64,000 nucleotides of DNA from Plotosus lineatus (taxonomy: Eukaryota; Chordata; Actinopteri; Siluriformes; Plotosidae), in the NCBI GenBank assembly GCA_024760905.1, contig CM045734.1, positions 124,001 through 188,000 of the forward strand, in the 5' to 3' direction. Made by a program: the position numbers and the translations under genes. The notes beneath the pieces were generated by a model. It made no database searches, had not been told where the DNA came from, and saw only the letters and a list, made by a program, of their open reading frames with translations. Of this stretch, positions 1 through 64,000 are shown piece by piece. Numbering within the stretch: position 1 is the stretch's first letter; every line of letters starts with the position of its first letter.

Positions 1-196
1 CCCCCGGTGGATATTTCAATGCAAAAGAAGCATGACGCGTATCAAAGTGCCGCTTTATATTTGAGCGTTTCATTGATGCAATTTTGTCATTGCATATTAG
101 ACATACTGCGGATCCTGCTCTCTCCACAAATGCAAATTCCTCTGTCCACGCAGCCTGGAATGTACGGTAATCATCGTCTTTTTTTCTTTTCGCCAT
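1..196 (-). pseudogene. hAT transposase N-terminus with BED zinc finger (partial)
   Basis: The minus-strand frame opens with ATG at 196 and runs to the window edge without a stop (about 65 codons). It starts with a basic KRKK stretch, then a tryptophan-containing segment and a BED-type finger: Cys-x2-Cys (CLIC) followed by His-x4-His (NIKRHFDTRH). BED fingers bind DNA and sit at the N-terminus of hAT transposases, and the finger lies just inside a plausible hAT terminus. The rest of the protein lies outside the window, so whether it is active cannot be judged. Confidence 0.7.
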
Positions 197-443
197 CTTT
201 TCTGTTACAAGGGTTGAAGCGGGTTGAAGGGTTGAAATTTTATCTCTGATAAAATTAATTTCCGGACATTGACAATGACCCGCCACGTACTTGCGATCGA
301 TTGGTTCCCGACCTGATCCTCGGGTCACCGGGCGGATTGCAAGTGCATAACCCACCCCTGACTTTTAAAATGTATCTTTAAAACTAATTTTAAATTACTT
401 AATATTATTAAGATTATCACTAGTATTTTAAAACCAGTTCCAA

Positions 444-512
444 AATATATATATATATATATATATATTAATTTATTTTAATTTAATTTAATTTAATTTA
501 AATTTTTTTGGC
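444..512. repeat. AT-rich simple repeat
   Basis: A perfect (AT)n run of about 25 bases is followed by (TTAAT/TTTAA)n sequence inside the hAT element. No coding content is seen. Confidence 0.9.
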
Positions 513-697
513 CCCCTCAACTCCAAACTGTCTGGGAGCCATATGACGTCTCCGGAAGAGCCATATATGGCTCGAGAGCCATATATGGCTCGAGAGCCAT
601 AGGTTCCCGACCGCTGTGGTAGAGGAACGCGAGTTGAGGAAATTCGACCCAAACTTTTCCCTCATGAACCAAGGAGAAGGACACAGGCCGGCAATCA

Positions 698-712
698 TGA
701 ACAGGTAAGCAG
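698..712 (+). promoter_or_regulatory. Retroviral leader splice donor
   Basis: ACAG|GTAAGC with GT at 705-706 matches the donor consensus. The same site is conserved in ERV2 (29,866-29,875 on the minus strand) and ERV3 (44,241-44,250), about 90 bases downstream of the PBS, where simple retroviruses place the donor for spliced env mRNA. Confidence 0.6.
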
Positions 713-1002
713 AACCTGTTTAAATCGAACTCTGCATATTGACTAAACTAAAAACTGTGTCCTCTCCGGAAGTTTGAAGGAAAAGGATTAAAAGAGTTGT
801 ATGAGAACCTAATTTTAAGGTTAAAGGTAAAAGAAATGGAATAAAAGGTAAAGAGGTTTAAGAGTGAACATAGACGCACCTTGGAGGTGGCGTGCCCTCC
901 CGGTCTCTGAGGAGGGGCCGTGGTAATGGCTGGGTTGGAGTCCCGGGGATTGAGGCTCCCCAAAGTACCACGTCAATGCTATAAAACTATACCGTCGTAG
1001 TC

Positions 1003-1182
1003 GGGTGAAAGGCCCTCAACGGATTAGCCGTTGAAAGCATGTGTCTATGCGGGTGAAAGGCCCCAAATACGCGGAGGTATTGGAAGCATTAATAATTGGG
1101 TGAAAGGCCCTCAACGGACTAGCCGTTGAAAGCATTGGTAAATGGGTGAAAGGCCCCCAATACGGGAGATATTGGAAGCATT
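1003..1182 (+). repeat. Leader hairpin array, four units (ERV1)
   Basis: Four units share the frame GGGTGAAAGGCCC, then a short stem-loop, then RAAGCAT. Units 1 and 3 use the stem CAACGG/CCGTTG. Units 2 and 4 use an unrelated stem of the AATAC/GTATT type. Pairing is preserved while the sequence differs, so the RNA fold is probably what is conserved. The position between the splice donor and gag is where packaging and dimerisation signals lie in retroviruses. The function is inferred. Confidence 0.7.
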
Positions 1183-1554
1183 GAAGAGATTAATAGAGTG
1201 TGATATTAATTGTATTGTTTTCTGTTTTATGTGTGTATCGTGTTGCAACGTGTGCTGTGTGTGAGGGAAAGTGGGAAGTGGGAAGAATAAAACTCAGAGG
1301 TGTCGAGAGGGACGCTGACGTTTGACAGTGTCTTAACTGGGCAGAGAAACAGACAGAGGAAACCTAGCGGTGTTAACATAATCTGTCTGTGCGGTGGAAA
1401 CCTAACGGTGACAATACAAGCCGCCTGCCGTGGTTAATTGGGTCATTCGCTCAGCCTAGCGCTGACGGACTGACTGGCTGTGAACGTCTAAACAGTCCCG
1501 ACCCGGGAGAGTGAACGGGTGTACCCGCGCTCTCTGGCCTCTGAGTTAAGAAAT

Positions 1555-1965
1555 ATGGAGGGTGAATTTGATAAAGAAATAAAGGAATGATGAACCCCTG
1601 AAGCCATTATATGCACACAGATTGAGAACACCTTGAGATCAGTGGAGCTGAAGAGCACACTGAAACAGAAAAATAAAGTTGTAGATGAAGCCAGACGAAA
1701 GCGACATGAGCTGGTGACATCTAAAAACAAACAGTTGGGGGACAGTGGCCACTTGGGATCCTGGTTATGGGAAAAGGTTAAAGAATATTCAGAAAAAGCC
1801 AGAGAAGCAAGAGAGCAGGGAGAGAAGGCGAATCTAATGTCTAGACCCAAGCTGAAAAAGGAGGTGGAGGAAATGGAGAACGCCCAACAGGGGTGGACGG
1901 ATCTCGCGGTCTGCTGGCAGAGTGTCACGCAGAGTGTCACGCATCTTCACCATTTCCAGCTCTTA
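1555..1965 (+). pseudogene. gag: gag matrix remnant (ERV1)
   Basis: The gag ATG at 1555 matches the start in ERV2 and ERV3, but a small deletion brings a stop after 11 codons. The frame resumes at 1633 with a highly charged, Lys/Glu-rich helical region closely matching ERV3 matrix, including a WLWEKVKEYSEKAREAREQG segment. Similarity to ERV3 ends near 1,965, where the sequence passes into another pol lineage. Capsid, nucleocapsid and the late-domain region are absent. A GTGTCACGCA element is duplicated near 1,920-1,940. Confidence 0.8.
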
Positions 1966-3895
1966 CTAACCCATAAATCTAAATATTTATTTCTATCAGG
2001 TGCCTGTTTTTCTACTGCTTTCCAATCTCCACATTATAATTCACCTCTAGGTTTACTGTTTTTTTTTACCCCCTATTTTAACCCCAACTTATTTTTTGTG
2101 TATATGCAGGAATGTCCGTTTAATTTACCCGGTCGTGATCTTATGAGCCTCCTCGGTTTACAAATTTCTTTTCATGGTTCGAGCATGATCATCTCCATGT
2201 CAGAATCTCTGTCCCCTTCTTTGATTGCATTAACCTCCTGTGAATTACCGTTTAATGTTAATGCAGCATGTGCAGTGAGTGAGGTGGCAGAGCAGTGTTC
2301 TCCCCTGGATCAACTGCCCAGGACATTATGGGTCGAGTTTAAAAATGATGTGGGCTGCGTCGATTGTACTCCTTATGAGGCGAAGCGTCCCTGTAGAACC
2401 AGACACTCGGCCTCTGTTTGCATTTACACATGGGCAGCAGCAGTACACCTGGACACGCCTCCCACAAGGTTTCATTGATTCTCCCGCGGTGTTTGCCACC
2501 GTTGTATGGGACGCACTAGGGTGCTTTGTTCCCCCTGATGGTTCCTGTGTCCACGCCTATGCGGATGACTTCGGCATCAAGCTCCAAGATCTGTTTCCAA
2601 GCCACACTCGCTGTCCTTCAGCTCTCTCGGGTCTCAAAGAAATTGAGCCAAGATCGCGTCAAGATCATCATCGACAAACAGCGACCGGCTACCAAGCATG
2701 CCTTACTTGCTTTCCTGGGGTTGATCAAGTACTGCAGGCAGTGGATCCCAGACTGCTCTCTCTATGACAAGTGCCTCCGGTCCGCAATCCACCACACGGA
2801 CCCACTCCAGCAACCACTCGTATGGACTGAGGACATGCAAAATGCCTTTGCAGCCCTCAAAACGGCCCTCTGCTCGGCTCCAGCTCTGGGCCTGCCGAAC
2901 TATGAACTGTCATTCCACCTCTGCGTTGCCCATCAAGGGGGAACTGCCTCTGGGGTGTTGGCTCGGGAGCATGGCGGGGGGAATGAGGCCCCGTGCTTTC
3001 CTTTCAAAACACTAGACACTGTAGCTCAAGGTTTACCTGCGTGTCTTCGTGCTGTGGCTGCCTGTGCGTTAATGGTTTTAGACGCCGAGAGGATCGTCTT
3101 GTCGCACCCGTTGATTTTACACTCACAACATCAGGTCCAACAGATCCTACGAAATTTAAATACACAACACACGTCATAACAGCGCAGGTCAGGTTACGAG
3201 GCGATTCTATGCGCCATTGATAACCTCACGATTAAATCTACTTCTTCTCTTGATACCGTGGCTCACGCCTTACAGCGTCTGCTAATACTCAAAATGACTG
3301 TGAGCCCTGCCCTCATGGCTGTTTGCAAGAAATTGTTGTTGCTACAAGCATTAGGTCTGATTTGTGTTCTACACCTTTACTTCCAGGTGAGGTCCTGTTT
3401 GTGGACGGGTCATGCTCTAAACCTGCCGACGGTACCTTTCACTGTGGATATGCCGTCTGCCGCCTTTCAGATATAGTGATCGAATCTCATTCACTCCCCT
3501 TTACATCTGCTCAAGCTGCAGAATTGTTTGCTCTTACTCGCGCGCGCATCTTATCTGCTGACCAAGAGGCAGACAGATGCTTAACATGCGCACAGAATAA
3601 TTCTTCTCAGCCGCTGGCAGTGCATCGACATCTGCCACAACCAAATACACCATTCCAGGAATGGCAAATTGATTATACCCACATGCCAAGACAGAGACCA
3701 TACAAATATCTATTGGTCATGGTTGATAAATTCTCACGCTGGGTGGAAGCTTTCCCATGCAGCATTGAGAATGCTAGAGTGGTGGTTCAGAAATTGACAC
3801 AAGAAATTATCCCGCGATATGGAATTCCGGTGGGACTAGACTCGGACAGAGGGACCCCCTTCACGGCCAAGGTAACCCAACTGCTCGCAACAGCG
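1966..3895 (+). pseudogene. pol: pol segment of a second retrovirus lineage (protease end, RT, RNase H, integrase core)
   Basis: In order one sees a protease C-terminus (NLPGRDLMSLLG, about 2,120), reverse transcriptase with TRLPQGF (about 2,455) and a YADD active site (HAYADDFGI, about 2,555), the RT connection (about 2,690-2,900), an RNase H segment (LFVDGSC, about 3,400) and an integrase core (WQIDYTHMP about 3,665; LDSDRGTPF about 3,835). ERV2 and ERV3 carry YVDD and clearly different sequence, so this is another lineage. Several frameshifts split it, part of RNase H and the integrase zinc-binding region are shortened, and the integrase Glu is missing because the sequence switches lineage near 3,895. 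Confidence 0.8.
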
Positions 3896-4367
3896 CACAC
3901 ACATGACTCCACACGAACTACAGACCGGTAGACCATTTCCTGGACCACACACAGCACTGGATACTGACCCACAAAACCTAACCCATAAAGAATACTGTCG
4001 TGAATTGCAAAGTCTCGTTGCAGCCTTTTCAGATCAAGTGAGGGAGCAGTACCAGGCGTCTGCCGGCGGCCCTCCAGACACAGAGTGCCTCAAAGTCCTC
4101 AAGCGAAAGTGGACGGAGCCAAGGTGGACAGGACCCTACAAGATCAAAGAGCGCACCTCGTACGTCGTCCGGCTGGACAGCAAGGGCGACACCTGGTATC
4201 ACTGGAGCCAGTGCGCAGCGGCAGAAGCTTCCTCCAGATCACTCATCAACACACACAGGGACCCGTGTGAAGCAGCAACCTCATCACCGGACGGTGATGA
4301 AGAAAAGACCACCAACAGCGCAGGGCAGAATAATCCCTGGGTGGCAAAAGGGGGTGAGGTAGTCTAA
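3896..4367 (+). pseudogene. pol: integrase C-terminus, ERV2/3 lineage (ERV1)
   Basis: From about 3,900 the sequence again matches ERV2: HELQTGRPFPG, then the basic WTEPRWTGPYKIKE C-terminal DNA-binding region and a Ser/Asp-rich tail. The junction lies in an ACACACA tract that the two parents could share (GCGCACACACATGACTCC), which suggests a microhomology or template-switch breakpoint. The ORF is open from 3,903 to 4,367 but lacks the catalytic core. Confidence 0.8.
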
Positions 4368-4621
4368 CCCTCACCCTCACGGCAAGGCGGAGGAACAACG
4401 CGCACCTGCAACAAGTAGCGTGCCAAGCTACCAACGCAAGTTTGAAGAGTGTTATCCCGATTATATTGTTTTTAATTATATTGTAATGTGCTTTTGCTTT
4501 GAGTTGTGTGACAAAGAGTATTGAAGGTTGAAAGCTCTTTAAGGTGTAGCGCGTGACCCTCCCTTAAATACAGTGAAGAATTTACTCTGTCATATTGAAG
4601 GTTTAGCTTGCTAGTTTCTCC

Positions 4622-5230
4622 ATGGAAGGTAAAGCCAGATGGGGTCTCTCCTCGAGTCCACTGATGTGTATTTATATCCATTATAATGTTCAACGCTTGA
4701 CCAATCTTACCAGGGATGCCGTGGAAGGACTGGCAGCCGAGCTCAGGGCCAATTCACTTATGACATATCAAAACCGCATGGCTATAGATTTTTTACTTAG
4801 TGCCCACGGGGGCGTCTGCTCCGTGTTTGGGGAAGAGTGCTGCACCTTCATACCCAACAACACCGCGCCAGACGGGTCTGTCACGAAGGCCTTGGACGGG
4901 CTGCGGACTCTGGCCACCGAACTGAAGGAACACTCGGGGGTTGATAATGTTATACTTGATTGGCTGGACAGACACTTCGGTAAGTGGAAAGGTTTGATCG
5001 TTTCAGTTGTGATATCCATCATCTCGGTGGCCGGATTCCTCGCCCTGTGTTGGTGCTGCTGCATTTCCTGCATTCGTTCCCTATGTATTAGGTGCATCTC
5101 TTCCACTCTGGAAAAAGGGGGCCCTCTTCCTCCCCCTCCATATCAATTTCCTCAGTTGTTAGCCGAGTCGGAAGCTCTCCTTTCGCCGGGGTCTCTGGTA
5201 GATGAAGTCACACTTAGAGCCCAGTTCTGA
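4622..5230 (+). CDS. env: shortened env ORF: first ~17 residues joined to TM subunit (ERV1)
   Basis: This 202-codon ORF begins with the same MEGKARWGLSS start as the ERV2 envelope. It then passes directly into the TM ectodomain, because the signal-peptide core, all of SU and the fusion-peptide region are deleted (junction near 4,675 in a short T/A-rich match). It keeps the heptad region, a CX6CC motif (CSVFGEECC), a transmembrane segment (LIVSVVISIISVAGFLAL), a Cys-rich cytoplasmic boundary and a proline-rich tail. No cleavable signal peptide is apparent. It is uninterrupted; whether it is expressed is unknown. Confidence 0.7.
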   Translation: MEGKARWGLSSSPLMCIYIHYNVQRLTNLTRDAVEGLAAELRANSLMTYQNRMAIDFLLSAHGGVCSVFGEECCTFIPNNTAPDGSVTKALDGLRTLATELKEHSGVDNVILDWLDRHFGKWKGLIVSVVISIISVAGFLALCWCCCISCIRSLCIRCISSTLEKGGPLPPPPYQFPQLLAESEALLSPGSLVDEVTLRAQF

Positions 5231-5386
5231 TTAGATTTTACGATGGGCAATTTTGCATGCAGTTAGAGTTTTTATAGATATCATATTTGCTTAGATCTTT
5301 ACGAATTTCATAATTGCCTTTTATATAACTTTTCTAGTTGCTCGTGTACGTTTTCTCCGCTGTTCTATTTTTGTTATGAATGGTTC

Positions 5387-5500
5387 CTAAAGGAGATCAA
5401 AAGGGGGAATTGTAAAAGTGTATCACATTATCATGTTCTCTGCTGCACATACTGTTTTATATAACTGTATAATGGTGCTTTATTTTTCTGTGTTTTGCAT
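5387..5500 (+). other. polypurine tract and truncated 3' LTR (ERV1)
   Basis: The purine-rich tract AAAGGAGATCAAAAGGGGGAA (about 5,389-5,409) matches that of ERV2. The LTR starts TGTAAAAGTG at 5,411 and is cut at about 5,498, where RTE LINE sequence begins. It resembles the ERV3 LTR (CTGCTGCACATACTG) more than the ERV2 LTR, so ERV1 and ERV3 may be closer subfamilies in U3. Confidence 0.8.
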
Positions 5501-5628
5501 CTTCTACTCTTACTCCAACTACCTTCATGTCCTCCTTCACCACATCCATAAATCTTCTCTTTGGTCTTCCTCTAAGCCTTCTTCCTGGTAGTATCAATCT
5601 CAGCATCCTACTACCTACATACTTACTG
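5499..5628 (-). mobile_element. RTE-clade LINE 3' fragment
   Basis: This matches the 3' coding end of the LINEs at 16,768-18,535 and 31,640-34,058 in reverse orientation. Those regions encode the LRLELPGRRPRGRPKK-like tail. It directly abuts the truncated ERV1 LTR. Confidence 0.8.
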
Positions 5629-5634
5629 TCAACC

Positions 5635-7745
5635 TCCGTGGATCACGCCTGTGAAGTCTGGTAGCCGTGGGGCTTTGCCCTGGTGAGCTGGGGCCAAATG
5701 AGCCCCGTGGCAGAAATAGGACTGTATCTCTGGCGGCCGTGGGACCCCAGGCTCGGAGTTGGTTTCACGCCTGTTTAGTCTGGTGGCTGTGGGGCTTTGC
5801 CCCGGCAATCTGGAGCCAAATGAGCAACGTGGCGGAGATAGGCTTGTATCTTGTATCTCCAGCGGTCGAGAGACGCCGGGCTGGGGGTTGATTTCAGTGA
5901 ATGGCTGGCATCCCATGGATTACAGCTGTGGATTTGGGTGGCTCTGGGGCTTTGCCACTTGGCTGAGCCACTTGGCTCATTTTGCTCCGGCTCGCCCCAG
6001 CCCCAGAGCCACCCGACTCCACAGCTGTAATGTAGGCCCGTATCTCCGGCAGCCGAGGGGGTACAGGGTCAGGGTCAGGTTCATTGGATGGCTGGCATCG
6101 CACAGATCACCGCCCCGCGGTGGTTATAGGCCCGTATCTCGGCTCCCGGGGGGTCTCGGGGGTCGGGGCCGGTGTCGTCGGAAAGGTCTCCGCTGGTGGA
6201 GCAGGGCTGGCCGAACGGGGAGTCTCTGGGCCTTTGCCCCGGCCCGCGGGAGCCGCCTGAAGCCCCACGGTGGTTATAGGCCTGTATCTCGGGTCCCGGG
6301 AGGGCTAGAGAGTCGGGGCCGGTGTCGTCGGAAAGGTCTCCGCTGGTGGAGCAGGGCTGGCCGAACGGGGAGTCTCTGGGCCTTTGCCCCGGCCTGCGGG
6401 AGCCGCCTGAAGCCCCGCGGTGGTTATAGGCCCTTATCTCGGGTCCCGGGGGGTCTCGGGGGTCGGAGCCGGTGTCGTCGGAAAGGTCTCCGCTGGTGGA
6501 GCAGGGCTGGCTGAACGGGGAGTCTCTGGGCCTTTGCCCCGGCCCGCGGGAGCCGGCCGAAGCCCCTCGGCGGTCATAGGCCCGTATCTCGGGTCCCGGG
6601 AGGGCTAGAGAGTCCGGGTCGGTGTCGTCGGCAAGCTCTCGGCCGCTGGGGCGGGCCTGTCGAACGGGGAGTCTCTGGGAATTTGCCCCGGCCCGCGGGA
6701 GCCGCCTGAAGCACCGTGGCGGACATAGGCCCGTATCTCGGGTCCCGGGGGGGCTACGGAGTCGGGGTCGGTTCCATCGGACGCGGGCAAGTCCCTGGAT
6801 CGGGCCGGTGCAGTGTGGTGGCCATGGGGCGCTGCCCCCGCGAGCTGAAGCTCAAGGAGCCCCGTGGCGGAGATAGGCCCGTATCTCCGGCGGCCGCCGG
6901 CGCACGGGCTCGGGGTCGGTTTCGGAGGACGGCTGGCCCGCCGGGGATCCGGCCTGCTCGGTCTGGTGGCCGCGGGGCGCTGCCCGCGCGAGCCGGAGCT
7001 CAAGGAGCCCCGTGGCGGAGATAGGCCCGTATCTCGGGTCCCGGGAGGGCGACGGAGTCGGGGCGGGTTTCATCGGATTGCTGGCGGGCCGGGGATCCCG
7101 CCTGTGCCTGTCTGGTGGCCGCGGGGCGCTGCCCCCGCGAGCTGGAGCCGAACGAGCCCCGTGGCGGAGATAGGCCCGTATCTCGGGTCCCGGGAGGGCG
7201 ACGGAGTCGGGGCGGGTTTCATCGGATTGCTGGCGGGCCGGGGATCCCGCCTGTGCCTGTCTGGTGGCCGCGGGGCGCTGCCCCCGCGAGCTGGAGCCGA
7301 ACGAGCCCCGTGGCGGAGATAGGCCCGTATCTCGGGTCCCGGGGGGGCTCGTGGGTCGGGGTCGGTTTCAGCGGACGCGGGGCAGGCCCTGGATCAGGCC
7401 CGTCAAGTCTGGAGGCCGTGGGGCGCTGACCCCGCGAGCTGGAGCCGAAGGAGCCCCGTGGCGGAGATAGGCCCGTATCTCCGGCGGACGTCGGGGTACG
7501 GGCTCGGGGTCGGTTTCATCGGACGCGGGCAAGGCCGTGGATCAGGCCCGTGAAGTCTGGTGGCCGTGGGGCGCTGCCCCCGCGAACTGGAGCCGAAGGA
7601 GCCCCGTGGCGGAGATAGGCCCGTATCTCCGGCGGCCGCCGGGGTACGGGCTCAGGGTCGGTTTCAGCGGACGCGGGCAAGGCCGTGGATCAGGCTCGTG
7701 AAGTCTGGTGGCCGCGGGGCGCTGCCCCCGCGCGCTGGAGCATGT
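5635..7745. repeat. GC-rich tandem array with ~150-bp unit
   Basis: About 14 units share the core ATAGGCCCGTATCTC. The period is exactly 150 bp between copies at 6,121, 6,271, 6,421 and 6,571, and 148-150 bp for the copies from about 6,864 to 7,608. Units at the left end (5,640-6,100) are more diverged. The array is strongly GC- and CpG-rich inside AT-rich DNA. Because 150 is a multiple of three, long ORFs appear on both strands; I regard these as products of the period. It begins after the LINE fragment and ends abruptly at AT-rich intron sequence. Confidence 0.9.
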
Positions 7746-7837
7746 AATGTAATTTACAATTGGCACCCACATTACATTTACACTTTTACAGTTGTGAAAA
7801 GGCTGGCAAACTGGAAATATCACTGAAATGTATTTAC
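7746..7837 (+). mobile_element. SINE tail remnant
   Basis: The TTGTGAAAAGGCTGGCAAACTGGAAATATCACTG segment corresponds to the 3' part of the SINE in the same intron (between exons a and b) of the gene copies at 38,596 and 58,505. Its tRNA-like head is missing here. Confidence 0.55.
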
Positions 7838-8275
7838 ATTTTCCAGGAAGGATGTCTGGACCGAGGACGAAGGCGAGTCGCTGGGCGGGGACCCCTGTGG
7901 GCAACAGAGGTGGAGGTGGCAGCAATAGTGTGCGTGGCACTGGCGGCACCAGCATCGGTTGCAGCGGCAGAGGCGTTACTGGTGGTGTCAGGCTCATGGT
8001 CAGTCAGGAGCATATCTGACTCATGGGGCCCACTGAGAATGAAGACACTGGATGAGCTTCTTCGGCAAGGTACCACGGCAGGGCCGGTGGGGTATGACAT
8101 ACAGCAGAACGTTGTAATCCCAGGTCCGTCTGTACCTGACCCATCGTTTGGCTGATGCCTTAGCTTTCTTCACCTCCATCCCGATTTCTTCTGGTGTGCT
8201 GTCTTTCATATACCCCCTCAGCAGATGGACCGAAATTCCGTCCTGGGGCTTGTCGCACCGTAAGCACTGCACATA
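7838..8275 (-). pseudogene. zinc-finger exon (exon a) of recombinase-SET gene, main part
   Basis: On the minus strand this matches exon a of the copy at 58,659-59,138: a CLRC...H zinc-finger segment, a Lys-rich region (KKAKASAKRWVRY) and a Ser/Thr/Ala-rich tail ending at a GTAAAT donor. The fourth zinc ligand Cys is replaced by Tyr (HLLRGYMK against HLMRGCMK), and a stop follows the IPH region. The remaining 5' part of the exon lies at 10,367-10,392, beyond an inserted Gypsy element. It is a pseudogene fragment. Confidence 0.85.
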
Positions 8276-8315
8276 GTGTTACGTGGTGTTCCCCTCGCTC
8301 TCTCTCTCTCTCTCT

Positions 8316-8571
8316 CTCCTGGTGCTGGGGTGGCCGTGGCTGAAGACCCACAATCCCCACATCGACTGGCGCACCCTCACCATACGCGGCTGGAGTGACC
8401 ACTGTGTCCAACACTGCTTACTGGCGGCCGTACCCTCCCAAGCTTCACAAAGCCCGGTCGACTTGGAGGATCTGAACTTGGCCGACGTGCCAAAGGAATA
8501 CCGTGATCTGAAAGAGCAAGGACCGGGCTCGCTCACTACCTCCTCATCGACTGTACGACTGCGCCATTTTA
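8316..8571 (+). pseudogene. Gypsy protease-to-RT linker
   Basis: The frame encodes LGWPWLKTHNPHIDW, the conserved end of Gypsy protease domains, then a segment with VPKEYRDLKE that precedes RT in vertebrate chromoviruses. It breaks off at about 8,571 before any RT motif. A (CT)n run of about 26 bases at 8,294-8,319 lies just upstream of the coding match. Confidence 0.75.
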
Positions 8572-8919
8572 TTACACAGGTCTCAAGCTTGCCTGTCAAG
8601 TCAAACTTTTGTCCCATAAACCATCTGGACTTTTGTCAACTTTTCGACAAAGTTGTTCCTGTTTCAGGAAAACGAGTTCATTCAATATTTGATTGACGAG
8701 CTTGATTTTGTTTATTTGACAAATCATCCCGTCAGATGTGCTGAAAGCTTGGAAGCCTTCGTGTGCCTTTTCTCTAACAAAGAGGGTGCCATTTTGGACT
8801 TTTCATTTCTAATGTGTCCTTCATCCAGCAGTTTTGAAATCATGTTGGGAGAAACCTTTGGGATGGAACCCAGGCTAGACAGCGCTGAGAACAGCGAAAC
8901 GATTGTGTTTATTTCCTGT
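8572..8919. other. unassigned sequence inside Gypsy element
   Basis: About 350 bases lie between the Gypsy linker and integrase pieces. One frame is open (8,653-8,922, 89 codons) but shows no RT, RNase H or integrase motif I can recognise. It may be an inserted fragment of another repeat replacing the deleted RT. Confidence 0.5.
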
Positions 8920-8929
8920 TGAGGAAACC

Positions 8930-9640
8930 TGAACAAACCCACCAGACGAGCTCTGTGGAAGAAAGGAGGACACCCGGTCCGATTACACAACAGGAATACC
9001 CATAAGCAGCCTCCTGGGCCACACACCTCCCATGGATCGAATATGCACACAACTCCCTGGTCTGCGCCGCCACCTGGATGTCCCCCTTTATGATGCTCAA
9101 CGGGTTCCAGCCTCCCCTGTTTCCCAGCCTGGAGGTCGAAGTGGCAGTTCTATCCGTCCAGGCGCAGTTTCGCAGAGCACGCCGGGTCTGGGGAGAAGCA
9201 TGTGCCGTCCTGGAACGGACAGTGGCCCGAAACCGGAGAATCGTCAATCGTCATCGGACCCGGCACCTCCCTGCACTGTCGGGCAACAAGTTTGGCTCTC
9301 CTCCCGGGACCTGCCCCTGCAAGTCGACTCAAAAAATTTGTCTCCCAGGTACATCGGGCCCTATGTCATAGAAAAAAAAAAATCATAAACCCTAGCGCCG
9401 TCCGACTCAAGGTCCCATCCTCACTCAAAGTACACCCGGTATTCCATGTATCCCTGATCAAGCCCATGGTGGAATGTCCCCTCCGCCCCCCCCCGACTGA
9501 TTGATGGACACCCCGCGTACACAGTAAATCGCGTCCTCGCATCTCAGGCGTGGTTGAGGTTTCCAGTACCTGGTGGCCTGGGAGGGGTATGGCCCTGAAG
9601 AACGCTCCTGGATTCCTCGCACCCTAATCCTGGACCCGGA
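8930..9640 (+). pseudogene. Gypsy integrase C-terminus and chromodomain
   Basis: Recognisable pieces are the integrase end ([25 protein letters not shown]), the GPY/F module ([12 protein letters not shown]) and [20 protein letters not shown], all frequent in fish Gypsy integrases. A chromodomain ([20 protein letters not shown], about 9,560-9,620) follows in another frame. Chromodomains direct insertion to marked chromatin. A run of A at about 9,370 and other small indels break the frame. The integrase catalytic core is absent. Confidence 0.8.
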
Positions 9641-9704
9641 CTTGTTAACAGTTTTATCATCAGTTCCCTGACAAGCTCGGTCGGGCTGGTGGGGGGTTGG
9701 GTGC

Positions 9705-10049
9705 TGTTATGGTCTGTGCTGGCTGGTGTTAACTCTCTCTTTCTCTCCATTCATTTGCAGGCGCTGGCGAGGGGCATGGCTGTTACCTGCAGTCGAGGTC
9801 CAGAGAGCGCACCTGTATCTACTCAGCCATCAGCGAGCTATAAATCGGAGCATCAGAAGATTGTCCTTGTGATTCCGTTTTTCTCTGTGATCTCTGACTC
9901 CTGGTATCCTTCCTTGTGTTCGACCAGTTTCCCTTAAAATAGTATTTTTCTAGCTATTGTGGTTTCCCCTGTGCTAAAATAAACTTGTTGAAGCTTCGTA
10001 CGTGGTCCACTGCACCTCTGGGTCCGACTCGTATGCTCCAGCCGTAACA
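9705..10049 (+). repeat. Gypsy LTR
   Basis: The 345-bp segment starts TGTTATGG and ends CCGTAACA, with inverted TGTTA/TAACA termini. It lies directly after the chromodomain reading frame and a G-rich tract. A TATA-like CTATAAAT (about 9,838) and an AATAAA-like signal (about 9,979) lie inside. It is the only LTR of this element. Confidence 0.75.
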
Positions 10050-10366
10050 GAATCTTCTGACCTGAAACATGGAACAGCGACAAGAGAACCGTACAAGACA
10101 CCCGGGAAGCGCCTGCAAGTTCAGGGTATGCTACACACTGCACAACACACCTATGCTGTCGACGTATTCGTTGACTCAGGCGCTGACGCTAACTTCATTG
10201 ATTCGGGGATGGTTGAGCTCCATGACCTACCTGTATGTGAACTGGAAACCCCTAAGGAGGTAGTGGCCATTGATGGCCGAATCATAGCTCGTGTCACGCA
10301 CAAGACGAAGCCTGTTAAGCTCAGTCTGTCCGGGAACCACCAGGAGTGTCTGGAGCTGTTTGTCCT
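10050..10366 (+). pseudogene. Gypsy aspartic protease remnant
   Basis: The frame contains the retropepsin active site DSGADANFID (about 10,175), flanked by the typical VDVFV strand and ending LELFVLT. It follows the LTR after only a short spacer, so gag is deleted. The next residues expected after this point are encoded at the opposite end of the element (8,316). Confidence 0.8.
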
Positions 10367-10440
10367 CACATAGTTGCGATTAGGGATCCTTAAAGAGAAC
10401 GACAACAACATGGTCAGGTCATGGGTTCAAGCCTTCTAAA
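10367..10440 (-). pseudogene. 5' end of exon a and upstream intron (recombinase-SET gene)
   Basis: TTGCGATTAGGGATC followed by a pyrimidine-rich acceptor (read on the minus strand) aligns with the start of exon a at 59,138. It completes the exon interrupted at 8,275. Similarity stops near 10,446, where the inverted LINE arm starts. Confidence 0.8.
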
Positions 10441-10910
10441 CAAATGTAAGTGGTCTGAACTTACATAGAGTAACAAATACAATAAAATAAATAAATAAAT
10501 AAATAAAGCAAAATAAATTAAAATACCTGAATGTGTATCAAGGACAGCCAATAAAGTTTGGTAAAACTTATTTTCAATAGGGTTCTTACAATTACACACA
10601 CACAAATACATTGAAAAAGAACTTGTACAAGTCAATAGGTAATACTGGTAAATACAAAGTTGCACGATAGTCACTTATTAAGTTATGGAAATAGACTCGT
10701 ACTCTCTTCAGGCTTTATTTTTTTTCTAAAAATTTTACCAAATTTTTTTTTAAAGATATTTAGAGATGGACTTGATTAAACATTTGGATGCAGACTGTTC
10801 CAGTCTTGCATTTTCAACATTTGGATGATTAAACTGAAAGGAGTTAATCTTTAGATCTCAGGGGTGACGTCTTGGGCGGGTTAATTGATTTAAAGTTTTA
10901 TGACCCCCCC

Positions 10911-10943
<33 letters not shown>

Positions 10944-12260
10944 ATGAATACTGTAACCCATCTAGACTTGAATCAACCTGACTGCTTTATTTTGTACAAT
11001 TTGGATGATTAAACTGAAAGGAGTTTTCAGAGTTGCATTAATTTCTATTTCTGTGTTTGACCAGTCCGCCAATTTTATTTATTTATTTGTTTATTTTCAA
11101 TCTTTAGATCTCAGGGGTCACATCTTGGGCAGGGCAATTAAAGTATCTTTAGATCTCAGGGGTCACATCTCAGGTTAATTGGTTTATGGTTTTATGACCC
11201 CCCCCCCACACACACACACACACACCCATGAATACTGTAACCCATCTAGACTTGAATCAACCTGACCGCTTTATTTTGTACAATTTCTAACTTGTTTTCT
11301 AATGTTTTGGATAGAGCACTATACCAGGCTGTTGATGCAGTGATGGTCTAGTGGATAGGGCGCAGGATCGCTGATCCTAAGGTTGGGGGTTCGAGTCCCC
11401 ACAGGGTTGTCAATGCCCCCCCCCTCCAGTGCAGCGAACTGGGATATCAAAGGCGGGCCATGCCTCTCACTGTCTATGGTGAGAGGCATGTCAAAGAACC
11501 ATTGCTGACTTCTTCCGGAAAGAGTAGACTGCAAATCAGTCAGCGTGTTTCTGTCTCTTGCTAAAAGGGTTGTGACAGGAAGGGCATCCGATGTAAAAAC
11601 CCATGTCAAATTAAATGTGCGAATCTGATGGTTCGCTGTGGCGACTCTCGAGAACGGGGAAAAAGCCGAAAAGAAACTGTACCAGGCTTTTGATGCATAT
11701 TCCATATGACACAATACAAGTGTTTTTCTTTCTTTCTTTTTTTTTTTTTGTTAAGTACAGTACACTGTCTTGTCTGTATAGAACTTTCAATCTGGATGAA
11801 CATATTTAAATTAATGACTCAACTATAATAATGCCTGACAAGTCTCGATCTATTAAGATGTCTAAGTATTAACATGTTTGTTGATTGGACTTTATGACCA
11901 GTACAATTGATTTCAAAGTTCCTAACATGTTTTACTTTATTTTTTTATCCATACAGTGGGCATTGTTTTACCAAAATATACTGACAGTTTGTTATCTGTT
12001 CACCAGTTATAACATGACTCAACGTTCGTCCCAAGTACATTTGATATTTTGTTGGAATCTTTATCTGATACAATGAACACACAATCAACACACTATCATC
12101 TGCATATAATAGTAATTTAAAACATGTTGATACATATGTTATCTGTACGAGGGCTATTATGTTAAATTTTCTTATCAGAATCAATTATTTTTCTGAAAAT
12201 TATTCAAGTAATCTTATTTCATTTTTTATCTTACCTCTTCCGAGCTCTTTCAGCCAACAT
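10441..12260 (-). mobile_element. non-LTR retrotransposon remnant (CR1/L2/Rex1-like), interrupted by a SINE
   Basis: On the minus strand an RT active-site segment LYADDSVLIV lies near 12,100, followed by NKLSVYFGKT, LSG and LYRQ segments and a WNSLP-like 3' end near 10,780. This order is typical of CR1/L2-like RT C-termini. The frames are heavily broken. CA microsatellites and short direct duplications near 10,860-11,300 disturb the 3' part. The same element is at 41,600-42,960 and 62,280-64,000 in inverted orientation. The clade assignment is tentative. Confidence 0.6.
11338..11676 (+). mobile_element. tRNA-derived SINE with 19-bp target duplication
   Basis: The head has a pol III A box (TGGTCTAGTGGATAGG) and B box (GGTTCGAGTCCC). 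The tail, CTGTGGCGACTC...AGCCGAAAAG, resembles the 3' end of the RTE LINEs in this window. Near-identical 19-bp repeats (CTATACCAGGCTGTTGATG at 11,319 and CTGTACCAGGCTTTTGATG at 11,677) flank it inside the LINE. It is a SINE, not a working tRNA gene. Confidence 0.85.
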
Positions 12261-12754
12261 GAAATGAAGTGCAAAAGAGTAAAAAAAACAACAACAACAA
12301 AAAAAACATCCTCGACACAGACACAATGTTCCTGTTGAAGATTAAGGTGGAAATGGAGGGGAGAAACACAGTCCTTTTGATGAGGATTGGCTTGACCCCC
12401 AAAGGAGGCTCCGATCTCCAAACCCCTCCTGAAACCTATTTACGTGGGCGACTTCAAGTCCTATTCAATTAGAACAGCATTTTATTGCAATGGTTCATTT
12501 GCACGAACCTCCACCACATGCAGTGAGGGACGCCATCTGCATTTAACTGATTTAAAACGATTTATCTTGAAACTTGAAAACACGCACAAAAATTGTTCAT
12601 AACTATCATTGACTGAACAGTTTTGTTTTCAAGATTCAAGGTTGTCTTATTAGCAAGCGACCAGAAACAAAATCGACAAGGCTATGTTGAATTTTTTTTT
12701 TTACGGTGCAATCGTATCGCTAATAACATTTCATGTCACTTTGTCTTCTTGCAG
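12261..12754. other. noncoding duplicated sequence upstream of exon g'
   Basis: It contains A-rich runs and unique-looking sequence shared with 61,750-62,280 and 41,090-41,600. I see no gene here. Confidence 0.5.
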
Positions 12755-12952
12755 CTGAATCGTCAAACCGGCCAACAGTCAGGAGGTGCGAAGGGCAGTG
12801 GAGACTAGGGCAGCATTGCTCTTCACAGAGACGCAGAAGCAGAACGTTAGCCACTATCTGGCCCAGTCTTCTGCTGTGGCCGAGAATCATTACGGAATGC
12901 GGGCGGATGAATCCATTGTCCAAACGGCTACACTACTGGACACCCAGGGAGG
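12755..12952 (+). pseudogene. recombinase exon g' (diverged second copy)
   Basis: The exon lies between a TTCTTGCAG acceptor and a GGGTAGGT donor, and its 198 bases match the length of exon g at 15,774. It encodes the EVRRAVET region and the catalytic tail, but the conserved His of the HS...Y box is Gln (AQSSAVAENHYG); Tyr remains. The same change is in the copy at 61,522, so it predates the inverted duplication. No exons d-f precede it. Confidence 0.8.
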
Positions 12953-13055
12953 GTAGGTCTCTTCATTATCTCAAGGCAGCCATGCGTCACATTCATATTT
13001 TATGTATTATTACCAAGTTGTGCAATTTTAACCCTTACTTTCCTAAATTTTACAG

Positions 13056-13156
13056 CTTCTCCTCACCGAACAAGTCCTCGGACAGTGACCCCGATCAAGC
13101 CCACAAGCACATTGAGGTGCCTTCATGTGCCATCTTGGATGGCAAGTGTGATCCGG

Positions 13157-13207
<51 letters not shown>

Positions 13208-13225
13208 TTCACTAAGCATGGCTTC
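13056..13225 (+). pseudogene. exon h' start, running into CA repeat
   Basis: After a TTTTACAG acceptor the frame FSSPNKSSDSDPDQAHKH matches exon h of the full gene for about 20 codons. It then diverges (IEVPSCAILDGKCDPE) and enters a (CA)n tract at 13,157-13,205. No clear canonical donor is seen. Confidence 0.7.
13157..13205 (+). repeat. (CA)n microsatellite
   Basis: About 24 CA repeats. The tract is long here and at 40,668-40,706 (as TG) but only a few units in the copy at 61,300, so it is length-variable among paralogues. Confidence 0.95.
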
Positions 13226-13239
13226 AACAACAACCGATA

Positions 13240-14348
13240 ATGACAGCGAAAGCAAAATATGCGAGTGTCGAAGACAAAAGCAATGACACTTAAATATTGT
13301 CAGACGTTGTCAATCATCTGACGGGTGACCAGACGGCAAGCTATCTGAGTAAAATAAAGCACCTGGGGATTGCCGATCCATATCTAATGCCGCAGTCAAT
13401 GTTTAGGAATGTGTTAAAATGCGACCATTCTTCCCTTCCTGCTTTTGCCTACTTGGATCTTTGTACATATCTTGTCCACGGCCCGTCTCCATTTCGCCAT
13501 TTACTGGCAAAGAGTTAAAAGCTTACAAATCAATGGAAACTTACAAGTACAGTAATACCTCGGCTCACGAACATAATTGGTTCCCAGAAAGTGTGTGTGA
13601 GGCGAAAAGTTCGTCTTCCGAACATTTATTTCCCATAAGAAACCATTAAAATGAGAATAATCCGTTCGTTCCCAGGTCCCCATAAAACATAATTCTCTAC
13701 TAAATAAGCCTTAAAACTACACAAAAATATACCTTATTTTATGTATAATAAATGTCTATTGTATTGTAATTAAAGAAATAAACTGTACTGTATAATAAAG
13801 TCGTTTTATTTACCTTTGTGATGGTAGTTGACGGCTTGATGGAATGGAGTGGGAGGAGGGAGGGAGTGGGAGGAGGAGGGAGGGAGGGACTTACTGTTTG
13901 GAAGGAGAGTTTGGAAACGCCTACTGTTTGGAAACACCCTTAGCCACACACGCACCCTTAACAGCTTCCTTGTTCCTTGTACTGGTACTGGGACGCTGAG
14001 TCACACAAACGCACACCTCGTTCGTGTTTTTCAATGATCTCCGCCTGTGGTGGGGTCTTTTTCGGTCCCGTAATAGCAAAAGTACACTCAATATGGTCCA
14101 AAATGTCTAGCAAACACAAACCACTTCCGCACTCAAAGAAAGGGGTGTGACGAACTGTGACGCCGTGAGCGTGCGTCAGCTTCACGTGGCCGCCACCGTG
14201 GCGCTGTTCGACCGCGTGGTTTGGTTCGTCCGCCGAAAACTAGTTCAGCAGAGACTATATTCTCGCAAATTTAATGTTCTTGAGGCGAAAAGTTCGTGAT
14301 CTTAAGCGTTCGTCAGCGGAGGTTTTACTGTATTTTGTTGCCGGATTT
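13240..14348 (+). pseudogene. SWIM/YqaJ-type protein first exon (split by Tigger MITE)
   Basis: The frame begins at ATG 13,240 (MTAKAKYASVEDKSND) and soon meets a stop absent from the copies at 40,633 and 61,268. It later encodes LKAYKSMETYK, continuing after the MITE as a FVAGF segment and a GTAAGC donor at 14,349. The pSPFTGKELKAYKS..AY..FVAGF pattern resembles the region before the SWIM zinc finger in multicopy fish YqaJ-related proteins. A CCATTTCGCCATTT micro-duplication shifts the frame in all three copies. The assignment rests on pattern only. Confidence 0.55.
13550..14330 (-). mobile_element. non-autonomous pogo/Tigger-like element
   Basis: The ends are CAGTAATACCTCGGCTCACG and, inverted, CAGTAAAACCTCCGCTGACG, with TA on both sides. 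The copy at 40,307-40,633 preserves the empty site (AAGTATTTTG), so the TA target duplication is directly shown. Inside, on the minus strand, a frame with GPKKTPPQAEIIEKHERGVR resembles the start of Tigger transposase. The element is therefore a deletion derivative, not a wholly unrelated MITE. Confidence 0.9.
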
Positions 14349-14507
14349 GTAAGCTGTCTGCAACAATGGGAGCCAGGAACCGGGAAGAGAGACGACCACC
14401 TCATAATAGATAATGTGCGTTTTCTATCTCCAGATAGAGCTACACAAACAAGTGCTTATGCAATAATAACTTAAAATTATCACTGCGTATAATGGTTGCA
14501 TAAATTC

Positions 14508-14540
<33 letters not shown>

Positions 14541-14649
14541 CAGCCACCCAGGGCAATAGTGGCCTAATGGTAAGCCCCCACCCCAACCCCAGATACATAC
14601 ACACACACACAGTGCAGCAAACCTGACATCAAAGACGAGCAGCAAAAAA
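14349..14649. other. intron remnant with TA/CA repeats
   Basis: This is shared with 40,100-40,300 and 59,700-59,950, with (TA)n at about 14,507-14,528 and short CA runs. It ends where exons a-c of the recombinase gene have been deleted relative to the copy at 55,047-59,138. I see no gene. Confidence 0.6.
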
Positions 14650-16646
14650 CATTTTCAACGCCCCGGAGCTGTGGAAGGCATGACGGTGAGTGCATCTATT
14701 TTAATAGCCTGAGGAAATTTGTTTTTTAGCTCGTGCTATTTTATCTGGGGTGGGGTGGGGGGGGGGGGGGGGGTTTTCACGTGTTGAAATGTATTTTTGA
14801 AAAATAATTCATTCATACATTTCCTGCCACTTCAATTCTTTTCCAGACAAAAGAGTGGGTGAACAGAAAACACAAAAACGCAAGGGTGGTGATCGGCGTC
14901 AGCCAACATAAGACGGCAACTATGCAGGTGGCCACATTTGCCCTGACCCAGGAGGAGGAAGCTGTAAGTTCTTTAACAGCTAAATATGCTCACCACTTAT
15001 GTCTCATTGTGAAAGCGATTTTTCAACTGCTTACACTATTTTACAGTCAAGAAATTGTCTCTTTTGTTCCCCAAGTGGTTTCAAGCATACTACGAACACA
15101 TTCGTCCGGGATACCTCAGAAGCAAAATTGACAATTTTTTCATTTCTTCGACTGGGAAGCCCGTTCATCGTGTCACCAACGACATTGGCCGGTTTCACAA
15201 AATGTGAGTACCTACATGAATCCATGTGCTGATGTGTAAATGTTTTGTATTACACGACGATACAAAGAAATACGACAGAGGAAAAAAAAAGATTTGTTGA
15301 AGTACATGATGTATTTCAATCGAACATTTTATACATATAATTTTAATTTGATTTTCATGTCAGATTGAAATATGGAAAAGAATGCAACATGTATTGGAGG
15401 AAAACTGATTTTAGAAAGTGATGAGGAAAAAGAATTGTAAGACTTACCTTGAAAACTTGTTGAGTAAAACTTTTTGCCACTTGTCACGTCAAAGACTTTC
15501 ATGTTGACGGCCTTGAGAATGTGCGGGTTTTATACGCCATCGTACTCTCGCAGCTGCTCCGGAGTGAATTCCCGCAGGTCCATTTTGGGCAAAGCCGAGG
15601 CCTTGTCTCCCCGGTCGGCGTCTGTGCACGATCTCCTGAGCCACTGTCAGTAAACACCGTAGCAAGCGGCCAGAAACAAAAACAACAAGCAGACGATTTT
15701 TTTCTATTTTTTTCGGTGCATCAAACACAATCATATCGCGAATAACATTTCATGTCACTTTGTCTTCTTGCAGCTACCACGTGAAACCGGCCAACAGTCG
15801 GGAGGTGCGAAGGGCGGTGGAGACTGAGGCAGCGTTGCTCTTCACAGAGACGCAGAAGCAGAACGTTAGCCACTATCTGGCCCATTCTACTGCTGTGGCC
15901 GAGCAGCATTACAGAATGCGGGTGGATGAATCCATTGTCCAAACGGCTACACTGTTGGACACCCTGGGACGGTAGGTCTCCTCATTATCTTATTTCACAA
16001 GGCAACCATGCATCGCAATCATATTTTATGTATACTTACCAAGTTGTACTATTTTAACCCTTTTAACTTTCTCTAATTTTACAGCTTCTCCTCACCAAAC
16101 GAGTCCTCGGACGGCGACCCCGATCAAGCCCGCAAGCATGTGGAGAGAAACTTTTCTGATTTCACCAGGAGCTTCCCAGTGACCAAACATGGCCAGCCTC
16201 CGTCCAAAAAGGCCAGGGCGCAGGCGGGATTTAGCGAGGGCCGTGTGCATTATGACGAGTGGCGAGCTTGTCAGTATGCAGAGAGGCAGCGGTATCTGCT
16301 ATGTAAGTACAGTACTCCGAAGCCCGAAACACTATAATGCGGATAAGCATTAATAATCTCAAACTATGCAACTTATTTACTGAGGCAAACAACTGCGGTG
16401 ACAAAATTATTCTGTTCTCTTTTTCAGCACACTTCAGTGCCAGGAAGCCAACGGTGGGGAAAGTTCAGAGGTTTTTAGAAAAAGAGGGGTGGATGGCCAA
16501 CTGTCCGAGTGCTGAGGACATCGTGAAGATGTGGACGGCAGCCCACAAGTTCACCGTCGAGACGGACCCGGCTATCATTCGGTGTGTGTCTCACCAGAAA
16601 TGGACAGGACTGGTGATCAAGGACTTCGGATCTGAAAGGGGGCTGG
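14650..16646 (+). pseudogene. recombinase-SET gene copy A (exons d-partial, e, f, g, h, i)
   Basis: The exons, with canonical splice sites, are: d end 14,650-14,685 (contains Arg I, FQRPGAVEGMT), e 14,847-14,963 (HKT lysine), f 15,076-15,203, g 15,774-15,971 (EVRRAVET and HSTAVAEQHYRM), h 16,085-16,302 and i 16,428-16,646 (ends ERGLG, the SET entry motif). Exon lengths equal those of the other copies and phases join correctly. Unlike the copy at 55,047, exon h is in frame. Exons a-c are deleted and the SET exon is missing because an RTE LINE starts at about 16,768. The recombinase catalytic residues visible here are intact. Confidence 0.85.
15448..15600 (-). pseudogene. PGRMC-like (cytochrome b5 family) exon, antisense in intron f-g
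   Basis: On the minus strand the frame encodes MDLREFTPEQLREYDGV, then a stop, then NPHILKAVNMKVFDVTSGKK and a GTAAG donor. This resembles exon 1 of membrane-associated progesterone receptor components (heme-binding cytochrome b5 fold). The same stop is in the copy at 56,676, so it was a pseudogene before duplication. It lies inside the intron between recombinase exons f and g. Confidence 0.7.
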
Positions 16647-16767
16647 GTAAGAAACCTTTAATTTTTCTTTTCAGTTTCTGCACCCTGCTCTGAATGTCAA
16701 AGTGGAGAAAGATTCACACTTTGCCAAATTGTAACGATCAACTTTTGAGGGTTTTTTTTTTTTTTTT

Positions 16768-18535
16768 GGCTAAGGCCAAACAGAGGGCGTATGATGACTT
16801 GTATGATAGGTTGGATAGTAAAGAGGGAGAAAATGATCTATACAGGTTGGCACGGCAGAGAAATAGAGATGTGAAGGACGTGCAGCAAGTTAGATTGATA
16901 AAGGACAGAGAGGGAAATGTATTGACTGATGACAGAAGTGTGCTGGAAAGATGGAAAGAGTACTTTGAAGAGCTGATGAATGAGGAAAATGAGAGAGAAA
17001 AAAGAGTAGAAGAGGTGACCATTGAGGAGCAGGATGTAGCAAAGATCAGTAAGGGTGAAGTGAGAAGGGCATTGAAGAGGATGAAGAATGGAAAGGCAGT
17101 TGGTCCTGATGATATACCTGTGGAGGTATGGAAGTGTCTAGGAGAGGTAGCAGTAGATTTTCTGACAAGAACATTCAACAAGGTACTAGAGAGTGAGCAG
17201 ATGCCGGAGGAGTGGAGGAGAAGTGTGCTGGTGCCCATTTTTAAGAACAAGGGAGACGTGCAGAGTTGCAGCAACTACAGAGGGATAAAGTTGATGAGCC
17301 ATACGATGAAGTTATGGGAAAGACTAGTGGAAGCTAGACTAAGGGCAGAGGTCAGCATTTGTGAACAACAGTTTGGTTTCATGCCAAGAAAGAGCACCAC
17401 AGATGCAATGTTTGCCTTGAGGATGTTAATAGAGAAGTACAGAGAAGGTCAGAGGGAGCTACATTGTGCCTTTGTGGATCTGGAAAAAGCATATGACAGG
17501 GTGCCAAGAGAAGAACTGTGGTATTGCATGAGGAAGTCTGGAGTGGCAGAGAAGTATGTTAGAGTGGTGCAGGACATGGATGAAAGATGTAAGACAGTGG
17601 TGAGGTGTGCTGTCGGTGTGACCGACGAATTCAAGGTGGAGGTGGGACTGCATCAAGGGTCAGCTCTGAGCCCCTTCTTGTTTGCTATGGTGATGGACAG
17701 GCTGACAGACGAGGTAAGACAAGAATCTCCATGGACTATGATGTTTGCAGATGACATCGTGATCTGTAGTGAGAGCAGAGAACAAGTGCAGGAAAATCTA
17801 GAGAGGTGGAGGTATGCCCTGGAAAGGAGAGGAATGAAGGTTAGCCTCAGAAAATCAGAATACATGTGTGTGAATGAGAAGGACCCAGGAGGAACGGTGA
17901 TGTTACAGGGAGCAGAGATAACGAAGGTGGAGGATTTTAAGTACTTAGGCTCAACAATCCAGAGCAATGGAGAGTGTGGACAAGAGGTGAAGAAGCGTGT
18001 GCAGGCAGGCTAGAATGGTTGGAGAAAAGTATCCGGTGTGATGTGCGATAGAAGAGTGTCAGCAAGAATGAAGGGAAAAGTGTACAAGATGGTGGTGAGG
18101 CCAGCGATGTTGTATGGCTTAGAAACAGTGGCGCTGAGGAAAAGGCAGGAGGCAGAGCTGGAGGTAGCGGAGATGAAAATGTTGAGGTTCTCCCTGGGAG
18201 TAACGAGGATGGATAGGATCAGAAATGAGTATATCAGAGGGACAGCCCACGTAAGATGTTTTGGAGACAAAGTCAGAGAGGCTAGATTGAGATGGTTTGG
18301 ACATGTACAGAGGAGGGATAGTGAGTATATTGGCAGTAGGATGCTGAGGTTGGAACTACCAGGCAGAAGGCCTCGAGGAAGACCGAAGAAGAGATTTATG
18401 GATGTGGTGAAGGAAGACATGAAGGTCGTTGGAGTCAGAAAAGAAGATGCGGAGGACAGGGTGAGGTGGAGGCGGATGATTTGCTGTGGCGACCCCTGAA
18501 GGGAGCAGCCGAAAGTAAAAGAAGAAGAAGATACA
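16768..18535 (+). mobile_element. RTE-clade LINE, 5'-truncated
   Basis: The reading frame 16,768-18,013 encodes RT: VPIFKNKGDVQ, NYRGIKLMSHTMKLWERL, FVDLEKAYDRVPREELW, LHQGSALSPFLF and the active site MFADDIV. A frameshift near 18,015 moves it to the frame at 18,038-18,499 (WFGHVQRRDSEYIGSRMLRLELPGR). The endonuclease is absent through 5' truncation, typical of target-primed reverse transcription. The 3' end is GCTGTGGCGACCCCTGAAGG...AAAGAAGAAGAAG. It interrupts copy A of the recombinase-SET gene after exon i. Confidence 0.9.
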
Positions 18536-18540
18536 CAGTG

Positions 18541-19354
18541 ATAATTTTAATTTATTGCATAAGCACTTAGAACACGCACCTTAGCTGTTATGAGGTGGTC
18601 GTCTCTCTTCCCGGTTCCTGGCTCCCATTGTTGCACCTGGTATTACAACATTCTGCTGAATGACATACCCCACCGGCCCAGCCATAGTACCTTGCTGAAG
18701 AAGCTCATCCAGCGTCTTCATTCTAAATGGGCCCCGTGAGTCAGATATGCTCCTGACTGACCATGAGCCTGACACCACCAGTAACACCCTCTGCCACTGC
18801 AACCGATGCTGGTGCCGCCAGTGCCACGCACACTATTGCTGCCACCTCCAGCTCTGCTTCTGGAGCCCCTGCCCAGTGACTCGCCTTCGTCCTCGGTTCA
18901 GAGATAATTCCTGGAAAATGTAAAAACAGTTCCGTGATATTTCCAGTTTGCCGACCTTTCACAACCCAGTTAGCAGCACCTGGGCGACAGTGACAACCCA
19001 CGGAGAGTGGGGCTTGAACCTCCAACCTTAGGCTTAGTGATCCAGCACCTTTACCAGCAGGCTGCCACTGCCCCAAAGCATTTATTAAAATGTAATTTTT
19101 AATCTCACTCTCTGTTTTACAAACCACATCCCACCCGACCACTTCTATACGCATAAAGATGAAGGAGGCCGGTCTATATGAGAAATTCTGCGATGACACT
19201 GTGCTCCTCTTGGACTGTAAATAAATGACACCCAGGGTGTCGCAATTGCCAACAGAAGGTGATGTGTCATTATGAATGGTCATTTATGACTGGTTACATG
19301 CGCTAAAATATGCTTTTTAAAAACATTCAATAGACAGTCTTACTCATTAATACA
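18541..19354 (+). pseudogene. recombinase-SET gene fragments (exon a end, exon b) with SINE
   Basis: About 18,655-18,920 carries the C-terminal part of exon a on the plus strand (NDIPHRPSHSTLLKKL then a stop). A SINE with a GGCTTGAACCTCC B-box region lies at about 18,935-19,085 in reverse orientation. Exon b follows at about 19,125-19,262 (MKEAGLYEKFCDDTVLLLDC then a stop). It ends in AT-rich sequence into which ERV2 inserted. A paralogue is at 43,220-43,572. Confidence 0.7.
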
Positions 19355-19358
19355 GTAT

Positions 19359-19901
19359 GTTAGGATCCGTTGAATGTGGAAGAAGACGACTGGAGACTGG
19401 TTTTGAGTTGAATATGAGAAGCTTTATTGCGTCGTTTGCAAAGGATGGAGACCCAACCAACATGCCTAAAAGACACACTAATTAAGGTCTGAGGTCTCCC
19501 TCGCGGGGGGTTGCTTTTAAGGGCTGCCGACCAGGTTCCTCCTTCTGGAATTTATGATTGGGTCTTTGATGCGTTATTATCTCAACAAGATGCAATAAAT
19601 CTGGGGTGACCCCAGGCCCCTCCCTACCCCCATAAACCTCCACCTCCTGATCTCAGAGTTATTTACAACTCGAAACTATTTGGTCTGTTGAAGATTACCC
19701 TGACAGTGAAGGTCTAGGTGTGGCAGGTTACCCAACATGCACTTTTACAACAGAGATAAAGAATGGCCCCCCTTTAAGCATTCCATTTGATTATTCTCAA
19801 CAAGCCCCAGGTATAGCAAAACACAAAGAAATAAAGCACCATTATACAGTTATATAAAACAGTGTGCTCCAGAGAACATGATTTTGTGATACACTTTTAC
19901 A
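19359..19901 (-). repeat. ERV2 3' LTR
   Basis: About 543 bp starting TGTAAAAG and ending GATCCTAACA in the sense direction. It contains an AATAAAGCTTCTC polyadenylation signal (about 19,413-19,425, minus strand). It is nearly identical to the 5' LTR. Confidence 0.95.
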
Positions 19902-19925
19902 ATTCCCCCTTTTGATCTCCTTTAG
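19902..19925 (-). other. ERV2 polypurine tract
   Basis: In sense, GGAGATCAAAAGGGGGAAT directly precedes the 3' LTR. It primes plus-strand DNA synthesis in retroviruses and is conserved in ERV1. Confidence 0.85.
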
Positions 19926-20094
19926 GAGATCAACCAAGGAACCATTCATAACAAAAATAGAACAGTGGAGTAAACGTACACAAACAAATAGAAAGGCTAT
20001 ATAAAAGACAATTATGAAATCCGTAAAGATCTAAGCAAATATGATATCTATAAAAACTCTAACTGCATGCAAAATTACCCATAGTAAAATCTAA

Positions 20095-22187
20095 TCAGAA
20101 CTGGCGTCTAAGTGCGACCTCATCTACCAGAGACCCCGGCGAAAGGAGAGCTTCCGACTCGGCTAACAACTGAGGAAATTGATATGGAGGGGGAGGAAAA
20201 GAGCCCCCTTTTTCCAGAGTGGAAGAGATGCACCTAATACATAGGGAACGAATGCAGGGGATGCAGCAGCACCCACACAGGGCGAGGAGTCCGGCCACTG
20301 AGATGATGGATATCACAACTGAAACGATCAAACCTTTCCACTTACCAAAGTGTCTGTCCAGCCAATCAAGTATTACATTATCAACACCTGAGTGTTCCTT
20401 CAGTTCGGTGGCCAGAGTCCGCAGCCCGCCCAAGGCCTTCGTGACAGACCCGTCTGGCGCGGTGTTATTGGGTATAAAGGTGCAGCACTCTTCCCCAAAC
20501 ATGGAGCAAACGCCACCATGGGCACTAAGTAAGAAATCTATAGCCATGCGATTTTGATATGTCATAAGTGAATTGGCCCTGAGCTCGGCTGCCAGTCCTT
20601 CTACGGCATCCCTGGTAAGATTGGTCAAGCGTTGAACATTATAATGAATATAATTGATCCTATCAACATTCTTGTTGATAGTGCACCACCAGCAAATAAA
20701 AGATTCAAACCCACCCGCAATCTGGTCTACTAATTTGTATTCGTCTCAGACGCGCGAGGACCCCTATTGCACCGATATAAGTGGGAGACCCTTGAAAGCC
20801 TTGCTTCCCGAAAGGAATCGACCGGCGCGTGCGCTTAATGTCGAACGAGGAGATAGACTTTATATGAGTGCGTGAGAGGACACCTAATAGATCGGATGCT
20901 GAGGCTGGTACAATGGAGATAGGCATGAGTAAGGTGATCAGGGTGCAGGTACCTGACCAGTTGGGAGGGAGCGTGGGATGTAGAACCGCCCCTCCGCAGT
21001 ACCACCAAATATCCGCTCGGGCTTTGGTGAGGGTGGTGGAATTGGACCAATCTGACACGTTCGTGGTGGAATTACACCAGCCTGGGGAAATGGTTCCTAC
21101 CCTAGAGGACGAAGAATTGCCTTGCCTAGTGATACAGGAGTGACCGTAGCGCACTGGTTGAAACATTGGGGGATCGGGTGAACTCGGGGTCAGAGGAAAG
21201 ACTGTCTCCCATCCCTGACAAGGTGGTGAGGGGTTGTCAAGCATGTGTAATTCTAATATACAGTGAAAGGAGTCGGGATTAGTGGTCAATGGAGAGGGCG
21301 AGGTAATCAGCACAGGTCGGGCCGTGGAACATATCACACAGCTGTTATTAGAGTATGACCGAACCAGGCCCTGCATCATCACCAGCCATAAATTTTTGTC
21401 CGTAAACCCAGTAGCCTTGCGAATAATCTGAATCGGGGAATCTTTGAAAAATCATGAACCTTACGCCATCCATTTGAGGGGCAAGGGTCGCATTAATCGC
21501 TGGGTCTTTGGGTGAATGTGATTTCAAAGTTGTGACTTTGGGAGGGTCCACCAGAGTAATTTTGATAAGGCCCAGAGGGTCGGATCCAGATATCGATACT
21601 CCTAGAGTGATGATGCATTCGCCCCAATACAACCCGGAGACCCCACTTATCCGGTCGGTCCCGAGACAAGTATACATGTTATTAATGGACAGGAGATAGG
21701 ATTCTGGCTTATATGAAAGTCGCGCTGTATTGTAACTCGTCCGCGTAATCTCCCGGCGGTATGGCCGTCCGGTGTCCATGCCCGGTGTATGCTATAACGT
21801 TCCCCAGGAAGGACACCATCGGTCATACGGCGTATACCTCAAGACTGCACAGAGATAGAGGTCGTATCCCTGCCACGTAGTGTTCTTACCTGCACAGTTT
21901 ATAACGACACAAAGGTCAAAAGTAAATGTGGCCTTGGTGCCTTTGACGTACTTAATTTCTATACCCCCATATCTGGCCAGGCACTTGTCCAGGCTGCGCG
22001 GAGTGAATCTAGTTTGTGTGACTAATCGTCGGCGTCTGCTGTGTGCTGTGGTGGTTATATCGTTCTGTGAGGGAGTAAAGGGCGGGTCAAGTACCCACAG
22101 GATGGGGAGCACTACCAACAAGGAAACTAAAAAAGAAATACACATTAGTGGGCCCGAGGAGAGACCCCATCTGGCTTTACCTTCCAT
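20095..22187 (-). pseudogene. env: ERV2 env (SU and TM), frameshifted
   Basis: Three ORF blocks cover the gene. At 21,792-22,187 are the start and a hydrophobic signal sequence (FLVSLLVVLPILWVL). At 21,348-21,779 and 20,705-21,382 lies SU with a CXXC motif (CVIC), NST-type glycosylation sites and a furin-like KRTRR site before a Gly/Ala-rich fusion-peptide region. At 20,095-20,628 is TM with CX6CC (CSMFGEECC), a membrane anchor and a Cys-rich juxtamembrane segment. CXXC with CX6CC is the covalently linked gamma-type envelope. At least three frame breaks, one just after the fusion-peptide region, make it non-functional as read. Confidence 0.9.
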
Positions 22188-22475
22188 GTAGAACCTAGCA
22201 AGCTAAACCTTCAATATGACAGAGTAAATTCTTCACTGTATTCAAGGGAGGGTCACGCGCTACACCTTAAAGAGCTTACGACCTTCAATACTCTGTCACA
22301 CAACTCAAAGCAAAAGCACATTACAAAGAATAGTTAAAACAGTATAATTAGAATAACACTCCTCAAAACTTGCGTTGGTAGCTTGGCACGCTACTTGTTG
22401 CAGGGGCGCGTTGTTCCTCCGCCTTGCCGTGAGGGTGAGGGTTAGACTACCTCACCCCCTTTTGCCACCCAGGGA

Positions 22476-25400
22476 TTATTCTGCCCTGCGTTGTTGGTGG
22501 TCTTTTTCTTCGTCACCGGCCGGTGATGAGGTTGCTGCTTCACACAGGTCCCTGTGTGTGTTGACGAGTGATCTGGAGGGAGCTTCTGCCGCTGCGCACT
22601 GGCTCCAGTGATACCAGGTGTCGCCCTTGCTGTCCAGCCGGACGGCGTGCGAGGTGCGCTCTTTGATCTTATAGGGTCCCGTCCACCTTGGCTCCGTCCA
22701 CTTTCGCTTGAGGACTTTCAGGAGGACCCACTCTGTGTCTGGAAGGTCGCCGGTAGATGTCTGATACTGCTCCCCCACTTGATCTGAAAAGGCTGCAACG
22801 AGACTTTGCAATTCACGATAATATTGTTTATGTGTTAGGTTTTGTGCATCAGTGTCCAGTGCCGTGTGTGGTCCAGGAAATGGTCTACCGGTCTGTAGTT
22901 CGTGTGGAGTCAAGTGTGTGTTTTGGTTTACGGAACTTCGGATAGATAGTAAAGCTAATGGTAAGGCATCCAGCCATGTCATTTTGGTCTGTGCACAGAT
23001 TTTAGCCAATTTGTCCTTAATAGTTCTATTCATTCTCTCGACCTTACCTTGTGACTGTGGGTGGTATACGGAGCCAAATTTGTGGGTCAGTCCCAACATG
23101 ATTTCCACCTGTTGGAGGTCTTTATTTTTAAAATGAGTCCCGTTGTCTGATCTTACCCTTTCAGGAAACCCATGTCGAGGGATGTAGTGGTTAACCAGAC
23201 ATTTAACCACGGAGGCACTGTCCTCCTTTCTGGTGGGCCATGCCGGGCCACCCGAGTAACTATCCACACAAACCAGTAAATATCGATACCCCTTAACCAT
23301 GATGTTCATGTCGGTATAATCAAGAATTATCTCTTTCCCTGGCTTCGTGAGCAATGGAAAACGTCCCCGCGGCGGTTTCACCGTTGGTCTGGGGTTATAT
23401 TGAGTGCACACTTCACATGTTTGTACAAAATGTTTAATCATATCCTTCAAAAATGGATGCCACCAATTATCCAAATTCTTCATCATCTGCACTGTCCCCA
23501 CATGCCCCACACCATGCGCCTCTTTGAATGTACTTGTTCTAAGACCTGGTGGCAGAATCACCCTGCCATCCGGTCCTCTCCAAAGACCCTCCGTGCACGT
23601 ACACCCCCTTGCCTTCCAGAGTGTTTTCTCTTGTGGTGACGCGAGATCTTGTTCATGTATCAATATTTGTGTGTGTCTGTCTCTTACCGCCTCTTGTTCC
23701 GCTTGTATTATGTACATAGTGGGTGTGTAGCCTGCGGCCTGTTTTGCAGCTGCGTCTGCTGCGTCATTACCCGCCTTAGTGAGTGAATATGTTTTCTCAT
23801 GTCCCTTGCACTTGATTACTGCCACTTTGCTGGGAAGCAGCAAACTATCCGCGAGGTGCTTCATATCTTCCTCGTGTTTAATCGGTTTGTTTGACGCGGT
23901 TAGGAAGCCGGCTCTAAGCCATTGTCCTAGTTCAATGTGTACTACATTTGCGGCGTATGCTGAGTCGGTAAAAACATTAACTTCCTGTCCTTTACCTAAT
24001 CGGAGCGCTGCTACCACTCCTAATATTTCCGCTCTCTGAGCTGACTGTCGCCCTTCCAGTCTCTTAGCTTCCACTGTTACCATCCCCTGTGGTGTCTGTT
24101 CTACTACCGCGTACGCTGCTATGAGTCCATGTTTATCATGTCTGTAACAGCAACCATCCGTTATATAGGTTCCTGGCGTCCGGTATGGGGTCTGAGTACA
24201 GTCCTTCCCTGACCGTGGTCATCTGAGTCACTTTCTCTGCGCATTCATGCGGCTTTCCTAACCCCATCCTGTCCGCCATGTTGACTCCCTCGTGTGTAAA
24301 GTGTAAATTCGGAGCTTCTAGAACCCTGCATATTCTCATTTGTCTGAGTGGTGTTAGTGTGAAAGTCTGCGAGTTCACGTACGCCACAACACTATGTGTA
24401 GTTAGCACATGTAGGGGGTGGTTCATGACGATGTGTGCCGTTTTTTTTGAATGAGTTTTGTGACTCCGGCCGCGTGCTGTGTGCAAATTGGGTGTCTTTT
24501 CTCAGTGTTATCCAGCATGACGCTAAGGTACATTAATACTCGTCTATCTCCCCCTTTTTTCTGGAACAGCACCCCATTTACGCATGTGGCTGTTCCAGAA
24601 ACATCAAGATAAAAGGGTTGTGCATAATCTGGAATAGCCAAATCAGCCGCTGAGGCCAACTCTTGTTTGAGAAGAATGAACGATTCCTCTGCATCTACTG
24701 TCCAATTGAGCGTGGCTGAGAGGTTACGCATGCCTTGTTCCTTCACTAAGTCCCGTAATGGAAAGGTTAGACCTGTATAGTTAGGGACGTAATGACGGCT
24801 ATACCCTGTGAGGCCTAGAAAAGATAGCATGTCCTTAACTAGCCGTGGTTTGGGGTGATGTAAAATGGTCGATTTATGTTGTGATGTGAGGCCTGACCCC
24901 TTCTGAGAGATTTGGCGGCCTAAAAGGAGACTTGCTGACGACAAATCTGTAATTTGTGTTTACTGACCTTAAACCCCGCCTGAGCTAGATGTTTGAGAGT
25001 TAGCAACGTCCCCTGCAGACAGAGGTCAACCGTGGGTGTCGCCAGCAGTAAATCATCAACATACTGAACCCGAGTGACCCCCTCTGGGAGAGTGCATGCT
25101 TCAAGGACGCGTTTCAAAACCTGATTGAAAATACCTGGTGACAGTGCGAACCCCTGCGGAAGTCGAGTGTATCGGAACTGAGTACCTCGGAAAGTGAAAG
25201 AGAAAATATCTCTGCAGTGTTCTGTCAGTGGAAGACAAAAGAAAGCATTAGCCAAATCTATGCAAGTAAACCAGCGATGTGCCGGGTCGAGACAGGTCAG
25301 AGCAACATATGGATTAGGCACCGGAACCGTGGCCGTTAAGAGGGCAGCGTTAATGGCCCTCAAATCGTGCGCCATACAATACTTTCCGTCCCCTTCTTCT

Positions 25401-26588
25401 CTACCGGGAGTATAGGTGTATTCCAATCAGAGGACGAGTGCTCCAGTACCCCCTTTTCTAGTAAACCTGCTACTATGTCCGCAATCCCTGCCTCGGCTAG
25501 TGGTTTATGTGGGTATTGTCTGATCCAAATTGGCTCTGTCGAGGTAAGTTCAAAAGTAACAGGTTCACATTGTACTAGCCCGACGTCAGTAGGGCCTTGT
25601 GCCCACAATGTGTCTGGAAGTTCGTCCAATAGTGCCGCTGCCTCTGGATGGTCAGTTTTTTCCCTTCCATGATGCCTAGATATGTGTGCGTGTTCTAAAA
25701 TGGCTGTATCTGAGGCGGTCATCTCAATGCAATACATATTTATGGTGGGGGAAAAAGTGACATGTCGCCATCGCGTGAGTGTCCAATCGGTGTGGGCTTT
25801 GGCCCTTTTAACGATAGTGCCCAATTCTTTAGCCTGATGCGCCGGATGCAACGCCAGTGAGACATGCGGTGCAGCCTCGTCTGACATTTCATACCAGGCC
25901 ATTTGTTCGACTGTTAGATCTACCCCCGCCGCCACCCCCTCGGGAGCCACATAAATATTACGTGTAATTATCTGCCATTCTGTCCCCTCAATTTGGGAAG
26001 CAAAATCGTCCTCGTAACATTGGTTCGAGTGCCTGTCATAGAACAGAGTGACGTGTGGTGCATCGGGAGGCGAGACATAGGGATGGATCTGAGAGACCCA
26101 GGGTTTCCACTGGAGAAAGGTGGAGAGAACCCCCCGGTGTGCCTGGGTTTCTGGCTGTAGTACACCCCAGTAGATGTCGGCATGTGGTTCAGCAAGAGGC
26201 TGCATTAGGTACTGTCCTGTGACCGTATAGGGCGAGTGGCCGCATGACAACTTGGTGCCGTCTGGTAATGAGACAGTCAGTCCATCTGGTTCGCACATGA
26301 TGGTAGCTCCTAGGAAACCAGCAGGTCCCTTCCTAGTAAGTTGGTTGGTGTGTTAGGGGAGTATACATACGAATGCAACAGTCTTTGGAGGCCTATACGA
26401 GTGTCCAGAGGTATAGTTGTAGGCAGCGTGGTTGGTACCCCAGAGAAACCCATTACAGTAATCGAGTGCTGTGTTAAACAATGTCTCTTTGGCATGGAGC
26501 AAATGGAGGACAAAGTGGCGCCGGTGTCCACCAAAAAAGTCATTGATCTGTTTTCTACTGTGACCGACAGTACAGGCTCTGCCGTCAC
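22476..26588 (-). pseudogene. pol: ERV2 pro-pol, frameshifted
   Basis: Protease (LVDTGATLSSI) lies at 26,310-26,588 and meets a break. 25,360-26,298 carries a protease-RT linker and RT start (LPVEKKG). 24,920-25,426 has the RT core with LPQGF and the active site VQYVDDLLL. 24,423-24,944 has the connection. A poorly framed stretch follows. 22,476-24,083 is an uninterrupted 535-codon ORF with the RNase H end (VFTDSAYA) and integrase: HGVGH...CEVC zinc site, catalytic Asp (ILDYTDMN), Asp (VRSDNGTHF), Glu (GKVERMNR) and a basic C-terminus. Five or so small indels break the rest. Confidence 0.9.
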
Positions 26589-26618
26589 CTGCTCGTCGGG
26601 GTATCTCTGTGGGGTGTG

Positions 26619-26621
26619 TCA
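26619..26621 (-). promoter_or_regulatory. in-frame TGA between gag and pro (readthrough candidate)
   Basis: The sense context is CAACAATGACACACCCCACAG, with protease in the same frame downstream. It is identical in ERV3 (47,286-47,288). Gammaretroviruses make Gag-Pol by stop readthrough, usually at UAG; here the stop is UGA. Confidence 0.65.
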
Positions 26622-28873
26622 TTGTTGGTATTCGTAGCCTCCCCACATGGGAAGCTGAGTGGGTTGACCAGCTGTCGGCGGGAGTTGTGGCATCGAACTT
26701 CCTGTTCCTCGGCCTCTCCCTCGTTGACCGTACTCCCCTCTTTGTATGCGGAACGGACAATCTCGGACCCAGTGGTTTGGATCACCACACATATAGCAAC
26801 CCTGGTTGCTCCCGTTCCATCCCCCCCCAGGTGCTCCCGTTCCATCCCCCCCCAGGTACTCCCCTGTAACCTCTCTTCTGCATGCCCCTGCCTCTGCCTC
26901 TGTACTGCGGTTGGTGTGAAGGATATGTTGTATATTGAGGTGGCTGCTGTGGTGGAGAATATGTTGTATATTGAGGTGGCTGCTGTGGTTGGGGTGGCTC
27001 CCCAGCGGGGACGGGGTATGGATCCAAAGCTTCAGCTGTCATTTGTTTATGTTGTTCACGAGGTTTCTGTTTTTTGTCATTTGCGTCTTGTCTAGCCTTA
27101 TTTAATTGAAGTTTTAGGAGCTGTGACTGCAGCTCTTTTATTTCTGATTCATCACTTTGGTTCTTGTCCTGCGCCTGGGTCAGGTGGTGCACCAAATGTT
27201 TATCCCAGACATGGGAGTCTGCTCCAGCCATGTCCGGATTATTTATCATTAAATTTTTCACCGCCTCCGGCACCCCGTTAAGTACGGCCTGGCGGAACCA
27301 TTCCATCTGTATGCCCTGATTGCCTGGGTGATAACCTGTCAATTTAGTCCACGTCTCTGCGGATCGGGTTATGTACTCTCTCGGGTTCTGATCGGGGTTC
27401 CACTTCAGTTTTGGCATGACCGTAGACCGGGGCAGTGGGAATTTAATCCTCATTGCCTGGCCTATCTCGGTGCTGTATGTGGTGAATGGTGTGCTGTCAG
27501 GAACTATTGTGGTGTTTGCATCTTCCTCGATGCCTCTAAAGTCGGTGGGGGCCATGCACCGTGCTCCTATGGCCCTGAAATCTCCAATCGCTAAAGTGTG
27601 TCCGGCTGTGAGTGTGTCCAATTTGGCCAGCCACATATTCCCTCCGTCTACTACAGGCGGCAGTTTGTCCACTATGGCTTGTATATCTCCCACCCCAAAA
27701 GGTTTGTATTTCGGGTCATGCCCGGCATGGTGGTCAAGGGAAATTGTGTAGCGTGTCCTGACCCTGTCAGGCATTTTTTCTGTCTGAGTCTCACGGACCG
27801 TCAGCGGTATCGACCTGTGTGTTAATAGTCCTTCCACCTCTCTGGCCAAATCCAATGAATAATTTGCTGTTCTAATTAATTCCTCCTCCAATATGTCTGC
27901 ATACTCTTCTAAATTGCCCTCCGGCTCATTCAACTCTGTCAGATCTTCGTGTTTATTTTCCCCTTCTACCTCTTTGTCGCTCTCCCATACCCCTCTTATC
28001 TTTAATGTTGCCTTCCCAGGGGCATAAATCTTATGTTTGGGTCTGGGATTTGGCCCTCTAGTGGCATTCCCCGGGAATTCATCCCTGACGTCACTGTCTA
28101 TCTCCCTCACGCCCATCCTTTCCTCATGCTGTTCTCCGTCACCTCCTCCCTGTCTCTTTATTTCAGCTCTAAGTTGACGCGCGGCGAATGGTTCAGGCTC
28201 GTTGTGTGATGTATCCATAACTGTTCCCCCTTGCCGGTGGACGGGCGATGTGTGCACTTGATTGGGGATGGGTGTGTCTGCAGTCGGGGGGGTGGTGCGC
28301 GCGGGCGCTCGCAAGTCTCGCCGTTCTCAGTTCGTAGGGACCCTGAGGTGATATATAGAGTGGGATATACACTGTTAACGCTGGGTGTTAAGGGTGCGTA
28401 TGGTGGGGGGCGCATAGGTTCAATGTCAGGTGCTGTTACCGGTCCGATGACATTCGTGGTGGTCTCCTTCAACTGGGAGTGGTGAAGATGCGTGACACTC
28501 TGCCAGCAGACCGCGAGATCCGTCCACCCCTGTTGGGCGCTCTCCATTTCCTCCCCCTTCTTTTTCATCATGGATCTAGATATTAAATTCGCCTTCTCTC
28601 CCTGCTCTCTTGCTTCTCTGGCTTTTTCTGAATATTCTTTAACCTTTTCCCATAACCAGGATCCTAAGTGGCCACTGTCCCCCAACTGTTTGTTTTTAGA
28701 TTTCACCAGCTCATGCAGCTTTCGTCTGGCTTCATCTACAACTTTATTTTTCTGTTTCAGTGTGCTCTTCAGCTCCACTGATTTCAAGGTGTTCTCAATC
28801 TGTGCATATAATGGCTTCAGGGGTTCATGACCTAGCCCCGTTCATTTATTTCTTTATCAAATTCACCCTCCAT
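26622..28873 (-). pseudogene. gag: ERV2 gag, frameshifted
   Basis: The ATG at 28,873 is followed by a frame break after about 12 codons (one G fewer than ERV3). 28,158-28,787 encodes matrix with the late motif PPPYAPLTP. 26,782-28,314 encodes capsid, including DFRAIGARCMAP, LPRSTVMPKLKWNPDQNP and WFRQAVLNG, then a Lys/Gln coiled region and a Pro/Tyr/Arg-Gly-rich segment. A CCHC knuckle (CYMCGDPNHWVRDC) is present in a shifted frame after a duplicated ~20-bp C-rich segment near 26,818-26,860. Gag builds the particle and binds RNA. It is broken at several places. Confidence 0.9.
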
Positions 28874-29351
28874 ATCTCTTAACTCAGAGGCCAGAGAGCG
28901 CGGGTACACCTGCTCACTCTCCCGGATCGGGACTGTTTAGACGCTCACAGCCAGTCAGTCCGTCAGCGCTAGGCTGAGCGAATGACCCAATTAACCACGG
29001 CAGGCGGCTTGTGTTGTCACCGTTAGGTTTCCACCGCACAGACAGATTATGTTAACACCGCTAGGTTTCCTCTGTCTGCTTCTCTGCCCAGCTAAGACAC
29101 TGTCAAACGTCAGCGTCCCTCTCGACACCTCTGAATTTTATTCTTCCCACTTCCCTCTTTCCCTAACACACAACACACGTTGCAACACAGTACTCACATG
29201 AAATAGAAAACAATACAATTTACGTCATACGTTACAATACAATACATACATGTAATCGAAAACAATACAATTAACGTCACCCGCGTGGCCACACAACACA
29301 TACATAAAACAGAAAACAATACAATTAATATCACACACTATTAATCTCTTC

Positions 29352-29571
29352 AATGCTTCCAACACCTCAGCGTGTTGGGGCCTTTCACCCAATTAATGCT
29401 TCCAATACCTCAGCGTATTGGGGCCTTTCACCCAAATAATGCTTTCAACGGCTAATCCGTTGAGGGCCTTTCACCCAATTACTAATGCTTCCAATACCTC
29501 AGCGTATTGGGGGCCTTTCACCCGCATAGACGCATGCTTTCAACGGCTAATCCGTTGAGGGCCTTTCACCC
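29352..29571 (-). repeat. Leader hairpin array, five units (ERV2)
   Basis: Five tandem units of the GGGTGAAAGGCCC-stem-loop-GAAGCA type. Stems are CAACGG/CCGTTG (two), AATAC/GTATT (two) and AACAC/GTGTT (one). The last two types differ by a compensatory base pair, which is direct covariation evidence for an RNA fold. Confidence 0.75.
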
Positions 29572-29865
29572 GACTACGACGTACAGTTTTATATAGCACT
29601 GACGTGGTACTTTGGGAGCCTTCAATTCCCGGGACTCCAACCCAGCCTTTACCACGGCCCCTCGTCCAGAGACCGAGAGGGTACGCCACCACCAAGGCGC
29701 GTCTATGTTCACTCTTAAATCTCTTTACCTTTTATTCCATTTCCTTTACCTTTAACCTTAAAATTAGGTTCTCATACAACTCTTTTATCCTTTTCCTTCA
29801 AACTTCCGGAGAGGACACAGTTTTTAGTTTAATCAATATGCAGAGTTCGATTTAAACAGGTTCTG

Positions 29866-29880
29866 CTTACCTTTAGTGAT
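29866..29880 (-). promoter_or_regulatory. ERV2 leader splice donor
   Basis: In sense, AAAG|GTAAGCAG, about 90 bases past the PBS. It is the same site as in ERV1 and ERV3. Confidence 0.6.
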
Positions 29881-29957
29881 TGCCGGCCTGTGTCCTTCTC
29901 CTTGGTTCACGAGGAAAAGTTTGGGTCGAATTTCCTCAACTCACGTTCCTCTACCAC

Positions 29958-29975
29958 ATCCCGGACGAGCCCCCA
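29958..29975 (-). other. ERV2 primer-binding site, tRNA-Pro
   Basis: In sense, TGGGGGCTCGTCCGGGAT, 4 bases after the 5' LTR. This 18-mer is the tRNA-Pro PBS used by many gammaretroviruses. Confidence 0.95.
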
Positions 29976-29979
29976 AAAT

Positions 29980-30524
29980 TGTTAGGATCCGTTGAATGTG
30001 GAAGAAGACGACTGGAGACTGGTTTTGAGTTGAATATGAGAAGCTTTATTGCGTCGTTTGCAAAGGACGGAGACCCAACCAACATGCCTAAAAGACACAC
30101 TAATTAAGGTCTGAGGTCTCCCTCGCGGGGGGTTGCTTTTAAGGGCTGCCGACCAGGTTCCTCCTTCTGGAATTTATGATTGGGTCTTTGATGCGTTATT
30201 ATCTCAACAAGATGCAATAAATCTGGGGTGACCCCAGGCCCCTCCCTACCCCCATAAACCTCCACCTCCTGATCTCAGAGTTATTTACAACTCGAAACTA
30301 TTTGGTCTGTTGAAGATTACCCTGACAGTGAAGGTCTAGGTGTGGCAGGTTACCCAACATGCACTTTTACAACAGAGATAAAGAATGGCCCCCCTTTAAG
30401 CATTCCATTTGATTATTCTCAACAAGCCCCCAGGTATAGCAAAACACAAAGAAATAAAGCACCATTATACAGTTATATAAAACAGTGTGCTCCAGAGAAC
30501 ATGATTTTGTGATACACTTTTACA
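29980..30524 (-). repeat. ERV2 5' LTR
   Basis: 545 bp bounded by TG...CA, nearly identical to 19,359-19,901. Confidence 0.95.
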
Positions 30525-30528
30525 AGTA

Positions 30529-31637
30529 CTAATGTAGTAAAATGTAGTAATGATGAAGAAAATATTAATTTTTTCTGTGATATTTACTGCTAATAAAATA
30601 TAAACATTATACATGACACATATGTAATATTATGCTACATGCTACACATGCTACACATCCAACAGAACATAAAATCTCACACACAAACATTCTTAACATT
30701 ACCTTCGGATCAGGACTGGAATATAAACTGAAAAACAAGTATCCGGAATACTAAAGCAGATTCCATTCTGATGATTACCTATTTTTCATTCACTTCCTTA
30801 GCACTTCCACAAAAACTTGATGTTACACTAGCTCTGATTGATATGTAGCAGACTATACTTACTGCAGCATAACTTTTTCCTTCCTGAATCATATCAAGCA
30901 GTTCTACTTACCTTTTTCTGATCCTTTGTCGCCTTACCCTAAGCCTGAGAAGGTGCACAGAGTTTTGGTAGCATGAATGAGCTGAATTATAATTAATAAC
31001 ACACAGAAAAAAAAGCACATGTGCACAAAGTGGGCACGAAATTAAAAAAGCACCACCTCAATCAAATGGAAGGAGGGAGCACAGCCATTGGCTGAATTTG
31101 AATCACGTGACAGTTACTCTGCAATCAAATATGGGTGGGAGTAGGAGTGGGCGTGGGGGTGTGGGCGGGAATAAACAGGAAGAGTCAAATCCCTACTTCA
31201 TAGATTTTACATTCATTCATTCATTTATTTTATGTATTTATTTATTTATTAACACTATGATATATATACTATGATATATTATATGTATATATATATAATT
31301 TATATATATATATTAAAAAAAAAATTGGATCTTAGACAACCTTGTGGGGTCTTGAACCCTGATCTTTCGTTTGACAGTCCAGTGCCTTATCCACAAGACT
31401 GTCGAGGACCCATACAAATCATGACAAAAAGTACTACTTTATTATTATTTTATTTATTAAAAAATAAAAAAATAAAAATATATATTTGCATCCACACACA
31501 TATTAAGGATACATGATATATTTATTTTTATTTATAATGCAATGTAAACAGTACCATAAAACAATTATATATGCGAATATTTTTTATTATTAATTCAATG
31601 TTATTTATTATTGATCATCTTCTTCTTTACCTTTTGG
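30529..31637. repeat. AT-rich duplicated block 1, with tRNA-like SINE
   Basis: The block beginning CTAATGTAGTAAAATGTAG recurs at 34,095-35,180, and in part at 49,715-51,640 and 54,030-54,600. It contains a tRNA-like SINE on the minus strand at about 31,318-31,412 (A box AGTCTTGTGGATAAGGC, B box GGTTCAAGACCC) and (TA)n and TTTAT repeats. No protein-coding content is seen. Confidence 0.75.
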
Positions 31638-31639
31638 CT

Positions 31640-34058
31640 TTTCCCTTCAGGGGTCGCCACAGCAAACCATCCACCTCCATCTCACCCGATCCTCTGCATC
31701 TTCCACTCTTACACCAACGACCTTCATGTCTTCCTTCACCCCATCCACGAGTCATCTCTTTTGTCTTCCTCTGGGCCTTCCGCCTGGTAGTTCCAACCTC
31801 AGCATCCGACTACCAATAGTCCATGGAGATTCTTGTCTAACCTCGTCTGTTAGCCTGTCCATCACCATAGCAAACAAGAACGGGCTGAGAGCTGACCCTT
31901 GATGCAGTCCCACCTCCACCTTGAACTCTTCTGTCACACCGACAGCACACCTCACCACTGTCTTACATCTCTCATACATGTCCTGCACCACTCTAACATA
32001 CTTCTCTGTCACTCCAGACTTCCTCATACAATACCACAGTTCTTCTCTCGGCACCCTGTCATATGCTTTCTCCAGATCCACAAAGGCACAATGCAGCTCC
32101 TTCTGACCTTCTCTGTACTTCTCTATTAACATCCTCAAAGCAAACACTGCATCTGTGGTGCTCTTTCTTGGCATGAAACCAAACTGTTGTTCACAAATGC
32201 TGACCTCTGCCCTTAGTCTTGCTTCCACTATTCTTTCCCATAGCTTCATTGTATGGCTCATCAACTTTATCCCTCTGTAGTTGCCACAACTCTGTACATC
32301 TCCCTTGTTCTTAAAAATGGGCACAAGTACACTTCTCCTCCATTCCTCTGGCATCTGCTCACTTTCTAAGACCTTGTTGAATATTCTTGTCAGAAAATCT
32401 ACTGCTCCCTCCCCTAGACACTTCCATACCTCAACTGGTATGTCATCAGGGCCAACTGCCTTTCCACTCTTCATCCTCTTCAATGCCCTCCTCACTTCTC
32501 CCTTACTAATCTTTGCGACTTCCTGCTCCTCAACGGTCACCCCTTCTACTCTTTTTTCTCTCTCATTTTCTTAATTCATCAGCTCTTCAAAGTACTCTTT
32601 CCATCTTCCCAGCACACTTCTGTCATCAGTCAGTACATTTCCCTCTCTGTCCTTTATCACTCTAACTTGCTGCACGTCTTTCCCATCTCTATTTCTCTGC
32701 TGTGCTAACCTGTATAGATCATTTTCTCTCTCCTTACTGTTCAACCTATCATACAGGTCATCATACGCCCTCTGTTTGGCCTCTGACACTGCTACCTTCG
32801 CCTTACGCTGTGTCTCCCTGTACTCCTGTTTACTCTCTTCGGTCCTCTCAATGTCCCACTTCTTCTTGGCTAACCTCTTCTTTTGTACACACTCCTGCAC
32901 TTCCTCATTCCACCACCAAGTTTCCTTATTTACTTTCCTTCCAGAGGACACACCAAGTACTCTCCTACCAGTCTCCCTGATCACATTGGCTGTGGTTGTC
33001 CAGTCCTCTGGAAGCACTTCCTGACTACCCAAAGCCTGTTTCAACTCCTCCTTGAAGACAACACGACACTCTTCCTTTTTCAGCTTCCACCACTTTGTCT
33101 TCTGCTCTGCCTTTGCCTTTTTCACCTTTCTCACCATCAGTGTCATCCTGCACACCACCATCCTATGCTGTTTGGCAACACTCTCACCCACTACTACTTT
33201 GCAGTCACTGACTTCCTTCAAATTACATCGCCTACACAAGATGTAGTCTACCTGTGTGCTCTTACCTCCGCTTTCATAAGTCACCCTATGCTTCTGTTTC
33301 TTCTTGAAGAAAGTATTCACCACAGCCATTTCCATCCTTTTTGCAAAATCGATCAACATCTGTCCTTCTGTGTTCCTGTCCTGGATATCAAACCTGCCCA
33401 TCACTTCCTCGTCCCCTCTGTTGCCTGCACCAACATGTCCATTGAAGTCTGCCCCAATGACCACTCTTTCACCTCTGGGGGTACTCTGCATCACTTCATC
33501 TAACTCACTCCAGAATCTCTCCTTCTCTTCTAGCTCACATCCTGCCTGTGGGGCATAAGCACTAACAACATTGACCATCACGCCTTCAATTTCTAACTTG
33601 AGACTCATCACTCTGTCTGACAGTCTTTTCACTTCTAGAACATTCCTGACAAACCCCTCCTTCAAGATGACTCCTACTCCATTTCTCTTCCCATCCACAC
33701 CATTATAAAACAGTTTAAACCCTGCTCCTAAGCTTTTAGCCTTTCTACCTTTCCACCTTGTCTCCTGAACACACAGTATGTCCACCTTCCTCCTCTGCAT
33801 CATGTCAGCCAGCTCCCTATCTTTTCCTTGCATAGTTCCAACATTCAAAGTCCCTACTCTCAGTCCGAGGCTCACGCATTTCCTCTTCTCTCTCTGCCTA
33901 CGGACACGCCTCCCGCCTCTCCTTCTTCGACGTCTTCGACCAACAGTAATCCAATTTCCATCAGCACCCTGTTGGTTGACAGCACTGATGGCGGTCGTTG
34001 TTAACCCGGGCCTCGACCGATCCGGTATGAATTCTGTATTGATCATTTGCATTTTTTT
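31640..34058 (-). mobile_element. RTE-clade LINE with endonuclease and RT, internally deleted
   Basis: 33,800-32,571 (minus) encodes an apurinic-like endonuclease: LRVGTLNVGTMQGK, VQETRWKG, VVSAYAPQAG, IGADFNGHVG and STQVDYIL. RT follows (AKQRAYDDLY, VPIFKNKGDVQ, FVDLEKAYDRVP, LHQGSALSPFLF). A stop near 32,570 splits the ORF. After ESPWT the frame jumps to IGSRMLRLELPGG, deleting the FADD active site and about 590 bases relative to the copy at 16,768. The 3' tail is near 31,640. It lies between two copies of the AT-rich block. Confidence 0.9.
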
Positions 34059-34061
34059 TTT

Positions 34062-35180
34062 TATTCAATAGACAGTCTTACTCATTAATACAGTACTAAT
34101 GTAGTAAAATGTAGTAATGATGAAGAAAATATTAACTTTTTTCTGTGATATTTACTGCTAATAAAATATAAACATTATACATCACATATATGTAATATTA
34201 TGCTACATGCTACACATGCTACACATGCAACAGAACATAAAATCTCACACACAAACATTCTTAACATTACCTTCGGATCAGGACTGGAATATAAACTGAA
34301 AAACAAGTATCCGGAATACTAAAGCAGATTCCATTCTGATGATTACCTATTTTTCATTCACTTCCTTAGCACTTCCACAAAAACTTGATGTTACACTAGC
34401 TCTGATTGATATGTAGCAGACTATACTTACTGCAGCATAACTTTTTCCTTCCTGAATCATATCAAGCAGTTCTACTTACCTTTTTCTGATCCTTTGTCGC
34501 CTTACCCGAAGCCTGAGAAGGTGCACAGAGTTTTGGTAGCATGAATGAGCTGAATTATAATTAATATCACACATAAAAAAAAGCACATGTGCACAAAGTG
34601 GGCACGAAAAATAAAAAAGCACCATCTCAAATAAAAAAGCACCATCTCAATCAACCGGAAGGAGGGAGCACAGCCATTGGCTGAATTTGAATCACGTGAC
34701 AGTTACTCTGCAATCAAATACGGGTGGGAGTAGGAGTGGGCGTGGGGGTGTGGGCGGGAATAAACAGGAAGAGTCAAATCCCTACTTCATAGATTTTACA
34801 TTCATTCATTCATTTATTTTATGTATTTATTTATTTATTACTATGATATATATACTATGATATATTATATGTATATATATAATATATATTAAAAAAAAAA
34901 TTGTATCTTAGACAACCTTGTGGGGTCTTGAACTCTGATCTTCCGATTGGCAGTCCAGTGCCTTATCCACAAGACTGTCGAGGACCCATGCAAGTCATGA
35001 CAAAAAGTACTACTTTATTATTATTTTATTTATTAAAAAAATAAAAAATAAAAAAATAAAAATATATATTTGCATCCACACACATATTAAGGATACATGA
35101 TATATTTATTTTTATTTATGTAAACAATACCATAAAACAATTATATATGCGTATATTTTTTATTATTAATTCAATGTTAT
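34062..35180. repeat. AT-rich duplicated block 2, with tRNA-like SINE
   Basis: This repeats 19,330-19,358 joined to 30,529-31,640, without ERV2, so it shows the pre-insertion sequence ATACAGTACTAATG. It includes the same SINE (about 34,903-34,990, minus strand) and a small duplication AAATAAAAAAGCACCATCTC at about 34,610-34,648. No gene is seen. Confidence 0.8.
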
Positions 35181-35182
35181 TT

Positions 35183-35470
35183 ATTATTGATCATCTTCTT
35201 CTTTACCTTTTGGCTTTTCCCTTCAGGGGTCACCACAGCAAACCATCCACCTCCATCTCACCCGATCCTCTGCATCTTCCACTCTTACACCAACGACCTT
35301 CATGTCTTCCTTCACCCCATCCACGAGTCATCTCTTTTGTCTTCCTCTGGGCCTTCTGCCTGGTAGTTCCAACCTCAGCATCCGACTACCAATATATTCA
35401 CTTTCCCTCCTCTGTACATGTCCAAACCATCTCAATCTAGCCTCTCTGACTTTGTCTCCAAAACCTGTTA
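35183..35470 (-). mobile_element. RTE LINE 3' fragment
   Basis: The minus-strand frame GDKVREARLRWFGHVQRR to LPGRRPRGRQKR plus 3' tail, the last ~290 bp of the LINE, at the same position relative to block 2 as the LINE at 31,640 is to block 1. Confidence 0.85.
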
Positions 35471-35909
35471 CAAGCCTGAGAAGTTGCACAGCGTTTGTTT
35501 TTATTTTGTGTTTGAAATGTATCAAAACAAGAAATCCAGTCTGATAAGGGGTCGAAGCTGACAAGATTAAGGGTTCTGAATTATGCTCGACTGTTATGAT
35601 GTTTCAACATGTTGAGAGCAGGTCTTCCACCCCCCCCATCCCCCATCCCGACCTTGGGATCGATTAACTCGTGTCTTACCTCCAGGTCACCCCTTTCCTG
35701 TCTATAGATTGAGGCATGTAAAAGGATACTAATAATACAAATAATAATACGAACAACAACAATAATTGTTGTCATAATACTGTTTATTGAACATGATCAG
35801 ATATGAGATACTAATATAGTATATATTGATGTCAAAATATTTTGAGCAAGTGCAAAAAAACAAACAAAAAAAACAACCCCAAAAAAACCCCGCATCCACC
35901 CACACAGAG

Positions 35910-35910
<1 letters not shown>
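35471..35910. repeat. duplicated noncoding sequence
   Basis: 35,500-35,840 closely matches 54,590-54,930 (GATAAGGGGTCGAAGCTGACAA and flanks). It contains ACAACAATAATTGTTG palindromic sequence. I see no coding signal. Confidence 0.6.
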
Positions 35911-35948
<38 letters not shown>

Positions 35949-35974
35949 GTGTACAAGACATTCATGAACAAGAG

Positions 35975-36004
<30 letters not shown>
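35911..36004 (+). repeat. two (CA)n tracts in a short duplication
   Basis: The unit GAGCCACACA...(CA)n...CTGTACAAGACATTCATGA is duplicated (35,906 and 35,970). Confidence 0.9.
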
Positions 36005-36009
<5 letters not shown>

Positions 36010-36011
36010 GT

Positions 36012-36300
36012 ACAAGACATTCATGAGGCCAGCAGTTTAGAAACAGTGGCACTGAGGAAAAGATAGGAGGCAGAGCTGGAGGTAGCAGAGATGAAAATGT
36101 CAAGGTTCTCTTGGGAGTAGAACTACCATGCAGAAGGCCGAGAGGAAGACCAAAGAAGAGATTCATGGATGTGGTGATGGAGGACAGTAAGGTCGTTGGC
36201 GTGTGAGAAGAAGATACAAAGGACAGGGTGAGATGGAGGCAGATGATTTGCTGTGGCGACCTCTGCAAGGAACAGCCGAAAGGAAAAGAAGAAGAACCAG
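36012..36300 (+). mobile_element. RTE LINE 3' end, internally deleted
   Basis: From AGACATTCATGAGGCCAGCAG to GCTGTGGCGACCTCTGCAAGG...GAAGAAG it matches the last part of the LINE at 18,090-18,535, with one internal deletion. Confidence 0.8.
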
Positions 36301-37090
36301 GATTAGTGTAGTTGAAATCAAGGAGAGCTCAAAAAGTTTCGTGAAACTCATTTCCAACGGGGTCCTTACAATCACAAACAAACAAACAAAGGTCATGTAA
36401 GGCAATACATATAGTATAATACTGGTAAATAAAAAGTTACATGGAAGTCACTTATTAAATTATGGAACTGGAAATGAAGACACATCCTCTTCTCTGGCTT
36501 TATCATCTTTTTTTTTGGTAGATATTTGAAGATGGGCTTGACTGAACATTCAGAGGCAGACTGTTCCAGTCTTTTATACACTGTATATAAAAAGTATTGG
36601 AAAGTGCATTTATAACATTTGGAAAATAAAACCCACACATAATATTTCTTGTATTTATGAACATGAATATTAACTAGTCTTTTAAAATTGTTGCATAAAT
36701 ATTCAGGTACAGTATTGTTAAAAATGTTTTCATTAAGTTTAATCTTAATTGACTCTGGCGGTATTTTAAAATCAGCCATCCGAGGTCTTTTAATTCGTTA
36801 TAACCTACTCACATTCTAGGCCGCATTGTAGATATTAACCTGATATCTTTATTTTGTCCAATTTGTAACTTATTTTTTAATGGTTTAGGTAGAGCATTGT
36901 ACCAGGCTGTTGATGCATATTCCATATCACACATATGTAATCTGTAAGAGGGCTATTAAGTTACATTTTCTTATCAGAATCTTTTTTTTTCTAAAAATTA
37001 CTCAAGTAATCTTATTTCATTTTAATCTTACCTCTTCTTGTTCAATCAACATGAAATTAAGTGCAGAAGGTGAAAAAAAAAAAATCCTTG
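36301..37090 (-). mobile_element. CR1/L2-like LINE 3' remnant
   Basis: In reverse orientation it resembles 63,130-63,900 (AGACTGGAACAGTCTGCCTC at about 36,560-36,580 on the minus strand). Frames are broken. Its right end is fused to exon f of gene copy B at about 37,107. Confidence 0.55.
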
Positions 37091-38482
37091 ACACAGACAC
37101 AATGTTCCTATGACACTATGAACGGGCTTCCCAGTCGAAGAAATGAAAAAATTGTCAGTTTCGCTTCTGAGGTATCCCGGACGAATGTGTTCGTAGTATG
37201 CTTGAAACCACTTGGGGGACAAAAGAGACAATTTCTTGACTGTAAAATAGTGTAAGCAGTTGAAAAATCGCTTTCACAATGAGACATAAGTGGTGAGCAT
37301 ATTTAGCTGTTAAAGAACTTACAGCTTCCTCCTCCTGGGTCAGGGCAAATGTGGCCACCTGCATAGTTGCCGTCTTATTTTGGCTGACGCCGATCACCAC
37401 CCTTGCGTTTTTGTGCTTTCTGTTCACCCACTCTTTTGTCTGGAAAAGAATGGAAGTGGAGGGAAATGTATGAATTAATTATTTTTCATAAAGACATTTC
37501 AACATGTGAAAAAAAAAAAAAAAACCCCAGATAAAATAGCACGAGCTAAAAAACAAATTTCCTCAGGCTATTAAAATAGATGCACTCACCGTCATGCCTT
37601 CCACAGCTCCGGGGCGTTGAAAATGTTTCAACACCAGGAGAGCTTCGCAGTAGTAGCGATAGGTGGTCTTCTCTGACTCGGAGACCTCAAGGTTGGTGAT
37701 GAATTTCCCGAATGTAAGGAGCATGTCGTGTTTGGCCACCCTCAGAATCTTCTGGCAGTCCCTGACACTCCGTGTTCCTTCCATCAGCCCTTCATATCTA
37801 GATTTGATTTCATTAAAAAAATAAATAAATGAATAAAAAAACCACATTTACGATTGTAGTCATAAACAGAAAAAGGGCAATACAAAACGCATAGAAAAGG
37901 CAAAGATTTGCCTCGTTTTGCAGACGTCCTTCGAATAAGACTTCGAGACGGGCTTTTTCATCATCTGTAGAAATTCCTTGAAGGCCTGGAGGTTGTCACG
38001 GAGGTCTTTGTCTGCCATCGTCAGGTCCAGCCTACTTTTCAAGTAGTCGACAAACCTGATCATATTCTTTAAATAGTTTAATACTGTGGCTGCACTCATT
38101 TCTGTGCGGCGGAGGCTGCTGAGGTACTCCCGTGATTGTTGGCTCTTACTTAAGAAGTCCATTCTCAGTTCATCCCCGGTCGGCTGCAGGTACCGCAGGA
38201 AACGTGACACATTGTCGACCTTTGAATAAGGATAACGAGAAAGAAATATTAATATTAGCATCGCACCAAATAACAGGACGTGTGTGACTGGTTCCGAAAA
38301 ACCATTCATGATGACATATCACCTCCTGTTGGCAATTGTGGACACCCAGGGTCTCACGTAGATACTTTTTAAAGTCCAAGAGGAGCACAGTGTCATCGCT
38401 GAATTTATCATATAGACCAGCCTCCTTCATCTTCATGCGTACAGAGGTGGTTGGGATGGGAAGTGTCCTGTAAAACAATGAG

Positions 38483-38485
<3 letters not shown>

Positions 38486-38557
<72 letters not shown>

Positions 38558-38570
38558 CAGAGAGACAGAG
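38486..38570 (+). repeat. (AG)n and (ACAG)n microsatellite
   Basis: About 22 AG repeats followed by six or seven ACAG units, just upstream of exon b's acceptor in copy B. The same place in copy C has only a short GAGAGA tract. Confidence 0.95.
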
Positions 38571-38595
38571 ATTAAAAATTACATTATAATAAATG

Positions 38596-38752
38596 CTTTG
38601 GGGCATTGGTGGCCTGCTGGTAAAGGTGCTGGATCACTGAGACTAAGGTTAGAGGTTCAAGCCCCATTCTCCAAGGTTGTCACTGTTCCCCCGGTGCTCC
38701 TAACTGGCTTGTGAAAGGCCGGCAACTTGGAAATATCACCGACACGTACTTA
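38596..38752 (+). mobile_element. tRNA-derived SINE in intron a-b (copy B)
   Basis: The head GGCATTGGTGGCCTGCTGGTAAAGG and B box GGTTCAAGCCC look like a tRNA-derived promoter, and the tail ends at CTTGGAAATATCACCG. An orthologous copy sits in the same intron at 58,505-58,655, so insertion preceded duplication. Confidence 0.75.
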
Positions 38753-39239
38753 CTTTTTCCAGGAAGGATCTCTGAGCCCAACGTCCTGATTCGAGGAGGA
38801 AGGAGAGTCACTGGGCTGGGACCCCTGTGGGTCCACACAAGCAGAGCTGGAGGTGGTAGCAATAGTATGCGTGGCACTGGCGGCACCAGCATCGGTTACA
38901 GTAGCATAGGTGTTACCGGTGGTGTCAGGCTCAGGGTCAGTCAGGAGCATATCTGACTCACGGGGCCCATTGAGAATGAAAAAGCCACGCTGTACGAGCT
39001 TCTTCAGAAAGGCAATGCGGCCGGGCCGGTGGGGTATGTCATTCACCAGATCCTTGTAATCCCAGGTCCGGCCGTACCTGACCCATCGTTTGGTTGATGC
39101 CTTAGCTTTGCTCACCTCCATCGTGATTTCTTCTGGTGTGCTGCCTTTCATACACCCCTTCATCAGATGGACCGAAATTCTGTCCTGGGGTTTGTAGCAC
39201 CTTAAGCAGTGAACGTAGTTGCGCTCAGGGATCCTAAAA

Positions 39240-40306
39240 GAGAACGACAACAACATGATCAGGTCATGGGTTCAAACCCATTAAACAAATGTATGTATTA
39301 AAGGACTAGATAGAAACACGTATGGATACAGTACTAGATAAAATAAAATGAGGTAACAACTTGTTATAAGCCTGACAGCTTTATTTTTTACAATTTTGGA
39401 ACTTATTTTTTATTGACACTTATGTTATATGTACTTGGGCTATTAAGTTACATTTTCTGAACAGAATCCATTACTTTTCTGAAGCTTCCTCAAGTAATCT
39501 CATTTACTTTTTGTCTCACCTCTTCTCAGCTTCTCCAGCCATCATGGAATGAAGTGCAAAAGAGTAAAAACTCCAAGTGACCTTAACACAGACACGTTCC
39601 AGGTAAAGATAAAACGGGGAGTGGACAAACACAGAATTTATTTTTTCTCTGTTATGAGGATTGGCTCAACCCCCGAATGACACACCCAAACCCCTCATTT
39701 ACATGCACCTACACCCCATGTGGTAAGTGACATGGCTCCTCTTTGATGTCAGGTTTGCTGCACTGTGTGTGTGTGTGTGTATCTGGGGTTGGGGGTGGGG
39801 GCTTACTTACCATTAGGCCAGGATGGCCCTGGATGGCTGAGTGTGTGTATCTGTATAATATATATAAATATAAATATATCATATAAATATATAATAATAA
39901 TAATAAATGCATAAATATATATAATATATAATAGAAGAAAATAATTTATATAATAAATATATAATAAATAATAATAATAATATAATAATAATAATATAAT
40001 AATAATAATAATAATAAAATTTTATTATATCATAAATATAATAAAAACAATATGTATATATATAAAATATGTGAATTTATGCAACCATTATACCAACAAT
40101 ACAATTGTTAGTTTAATTGTTTAATTGTTCGTTAGTAAAAGTATGTTGGAATTTATGCAACCATTATACGCAGTGATAATTTCAAGTTATTATTGCATAA
40201 GCACTTGTTTGTGTAGCTCTATCTGGGGAAAGGAAATGCACCTTATCTATTATGAGGTGGTCGTCTCTCTTCCCGGTTCCTGGCTCCCATTGTTGCATAC
40301 AGCTTA
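39240..40306. other. noncoding, AT-rich region between gene pieces (copy B)
   Basis: It contains LINE-like remnants (39,400-39,620, resembling 59,280-59,500), a (TG)n run near 39,765-39,780 and an (ATA)n-rich stretch at 39,860-40,080. No gene is seen. Confidence 0.6.
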
Positions 40307-40633
40307 CAAATCCGGCAACAAAATACTTGTAAGCTTCCACTGATTTGTAAGCTTTTAACTCTTTGCCAGTAAATGGCGAAATGGAGACGGACCGTGGACA
40401 AGATATGTACAAAGATCCAAGTAGGCAAAAGCAGGAAGGGAAGAATGGTCGCATTTTAACATATTCCTAAACATTGACTGCGGCATTAGATATGGATCTG
40501 CAATCCCCAGCTTCTTTATTTTACTCCGATAGCTTGCCCTCTGGTCACCCATCAGATGATTGACAACGTCTGAGAATATTAAAGTGTCATTGCTTTTGTC
40601 TTCGACACTCGCATATTTTGCTTTCGCGGTCAT
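40307..40633 (-). pseudogene. SWIM/YqaJ-type first exon, copy B (uninterrupted)
   Basis: ATG at 40,633 opens MTAKAKYASVEDKSNDTLIF, open for 92 codons to a stop at 40,355. After an 8-base micro-duplication (CCATTTCGCCATTT) the shifted frame reads FTGKELKAYKSVEAYKYFVAGF to a GTAAGC donor below 40,307. This copy has no Tigger element, so it shows the empty target site. It resembles the region preceding the SWIM finger of fish YqaJ-type proteins; that is a pattern-based guess. Confidence 0.55.
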
Positions 40634-40665
40634 TATCGGTTGTTGTTGAAGCCATGCTTAGTGAA

Positions 40666-40667
<2 letters not shown>

Positions 40668-40706
<39 letters not shown>
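40668..40706 (+). repeat. (TG)n microsatellite
   Basis: About 19 TG repeats at the paralogous position of the (CA)n at 13,157. Confidence 0.95.
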
Positions 40707-40708
<2 letters not shown>

Positions 40709-40734
40709 CTGGATCACACTTGCCGTCCAAGATG

Positions 40735-41078
40735 GCACATGAAGGTACCTCAATATGCTTGTGGGCTTGATCGGGGTCACTGTCCGAGGACTTGTTCGGT
40801 GAGGAGAAGCTGTAAAATTAGGGAAAGTAAGGGTTAAAATTGTACAACTTGGTAATAATACATAAAATATGATTGTGACGTATGGCTGCCTTGAGATAAT
40901 GAGGAGACCTACCCTCCCTGGGTGTCCAGTAGTGTCGCCGTTTGGACAGTGTAGTGTAGCTGCTCGGCCACAGCAGAAGAATGGGCTGCGTCTCTGTGAA
41001 GAGCAACGCTGCCCTAATCTCCACTGCCCTTCGCACCTCCTGACTGTTGGCCGGTTTGACGATTCAGCTGCAAGAAGA
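40735..41078 (-). pseudogene. exons g' and h' (copy B), with internal deletions
   Basis: Exon h' starts at the acceptor at about 40,811. Exon g' spans about 40,916-41,069 and lacks two short segments relative to 61,522-61,719, including part of the HS...Y catalytic region. It has the same diverged acceptor region (CTGAATCGTC) as the other g' copies. Confidence 0.7.
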
Positions 41079-41089
41079 CAAAGTGACAT

Positions 41090-42034
41090 GAAATGTTATT
41101 AGCGATACGATTGCACCGTGTAAAAAAAAAAATTCTCAACATAGCCTTGTCGATTTTGTTTCTGGCTGCTTGTGAATAAGACAACCTTGAATCTTGAAAA
41201 CAAAAATGTTCAATCAATGATAGTTATGAACAATTTTTGTGTGTGTTTTCAAGGTTCAAAATAATTCGTTTTAAATCAGTTAACTGCAGATGGCGTCCCT
41301 CACTGCATGTGGTGGAGGTTCGTGTAAATGAACCATTGCAATAAAATGCTGTTCTAACTTGAATAGGACTTGAAGTCACCCACGTAAATAGGTTTCAGGA
41401 GGGGTTTGGAGATAGGAGCCTCCTTTGGGGGTCGAGCCAATCCTCATCAAAAGGACTGTGTTTCTTCCCTCCATTTCCACCTTAATCTTCAACAGGAACA
41501 TTGTGTCTTTGTCGAGGATGTTTTTTTGTTTTTTTGTTTTTACTCTTTTGCACTTCATTTCATGTTGGCTGAAAGAGCTCGGAAGAGGTAAGATAAAAAT
41601 GAAATAAGATTACTTGAATAATTTTCAGAAAAATAATTGATTCTGATAAGAAAATTTAACATAATAGCCCTCGTACAGATAACATATGTATCAACATATT
41701 TTAAATTACTATTATATGCAGATGATAGTGTGTTCATTGTGTCAGCCAAAGATCCCAACAAAATATCATATGTACTTGGGAAGAACGTTGAATCATGTTA
41801 TAACTGGTGAACAGATAACAAACTGTCAGTATATTTTGGTAAAACAATGCCCACTGTATGGGTAAAAAAATAAATTAAAACATGTTAGGAACTTTGAAAT
41901 CAATTGTACTGGTCATAAAATCCGATCAACAAACATGTTAATACTTAGACATCTTAATAGATCGAGACTTGTCAGGCATTATTATAGTTGAGTCATTAAT
42001 TTAAATATGTTCATCCAGATTGAAAGTTCTATAC
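41090..42034 (+). mobile_element. CR1/L2-like LINE remnant (left part)
   Basis: From about 41,600 it encodes the YADDSVFIV region (about 41,718) and the following segments on the plus strand, matching 62,280-62,690. It is interrupted by an hAT element at 42,035 and continues at 42,878. The first 500 bases are noncoding sequence shared with 61,750-62,280. Confidence 0.6.
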
Positions 42035-42561
42035 CAGTGGTTCTTAACCTGGGTTCGATCGAACCCTAAGGGTTCGGTGAGTCAGTCTCAGGGGTTCAGC
42101 GGAGGTCAAGACACACACCCGACTCATATTCATGACGACACGCCCTGCTTGGCCATCAGTAGTTGCAGGTGATCACGCTACATTGCTTGGACAATCTGTG
42201 CTGCAGGAAATTTGGTGTGCTCAGTAGTTGATTTGTTGTGATGGTGCGTCGTGTGATTTCTTTCTTAATGTTTTAATCCATACTATGTTGAGCAAAAAAA
42301 GAAAGCGGTCAGACGAATATGTACAACATGGATTCACATATATAACGGAACGTGATGCTAGTCAGCGTCCTATCTGCATGATTTGCGAAGTAGGATCAAC
42401 CCCCGCTGACTAACACATACGTACATGTATATGTGTATATAATATCAATAAATACATATTCAATACTATAAATGCTTATAATATTGATTAAACATTCAAA
42501 AATAACGCAGAAGATGTAAATAAAACAAATACACACACATACAGACACGCGCGCACACACA

Positions 42562-42611
<50 letters not shown>

Positions 42612-42869
42612 TGCACGTGCACGCACTCAGACGCGCACCTCACATAAAAATGTAAGTAGCTGTGATGGGGGAGTTCATGCATCTTATTGGTTTATTTCTT
42701 TGAATACAGTGATGTTACTGCTCGGTTCATTTTGGTGCCCCAGTAAAAACATATACCTATGTCCTGAATTTGAAAAAATCATATTTTATTTTTCAATAAA
42801 GGAGGGTTCAGTGAATAAGCATATGAAACTGGTGGGGTTCAGTCCCGACAACAAAGTTAAGAAACACTG
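42035..42869 (+). mobile_element. non-autonomous hAT element with 8-bp target duplication
   Basis: The terminal inverted repeats are CAGTGGTTCTTAAC and CAGTGTTTCTTAAC (from the other end). TTCTATAC is duplicated at 42,027-42,034 and 42,870-42,877. The paralogues at 11,780 and 62,683 keep the empty site (AGTTCTATACAGAC). A plus-strand frame at 42,285-42,413 (KKRKRSDEYVQHGFTYI then CMIC) resembles the N-terminus of ZBED-type hAT transposases, so it is a deletion derivative. A (CA)n tract lies at 42,533-42,609. Confidence 0.92.
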
Positions 42870-42877
42870 TTCTATAC

Positions 42878-43215
42878 AGACAAGACAGTGTACTGTCCTT
42901 AACAAAAAAAAGAAAAAGAAAGAAAGAAAAACACTTGTATTGTGTCATATGGAATATGCATCAATAGCCTGGTACAGTTTCTTTTGTTTCTTTTCGGCTT
43001 GTCCCGTTCTCGAGAGTCACCACAACGAATCATCTGATTCGCACGTTTAATTTGGCATGGGTTTTTACATCGGATGCCCTTCCTGTCACAAACCTTTTAG
43101 CAAGGGATAGAAACACGCTGACGGCTTTGCAGACTACTCTTTACGGAAGTCAGCAATGGTTCTTTTAGCTGCCTCTCACCATAGACAGTGAGAGACAAGG
43201 CACGTCTTTGATAAC
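42878..43215 (-). mobile_element. LINE continuation and truncated SINE
   Basis: 42,878-42,960 continues the LINE. From about 42,985 to 43,200 the SINE matches 62,787-63,050 in reverse orientation (GGGTTTTTACATCGGATGCCC) but loses its tRNA head. Confidence 0.65.
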
Positions 43216-43216
43216 A

Positions 43217-43330
43217 CAGTTAGCAGTGACACAGTTAGACAGTGACAACCCACGGAGAGTGGGGCTTGAACCTCCAACCTTAGGCTCAGTGATCCAGCAC
43301 CTTTACCAGCAGGTCACCACTGCCCCAAAG
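43217..43330 (-). mobile_element. second SINE fragment
   Basis: GGGGCTTGAACCTCCAACCTTAGGCTCAGTGATCC (sense on the minus strand) matches the SINE at about 18,960-19,085 and has a tRNA-like B box. Confidence 0.65.
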
Positions 43331-43399
43331 AAGTTATTATAATGTGATTTTTGTCTTTTTTGCTCTCTCTCTCGCTCTCTTTTTTTGCCATTGTTTTAC

Positions 43400-43572
43400 A
43401 GACTACATCCCACCCGACCACTTCTATACGCATAAAGACAAAGGAGGCCGGTCTATATGAGAAATTCTGCGATGACACTGTGCTCCTCTTGGACTGTAAT
43501 AAGTGAGACCCTGGGTGTCCGCAATTGCCAACAGAAGGTGATGTGTCATTATGAATGGTCATTTATGACAAT
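43400..43572 (+). pseudogene. exon b fragment (recombinase-SET gene)
   Basis: A TTTTACAG acceptor precedes KEAGLYEKFCDDTVLLLDCNK and a stop. It closely matches 19,115-19,270; both are followed by GAATGGTCATTTATGAC. ERV3 begins immediately after. Confidence 0.75.
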
Positions 43573-44134
43573 TGTAAAAGTGTATCACATGATCATGTTC
43601 TCTGCTGCACATACTGTTTTATATAACTGTATAATGGTGCTTAATTTTTCTATGTTTTGCTATACTTAAATGTTTGTTGAGAATAATCAAATGGAATGCT
43701 TAAGGGGCCTTCTTTATGTCGGTTGTAAAAGTGCATACTTAAACAGAAGTGCAGGTGGGGCACCCGTGATACACCGAGCCTTTCACAGCCAGCGTGACCT
43801 TCAACAGGCTCGATAGTGTCCAGCTGCAGATTGTTTCGAGGTCAGGAGATGGGGGGTGTGTGGAGGCTGGGACGCGCCTGGAAAGAGCCCAGATTTATCG
43901 CATCCTGCTAAGATAACAACGTAACAAAGACCCAGTCACAAACCCGGAAGGAGGAACCTGCTTTGAAGCCCTTAAAGGTACCCTCTCGAGAGGGAGGGGG
44001 CAGACCTTAACGAGCGTGTCTTTTATGCATGTTTGTTGGGTCTCCGTCCTCTGCAGACGACGCAATAAAGCTTCTCATATTCAACTCAAAACCAGTCTCC
44101 AGTCGTCTTCTTCCACATTCAACGGATCCTAACA
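43573..44134 (+). repeat. ERV3 5' LTR
   Basis: 562 bp from TGTAAAAG to GATCCTAACA, with AATAAAGC near 44,065. Its U3 differs clearly from ERV2 (for example the GTGGGGCACCCGTGATACACC region), so it is a separate subfamily or an older insertion. Confidence 0.9.
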
Positions 44135-44138
44135 GTTT

Positions 44139-44156
44139 TGGGGGCTCGTCCGGGAT
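44139..44156 (+). other. ERV3 primer-binding site, tRNA-Pro
   Basis: TGGGGGCTCGTCCGGGAT, 4 bases after the LTR, identical to ERV2. Confidence 0.95.
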
Positions 44157-44240
44157 GTGGTAGAGGAACGCGAGTTGAGGAAATTCGACCCAAACTTTTC
44201 CTCGTGAACCAAGGAGAAGGACACAGGCCGGCAATCACTA

Positions 44241-44618
44241 ACAGGTGAGCAGAACCTGTTTAAATTGAACTCTGCATATTGACTAAACTAAAAACTGTGT
44301 CCTCTCCGGAAGTTTGAAGGAAAAGGATTAAAAGAGTTGTATGAGAACCTAATTTTAAGATTTAAGGTAAATTAAGAGAAATAAGAGATTTAAGAGAGAA
44401 TAGACGCGCCTTGGTGGTGGCGTACCCTCCCGGTCTCTGACGAGGGGCCGTGGTAAAGGCTGGGTTGGAGTCCCGGGGATTGAGGCTCCCCAAAGTACCA
44501 CGTCAGTGCTATATAACTGTACGTCGTAGTCGGGTGAAAGGCCCTCAACGGAAAGCATGTTGAAAGCATGCGTCTATTTGGGTGAAAGGCCCCCCAATAC
44601 GAGAGGTATTGGAAGCAT
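44241..44618 (+). other. ERV3 leader: splice donor and two hairpins
   Basis: The donor is ACAG|GTGAGC at 44,245. Two hairpin units lie at 44,532-44,618, against four in ERV1 and five in ERV2. The first has its stem damaged by a GAAAGCATGTT duplication; the second is the AATAC/GTATT type. Downstream are three related GTGACGTTAATTGTATTG repeats (about 44,638-44,775). Confidence 0.65.
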
Positions 44619-45099
44619 TAAAGAAACTAATAGTGTGTGATATTAATTGTATTGTTTTCTGTTTTATGTGTGTGTTGTGTGGCCACGTGCGTGACGTTAA
44701 TTGTATTGTTTTCGATTACATGTATGTATTGTATTGTAACGTGCGTGACGTTAATCGTATTGTTTTCTATTTCATGTGTGTACTGTGTTGCAACGTGTGT
44801 TGTGTGTGAGTGAAAGAGGGAAGTGGGAAGAATAAAATTCAGAGGTGTCGAGAGGGACGCTGACGTTTGACAGTGTCTTAACCGGGCAGAGAAACAGACA
44901 GAGGAAACCTAGCGGTGTTAACATAATCTGTCTGTGCGATGGAAACCTAACGGTGACAACACAAGCCGCCTGCCGTGGTTAATTGGGTCATTCGCGCAGC
45001 CTAGCGCTGACGGACTGACTGGCTGTGACCGTCTAAACAGTCCCGATCCGGGAGAGTGAACGGGTGTACCCGCGCTCTCTGGCCTCTGAGTTAAGAAAT

Positions 45100-47288
45100 A
45101 TGGAGGGTGAATTTGATAAAGAAATAAATGAACGGGGGCTAGGTCATGAACCCCTGAAGCCATTATATGCACAGATTGAGAACACCTTGAAGTCAGTGGA
45201 ACTGAAGAGCACACTGAAACAGAAAAATAAAGTTGTAGATGAAGCCAGACGAAAGCTGCATGAGCTGGTGAAATCTAAAAACAAACAGTTGGGGGACAGT
45301 GGCCACTTAGGATCCTGGTTATGGGAAAAGGTTAAAGAATATTCAGAAAAAGCCAGAGAAGCGAGAGAGCAGGGAGAGAAGGCGAATTTGATGTCTAGAT
45401 CCATGCTGAAAAAGAAGGTGGAGGAAATGGAGAGCGCCCAACAGGGGTGGACGGATCTCGCGGTCTGCTGGCAGAGTGTCACTCATCTTCACCACTCCCA
45501 GTTGAAGGAGACGACCCCGAATGTCATCGGAGCGGTAACAGCACCTAACACTGAACCTACGCGCCCCCCACCATACGCACCCTTAACACCCAGCGTTAAC
45601 AGTGTATACCCCACTCTATATATCACCTCAGGGTCCCTACGAACTGAGGGCGGCGAGACTTGCGAGAGCCCGCGCGCACCATCCCCCCCGACTGCACACA
45701 CACCCATCCCCGATCAAGTGCACAAATCGCCCGTCCACCGGGAAGGGGGAGCTGTTATGGATACATCACACAACGAACCTGAACCATTCGCCGCGCGTCA
45801 ACTTAGAGCTGAAATAAAGAGACAGGTAGGAGGTGACGGAGAACATCATGAGGGAAGGATGGACGTGAGGGAGATAGACAGTGACGTCAGGGATGAATTC
45901 CCGGGGAATGCCACTAGAGGGCCAAATCCCAGACCCAAACATAAGATTTATGCCCCTGGGAAGGCGACATTAAAGATAAAGGGGGTATGGGAGGGCGACA
46001 AAAAGGTAGAGGAGGAAAATAAACATGAAGATCTGACAGAGTTGAACGAGCCAGAGAGCAATTTAGAAGAGTATGCAGACATATTGGAGGAGGAATTAAT
46101 TAGAACGGCAAATCATTCATTGGATTTGGCCAGAGAGGTGGAAGGACTATTAACACACAGGTCGATACCGCGACGGTCCGTGCGACTCAGACAGAAAAAA
46201 TGCCTGACAGGGTCGGGACGCACTACACAATTTCCCTTGACCACCATGCCGGGCATGACCCCGAAATACAAACCTTTTGGGGTGGGAGATATACAGGCCA
46301 TAGTGGACAAACTGCCGCCGGTAGTAGACGGAGGGAATATGTGGCTGGCCAAATTGGACACACTCACAGCCTTAGCAATCTAATCTTAGCAACCTTAGCA
46401 ATCGGAGATTTCAGGGCCATAGGAGCACGGTGCATGGCCCCCACCGACTTTAGAGGCATCGAGGAAGACGCAAACACTACAATAGTTCCTGACAGCACAC
46501 CATTCACCGCACACAGCACCGAGATAGGCCAGGCAATGAGGAGTAAATTCCCACTGCCCCGGTCTACGGTCATGCCAAAACTGAAGTGGAACCCTGACCA
46601 GAACCCGAGAGAGTACCTAACCCAATCCACGGAGACGTGGACTAAATTGACGGGTTGTCACCCAGGTAATCAGGGCATACAGATGGAATGGTTCCGCCAG
46701 GCCGTACGAAACGGGGTGCCCGAGGCGGTGAAAAATCTAATGATAAATAACCCGGACATGGCTGGGGCTCACTCTCATGTCTGGGATAAACATTTGGTGC
46801 ACCACCTGACCCAGGCGCAGGACAAGAACCAAAGTGATGAATCAGAAATAAAAGAGTTGCAGTCACAGCTCCTAAAACTCCAATTAATTAAGGCTAGACA
46901 AGAAGCGAGTGACAAAAAACAGAAACCTCGCGAACAACATAGACAAATGACAGCTGAAGCTTTGGATCCATACCCCGTCCCTGCTTGGCAGCCACCTCAA
47001 TACACCACATATCCTCCACGCCAACCACAGTACAGAGGCAGAGGCAGGGGCATGCAGAGGAGAGGTTACAGGGGAGTACCTGGGGGGGGGGGGTGGTACG
47101 GGGGCAACCAGGTTTGCTATATCTGTGGCGGTCCAAACCACTGGGCCCGGGATTGTCTGGTCCGCGTACAAAGAGGGGATGACGAACAACGAGGGAAAGG
47201 CCGAGGAAGTTCGATGCCACAACTCCCGCCGCCAGCTGGTCAACCCACTCAGCTTTCTATGTGGGGAGACTACGAACACCAACAATGA
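45100..47288 (+). pseudogene. gag: ERV3 gag
   Basis: The ATG at 45,100 begins MEGEFDKEINERG, and matrix is open with the late motif PPPYAPLTP (about 45,560). Capsid suffers compensating frame changes between about 46,170 and 46,400, including a duplicated TTAGCAATC. The frame from 46,200 then runs through capsid (LPRSTVMPKLKWNPDQNP), a charged coiled region and a nucleocapsid with one CCHC knuckle (CYICGGPNHWARDC, about 47,115). It ends at TGA 47,286, in frame with protease. Confidence 0.9.
47286..47288 (+). promoter_or_regulatory. in-frame TGA between gag and pro (readthrough candidate)
   Basis: gag (frame from 46,200) and protease (ORF 47,319-47,945) are in the same frame, separated only by this TGA in the context CAACAATGACACACC. 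The arrangement is the same in ERV2. Confidence 0.65.
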
Positions 47289-49285
47289 CACACCCCACAG
47301 AGACGCCCCGACGAGCAGGTGACGGCAGAGCCTGTACTGTCGGTCACAGTAGAAAACAGATCAATGACTTTTTTGGTGGACACAGGCGCCACTTTGTCCT
47401 CCATTTGCACCATGCCAAAGAGACATTGTTTAACACAGCACTCGATTACTGTGATGGGTTTCTCTGGGGTACCAACCACGCTGCCTACAAGTATGCCTTT
47501 GGACACTCGTATAGGCCTCCAAAGACTGTTACACTCGTATGTATATTCCCCTAACACACCAACCAACTTACTAGGAAGGGACCTGTTGGTTTCCCTCGGA
47601 GCAACCATCATGTGCGAACCAGATGGACTGACTGTCTCATTTCCAGACGGCACCAAGTTGTCATGCGGCCACTCGCCCGATACGATCACAGGACAGTACA
47701 TAATGCAGCCTCTCGCTGAACCACAGGCCGACATCTACTGGGGTGTACTACAACCAGAAACACAGGCACGCCGGGGGGGGGGGTTCTCTCCACCTTTCTC
47801 CAGTGGAAACCCTGGGTCTCTCAGATTCATCCCTATGTCTCGCCTCTCGATCCACCACACGTCACTCTGTTGTATGATAGGCACTCGAATCTATGTCACG
47901 AAGACGATTTTGCTTCCCAAATTGAGGGGAAAGAATGGCAGATAATTACACGTAATATTTATGTGGCTCCCGAGGGGGTAGTGGCGGGGGTAGATCTAAC
48001 ATTCGAACAAATGTCATGGTATGAAATGTCAGACGAGGCTGCACCCCATGTCTCACTGGCATTGCATCCAGCACATCAGGCTAAAGAATTGGGCACTATC
48101 GTTAAAAGGGCAAAGGCCCACACTGATTGGACACTCACGCAATGGCGACATGTCACCTTTTTCCCCCACCATAAATATGTACTGCATTGAGATGACTGCC
48201 TCAGATACGGCGGTCTTAGAACACGCACACATATCTAGGCATCATGGAAGGGAAAAAACTGACCATCCGGAGGCAGCGGCATTATTGGACGAACTTCCAG
48301 ACACATTGTGGGCACAAGGCCCTACTGATGTCGGACTAGTACAATGCAAACCCGTTACTTTTGAACTTACCTCGACAGAGCCAATTTGGATCAGACAATA
48401 CCCGCATAAACCACTAGCTGAGGCAGGGATTGCGGACACAGTAGCAGGTTTATTAGAAAAGGGGGTACTGGAACCTTCGTCCTCTGATTGGAATACACCT
48501 ATACTCCCTGTAGAGAAGAAGGGGACAGGAAAGTATCGTATGGCGCACGATTTGAGGGCCATTAACGCCGCCCTCCTAACGGCCACAGCTCCGGTGCCTA
48601 ATCCATATGTTGCTCTGACCTGTCTCGACCCGGCACATCGCTGGTTTACTTGCATAGATTTGGCTAATGCTTTCTTTTGTCACCCACTGACAGAACACTG
48701 CAGGGACATTTTCTCTTTCACTTTCCGAGGCACTCAGCTCCGATACACTCGACTTCCGCAGGGGTTCGCACTGTCACCAGGTATTTTCAATCAGGTTTTG
48801 AAACGCGTCCTAGAGGGATGCACTCTCCCGGAAGGGGTCACTCTGGTCCAGTATGTTGATGATTTACTGCTGGCGACGCCCACGGCTGACCTCTGTCTGC
48901 AGGGGACGTCGCTAACCCTTCAACATCTAGCTCAGGCGGGGTTTAAGGTCAGTAAACATAAATTACAGATCTGTCGTAAGCAAGTCTCCTTTTTAGGGCA
49001 CCAAATCTCTCAGAAGGGGTCAGGCCTAACACCACACCATAAATCAGCCATTTTGCATCACCCCAAACCACGCCTAGTTAAGGACATGCTATCTTTTCTA
49101 GGCCTCACAGGTTATAGCCGTCATTACGTCCCTAACTACACAGGGTTAACCTCTCCACTGCGGGACTTAGTGAAGGAAAAAGGCATGCATAACCTCTCAG
49201 CCACGCTCAACTGGACAGCAGACGCAGAGGAATCGTTCATTCTTCTCAAACAGGAGTTGGCCTCAGAGGCTGATTTGGCAACCAT
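47289..49285 (+). pseudogene. pol: ERV3 protease and reverse transcriptase
   Basis: Protease carries LVDTGATLSSI (about 47,375) and NLLGRDLLVSLGA. A long G run at about 47,771 shifts the frame; a second shift near 48,165 restores it. From 48,186 a continuous frame covers RT: LPVEKKGTGKYRM, FTCIDLANAFF, LPQGFALSPGIF, the active site VQYVDDLLL (about 48,853) and the connection (FLGLTGYSRHYVPNYTGL). It stops at the deletion near 49,285 before RNase H and integrase. Confidence 0.9.
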
Positions 49286-49640
49286 TTCACCATAGGAACC
49301 ATTTCCCCGGACTGGTGTAATTCCACCATGAACGTGTCGGATTGGTTCAATTCCACCACCCTCACTAAAGCCCGCGCGGATATTTGGTGGTACTGCGGAG
49401 GGGCGGTGTTACATCCCACGCTCCCTCCTAACTGGACAGGCACCTGCACCCTGATCACTTTACTCATCCCTATCACGATTGTACCGGCCTCAGCGTCCGA
49501 CCTATTAGGACTCCTTTCACGCATACGTGTAAAGTCCATCTCCTCGTTCGACATTAAGCGCACGCGCCGGTCGATTCCCGCGCTTGGGAAGCAAGGCTTT
49601 CAAGGGTCTCCCACTTATATCGATGCAATCGGCGTCGCCT
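49286..49640 (+). pseudogene. env: ERV3 env SU C-terminus
   Basis: The ORF from 49,328 matches the end of ERV2 SU: NVSDWFNSTTLTKARADIWW, a hydrophobic stretch and the KRTRR cleavage-site region, then the start of the fusion-peptide region. TM is absent. The frame runs on into flanking DNA to 49,723. Confidence 0.85.
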
Positions 49641-49644
49641 CGAT

Positions 49645-49797
49645 CTTAACACTGGTTACATGCGCTAAAATATGCTTTTTAAAAACATTCAATAGACAGT
49701 CTTACTCATTAATACAGTACTAATGTATTAATGATGAAGAAAATCTTAACTTTTTTCTGTGATATTTATTGCTAATAAAATATAAACATTATACATC

Positions 49798-49856
<59 letters not shown>
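49645..49856. repeat. AT-rich block 3 start and (TA)n
   Basis: GGTTACATGCGCTAAAATATGC...TAATACAGTACTAATG repeats 19,293-19,358 plus 30,529 onward, without an ERV at that point. A (TA)n tract covers 49,800-49,856. Confidence 0.85.
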
Positions 49857-49859
<3 letters not shown>

Positions 49860-50643
49860 TAAAACCTCCGCTGAAGAACGCTTAAGATCACGAACTTTTC
49901 GCCTCAAGAACATTAAATTTGCGAGCATATAGTCTCTGCTGACGAACTAGTTTTCGGCGGACGAACCAAACCACGCGGTCGAACAGCGCCACGGTGGCGG
50001 CCACGAGAAGTTGACGCACGCTCACGGCGTCACAGTTCGTCACACCCCTTTCTTTGAGTGGGAAGTGGTTTGTGTTTGCTAGACATTTTGGACCATATTG
50101 AGTGTACTTTTGCTATTATGGGACCGAAAAAGACCCCACCACAGGCGGAGATCATTGAAAAACACGAACGAGGTGTGCGTGTTTGTGTGACTCAGCGTCC
50201 CAGTACCAGTACAAGGATACAAGGAAGCTATTAAGGGTGTGTGGCTAAAGGTGTTTCCAAACAGTAGGCGTTTCCAAACTCTCCTTCCAAACAGTAAGTC
50301 CCTCCCTCCCTCCCTCCCTCCTCCTCCTCCCACTCCATTCCATTCCATTCCATCAAGCCGTCAACTACCATCACAAAGGTAAATAAAACGACTTTTATTA
50401 TACAGTACAGTTTATTTCTTTAATTACAATACAATAGACATTTATTATACATAAAATAAGGTATATTTTTGTGTAGTTTTAAGTCTTATTTAGGAGAGAA
50501 TTATGTTTTATGGGGACCTGGGAACGAACGGATTGTTCTCATTTTAATGGTTTCTTATGGGAAATAACTGTTCGGAAGACGAACTTTTCGCCTCACACAC
50601 ACTTTCAGGGAACCAATTATGTTCGTGAGCTGAGGTATCACTG
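49857..50643 (+). mobile_element. non-autonomous pogo/Tigger-like element
   Basis: A 787-bp copy of the element at 13,550, in the opposite orientation, inserted at the end of the (TA)n tract. The ends are CAGTAAAACCTCCGCTG and, inverted, CAGTGATACCTCAGCTC. It retains the EIIEKHERGVR transposase-like segment (about 50,140). Confidence 0.88.
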
Positions 50644-51645
50644 TGTATATATATATAAAATATTATGCTACATGCTACACATGCTACAGAACATAAAATC
50701 TCACACACACTGGAATATTACCTGAAAAACATTGTAATATTACAGTCCTATTTAGCTAGAAGTATCCAGAATACTAAAGCAGATTCCATTCTGATGATTA
50801 CCTGGTTTTCATTCACTTCCTTAGCACTTCAACAAAAACTTGATGTCACACTAGCTCTGATTGCTGACTGGACTTTCATTCACTTTATAATACTACTGCA
50901 GCATAACTTTTTCCTTCCTGAATCATATCAAGCAGTTCTACTTACCTTTTTCTGATCTTTTGTCGCCTTTCCCGAAGCCTGAGAAGGTGCACAGCGTTTG
51001 TGTAGCATGAATAAGCTGAATTATAATTAATAACACACAGGAAAAAAGCACATGTGCACAAAGTGGGCACGTAAAATAAAAAAGCACCACATGCACCATC
51101 TCAATCAATCTGAAGGAGGGAGCACAGCCATTGGCTGAATTTGAATCACGTGACAGTTACTCCTCAATCCAATACGGGTGGGAGTGGGGGTGGGGTGGGA
51201 ATAAACATGAATAGTCAAAGCCCTACTTCATAGATTTTACGTTCATTTATTTATGTGTCTGTTTATATATGTATTTATTTATTTATTAACACTATGATAT
51301 ATATATATATATATATATAAAAATATAAATAAAAAAATTTGGATCTGAGACCACCTTATGGGGTCTTGAACCGCTGACCTTCAGATTGGCAGTCCAGTGC
51401 CTTATCCACAAGACTATCTCCGGATCCATGCTGATCATGACAAAAAGTACTACTTTATTATTATTTTATTTATTAAAAAAAATAATTGAAAAAAATAAAA
51501 AAAATATTTGCATCCACACACATATTAAGGATACATGATATATTGATTTTTATTAATCATGCAATGTAAACAATACCATAAAACAATTATATATGCGTAT
51601 ATTTTTTATTAATTATTCAATGTTATTTATTATTGATCATCTTCT
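50644..51645. repeat. AT-rich block 3 with tRNA-like SINE
   Basis: The remainder of the block shared with 30,600-31,640 and 34,190-35,180. The SINE is at about 51,338-51,430 (minus strand). No gene is seen. Confidence 0.75.
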
Positions 51646-52445
51646 TCTTTATCTTTTGGCTTTTCCCTTCAGGGGTCGCCACAGCAAACCATCCGCCTCC
51701 ACCGTCCTATCAAACATCACACCAGACACTTTCACCCAGCCGTTCCGGCCTGCCTGCACACTCTTCTTCACCTCTTTGACTACACTCTCTATTGCTCTGG
51801 ATGGTTGAGCCGAAGTAATTAAAGTCCTCCACCTTCTTCATCTGTGCTCCCTTTAACCTCAACCGTTCCTCTTGGGTTCTTCTCGTTCATAGACGTGCAT
51901 TCTGTCTTACTGAGGCAAACCTTCCTTCTTCTTCTGTCCAGAGCATACCTCCACTTCTCGAGATTTTCCTCCACTCGTTCTCTGCTCTCAATACCGATCA
52001 CAGGTTCTCTTCTAGCTCACATCCTGCCTGTGGGGCGTAAGCACTAACAACATCGAACATCACGCCTTCAATTTCTCACTTGAGACTCATCACTCTGTCT
52101 GACACTCTTTTCACTTCTAAAACATTCCTGACAAACCCCTCTTTCATGATGACTCCGACTCCATTTCTCTTCTCATTCACACCACGATAAAACAGCTTAA
52201 ACGCCGCTCCTGAGCTTCTCGCCTTGCTACCTTTCCACCTGGTCTCCTGAACAACACAGTATGTCCACCTTCCTCCCGTGCATCATGTCAGCCAGCTCTC
52301 TGGCTTTCCCTGTCATAGTTCCAACATTCAAAGTCCCTACTCTCAGGCCTAGACTCATGCCTTCCCTCTTCTCTCTGCTCCTGGTTAGTTAACAGCACTG
52401 ATGGCGGTCGTTGTTAACCCGGGCCTCGACCGATCCGGTATGGAA
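51646..52445 (-). mobile_element. rearranged RTE LINE remnant
   Basis: The minus strand encodes an RT end (ESRERVEENLEKWRYALDRRR, 51,819-52,001). At about 52,008-52,420 are endonuclease pieces such as GVGVI and EGFVRNVLEVKRVSDRV, and a NPGLDRSGM-like leader end. Large internal deletions place RT end next to endonuclease. Confidence 0.8.
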
Positions 52446-52617
52446 TCCTTATTTGCGACTCGCATAAACATTTGTGGTTTTATGTCAGATGCCCTTCCTG
52501 ACTCAACCCTCTGAATTTATCCGGCCTTGGGACCGGCGTGAGGAAGAACACTGGCTTGTGCCCCCCCCCCACGGCTGCTTTAGTCGTAGTAGATAATATA
52601 TGATATAATATAATATA
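52446..52617. other. low-complexity and unassigned sequence
   Basis: It holds a C-run at about 52,560-52,570 and AT repeats. No feature is recognised. Confidence 0.5.
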
Positions 52618-52735
52618 CAGTCGGTCCCCAACTTACGAAATTAATCCGTTCCAGAGCCCTCTTCGTATAGCAGGGATTTCGTAAGAAGAAGTCGCATTTT
52701 ACATGTTAAACACCTAATTCGTTCCGAGGCTCCAG
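52618..52735. mobile_element. possible Tigger-type MITE end
   Basis: CAGTCGGTCCCCAACTTACGAAA at a TA dinucleotide resembles pogo/Tigger-type termini but differs from the family at 13,550. Only one end is recognisable. Confidence 0.45.
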
Positions 52736-53039
52736 TCTTTGGACTGGATAAGCCCCATAAACTCTTGAAAATGATAAAAGTACACCAATTTTGTATGAAA
52801 TATGTGTTAAAAGTTAAATCTGTTAGAACAGCAGACCGAGTAATAGCGATTATCTCTGCTGGCCCACTATATTTAGGATCATCACCTAATTGTCCTGATC
52901 GATTAAAGAGCCGTACCAGTACCATGTCTGCCACCTGAAACGGGCGAGTAGGCACAGGAGGTCGTAACGGTGTAGATTTATTCGCATCCGTCCATGATTC
53001 ATGCAGTTTATCAATTCGGGCAGCAGAGTACTCGTCCAT
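52736..53039 (-). pseudogene. retroelement integrase C-terminus (unclassified)
   Basis: The minus-strand frame from 53,039 encodes HESWTDANKSTPLRPPVPTR, VADMVLVRLF, then KYSGPAEIIAITRSAVLTDL. This pattern fits the C-terminal SH3-like part of retroviral or LTR-retrotransposon integrases. It is not the ERV2/3 or Gypsy lineage of this window. It could belong to the second lineage in ERV1, whose integrase end is missing here. Confidence 0.5.
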
Positions 53040-53880
53040 GTGTGCTGGTAAATCAGATGTACACAGGGCTGACTTACCTTTTCTCCACGACAGAGGAAAA
53101 GGCCGCCCAAAAACGAGTGACCAAAAACAACCAATGAAGATAAGGAGGCTGATCTATGTGAGAAATCCTGCGATGACACTGTGCTCCCTTTGGACTTTAA
53201 TAAGTGAGACCCTGGGTGTCCACAATTGCCAACAGAAGGTGAAACGTCCTAATAAATGGTTTTTCAGCACCAGTTGCAGCACTGTCACGTACGTCCTGTT
53301 TCTTGGTGCGACGCGAATATTAATATTTCTTTCTCGTCATCGTTATTCAAAGGTCGACGATGTGTCACATTTCCTGTGGTACCTGCAGCCGACCGGGGAT
53401 GAACCGAGAATGGACTTCTTGAGTAAGAGCCAACAATCCCTTCAGTACATCAGCAGCCTCCGCCGCACAGAAATGTGTGCAGCCGCAACAATAAATTGTT
53501 GAAAGAATACGATCGGGTTTTTCGACAGGCTGGACCTGACGATGGCAGAGAAAGACCTCCGTGACAACCTCCAGGCCTTCAAGGAAATTCTACAGCCGAT
53601 GAGAAAGCCTGCCTGGAAGTTTAATGGCCCTTTTTTCTGTTTATTACTACAACTCTAGGTATGAACGACTGATGGAAGGAACACGGGTGTCAAAGCCTGC
53701 CAGAAGATTCTGGGGGTGGCAAAACCCGACACGCTCCTTACATCGGGAAATTCATCAACGACCTCGCGACCGAGCCAGAGAAGACCACCAATCGTGACTA
53801 CTGCAAATCTCTCCTGGTGTTCAAACATTTTCAGCGCCCAGGAGCTGTGGAAGGCATGACGGTGACTGCATCTATGATCA
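53040..53880 (+). pseudogene. recombinase-SET gene fragment (exons b, c, d)
   Basis: Exon b lies at about 53,135-53,250 (damaged). Exon c at about 53,353-53,615 (VDDVSHFLWYLQPTGDEPRMDFL, stop after TINC). Exon d at about 53,658-53,865, starting after an ACAACTCTAG acceptor (YERLMEGT) and ending FQRPGAVEGMT in a shifted frame. Arg I codon CGC is retained. Several indels and stops make it a pseudogene. Confidence 0.8.
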
Positions 53881-54137
53881 ATTATGAATATAATATACAA
53901 TATAACAAAGTTACGGTATGCATCATATTACATGTGCAATGATCAACGGAAGTAAACTCCTATGTATATGTGACATGAGCTAAAATATGCTTTTTAAACA
54001 CAGCTTTTTATAGACAGTCCTACTCATTAATACAGTACTAATGTAGTAATGATGAAGAAAATCATAACTTTTTTCTGTGATATTTATTGATAAAATATAA
54101 ACATTATACATCACATATATAGATATGCATACATACA

Positions 54138-54173
<36 letters not shown>

Positions 54174-55046
54174 TATATGTAATATTATGCTACATGCTAC
54201 AGAACATAAAATCTAACACAAAAAAAAAAAACATTCTTAACATTAACTTCGGTACAGGACTGCAATATTAACTGAAAAACATTGTGATATTACATGACTA
54301 TATAGCTAGAAGGATCCAGAATACTAGGGCAGATTCCATTCTGACGATTACCTCGTTTTCAATCACTTCCTTCGCACTTTCACAAAAACTTGATGTTACA
54401 CTAGCTCCGATTGCCTTCTTATTTTACCTTATGTAGCAGGCTGTACTTTCATTCACTTTATCATACAACTGCAGCATAACCTTTTCTTTCCTGAATCATA
54501 TCAAGCAGTTCTACTTACCTTTTTCTGATCCTTTGTCACCTTACCCGAAGCCTGAGAAGGCGCAGTGTTTGTTTTTCGTTTAAATTTGATTTTGTGTTTG
54601 AAATGTATCAAGACAAGAAATCCGGTCTGATAAGGGGTCGAAGCTGACAAAAGATTAAGGTTTCTGAATTATGTTCGACTGTAATGATGTTTCAACATGT
54701 CGAGAGCAGGTCTTCCACCCCGAACCTTGGGATCGATTATCGAGTGTCTCACCTCCAGGTCACCCCTTTCCTGTCTTTAGATTGAGGCATGTAAAAAGAT
54801 TCTAATGATACAAATGATAATACGAACAACAACAATAATTGTTGCAATAATACTGTTTATTGAACATGATCAAATATGAGATCCTAATATAGTATATATT
54901 GATGTTAAAATATTTTGAGCAAGTGCAAAGAAACAAAACGTGCCCCCCCCCACACTGTGCAGGAAACTTGACTGGGCATAACACATATCATGCATTAATT
55001 GTGCACAATGGATGCAATCAGTCTCTCAACCATTTCTCTCTTTCAG
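53881..55046. repeat. AT-rich block 4, microsatellite and duplicated sequence
   Basis: 53,970-54,550 is a further copy of the AT-rich block, with (CATA)n at 54,127-54,170. 54,590-54,930 matches 35,500-35,840. There is no coding content until the end of the SET exon at 55,047. Confidence 0.75.
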
Positions 55047-55459
55047 CTAGCTGTCAAGCCACTCCAGGTCAAGTCCTTCTCCCTTAAACGATTTTCTCTT
55101 GACCCCATAGTCAAAAAGCAGCTCACCGTCTACAGGAATGTCTTTTATGGCTCTGAACAAGATCACACATCCTTGTTCTCACCGCTGTCTTTGAGCACGC
55201 AGTGCAGTGGCTTTAAATTAGCTCTTTTCGAGGAATGGTTGATCCTCCGTCCAAATGTGTCTTTACCTGGGTGACACTCGCACGAGGAAGACTTGGCATC
55301 GACGCAGAGATCATTCCGCCCAGATTTAAAGAAAAAAAAGGTAGGCCGGCTGGATGTTGGGGTCATTCATTTTCGCACGACCCTCAGCAGCGGTGATCAC
55401 CTTTCCGTGGTAGTCACACACGATGTCGCCTTTAGAAAACGGCTTGGCTGCGACTACAC
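55047..55459 (-). pseudogene. exon j: KMT5A-like SET domain
   Basis: Following ERGLG from exon i, the exon encodes VVAAKPFSKGDIVCDYHGKV, then GRRINHSS, then ELLFDYGVKRKSF and ends LEWLDS-stop at 55,047. The GxG, YxG, NHS and ELLxDYG motifs are the SAM-binding and catalytic signature of SET lysine methyltransferases, and spacing resembles the single-SET histone H4K20 methyltransferase KMT5A. A run of eight T at about 55,332 (one too many) and an extra TG near 55,157 break the frame, so this copy is not functional as read. Confidence 0.85.
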
Positions 55460-55623
55460 CTGGAAACAAGAGAACATGACATTTTCACTTTGAGTGGTTT
55501 AAAAAAAAAAAAAAAAAACCCTCAAAAGTTGATCGTTACAATTTGGCAAAGTTTTAATCTTTCTCCACTTTGACATTCAGAGCAGGGTGCAGAAACTGAA
55601 AAGAAAAATTAAAGGTTTCTTAC

Positions 55624-56184
55624 CCAGCCCCCTTTCAGAACCGAAGTCTTTGATCACCAGTCCTGTCCATTTCTGGTGAGACACACACCGAATGATAGCC
55701 GGGTCCGTCTCGATGGTGGACTTGTGGGCTGCCGTCCACATCTTCACGATGTCCTCAGCACTCGGACAGTTGGCCATCCACTCCTCCTTTTCCATTAACC
55801 TGTGAACTTTCCCCACCGCTGGCTTCCTGGCACTGAAGTGTGCTGAAAAAGAGAACAGAATAACTTTGTCACGGCAGTTGTTTGCCTCAGTAAATAAGTT
55901 GCATAGTTTGAGATTATTAATGCTTATCCGCATTATAGTGTTTTGGGCTTAGGAGTACTGTACTTACATAGCAGATACCGCTGCCTCTCTGCATACTGAC
56001 AAGCTCGCCACTCGTCATAATGCACACGGCCCTCGCTAAATCCCGCCTGCACCCTGGCCTTTTGGACGGAGGCTGGCCATGTTTGGTCACTGGGAAGCTC
56101 CTGGTGAAATCAGAAAAGTTTCTGTCCACATGCTTGCGGGCTTGATCGGGGTCGCCGTCCGAGGACTCGTTTGGTGAGAAGAAG
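55624..56184 (-). pseudogene. exons h and i: linker between recombinase and SET
   Basis: Exon h (55,968-56,184) encodes an acidic/basic linker (SSPNESSDGDPDQARKHVD, FTRSFPVTKHGQPPSK). A lost A relative to copy A shifts its end. Exon i (55,624-55,842) encodes KPAVGKVHRLMEKEEWMANC, AEDIVKMWTAAHK, CVSHQKWTGLVIKDFGSERG, whose last part is the strand entering SET. I do not recognise a named domain in the first half of exon i. Confidence 0.8.
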
Positions 56185-56297
56185 CTGTAAAATTAGAGAA
56201 AGTTAAAAGGGTTAAAATAGTACAACTTGGTAAGTATACATAAAATATGATTGCGATGCATGACTGCCTTGTGAAATGAGATAATGAGGAGACCTAC

Positions 56298-57775
56298 CGT
56301 CCCAGGGTGTCCAACAGTGTAGCCGTTTGGACAATGGATTCATCCGCCCGCATTCCGTAATGCTGCTCGGCCACAGCAGTAGAATGGGCCGGATAGTGGC
56401 TAACGTTCTGCTTCTGCGTCTCTGTGAAGAGCAACGCTGCCTCAGTCTCCACCGCCCTTCGCACCTCCCGACTGTTGGCCGGTTTGACGTGGTAGCTGCA
56501 AGAAGACAAAGTGACATGAAATGTTATTCGCGATATGATTGTGTTTGATGCACCGAAAAAAATAGAAAAAAATCGTCTGCTTGTTGTTTTTGTTTCTGGC
56601 CGCTTGCTACGGTGTTTACTGACAGTGGGTCAGGAGATCGTGCACAGACGCCGACCGGGCAGACAAGGCCTCGGCTATGCCCAAAATGGACCTGCGGGAA
56701 TTCACTCCGGAGCAGCTGCGAGAGTACGACGGCGTATAAAACCCGCACATTCTCAAGGCCGTCAACATGAAAGTCTTTGACGTGACAAGGGGCAAAAAGA
56801 TTTACTGAACAATTTTTCAAGGTAAGTCTTACAATTCTTTTTCCTCATCACTTTCTAAAATCAGTTTTCCTCCAATACATGTTGCATTCTTTTCCATATT
56901 TCAATCTGACATGAAAGTCAAATTAAAATGATATGTAAATAATGTTCAATTGAAATACAGCGTGTACTTCAACAAATCTTTTTTTTTCCTCTGTCGTATT
57001 TCTTTGTATCATCGTGTAATATAAAACATTTATACATCAGCACATGGATTCATGTAGGTACTCACATTTTGTGAAACCGGCCAATGTCGTTGGTGACACG
57101 ATGAACGGGCTTCCCAGTCGAAGAAATGAAAAAATTGTCAATTTTGCTTCTGAGGTATCCCGGACGAATGTGTTCGTAGTATGCTTGAAACCACTTGGGG
57201 GACAAAAGAGACAATTTCTTGAATGTAAAATAGTGTAAGCAGTTGAAAAATCGCTTTCAGAATGAGACATAAGTGGTGAGCATATTTAGCTGTTAAAGAA
57301 CTTACAGCTTCCTCCTCCTGGGTCAGGGCAAATGTGGCCACCTGCATAGTTGCCGTCTTATGGTGGCTGATGCCGATCACCACCCTTGCGTTTTTGTGTT
57401 TTCTGTTCACCCACTCTTTTGTCTGGAAAAGAATTGAAGTGGCAGGAAATGTATGAATGAATTATTTTTCAAAAATACATTTCAACACGTGAAAAAAAAA
57501 CCCCCCAGATAAAATAGCACGAGCTAAAAAACAAATTTCTTCAGGCTATTAAAATAGATGCACTCACCGTCATGCCTTCCACAGCTCCGGGGCATTGAAA
57601 ATGTTTCAACACCAGGAGAGCTTCGCAGTAGTAGCGATAGGTGAACTTCTCGGACTCGGAGACCTCAAGGTTGGTGATGAATTTCCCGAATGTGAGGAGC
57701 ATGTCGTGTTTGGCCACCCTCAGAATCTTCTGGCAGTCTCTGACACTCCGTGTTCCTTCCATCAGCCGTTCATAT
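56298..57775 (-). pseudogene. exons d-g: tyrosine-recombinase catalytic domain
   Basis: Exon d ends HFQCPGAVEGMT where copies A, B and 53,850 have FQRPGAVEGMT: the position of box I Arg, changed to Cys by CGC to TGC. Exon e has the HKT lysine (ISHHKTATMQVATFAL). Exon f has AYYEHIRPGYLRS and SSTGKPVHRVTNDIGRFHK. Exon g has NSREVRRAVET (box II Arg candidate) and AHSTAVAEQHYG with the His...Tyr nucleophile box. This order and spacing match tyrosine recombinases of the Crypton/phage-integrase fold, but the domain is split by introns as in a host-type gene. Confidence 0.8.
56676..56821 (+). pseudogene. PGRMC-like exon, antisense in intron f-g (copy C)
   Basis: The frame from ATG 56,676 (MPKMDLREFTPEQLREYDGV, stop, then NPHILKAVNMKVFDVT) ends at an AAG|GTAAG donor. 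Same premature stop as at 15,448-15,600. It resembles exon 1 of PGRMC1/2. It is intronic and antisense to the recombinase gene. Confidence 0.7.
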
Positions 57776-57881
57776 CTAGATTTGATTTCATTAAAAAACA
57801 AAACAAAACAAAAAAAACACATTTACGATTGTAGTCATAAACAGAAAAAGGGCAAAACGCATAGAAAAGGCAAAGATTTGC

Positions 57882-58437
57882 CTCATTTTGCAGACGTCCT
57901 TCGAATAAGACCTCGAGACGGGCTTTTTCATCGTCTGTAGAAATTCCTTGAAGGCCTGGAGGTTGTCACGGAGGTCTTTGTCTGCCATCGTCAGGTCCAG
58001 CCTACTTTTCAAGTAGTCGACAAACCTGATCATACTCTTTAAATAGTTTAATACTGTGGCTGCACTCATTTCTGTGCGGCGGAGGCTGCTGAGGTACTCC
58101 CGTGATTGTTGGCTCTTACTTAAGAAGTCCATTCTCAGTTCATCCCCGGTCGGCTGCAGGTACCGCAGGAAACGTGACACATTGTCGACCTTTGAATAAC
58201 GATGACGAGAAAGAAATATTAATATTAGCATCACACCAAGAAACAGGACGTGTGTGACTGGTTCTGAAAAATCATTCATGATGACCTATCACCTCCTGTT
58301 GGCAGTTGTGGACACCCAGGGTCTCACGTAGATACTTTTTAAAGTCCAAGAGGACCACAGTGTCATCGTTGAATTTATCATATAGACCAGCCTCCTTCAT
58401 CTTCATGCGTACAGCGGTGGTTGGGATGGATTGTGGC
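57882..58437 (-). pseudogene. exons b and c: recombinase core-binding domain
   Basis: Exon b encodes TTAVRMKMKEAGLYDKFNDD...LRETLGVHNCQQE. Exon c encodes VDNVSRFLRYLQPTGDELRM, SLRRTEMSAATVLNYLKSM, FVDYLKSRLDLTMADKDL. The helical pattern with T-x-x-NYLK..I.F.DYL matches the SAM-like core-binding domain that precedes tyrosine-recombinase catalytic domains. Both exons are open. Exon c ends ATGAG|GCAAAT, a GC donor. Confidence 0.75.
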
Positions 58438-58504
58438 CTGTAAAAAATGCAAAAAAAGAGAGAGAGAGAAAAAGACAAAAATCAAATTATAATACATGTT
58501 TTGG

Positions 58505-58655
58505 GGCAGTGGTGGCCTGCCGGTAAAGGTGCTGGATCACTGAGAGTAAGGTAAGAGGTTCAAGCCCCATTCTCCCAATGTTGTTGTGCGCCCCCCCCGT
58601 GCTGCTGACTGGCTTGTGAAAGGCCAGCAACTTGGAAATATCACTGTCACATACT
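58505..58655 (+). mobile_element. tRNA-derived SINE in intron a-b (copy C)
   Basis: GGGCAGTGGTGGCCTGCCGG head and GGTTCAAGCCC B box; orthologous to 38,596-38,752. Confidence 0.75.
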
Positions 58656-58658
58656 TAC

Positions 58659-59138
58659 TTTTTCCAGGAAGGATCTCTGAGCCCAACGTCCTTATCCGAG
58701 GAGGAAGGAGAGTCACTGGGCTGGGACCCCTGTGAGTCCACACAAGCAGAGCTGGAGGTGGCAGCAGTAGTGCGCGTGGCACTGGCGGCACCTGCATCGG
58801 TTGCTGCAGCAGAGGTGTTACTGGTGGTATCAGGCTCAGGGTCAGTCAGGAGCATATCTGACTCACGGGGCCCATCGAGAATGAAAAAGCCACGCTGTAC
58901 GAGCTTCCTCAGAAAGGCAATGCGGCCGGGCCGGTGGGGTATGTCATTCACCAGATCCTTGTAATCCCAGGTCCGGCCGTACCTGACCCATCGTTTGGTT
59001 GATGCCTTAGCTTTCCTCACCTCCATCGTGATTTCTTCTGGTGTGCTGGCTTTCATACACCCCCTCATCAGATGGACCGAAATTCTGTCCTGGGGTTTGT
59101 AGCACCGTAAGCAGTGAACGTAGTTGCGCTTCGGGATC
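58659..59138 (-). pseudogene. exon a: CCHC zinc finger and Ser-rich region
   Basis: After a pyrimidine-rich TTTTAG acceptor: RNYVHCLRCYKPQDRISVHL then MRGCMK gives C-x2-C-x10-H-x4-C. Then KAKASTKRWVRYGRTWDYKD and a Ser/Thr/Ala/Asp-rich tail ending SWKK at a GTAAGT donor. The 160-codon exon is fully open. The finger is probably the DNA- or protein-binding N-terminus of the gene product. Confidence 0.8.
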
Positions 59139-59965
59139 CTAAAAGAGAACGACAACAACATGATCAGGTCATGGGTTCAAGCCCAGTAAACAAATGTATG
59201 TATTAAAGGACTAGATAGAAACAAGTATGGATACAGTACTAGATAAAATAAAATTAGGTAACAACTTGTTATAAACCTGACAGCTTTATTTTTTATTGAC
59301 ACTTATGTTATATGTACTTGGGCTATTAAGTTACATTTTCTGATCAGAATCCATTACTTTTCTGAAGCTTCCTCAAGTAATCTCATTTAATATTTGTCTC
59401 ACCTCTTCTCAGCTTCTCCAGCCATCATGGAATGAAGTGCAAAAGAGTAAAAATTCCAAGTGACCTTAACACAGACACGTTCCAGGTAAAGATAAAACGG
59501 GGAGTGGACAAACACATAATTTATTTTTTCTCTGTTATGAGGATTGGCTCAACCCCCGAATGACACACCCAAACCCCTCAATATACATGCACCTACACCC
59601 CATGTGGTAATTAACATGGCTCCTCTTTGATGTCAGGTTTGCTGCACTGTGTGTGTGTATGTATCTGGGGTTGGGGTGGGGGCTTACCATTAGGCCACGA
59701 TAGCCCTGGGTGGCTGAGTGTGTGTGTGTGTGTGCGTGTGTATGTATATATATATATATATAGATAGATAGATAGATATATAATGTGTGAATTTATGCAA
59801 CCATTATAAGCAGTGATAATTTTAAGTTATTATTGCATAAGCACTTGTTTGTGTAGCTCTATCTGGGGATAGAAAACGCACATTATCTATTATGAGGTGG
59901 TCGTCTCTCTTCCCGGTTCCTGGCTCCCATTGTTGCATACAGCTTACAAATCCGGCAACAAAATA
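59139..59965. other. upstream intron and LINE-like remnants
   Basis: Matches 39,240-39,850. It contains TG and TA/TAGA microsatellites (59,650-59,780). No start exon for the recombinase gene is recognised here. Confidence 0.55.
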
Positions 59966-60958
59966 CATTAAAACCGCAGCTGAAGAACGCTTAAGATCAC
60001 GAACTTTTCGCCTCAAGAACATTAAATTTGCAAGCATATAGTCTCTGCTGACGAACTAGTTTTCGGCGGACGAACCAAACCACGCGGTCGAACAGCGCCA
60101 CGGTGGCGGCCACGAGAAGCTGACGCACGCTCACGGCGTCACAGTTCGTCACACCCCTTTCTTTGAGTGCGGAAGTGGTTTGTGTTTGCTAGACATTTTG
60201 GACCATATTGAGTGTACTTTTGCTATTATGGGCCTGAAAAAGACCCCACCACAGGCGGAGATCATTGAAAAACACGAACAAGGTGTGCGTTTGTGTGACT
60301 CAGCGTCCCAGTACCAGTACATGGAACAAGGAAGCTATTAACCCCTTACCCGGCAGAGACGAGTATACTCGCAATCACCCAAATTGTATTTTCCAGTCAT
60401 TGACGAGTTAACTCACCAAAACTTACGCTTTCAAAACCAGAGGGAAGCGGCTTTACCTGTCATTTCTATTGATGCCTGAGGATGTTATCGTACACTAGTC
60501 ATCATCATACGCCTCAAAAAAATGAACTATGGCATCTCAAGGCAACGTTAGACAAGAGGTAAGCGGCGAAACGTTTTCGACTCAGTAACCCGCAAAGAGT
60601 CAAAGGGGGAGTGTCGCGCTCTTTAGAATCGGTACTCTCAGTCTCGTATTTTACGATTTCCTTGAAATTTCTCGGCATCCCTTATCCCAATGGATAACAG
60701 TGATGACAATGTGATGACAAAGTGATGATATTTCTTTAATTACAATACAATAGCACATTTATTATACATAAAATAAGGTATATTTTTTTGTGTAGTTTTA
60801 AGGCTTATTTAGTAGAATATTGTGTTTTATGAGGACCTGGGAACGGATTATTCTCATTTTAATGGTTTCTTATGGGAAATAAATGTTCGGAAGACGAACT
60901 TTTCGCCTCACACACACTTTCTGGGAACCAATTATGTTCGTGAGCTGAGGTATTACTG
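59966..60958 (+). mobile_element. pogo/Tigger-like element carrying a second insertion
   Basis: TA duplications at 59,964-59,965 and 60,959-60,960 flank CATTAAAACCGCAGCTG (diverged end) and, inverted, CAGTAATACCTCAGCTC. Same target site as the element at 13,550, so insertion preceded the inverted duplication. A plus-strand start GLKKTPPQAEIIEKHEQGVR lies at about 60,226. About 390 bp of foreign sequence replaces part of the interior. Confidence 0.88.
60338..60728. mobile_element. possible piggyBac-type fragment nested in Tigger element
   Basis: At TTAA (60,338-60,341) the sequence switches to CCCCTTACCCGGCAGAGACG followed by AGTATACTCG. A TTAA target with a CCC-rich end and a GAGTATACTC palindrome suggests a piggyBac/Looper-type terminus. 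The other end is not recognisable and the Tigger sequence after it resumes with a deletion. Confidence 0.45.
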
Positions 60959-60960
60959 TA

Positions 60961-61268
60961 CTTGTAAGCTTCCACTGATTTGTAAGCTTTTAACTCTTTG
61001 CCAGTAAATGGCGAAATGGAGACGGACCGTGGACAAGATATGTACAAAGATCCAAGTAGGCAAAAGCAGGAAGGGAAGAATGGTCGCATTTTAACACATT
61101 CCTAAACATTGACTGCGGCATTAGATATGGATCTGCAATCCCCAGCTGCTTTATTTTACTCAGATAGCTTGCCGTCTGGTCACCCGTCAGATGATTGACA
61201 ACGTCTGACGATATTAAAGTGTCATTGCTTTTGTCCTCGACACTCGCATATTTTGCTTTCGCGGTCAT
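60961..61268 (-). pseudogene. SWIM/YqaJ-type first exon, copy C
   Basis: ATG at 61,268 opens MTAKAKYASVEDKSNDTLIS, open for 92 codons to 60,990. The shifted frame then encodes FTGKELKAYKSVEAYK up to the Tigger insertion. Its last codons and donor lie beyond the element at about 59,945-59,965. Confidence 0.55.
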
Positions 61269-61344
61269 TATCGGTTGTTGTTGAAGCCATGCTTAGTGAA
61301 TCGTGGGTGTGTGTGTTCTGGATCACACTTGCCATCCATGATGG

Positions 61345-61719
61345 CACATGAAGGTACCTCAATGTGCTTGTGGGCTTGATCGGGGTCACTGTCCGAGGAC
61401 TTGTTCGGTGAGGAGAAGCTGTAAAATTAAGGAAAGTAAGGGTTAAAATTGTACAACTTGGTAATAATACATAAAATATGATTGTGACGCATGGCTGCCT
61501 TGAGATAATGAAGAGACCTACCCTCCTTGGGTGTCCAGTAGTGTAGCCGTTTGGACAATGGATTCATCCGCCCCCATTCCGTAATGATTCTCGGCCACAG
61601 CAGAAGAATGGGCCAGATAGTGGCTAACGTTCTGCTTCTGCGTCTCTGTGAAGAGCAATGCTGCCCTAGTCTCCACTGCCCTTCGCACCTCCTGACTGTT
61701 GGCCGGTTTGACGATTCAG
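61345..61719 (-). pseudogene. exons g' and h' (copy C)
   Basis: Exon g' 61,522-61,719 (198 bases) with correct splice sites and the His-to-Gln change (AQSSAVAENHYG). Exon h' from 61,418 (FSSPNKSSDSDPDQAHKH). Inverted partner of 12,755-13,150. Confidence 0.8.
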
Positions 61720-61749
61720 CTGCAAGAAGACAAAGTGACATGAAATGTT

Positions 61750-64000
61750 ATTAGCGATACGATTGCACCGTAAAAAAAAAAATTCAACATAGCCTTGTCG
61801 ATTTTGTTTCTGGTCGCTTGCTAATAAGACAACCTTGAATCTTGAAAACAAAACTGTTCAGTCAATGATAGTTATGAACAATTTTTGTGCGTGTTTTCAA
61901 GGTTCAAGATAAATCGTTTTAAATCAGTTAAATGCAGATGGCGTCCCTCACTGCACGTGGTGGAGGTTCGTGTAAATGAACCATTGCAATAAAATGCTGT
62001 TCTAATTGAATAGGACTTGAAGTCGCCCATGCAAATAGGTTACAGGAGGGGTTTGGGGATAGGAGCCTCCTTTGAGGGTTCAGCCAATCCTCATCAAAAG
62101 GACTGTGTTTCTCCCCTCCATTTCCACCTTAATCTTCAACAGGAACATTGTGTCTGTGTCGAGGATGTTTTTTTTGTTGTTGTTGTTTTTTTTACTCTTT
62201 TGCACTTCATTTCATGTTGGCTGAAAGAGCTCGGAAGAGGTAAGATAAAAAATGAAATAAGATTACTTGAATAATTTTCAGAAAAATAATTGATTCTGAT
62301 AAGAAAATTTAACATAATAGCCCTCGTACAGATAACATATGTATCAACATATTTTAAATCACTATTATATGCAGATGATAGTGTGTTCATTGTGTCAGCC
62401 AAAGATCCCAACAAAATATCAAATGTACTTGGGACGAACGTTGAGTCATGTTATAACTGGTGAACAGATAACAAACTGTCAGTATATTTTGGTAAAACAA
62501 TGCCCACTGTATGGGTAAAAAAATAAAGTAAAACATGTTAGGAACTTTGAAATCAATTGTACTGGTCATAAAATCCGATCAACAAACATGTTAATACTTA
62601 GACATCTTAATAGATCGAGACTTGTCAGGCATTATTATAGTCAAGTCATTAATTTAAATATGTTCATCCAGATTGAAAGTTCTATACAGACAAGACAGTG
62701 TACTGTACTTAACAAAAAAAAAGAAAGAAAGAAAGAAAAACACTTGTATTGTGTCATATGGAATATGCATCAAAAGCCTGGTACAGTTTCTTTTCGGCTT
62801 TTTCCCCGTTCTCGAGAGTCGCCACAGCGAACCATCAGATTCGCACATTTAATTTGACATGGGTTTTTACATCGGATGCCCTTCCTGTCACAACCCTTTT
62901 AGCAAGAGACAGAAACACGCTGACTGATTTGCAGCCTACTCTTTACGGAAGAAGTCGGCAATGGTTCTTTGACACCCCTCTCACCATAGACAGTGAGAGG
63001 CATGGCCCGCCTTTGATATCCCAGTTCGCTGCACTGGGGGGGGGGGGGGGGGGGCATTGACAACCCTGTGGGGACTTGAACCCCCAACCTTAGGATCAGC
63101 GATCCTGCGCCCTATCCACTAGACCATCACTGCATCAACAGCCTGGTATAGTGCTCTATCCAAAACATTAGAAAACAAGTTAGAAATTGTACAAAATAAA
63201 GCGGTCAGGTTGATTCAAGTCTAGATGGGTTACAGTATTCATGGGTGGGGGGTCATAAAACTATAAACCAATTAACCTGAGATCTGAGAGAGATGTGACC
63301 CCTGAGATCTAAAGATACTTTAATTGCCCTGCCCAAGATGTGACCCCTGAGATCTAAAGATTGAAAATAAATAAATAAATAAAATTGGCGGACTGGTCAA
63401 ACACAGAAATAGAAATTAATGCAACTCTGAAAACTCCTTTCAGTTTAATCATCCAAATTGTACAAAATAAAGCAGTCAGGTTGATTCAAGTCTAGATGGG
63501 TTACAGTATTCATGGGTGTGTGTGTGTGTGTGTGGGGGGGGTCATAAAACTTTAAATCAATTAACCCGCCCAAGACGTCACCCCTGAGATCTAAAGATTA
63601 ACTCCTTTCAGTTTAATCATCCAAATGTTGAAAATGCAAGACTGGAACAGTCTGCCTCCAAATGTTTAATCAAGTCCATCTCTAAATATCTTAAAAAAAA
63701 ATGTGGTAAAATTTTTAGAAAAAAAATAAAGCCTGAAGAGAGTACGAGTCTATTTCCATAACTTAATAAGTGACTATCGTGCAACTTTGTATTTACCAGT
63801 ATTACCTATTGACTTGTACAAGTTCTTTTTCAATGTATTTGTGTGTGTGTAATTGTAAGGACCCTATTGAAAATAAGTTTTACCAAACTTTATTGGCTAT
63901 CCTTGATACGCATTCAGGTATTTTTATTTATTTTGCTTTATTTATTTATTTATTTATTTTATTGTATTTGTTACTCTATGTAAGTTCAGACCACTTACAT
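61750..64000 (+). mobile_element. CR1/L2-like LINE remnant with SINE insertion
   Basis: The RT segment (YADDSVFIVSAKDPNKISNV, about 62,372) and C-terminal pieces to about 62,785 are followed by a SINE (62,787-63,132), then the LINE continues with an YASTAWYS-like region and 3' part to the window edge. Inverted partner of 10,441-12,260. The first 500 bases are noncoding shared sequence. Confidence 0.6.
62787..63132 (-). mobile_element. tRNA-derived SINE (copy C)
   Basis: Reverse orientation of 11,338-11,676, flanked by the same imperfect 19-bp repeats. A long G run (about 63,036-63,054) sits where the partner has CCCCCCCC. Confidence 0.85.

Follow-up and report, generated by a model that had tools for sequence, protein, structure and literature searches.

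A predicted fusion of a tyrosine recombinase with a KMT5A-like SET domain in a multicopy gene family of ray-finned fishes

A locus of Plotosus lineatus appears to join a tyrosine recombinase to a KMT5A-like SET methyltransferase in one intron-containing gene, which raises the questions of whether the two parts truly belong to one protein and whether such a gene is a transposon or a gene of the host. The window analyzed here is a stretch of 64 kb (C7:124001-188000) from a genome of 1.33 Gb in 30 contigs. On its minus strand, ten exons (a to j) lie at 59138-55047, with splice sites and phases that are all compatible. The sequence-only reading had proposed ten phase-consistent exons at this place, and this was borne out: the splice sites match, and the outer limits obtained by alignment, 55047 for exon j and 59138 for exon a, are exactly the numbers it gave. 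The introns of this copy are GT-AG throughout, save the one between exons c and d, which is GC-AG; among the 16 aligned copies, L018 alone has a GT donor at this place, and the other 15 have GC. While exons a to j had been placed correctly, a first coding exon with the start codon had been overlooked (59403..59428, minus strand; MMAGEAEKR, donor GTGAG). It resembles the N-terminus MAGNAEKK of the Syngnathus typhle homolog P0039 and brings the total to eleven exons. Of the 20 loci L009-L028, 13 contain its sequence when up to 5 edits are allowed.

The remaining exons, all on the minus strand, follow the order of the predicted domains. Exon a (58659..59138) carries a zinc-finger-like motif (CxxC...H....C), which is seen in most rows of the 24-row alignment described below, followed by a helical region and a low-complexity linker. 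The recombinase core-binding region begins in exon b (58293..58437) and continues as a SAM-like domain in exon c (57882..58189, with the GC donor), where matches to Phage_int_SAM stay below threshold. Exons d to g encode the catalytic domain. The Arg I position lies in exon d (57568..57775), where intact copies read QRPGAV and the named copy reads QCPGAV; exon e (57306..57422) holds the beta-hairpin Lys (HKT), and its strands are present in the structure model; exon f (57066..57193) continues the domain, and exon g (56298..56495) contributes Arg II, His (AHST) and Tyr (HY). A conserved linker occupies exon h (55968..56184) and leads through exon i (55624..55842) into the KMT5A-like SET domain of exon j (55047..55459). 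Exon h is 1 base shorter than in intact copies, which shifts the frame, and exon j is frameshifted and contains stops. When the exons are joined, 9 internal stops result. The named copy is a pseudogene and not a working gene, which the sequence-only reading had missed.

Full or partial copies occur ten times in the window, as three large copies and seven fragments, where at least seven had been claimed. Besides the named copy, the large ones are a 3'-truncated copy with exons a to f (f partial) at 37111..39223 on the minus strand, with first-exon sequence upstream at 39550, and a copy with exons e to i, lacking a to d and j, at 14847..16648 on the plus strand. The plus-strand fragments comprise exons b to d with a stop (53142..53861), exons a and b (18635..19221), exon b (43408..43503) and exon g with part of h (12762..13116). 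On the minus strand, exon a is found at 7840..8278, and exon g with part of h at both 40749..41060 and 61358..61712. A second gene at 60-63 kb was considered and rejected, as only fragments are present there. A 148-base repeat of the window matched, besides the window itself, L023 only among the loci compared. The window is one decayed part of a cluster close to a chromosome end.

A scan of the genome for the SET family gave 45 matches, 17 of which were assigned to the fusion family. Sixteen of these lie in C7:52,953-681,645 and one at C7:5,809,313; 13 of the 17 contain no stop, and exon j was present in every one of the ten-kilobase loci around them. The count of 17 is a lower bound because the scan missed the decayed SET exon of L026 on C17. 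Sixteen of the 17 loci, the named copy included, were aligned exon by exon (L021 was omitted, having only j and part of i in order). No internal stop interrupts the ten exons in six of these 16 copies (L010, L011, L013, L016, L018 and L022). Two of the six, L011 and L022, carry deletions that preserve the frame, and in L013 AT replaces GT after exon e, while in the three fully open copies (L010, L016 and L018) the ten exons form one open reading frame of about 808 codons. The stop-free copies, together with full-length homologs in distant fishes, rule out the possibility of a chance chain of exons. In a genome-wide copy search, in which 125 of 194 candidates were scored, the places among the matches listed included decayed copies on C17 (L026, the one read, has exons a to j with a broken SET exon), partial decayed copies on C22 and C24, and one place on C16.

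A protein search with the open copy L010, in which the 7,992 candidates sharing most words were scored, yielded 59 homologs, 22 of them spanning 97-100% of the query. Full-length fusions are predicted for bichir, elephantfish, carps, smelt, eelpouts and pipefish, and the identity of full-length homologs to L010 ranges from 57% in Festucalex, 52% in Anarhichas and 49% in Osmerus, through 44-50% in cyprinids, to 40% in Polypterus and 34% in Paramormyrops. In the databases these proteins are named 'uncharacterized', 'hypothetical', 'si:dkey-23a23.2' or 'KMT5A'. Three alignments were made of sequences picked mainly by length: A1 (L010 plus 23 of the 59 homologs, 24 rows), A2 (52 of the 59) and A3 (31). 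Mean identity to L010 in A1 was 46% for the linker, 50 and 49% for the recombinase parts and 58% for SET. Against Polypterus the corresponding values were 48%, 39% and 58%; against Festucalex the linker was lower at 44%, with 65-66% for the recombinase parts and 73% for SET. One homolog, P0114, encodes the fusion as a single 840-aa open reading frame on a 2,790-base contig, which would fit a spliced transcript, a processed copy being possible as well. When 5,100 candidates were searched with a profile of the recombinase part, 60 proteins matched, among them proteins of fishes and of two frogs (P0087 and P0095). Judged by eye, both frog proteins keep the catalytic pentad, and P0095 runs on into the linker and ends before SET. 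Near-consecutive locus tags and equal-sized contigs point to apparent clusters in other fishes as well.

A tree was built from 32 rows (28 homologs and four own copies, selected mainly by length). The own copies adjoin the pipefish Festucalex (support 100/99), a placement that by itself would point to a syngnathid as the probable host, and two clades each contain both cyprinids and percomorphs, some forks being weakly supported. Polypterus and Austrofundulus form long branches that meet. Judged by eye, related fishes group together.

The middle of the protein was examined by AlphaFold modeling and structure search, and it groups with the Cre/Xer tyrosine recombinases. The model of the SET-less homolog P0058 was used for this fold because SET chains filled the hit list when the full-length model served as the query. 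Its first 29 Foldseek rows, together with VIA, support a core-binding and catalytic fold of the tyrosine recombinase superfamily; the TM-scores are low because the two recombinase domains are differently placed. A recombinase fold is formed in the model, and the refuting outcome named in the sequence-only reading, exons c to g without such a fold, did not occur. Family profiles gave a divided answer to its Pfam check of the joined translation, in which SET was recovered (E 7.7e-14) and the recombinase stayed below the cut-off. No curated recombinase family rose above cut-off in the ten proteins scored (L010, P0001 and eight more), which gave either sub-threshold Phage_int_SAM or no recombinase family. 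In the prokaryotic NCBIfam library, XerC/XerD rows appeared far under cut-off in two of five proteins. In a separate family comparison of 52 members at E<=1, DUF3504 was absent among the 25 of 43 families listed. The R-K-R-H-Y pentad, with positions set by alignment and motif pattern, is complete by motif in the own copies L010, L011, L013, L015 and L016. Seven of the 24 rows of A1 have all five residues and the other 17 lack one or more, some of these losses perhaps reflecting faulty gene models. The otherwise open L018 has Asp in place of the catalytic Tyr. Across species the alignments show a conserved recombinase part, yet often without its predicted catalytic residues.

For the SET part, the best solved relative is KMT5A/SETD8, both by sequence and by fold of the model, while NCBIfam offered a bacterial SET-containing protein far under its cut-off. 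Residues are numbered after the human SET8 sequence. L010 has equivalents of Y245, R295, N298, H299 and Y336. This set of five is complete in 8 of the 24 rows of A1 (here too some losses could stem from faulty gene models), with the R295 equivalent in all 24, and the pentad and the five SET residues are both complete in 5 of the 24, L010 included; by motif, L011, L013, L015 and L016 likewise keep both sites. None of the nine cyprinid rows has the full SET set; two of them (P0005 and P0011) keep the pentad, and in the other seven both active sites are gone. The position of SET8 Tyr334 is occupied by Phe in 19 of the 24 rows and by Tyr in one. As stated in PMC6214909, the Y334F substitution makes a dimethyltransferase of the monomethyltransferase SET8. 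Because Phe occupies this position in 19 of the 24 rows, dimethylation is predicted, and the residue probably favors H4K20 dimethylation in those fish proteins whose active site is intact.

Selection was assessed on pairs of own copies. Seven copies give 21 pairs, a test was applied to five pairs, and the evidence is taken from the three that share no copy. In SET, the differences between these were mostly synonymous relative to expectation (one-sided p 0.0084, 1.3e-5 and 0.0075, kinship and gene conversion being ignored), and in the recombinase the same three gave p 0.023, 0.45 and 0.073. The other two pairs gave p 0.0009 and 0.0016 for SET and 0.22 and 0.038 for the recombinase. No purifying signal was found in the linker or exon a by this pairwise copy test. 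Purifying selection is clear for the SET exon only.

These data support the view that the tyrosine recombinase and the KMT5A-like SET domain form a true fusion, predicted in distantly related ray-finned fishes: full-length homologs carry it, KMT5A is nearest to the SET part, and a tyrosine-recombinase fold lies in the middle. Predicted fish proteins joining exons g to i with j, whose absence had been named as a sign against the claim, are present in the databases. It is very improbable that a decayed recombinase element beside a KMT5A-like gene was joined artificially, both in automatic gene models and in the sequence-only reading. Many fish records are indeed automatic predictions, and in P0034 the fusion is further joined to an NLR-type protein; against this stand the same domain order and conserved linker from Polypterus to percomorphs, the ten exons open in 6 of 16 own copies, and P0114 on its 2.8-kb contig. 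As to the nature of the gene, we put the probability at about 70% that it belongs to a multicopy family of host genes in ray-finned fishes, with a captured tyrosine recombinase and growth by segmental duplication. Favoring this are the clusters at a single chromosome end, duplicated units that exceed the gene in size, the introns, the tree, the apparent clusters in other fishes and the catalytic losses. Of the two origins left open by the sequence-only reading, capture of a recombinase by a host gene that now spreads by segmental duplication fits better than capture of a chromatin writer by a transposon. We consider it rather unlikely that a living or recent Crypton-like transposon took up the SET domain and alters chromatin with it, either at its target or at its own copies. 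Consistent with such an element are the many copies and fragments, some off C7, the five own copies with whole pentad and SET motifs, the pentad-bearing frog relatives, and L026 on C17, whose homology to the C7 copies breaks off near each end of the gene. However, the gene has eleven exons, most of the matches listed fall at a single chromosome end, related fishes group in the tree, and the pentad is incomplete in 17 of the 24 rows. Moreover, flank alignment showed that the duplicated units on C7 extend beyond the gene on both sides, and no fixed element ends were seen there.

Under the host family reading, the order from the zinc-finger-like N-terminus through the tyrosine-recombinase fold and conserved linker to the KMT5A-like SET domain would let a recombinase fold that mainly binds DNA, and in some copies perhaps still cuts it, position the SET domain, by analogy. 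Where its active site is intact, SET probably methylates H4 Lys20 on nearby nucleosomes, to judge by folds and residues, and Phe at the Tyr334 position would bias the product to dimethyl. Members with both active sites gone would act as binders only, and the family would expand as clusters by segmental duplication and decay fast. That intact members actively cut and rejoin their own arrays, driving expansion while SET marks the site, seems highly improbable to us: five own copies and 7 of 24 rows have the full pentad and the C7 arrays are dense and rearranged, but even the open L018 has Asp for the catalytic Tyr, and ordinary unequal crossing-over accounts for the arrays. A broader and distinctly doubtful idea is that intact members, as double enzymes with an active recombinase recognizing specific DNA (mobile elements or their own arrays) and a SET domain laying H4K20 dimethylation, could be an old fish system of genome defence or array maintenance, evolving by gain and loss of clusters like KRAB zinc fingers.

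The sequence-only reading knew of no described system joining a recombinase with a KMT5A-like SET domain, and no description was found in the covered open-access literature, subscription papers lying outside this scope. None is given in the covered parts of PMC3212892 or PMC10380595, and the terms 'SET domain' and 'methyltransferase' have 0 occurrences in the PMC3212892 text. The name si:dkey-23a23.2, a locus name only, designates the same family; no mention of it was found in the open-access literature searched. Because the genes are already in databases, the novelty lies in the recognized architecture and not in the sequences. It would represent an old, widely kept vertebrate join of a recombinase fold with a histone methyltransferase, and would extend the theme of host genes capturing transposon enzymes to a tyrosine recombinase and a chromatin writer. 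In its KMT5A-like active site it further supplies a naturally occurring Tyr-to-Phe change that could be tested, and it calls for caution with fish records, some of which bear the name KMT5A without being KMT5A.

SETMAR (Metnase) consists of a SET domain and a mariner transposase. It is alike in fusing a SET methyltransferase to a DNA enzyme of a mobile element, probably for DNA binding, but its enzyme is a DDE transposase, whereas the fish family has a tyrosine recombinase and a KMT5A-like SET, places the recombinase first and SET last, and is multicopy in fishes. SETMAR appears in a structure table in PMC3529403. The Crypton-derived DUF3504 host genes KCTD1, KIAA1958, ZMYM2/3/4, QRICH1 and WOC have all lost the catalytic Tyr, according to PMC3212892. 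They resemble the fish family as host proteins with a captured tyrosine recombinase and lost catalytic residues, yet some members of the fish fusion retain the full pentad. KMT5A/SETD8 itself, an H4K20 monomethyltransferase, is the best match by sequence and fold, with the five residue equivalents in L010; the fish family differs from it by the Phe at the Y334 position and by the added recombinase and zinc-finger-like region.

A second set of copies of the fusion gene is located at one end of chromosome C17 (C17:0.2-9.6 Mb of genome G000). In these copies, of which one was read through, exon c, which encodes the core-binding domain of the recombinase, shows an identity of 69-78%, and most of them contain stops; the C17 set looks older than the first set. 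Outside this genome, the homologous protein P0039 of Syngnathus typhle retains the zinc-finger-like part, the core-binding part and the SET domain. Most of the recombinase catalytic domain was judged by eye to be missing from P0039, which its record lists as an isoform.

Within the window, the frames at 1200-5500, 20000-29400 and 44500-49700 resemble, by eye, gag, pol and env of endogenous retroviruses, and two blocks, 24637-29433 and 44532-49279, are inverted copies of each other. Judging from their appearance, the frames at 16694-18499 and 31752-34064 resemble reverse transcriptases and endonucleases of the non-LTR retrotransposon type; the start of one such frame coincides with the end of the gene copy comprising exons e-i, near position 16770. 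Positions 6112-7741 consist of tandem repeats whose period is about 148-150 bases, and related repeats are present in L023, one of the fusion-gene loci fetched from G000.

Two further frames recur in the window. An exon-like frame with the sequence KAYKSVEAYKY (60900-61300, 40180-40660 and 13200-13550) lies next to fragments of recombinase exons g-h and resembles proteins of fishes that are found ahead of YqaJ-type nuclease domains. The other, found in three places (13958-14251, 49854-50234 and 60048-60341), resembles the N-terminal end of a transposase of the Tigger/CENP-B type in its motif.
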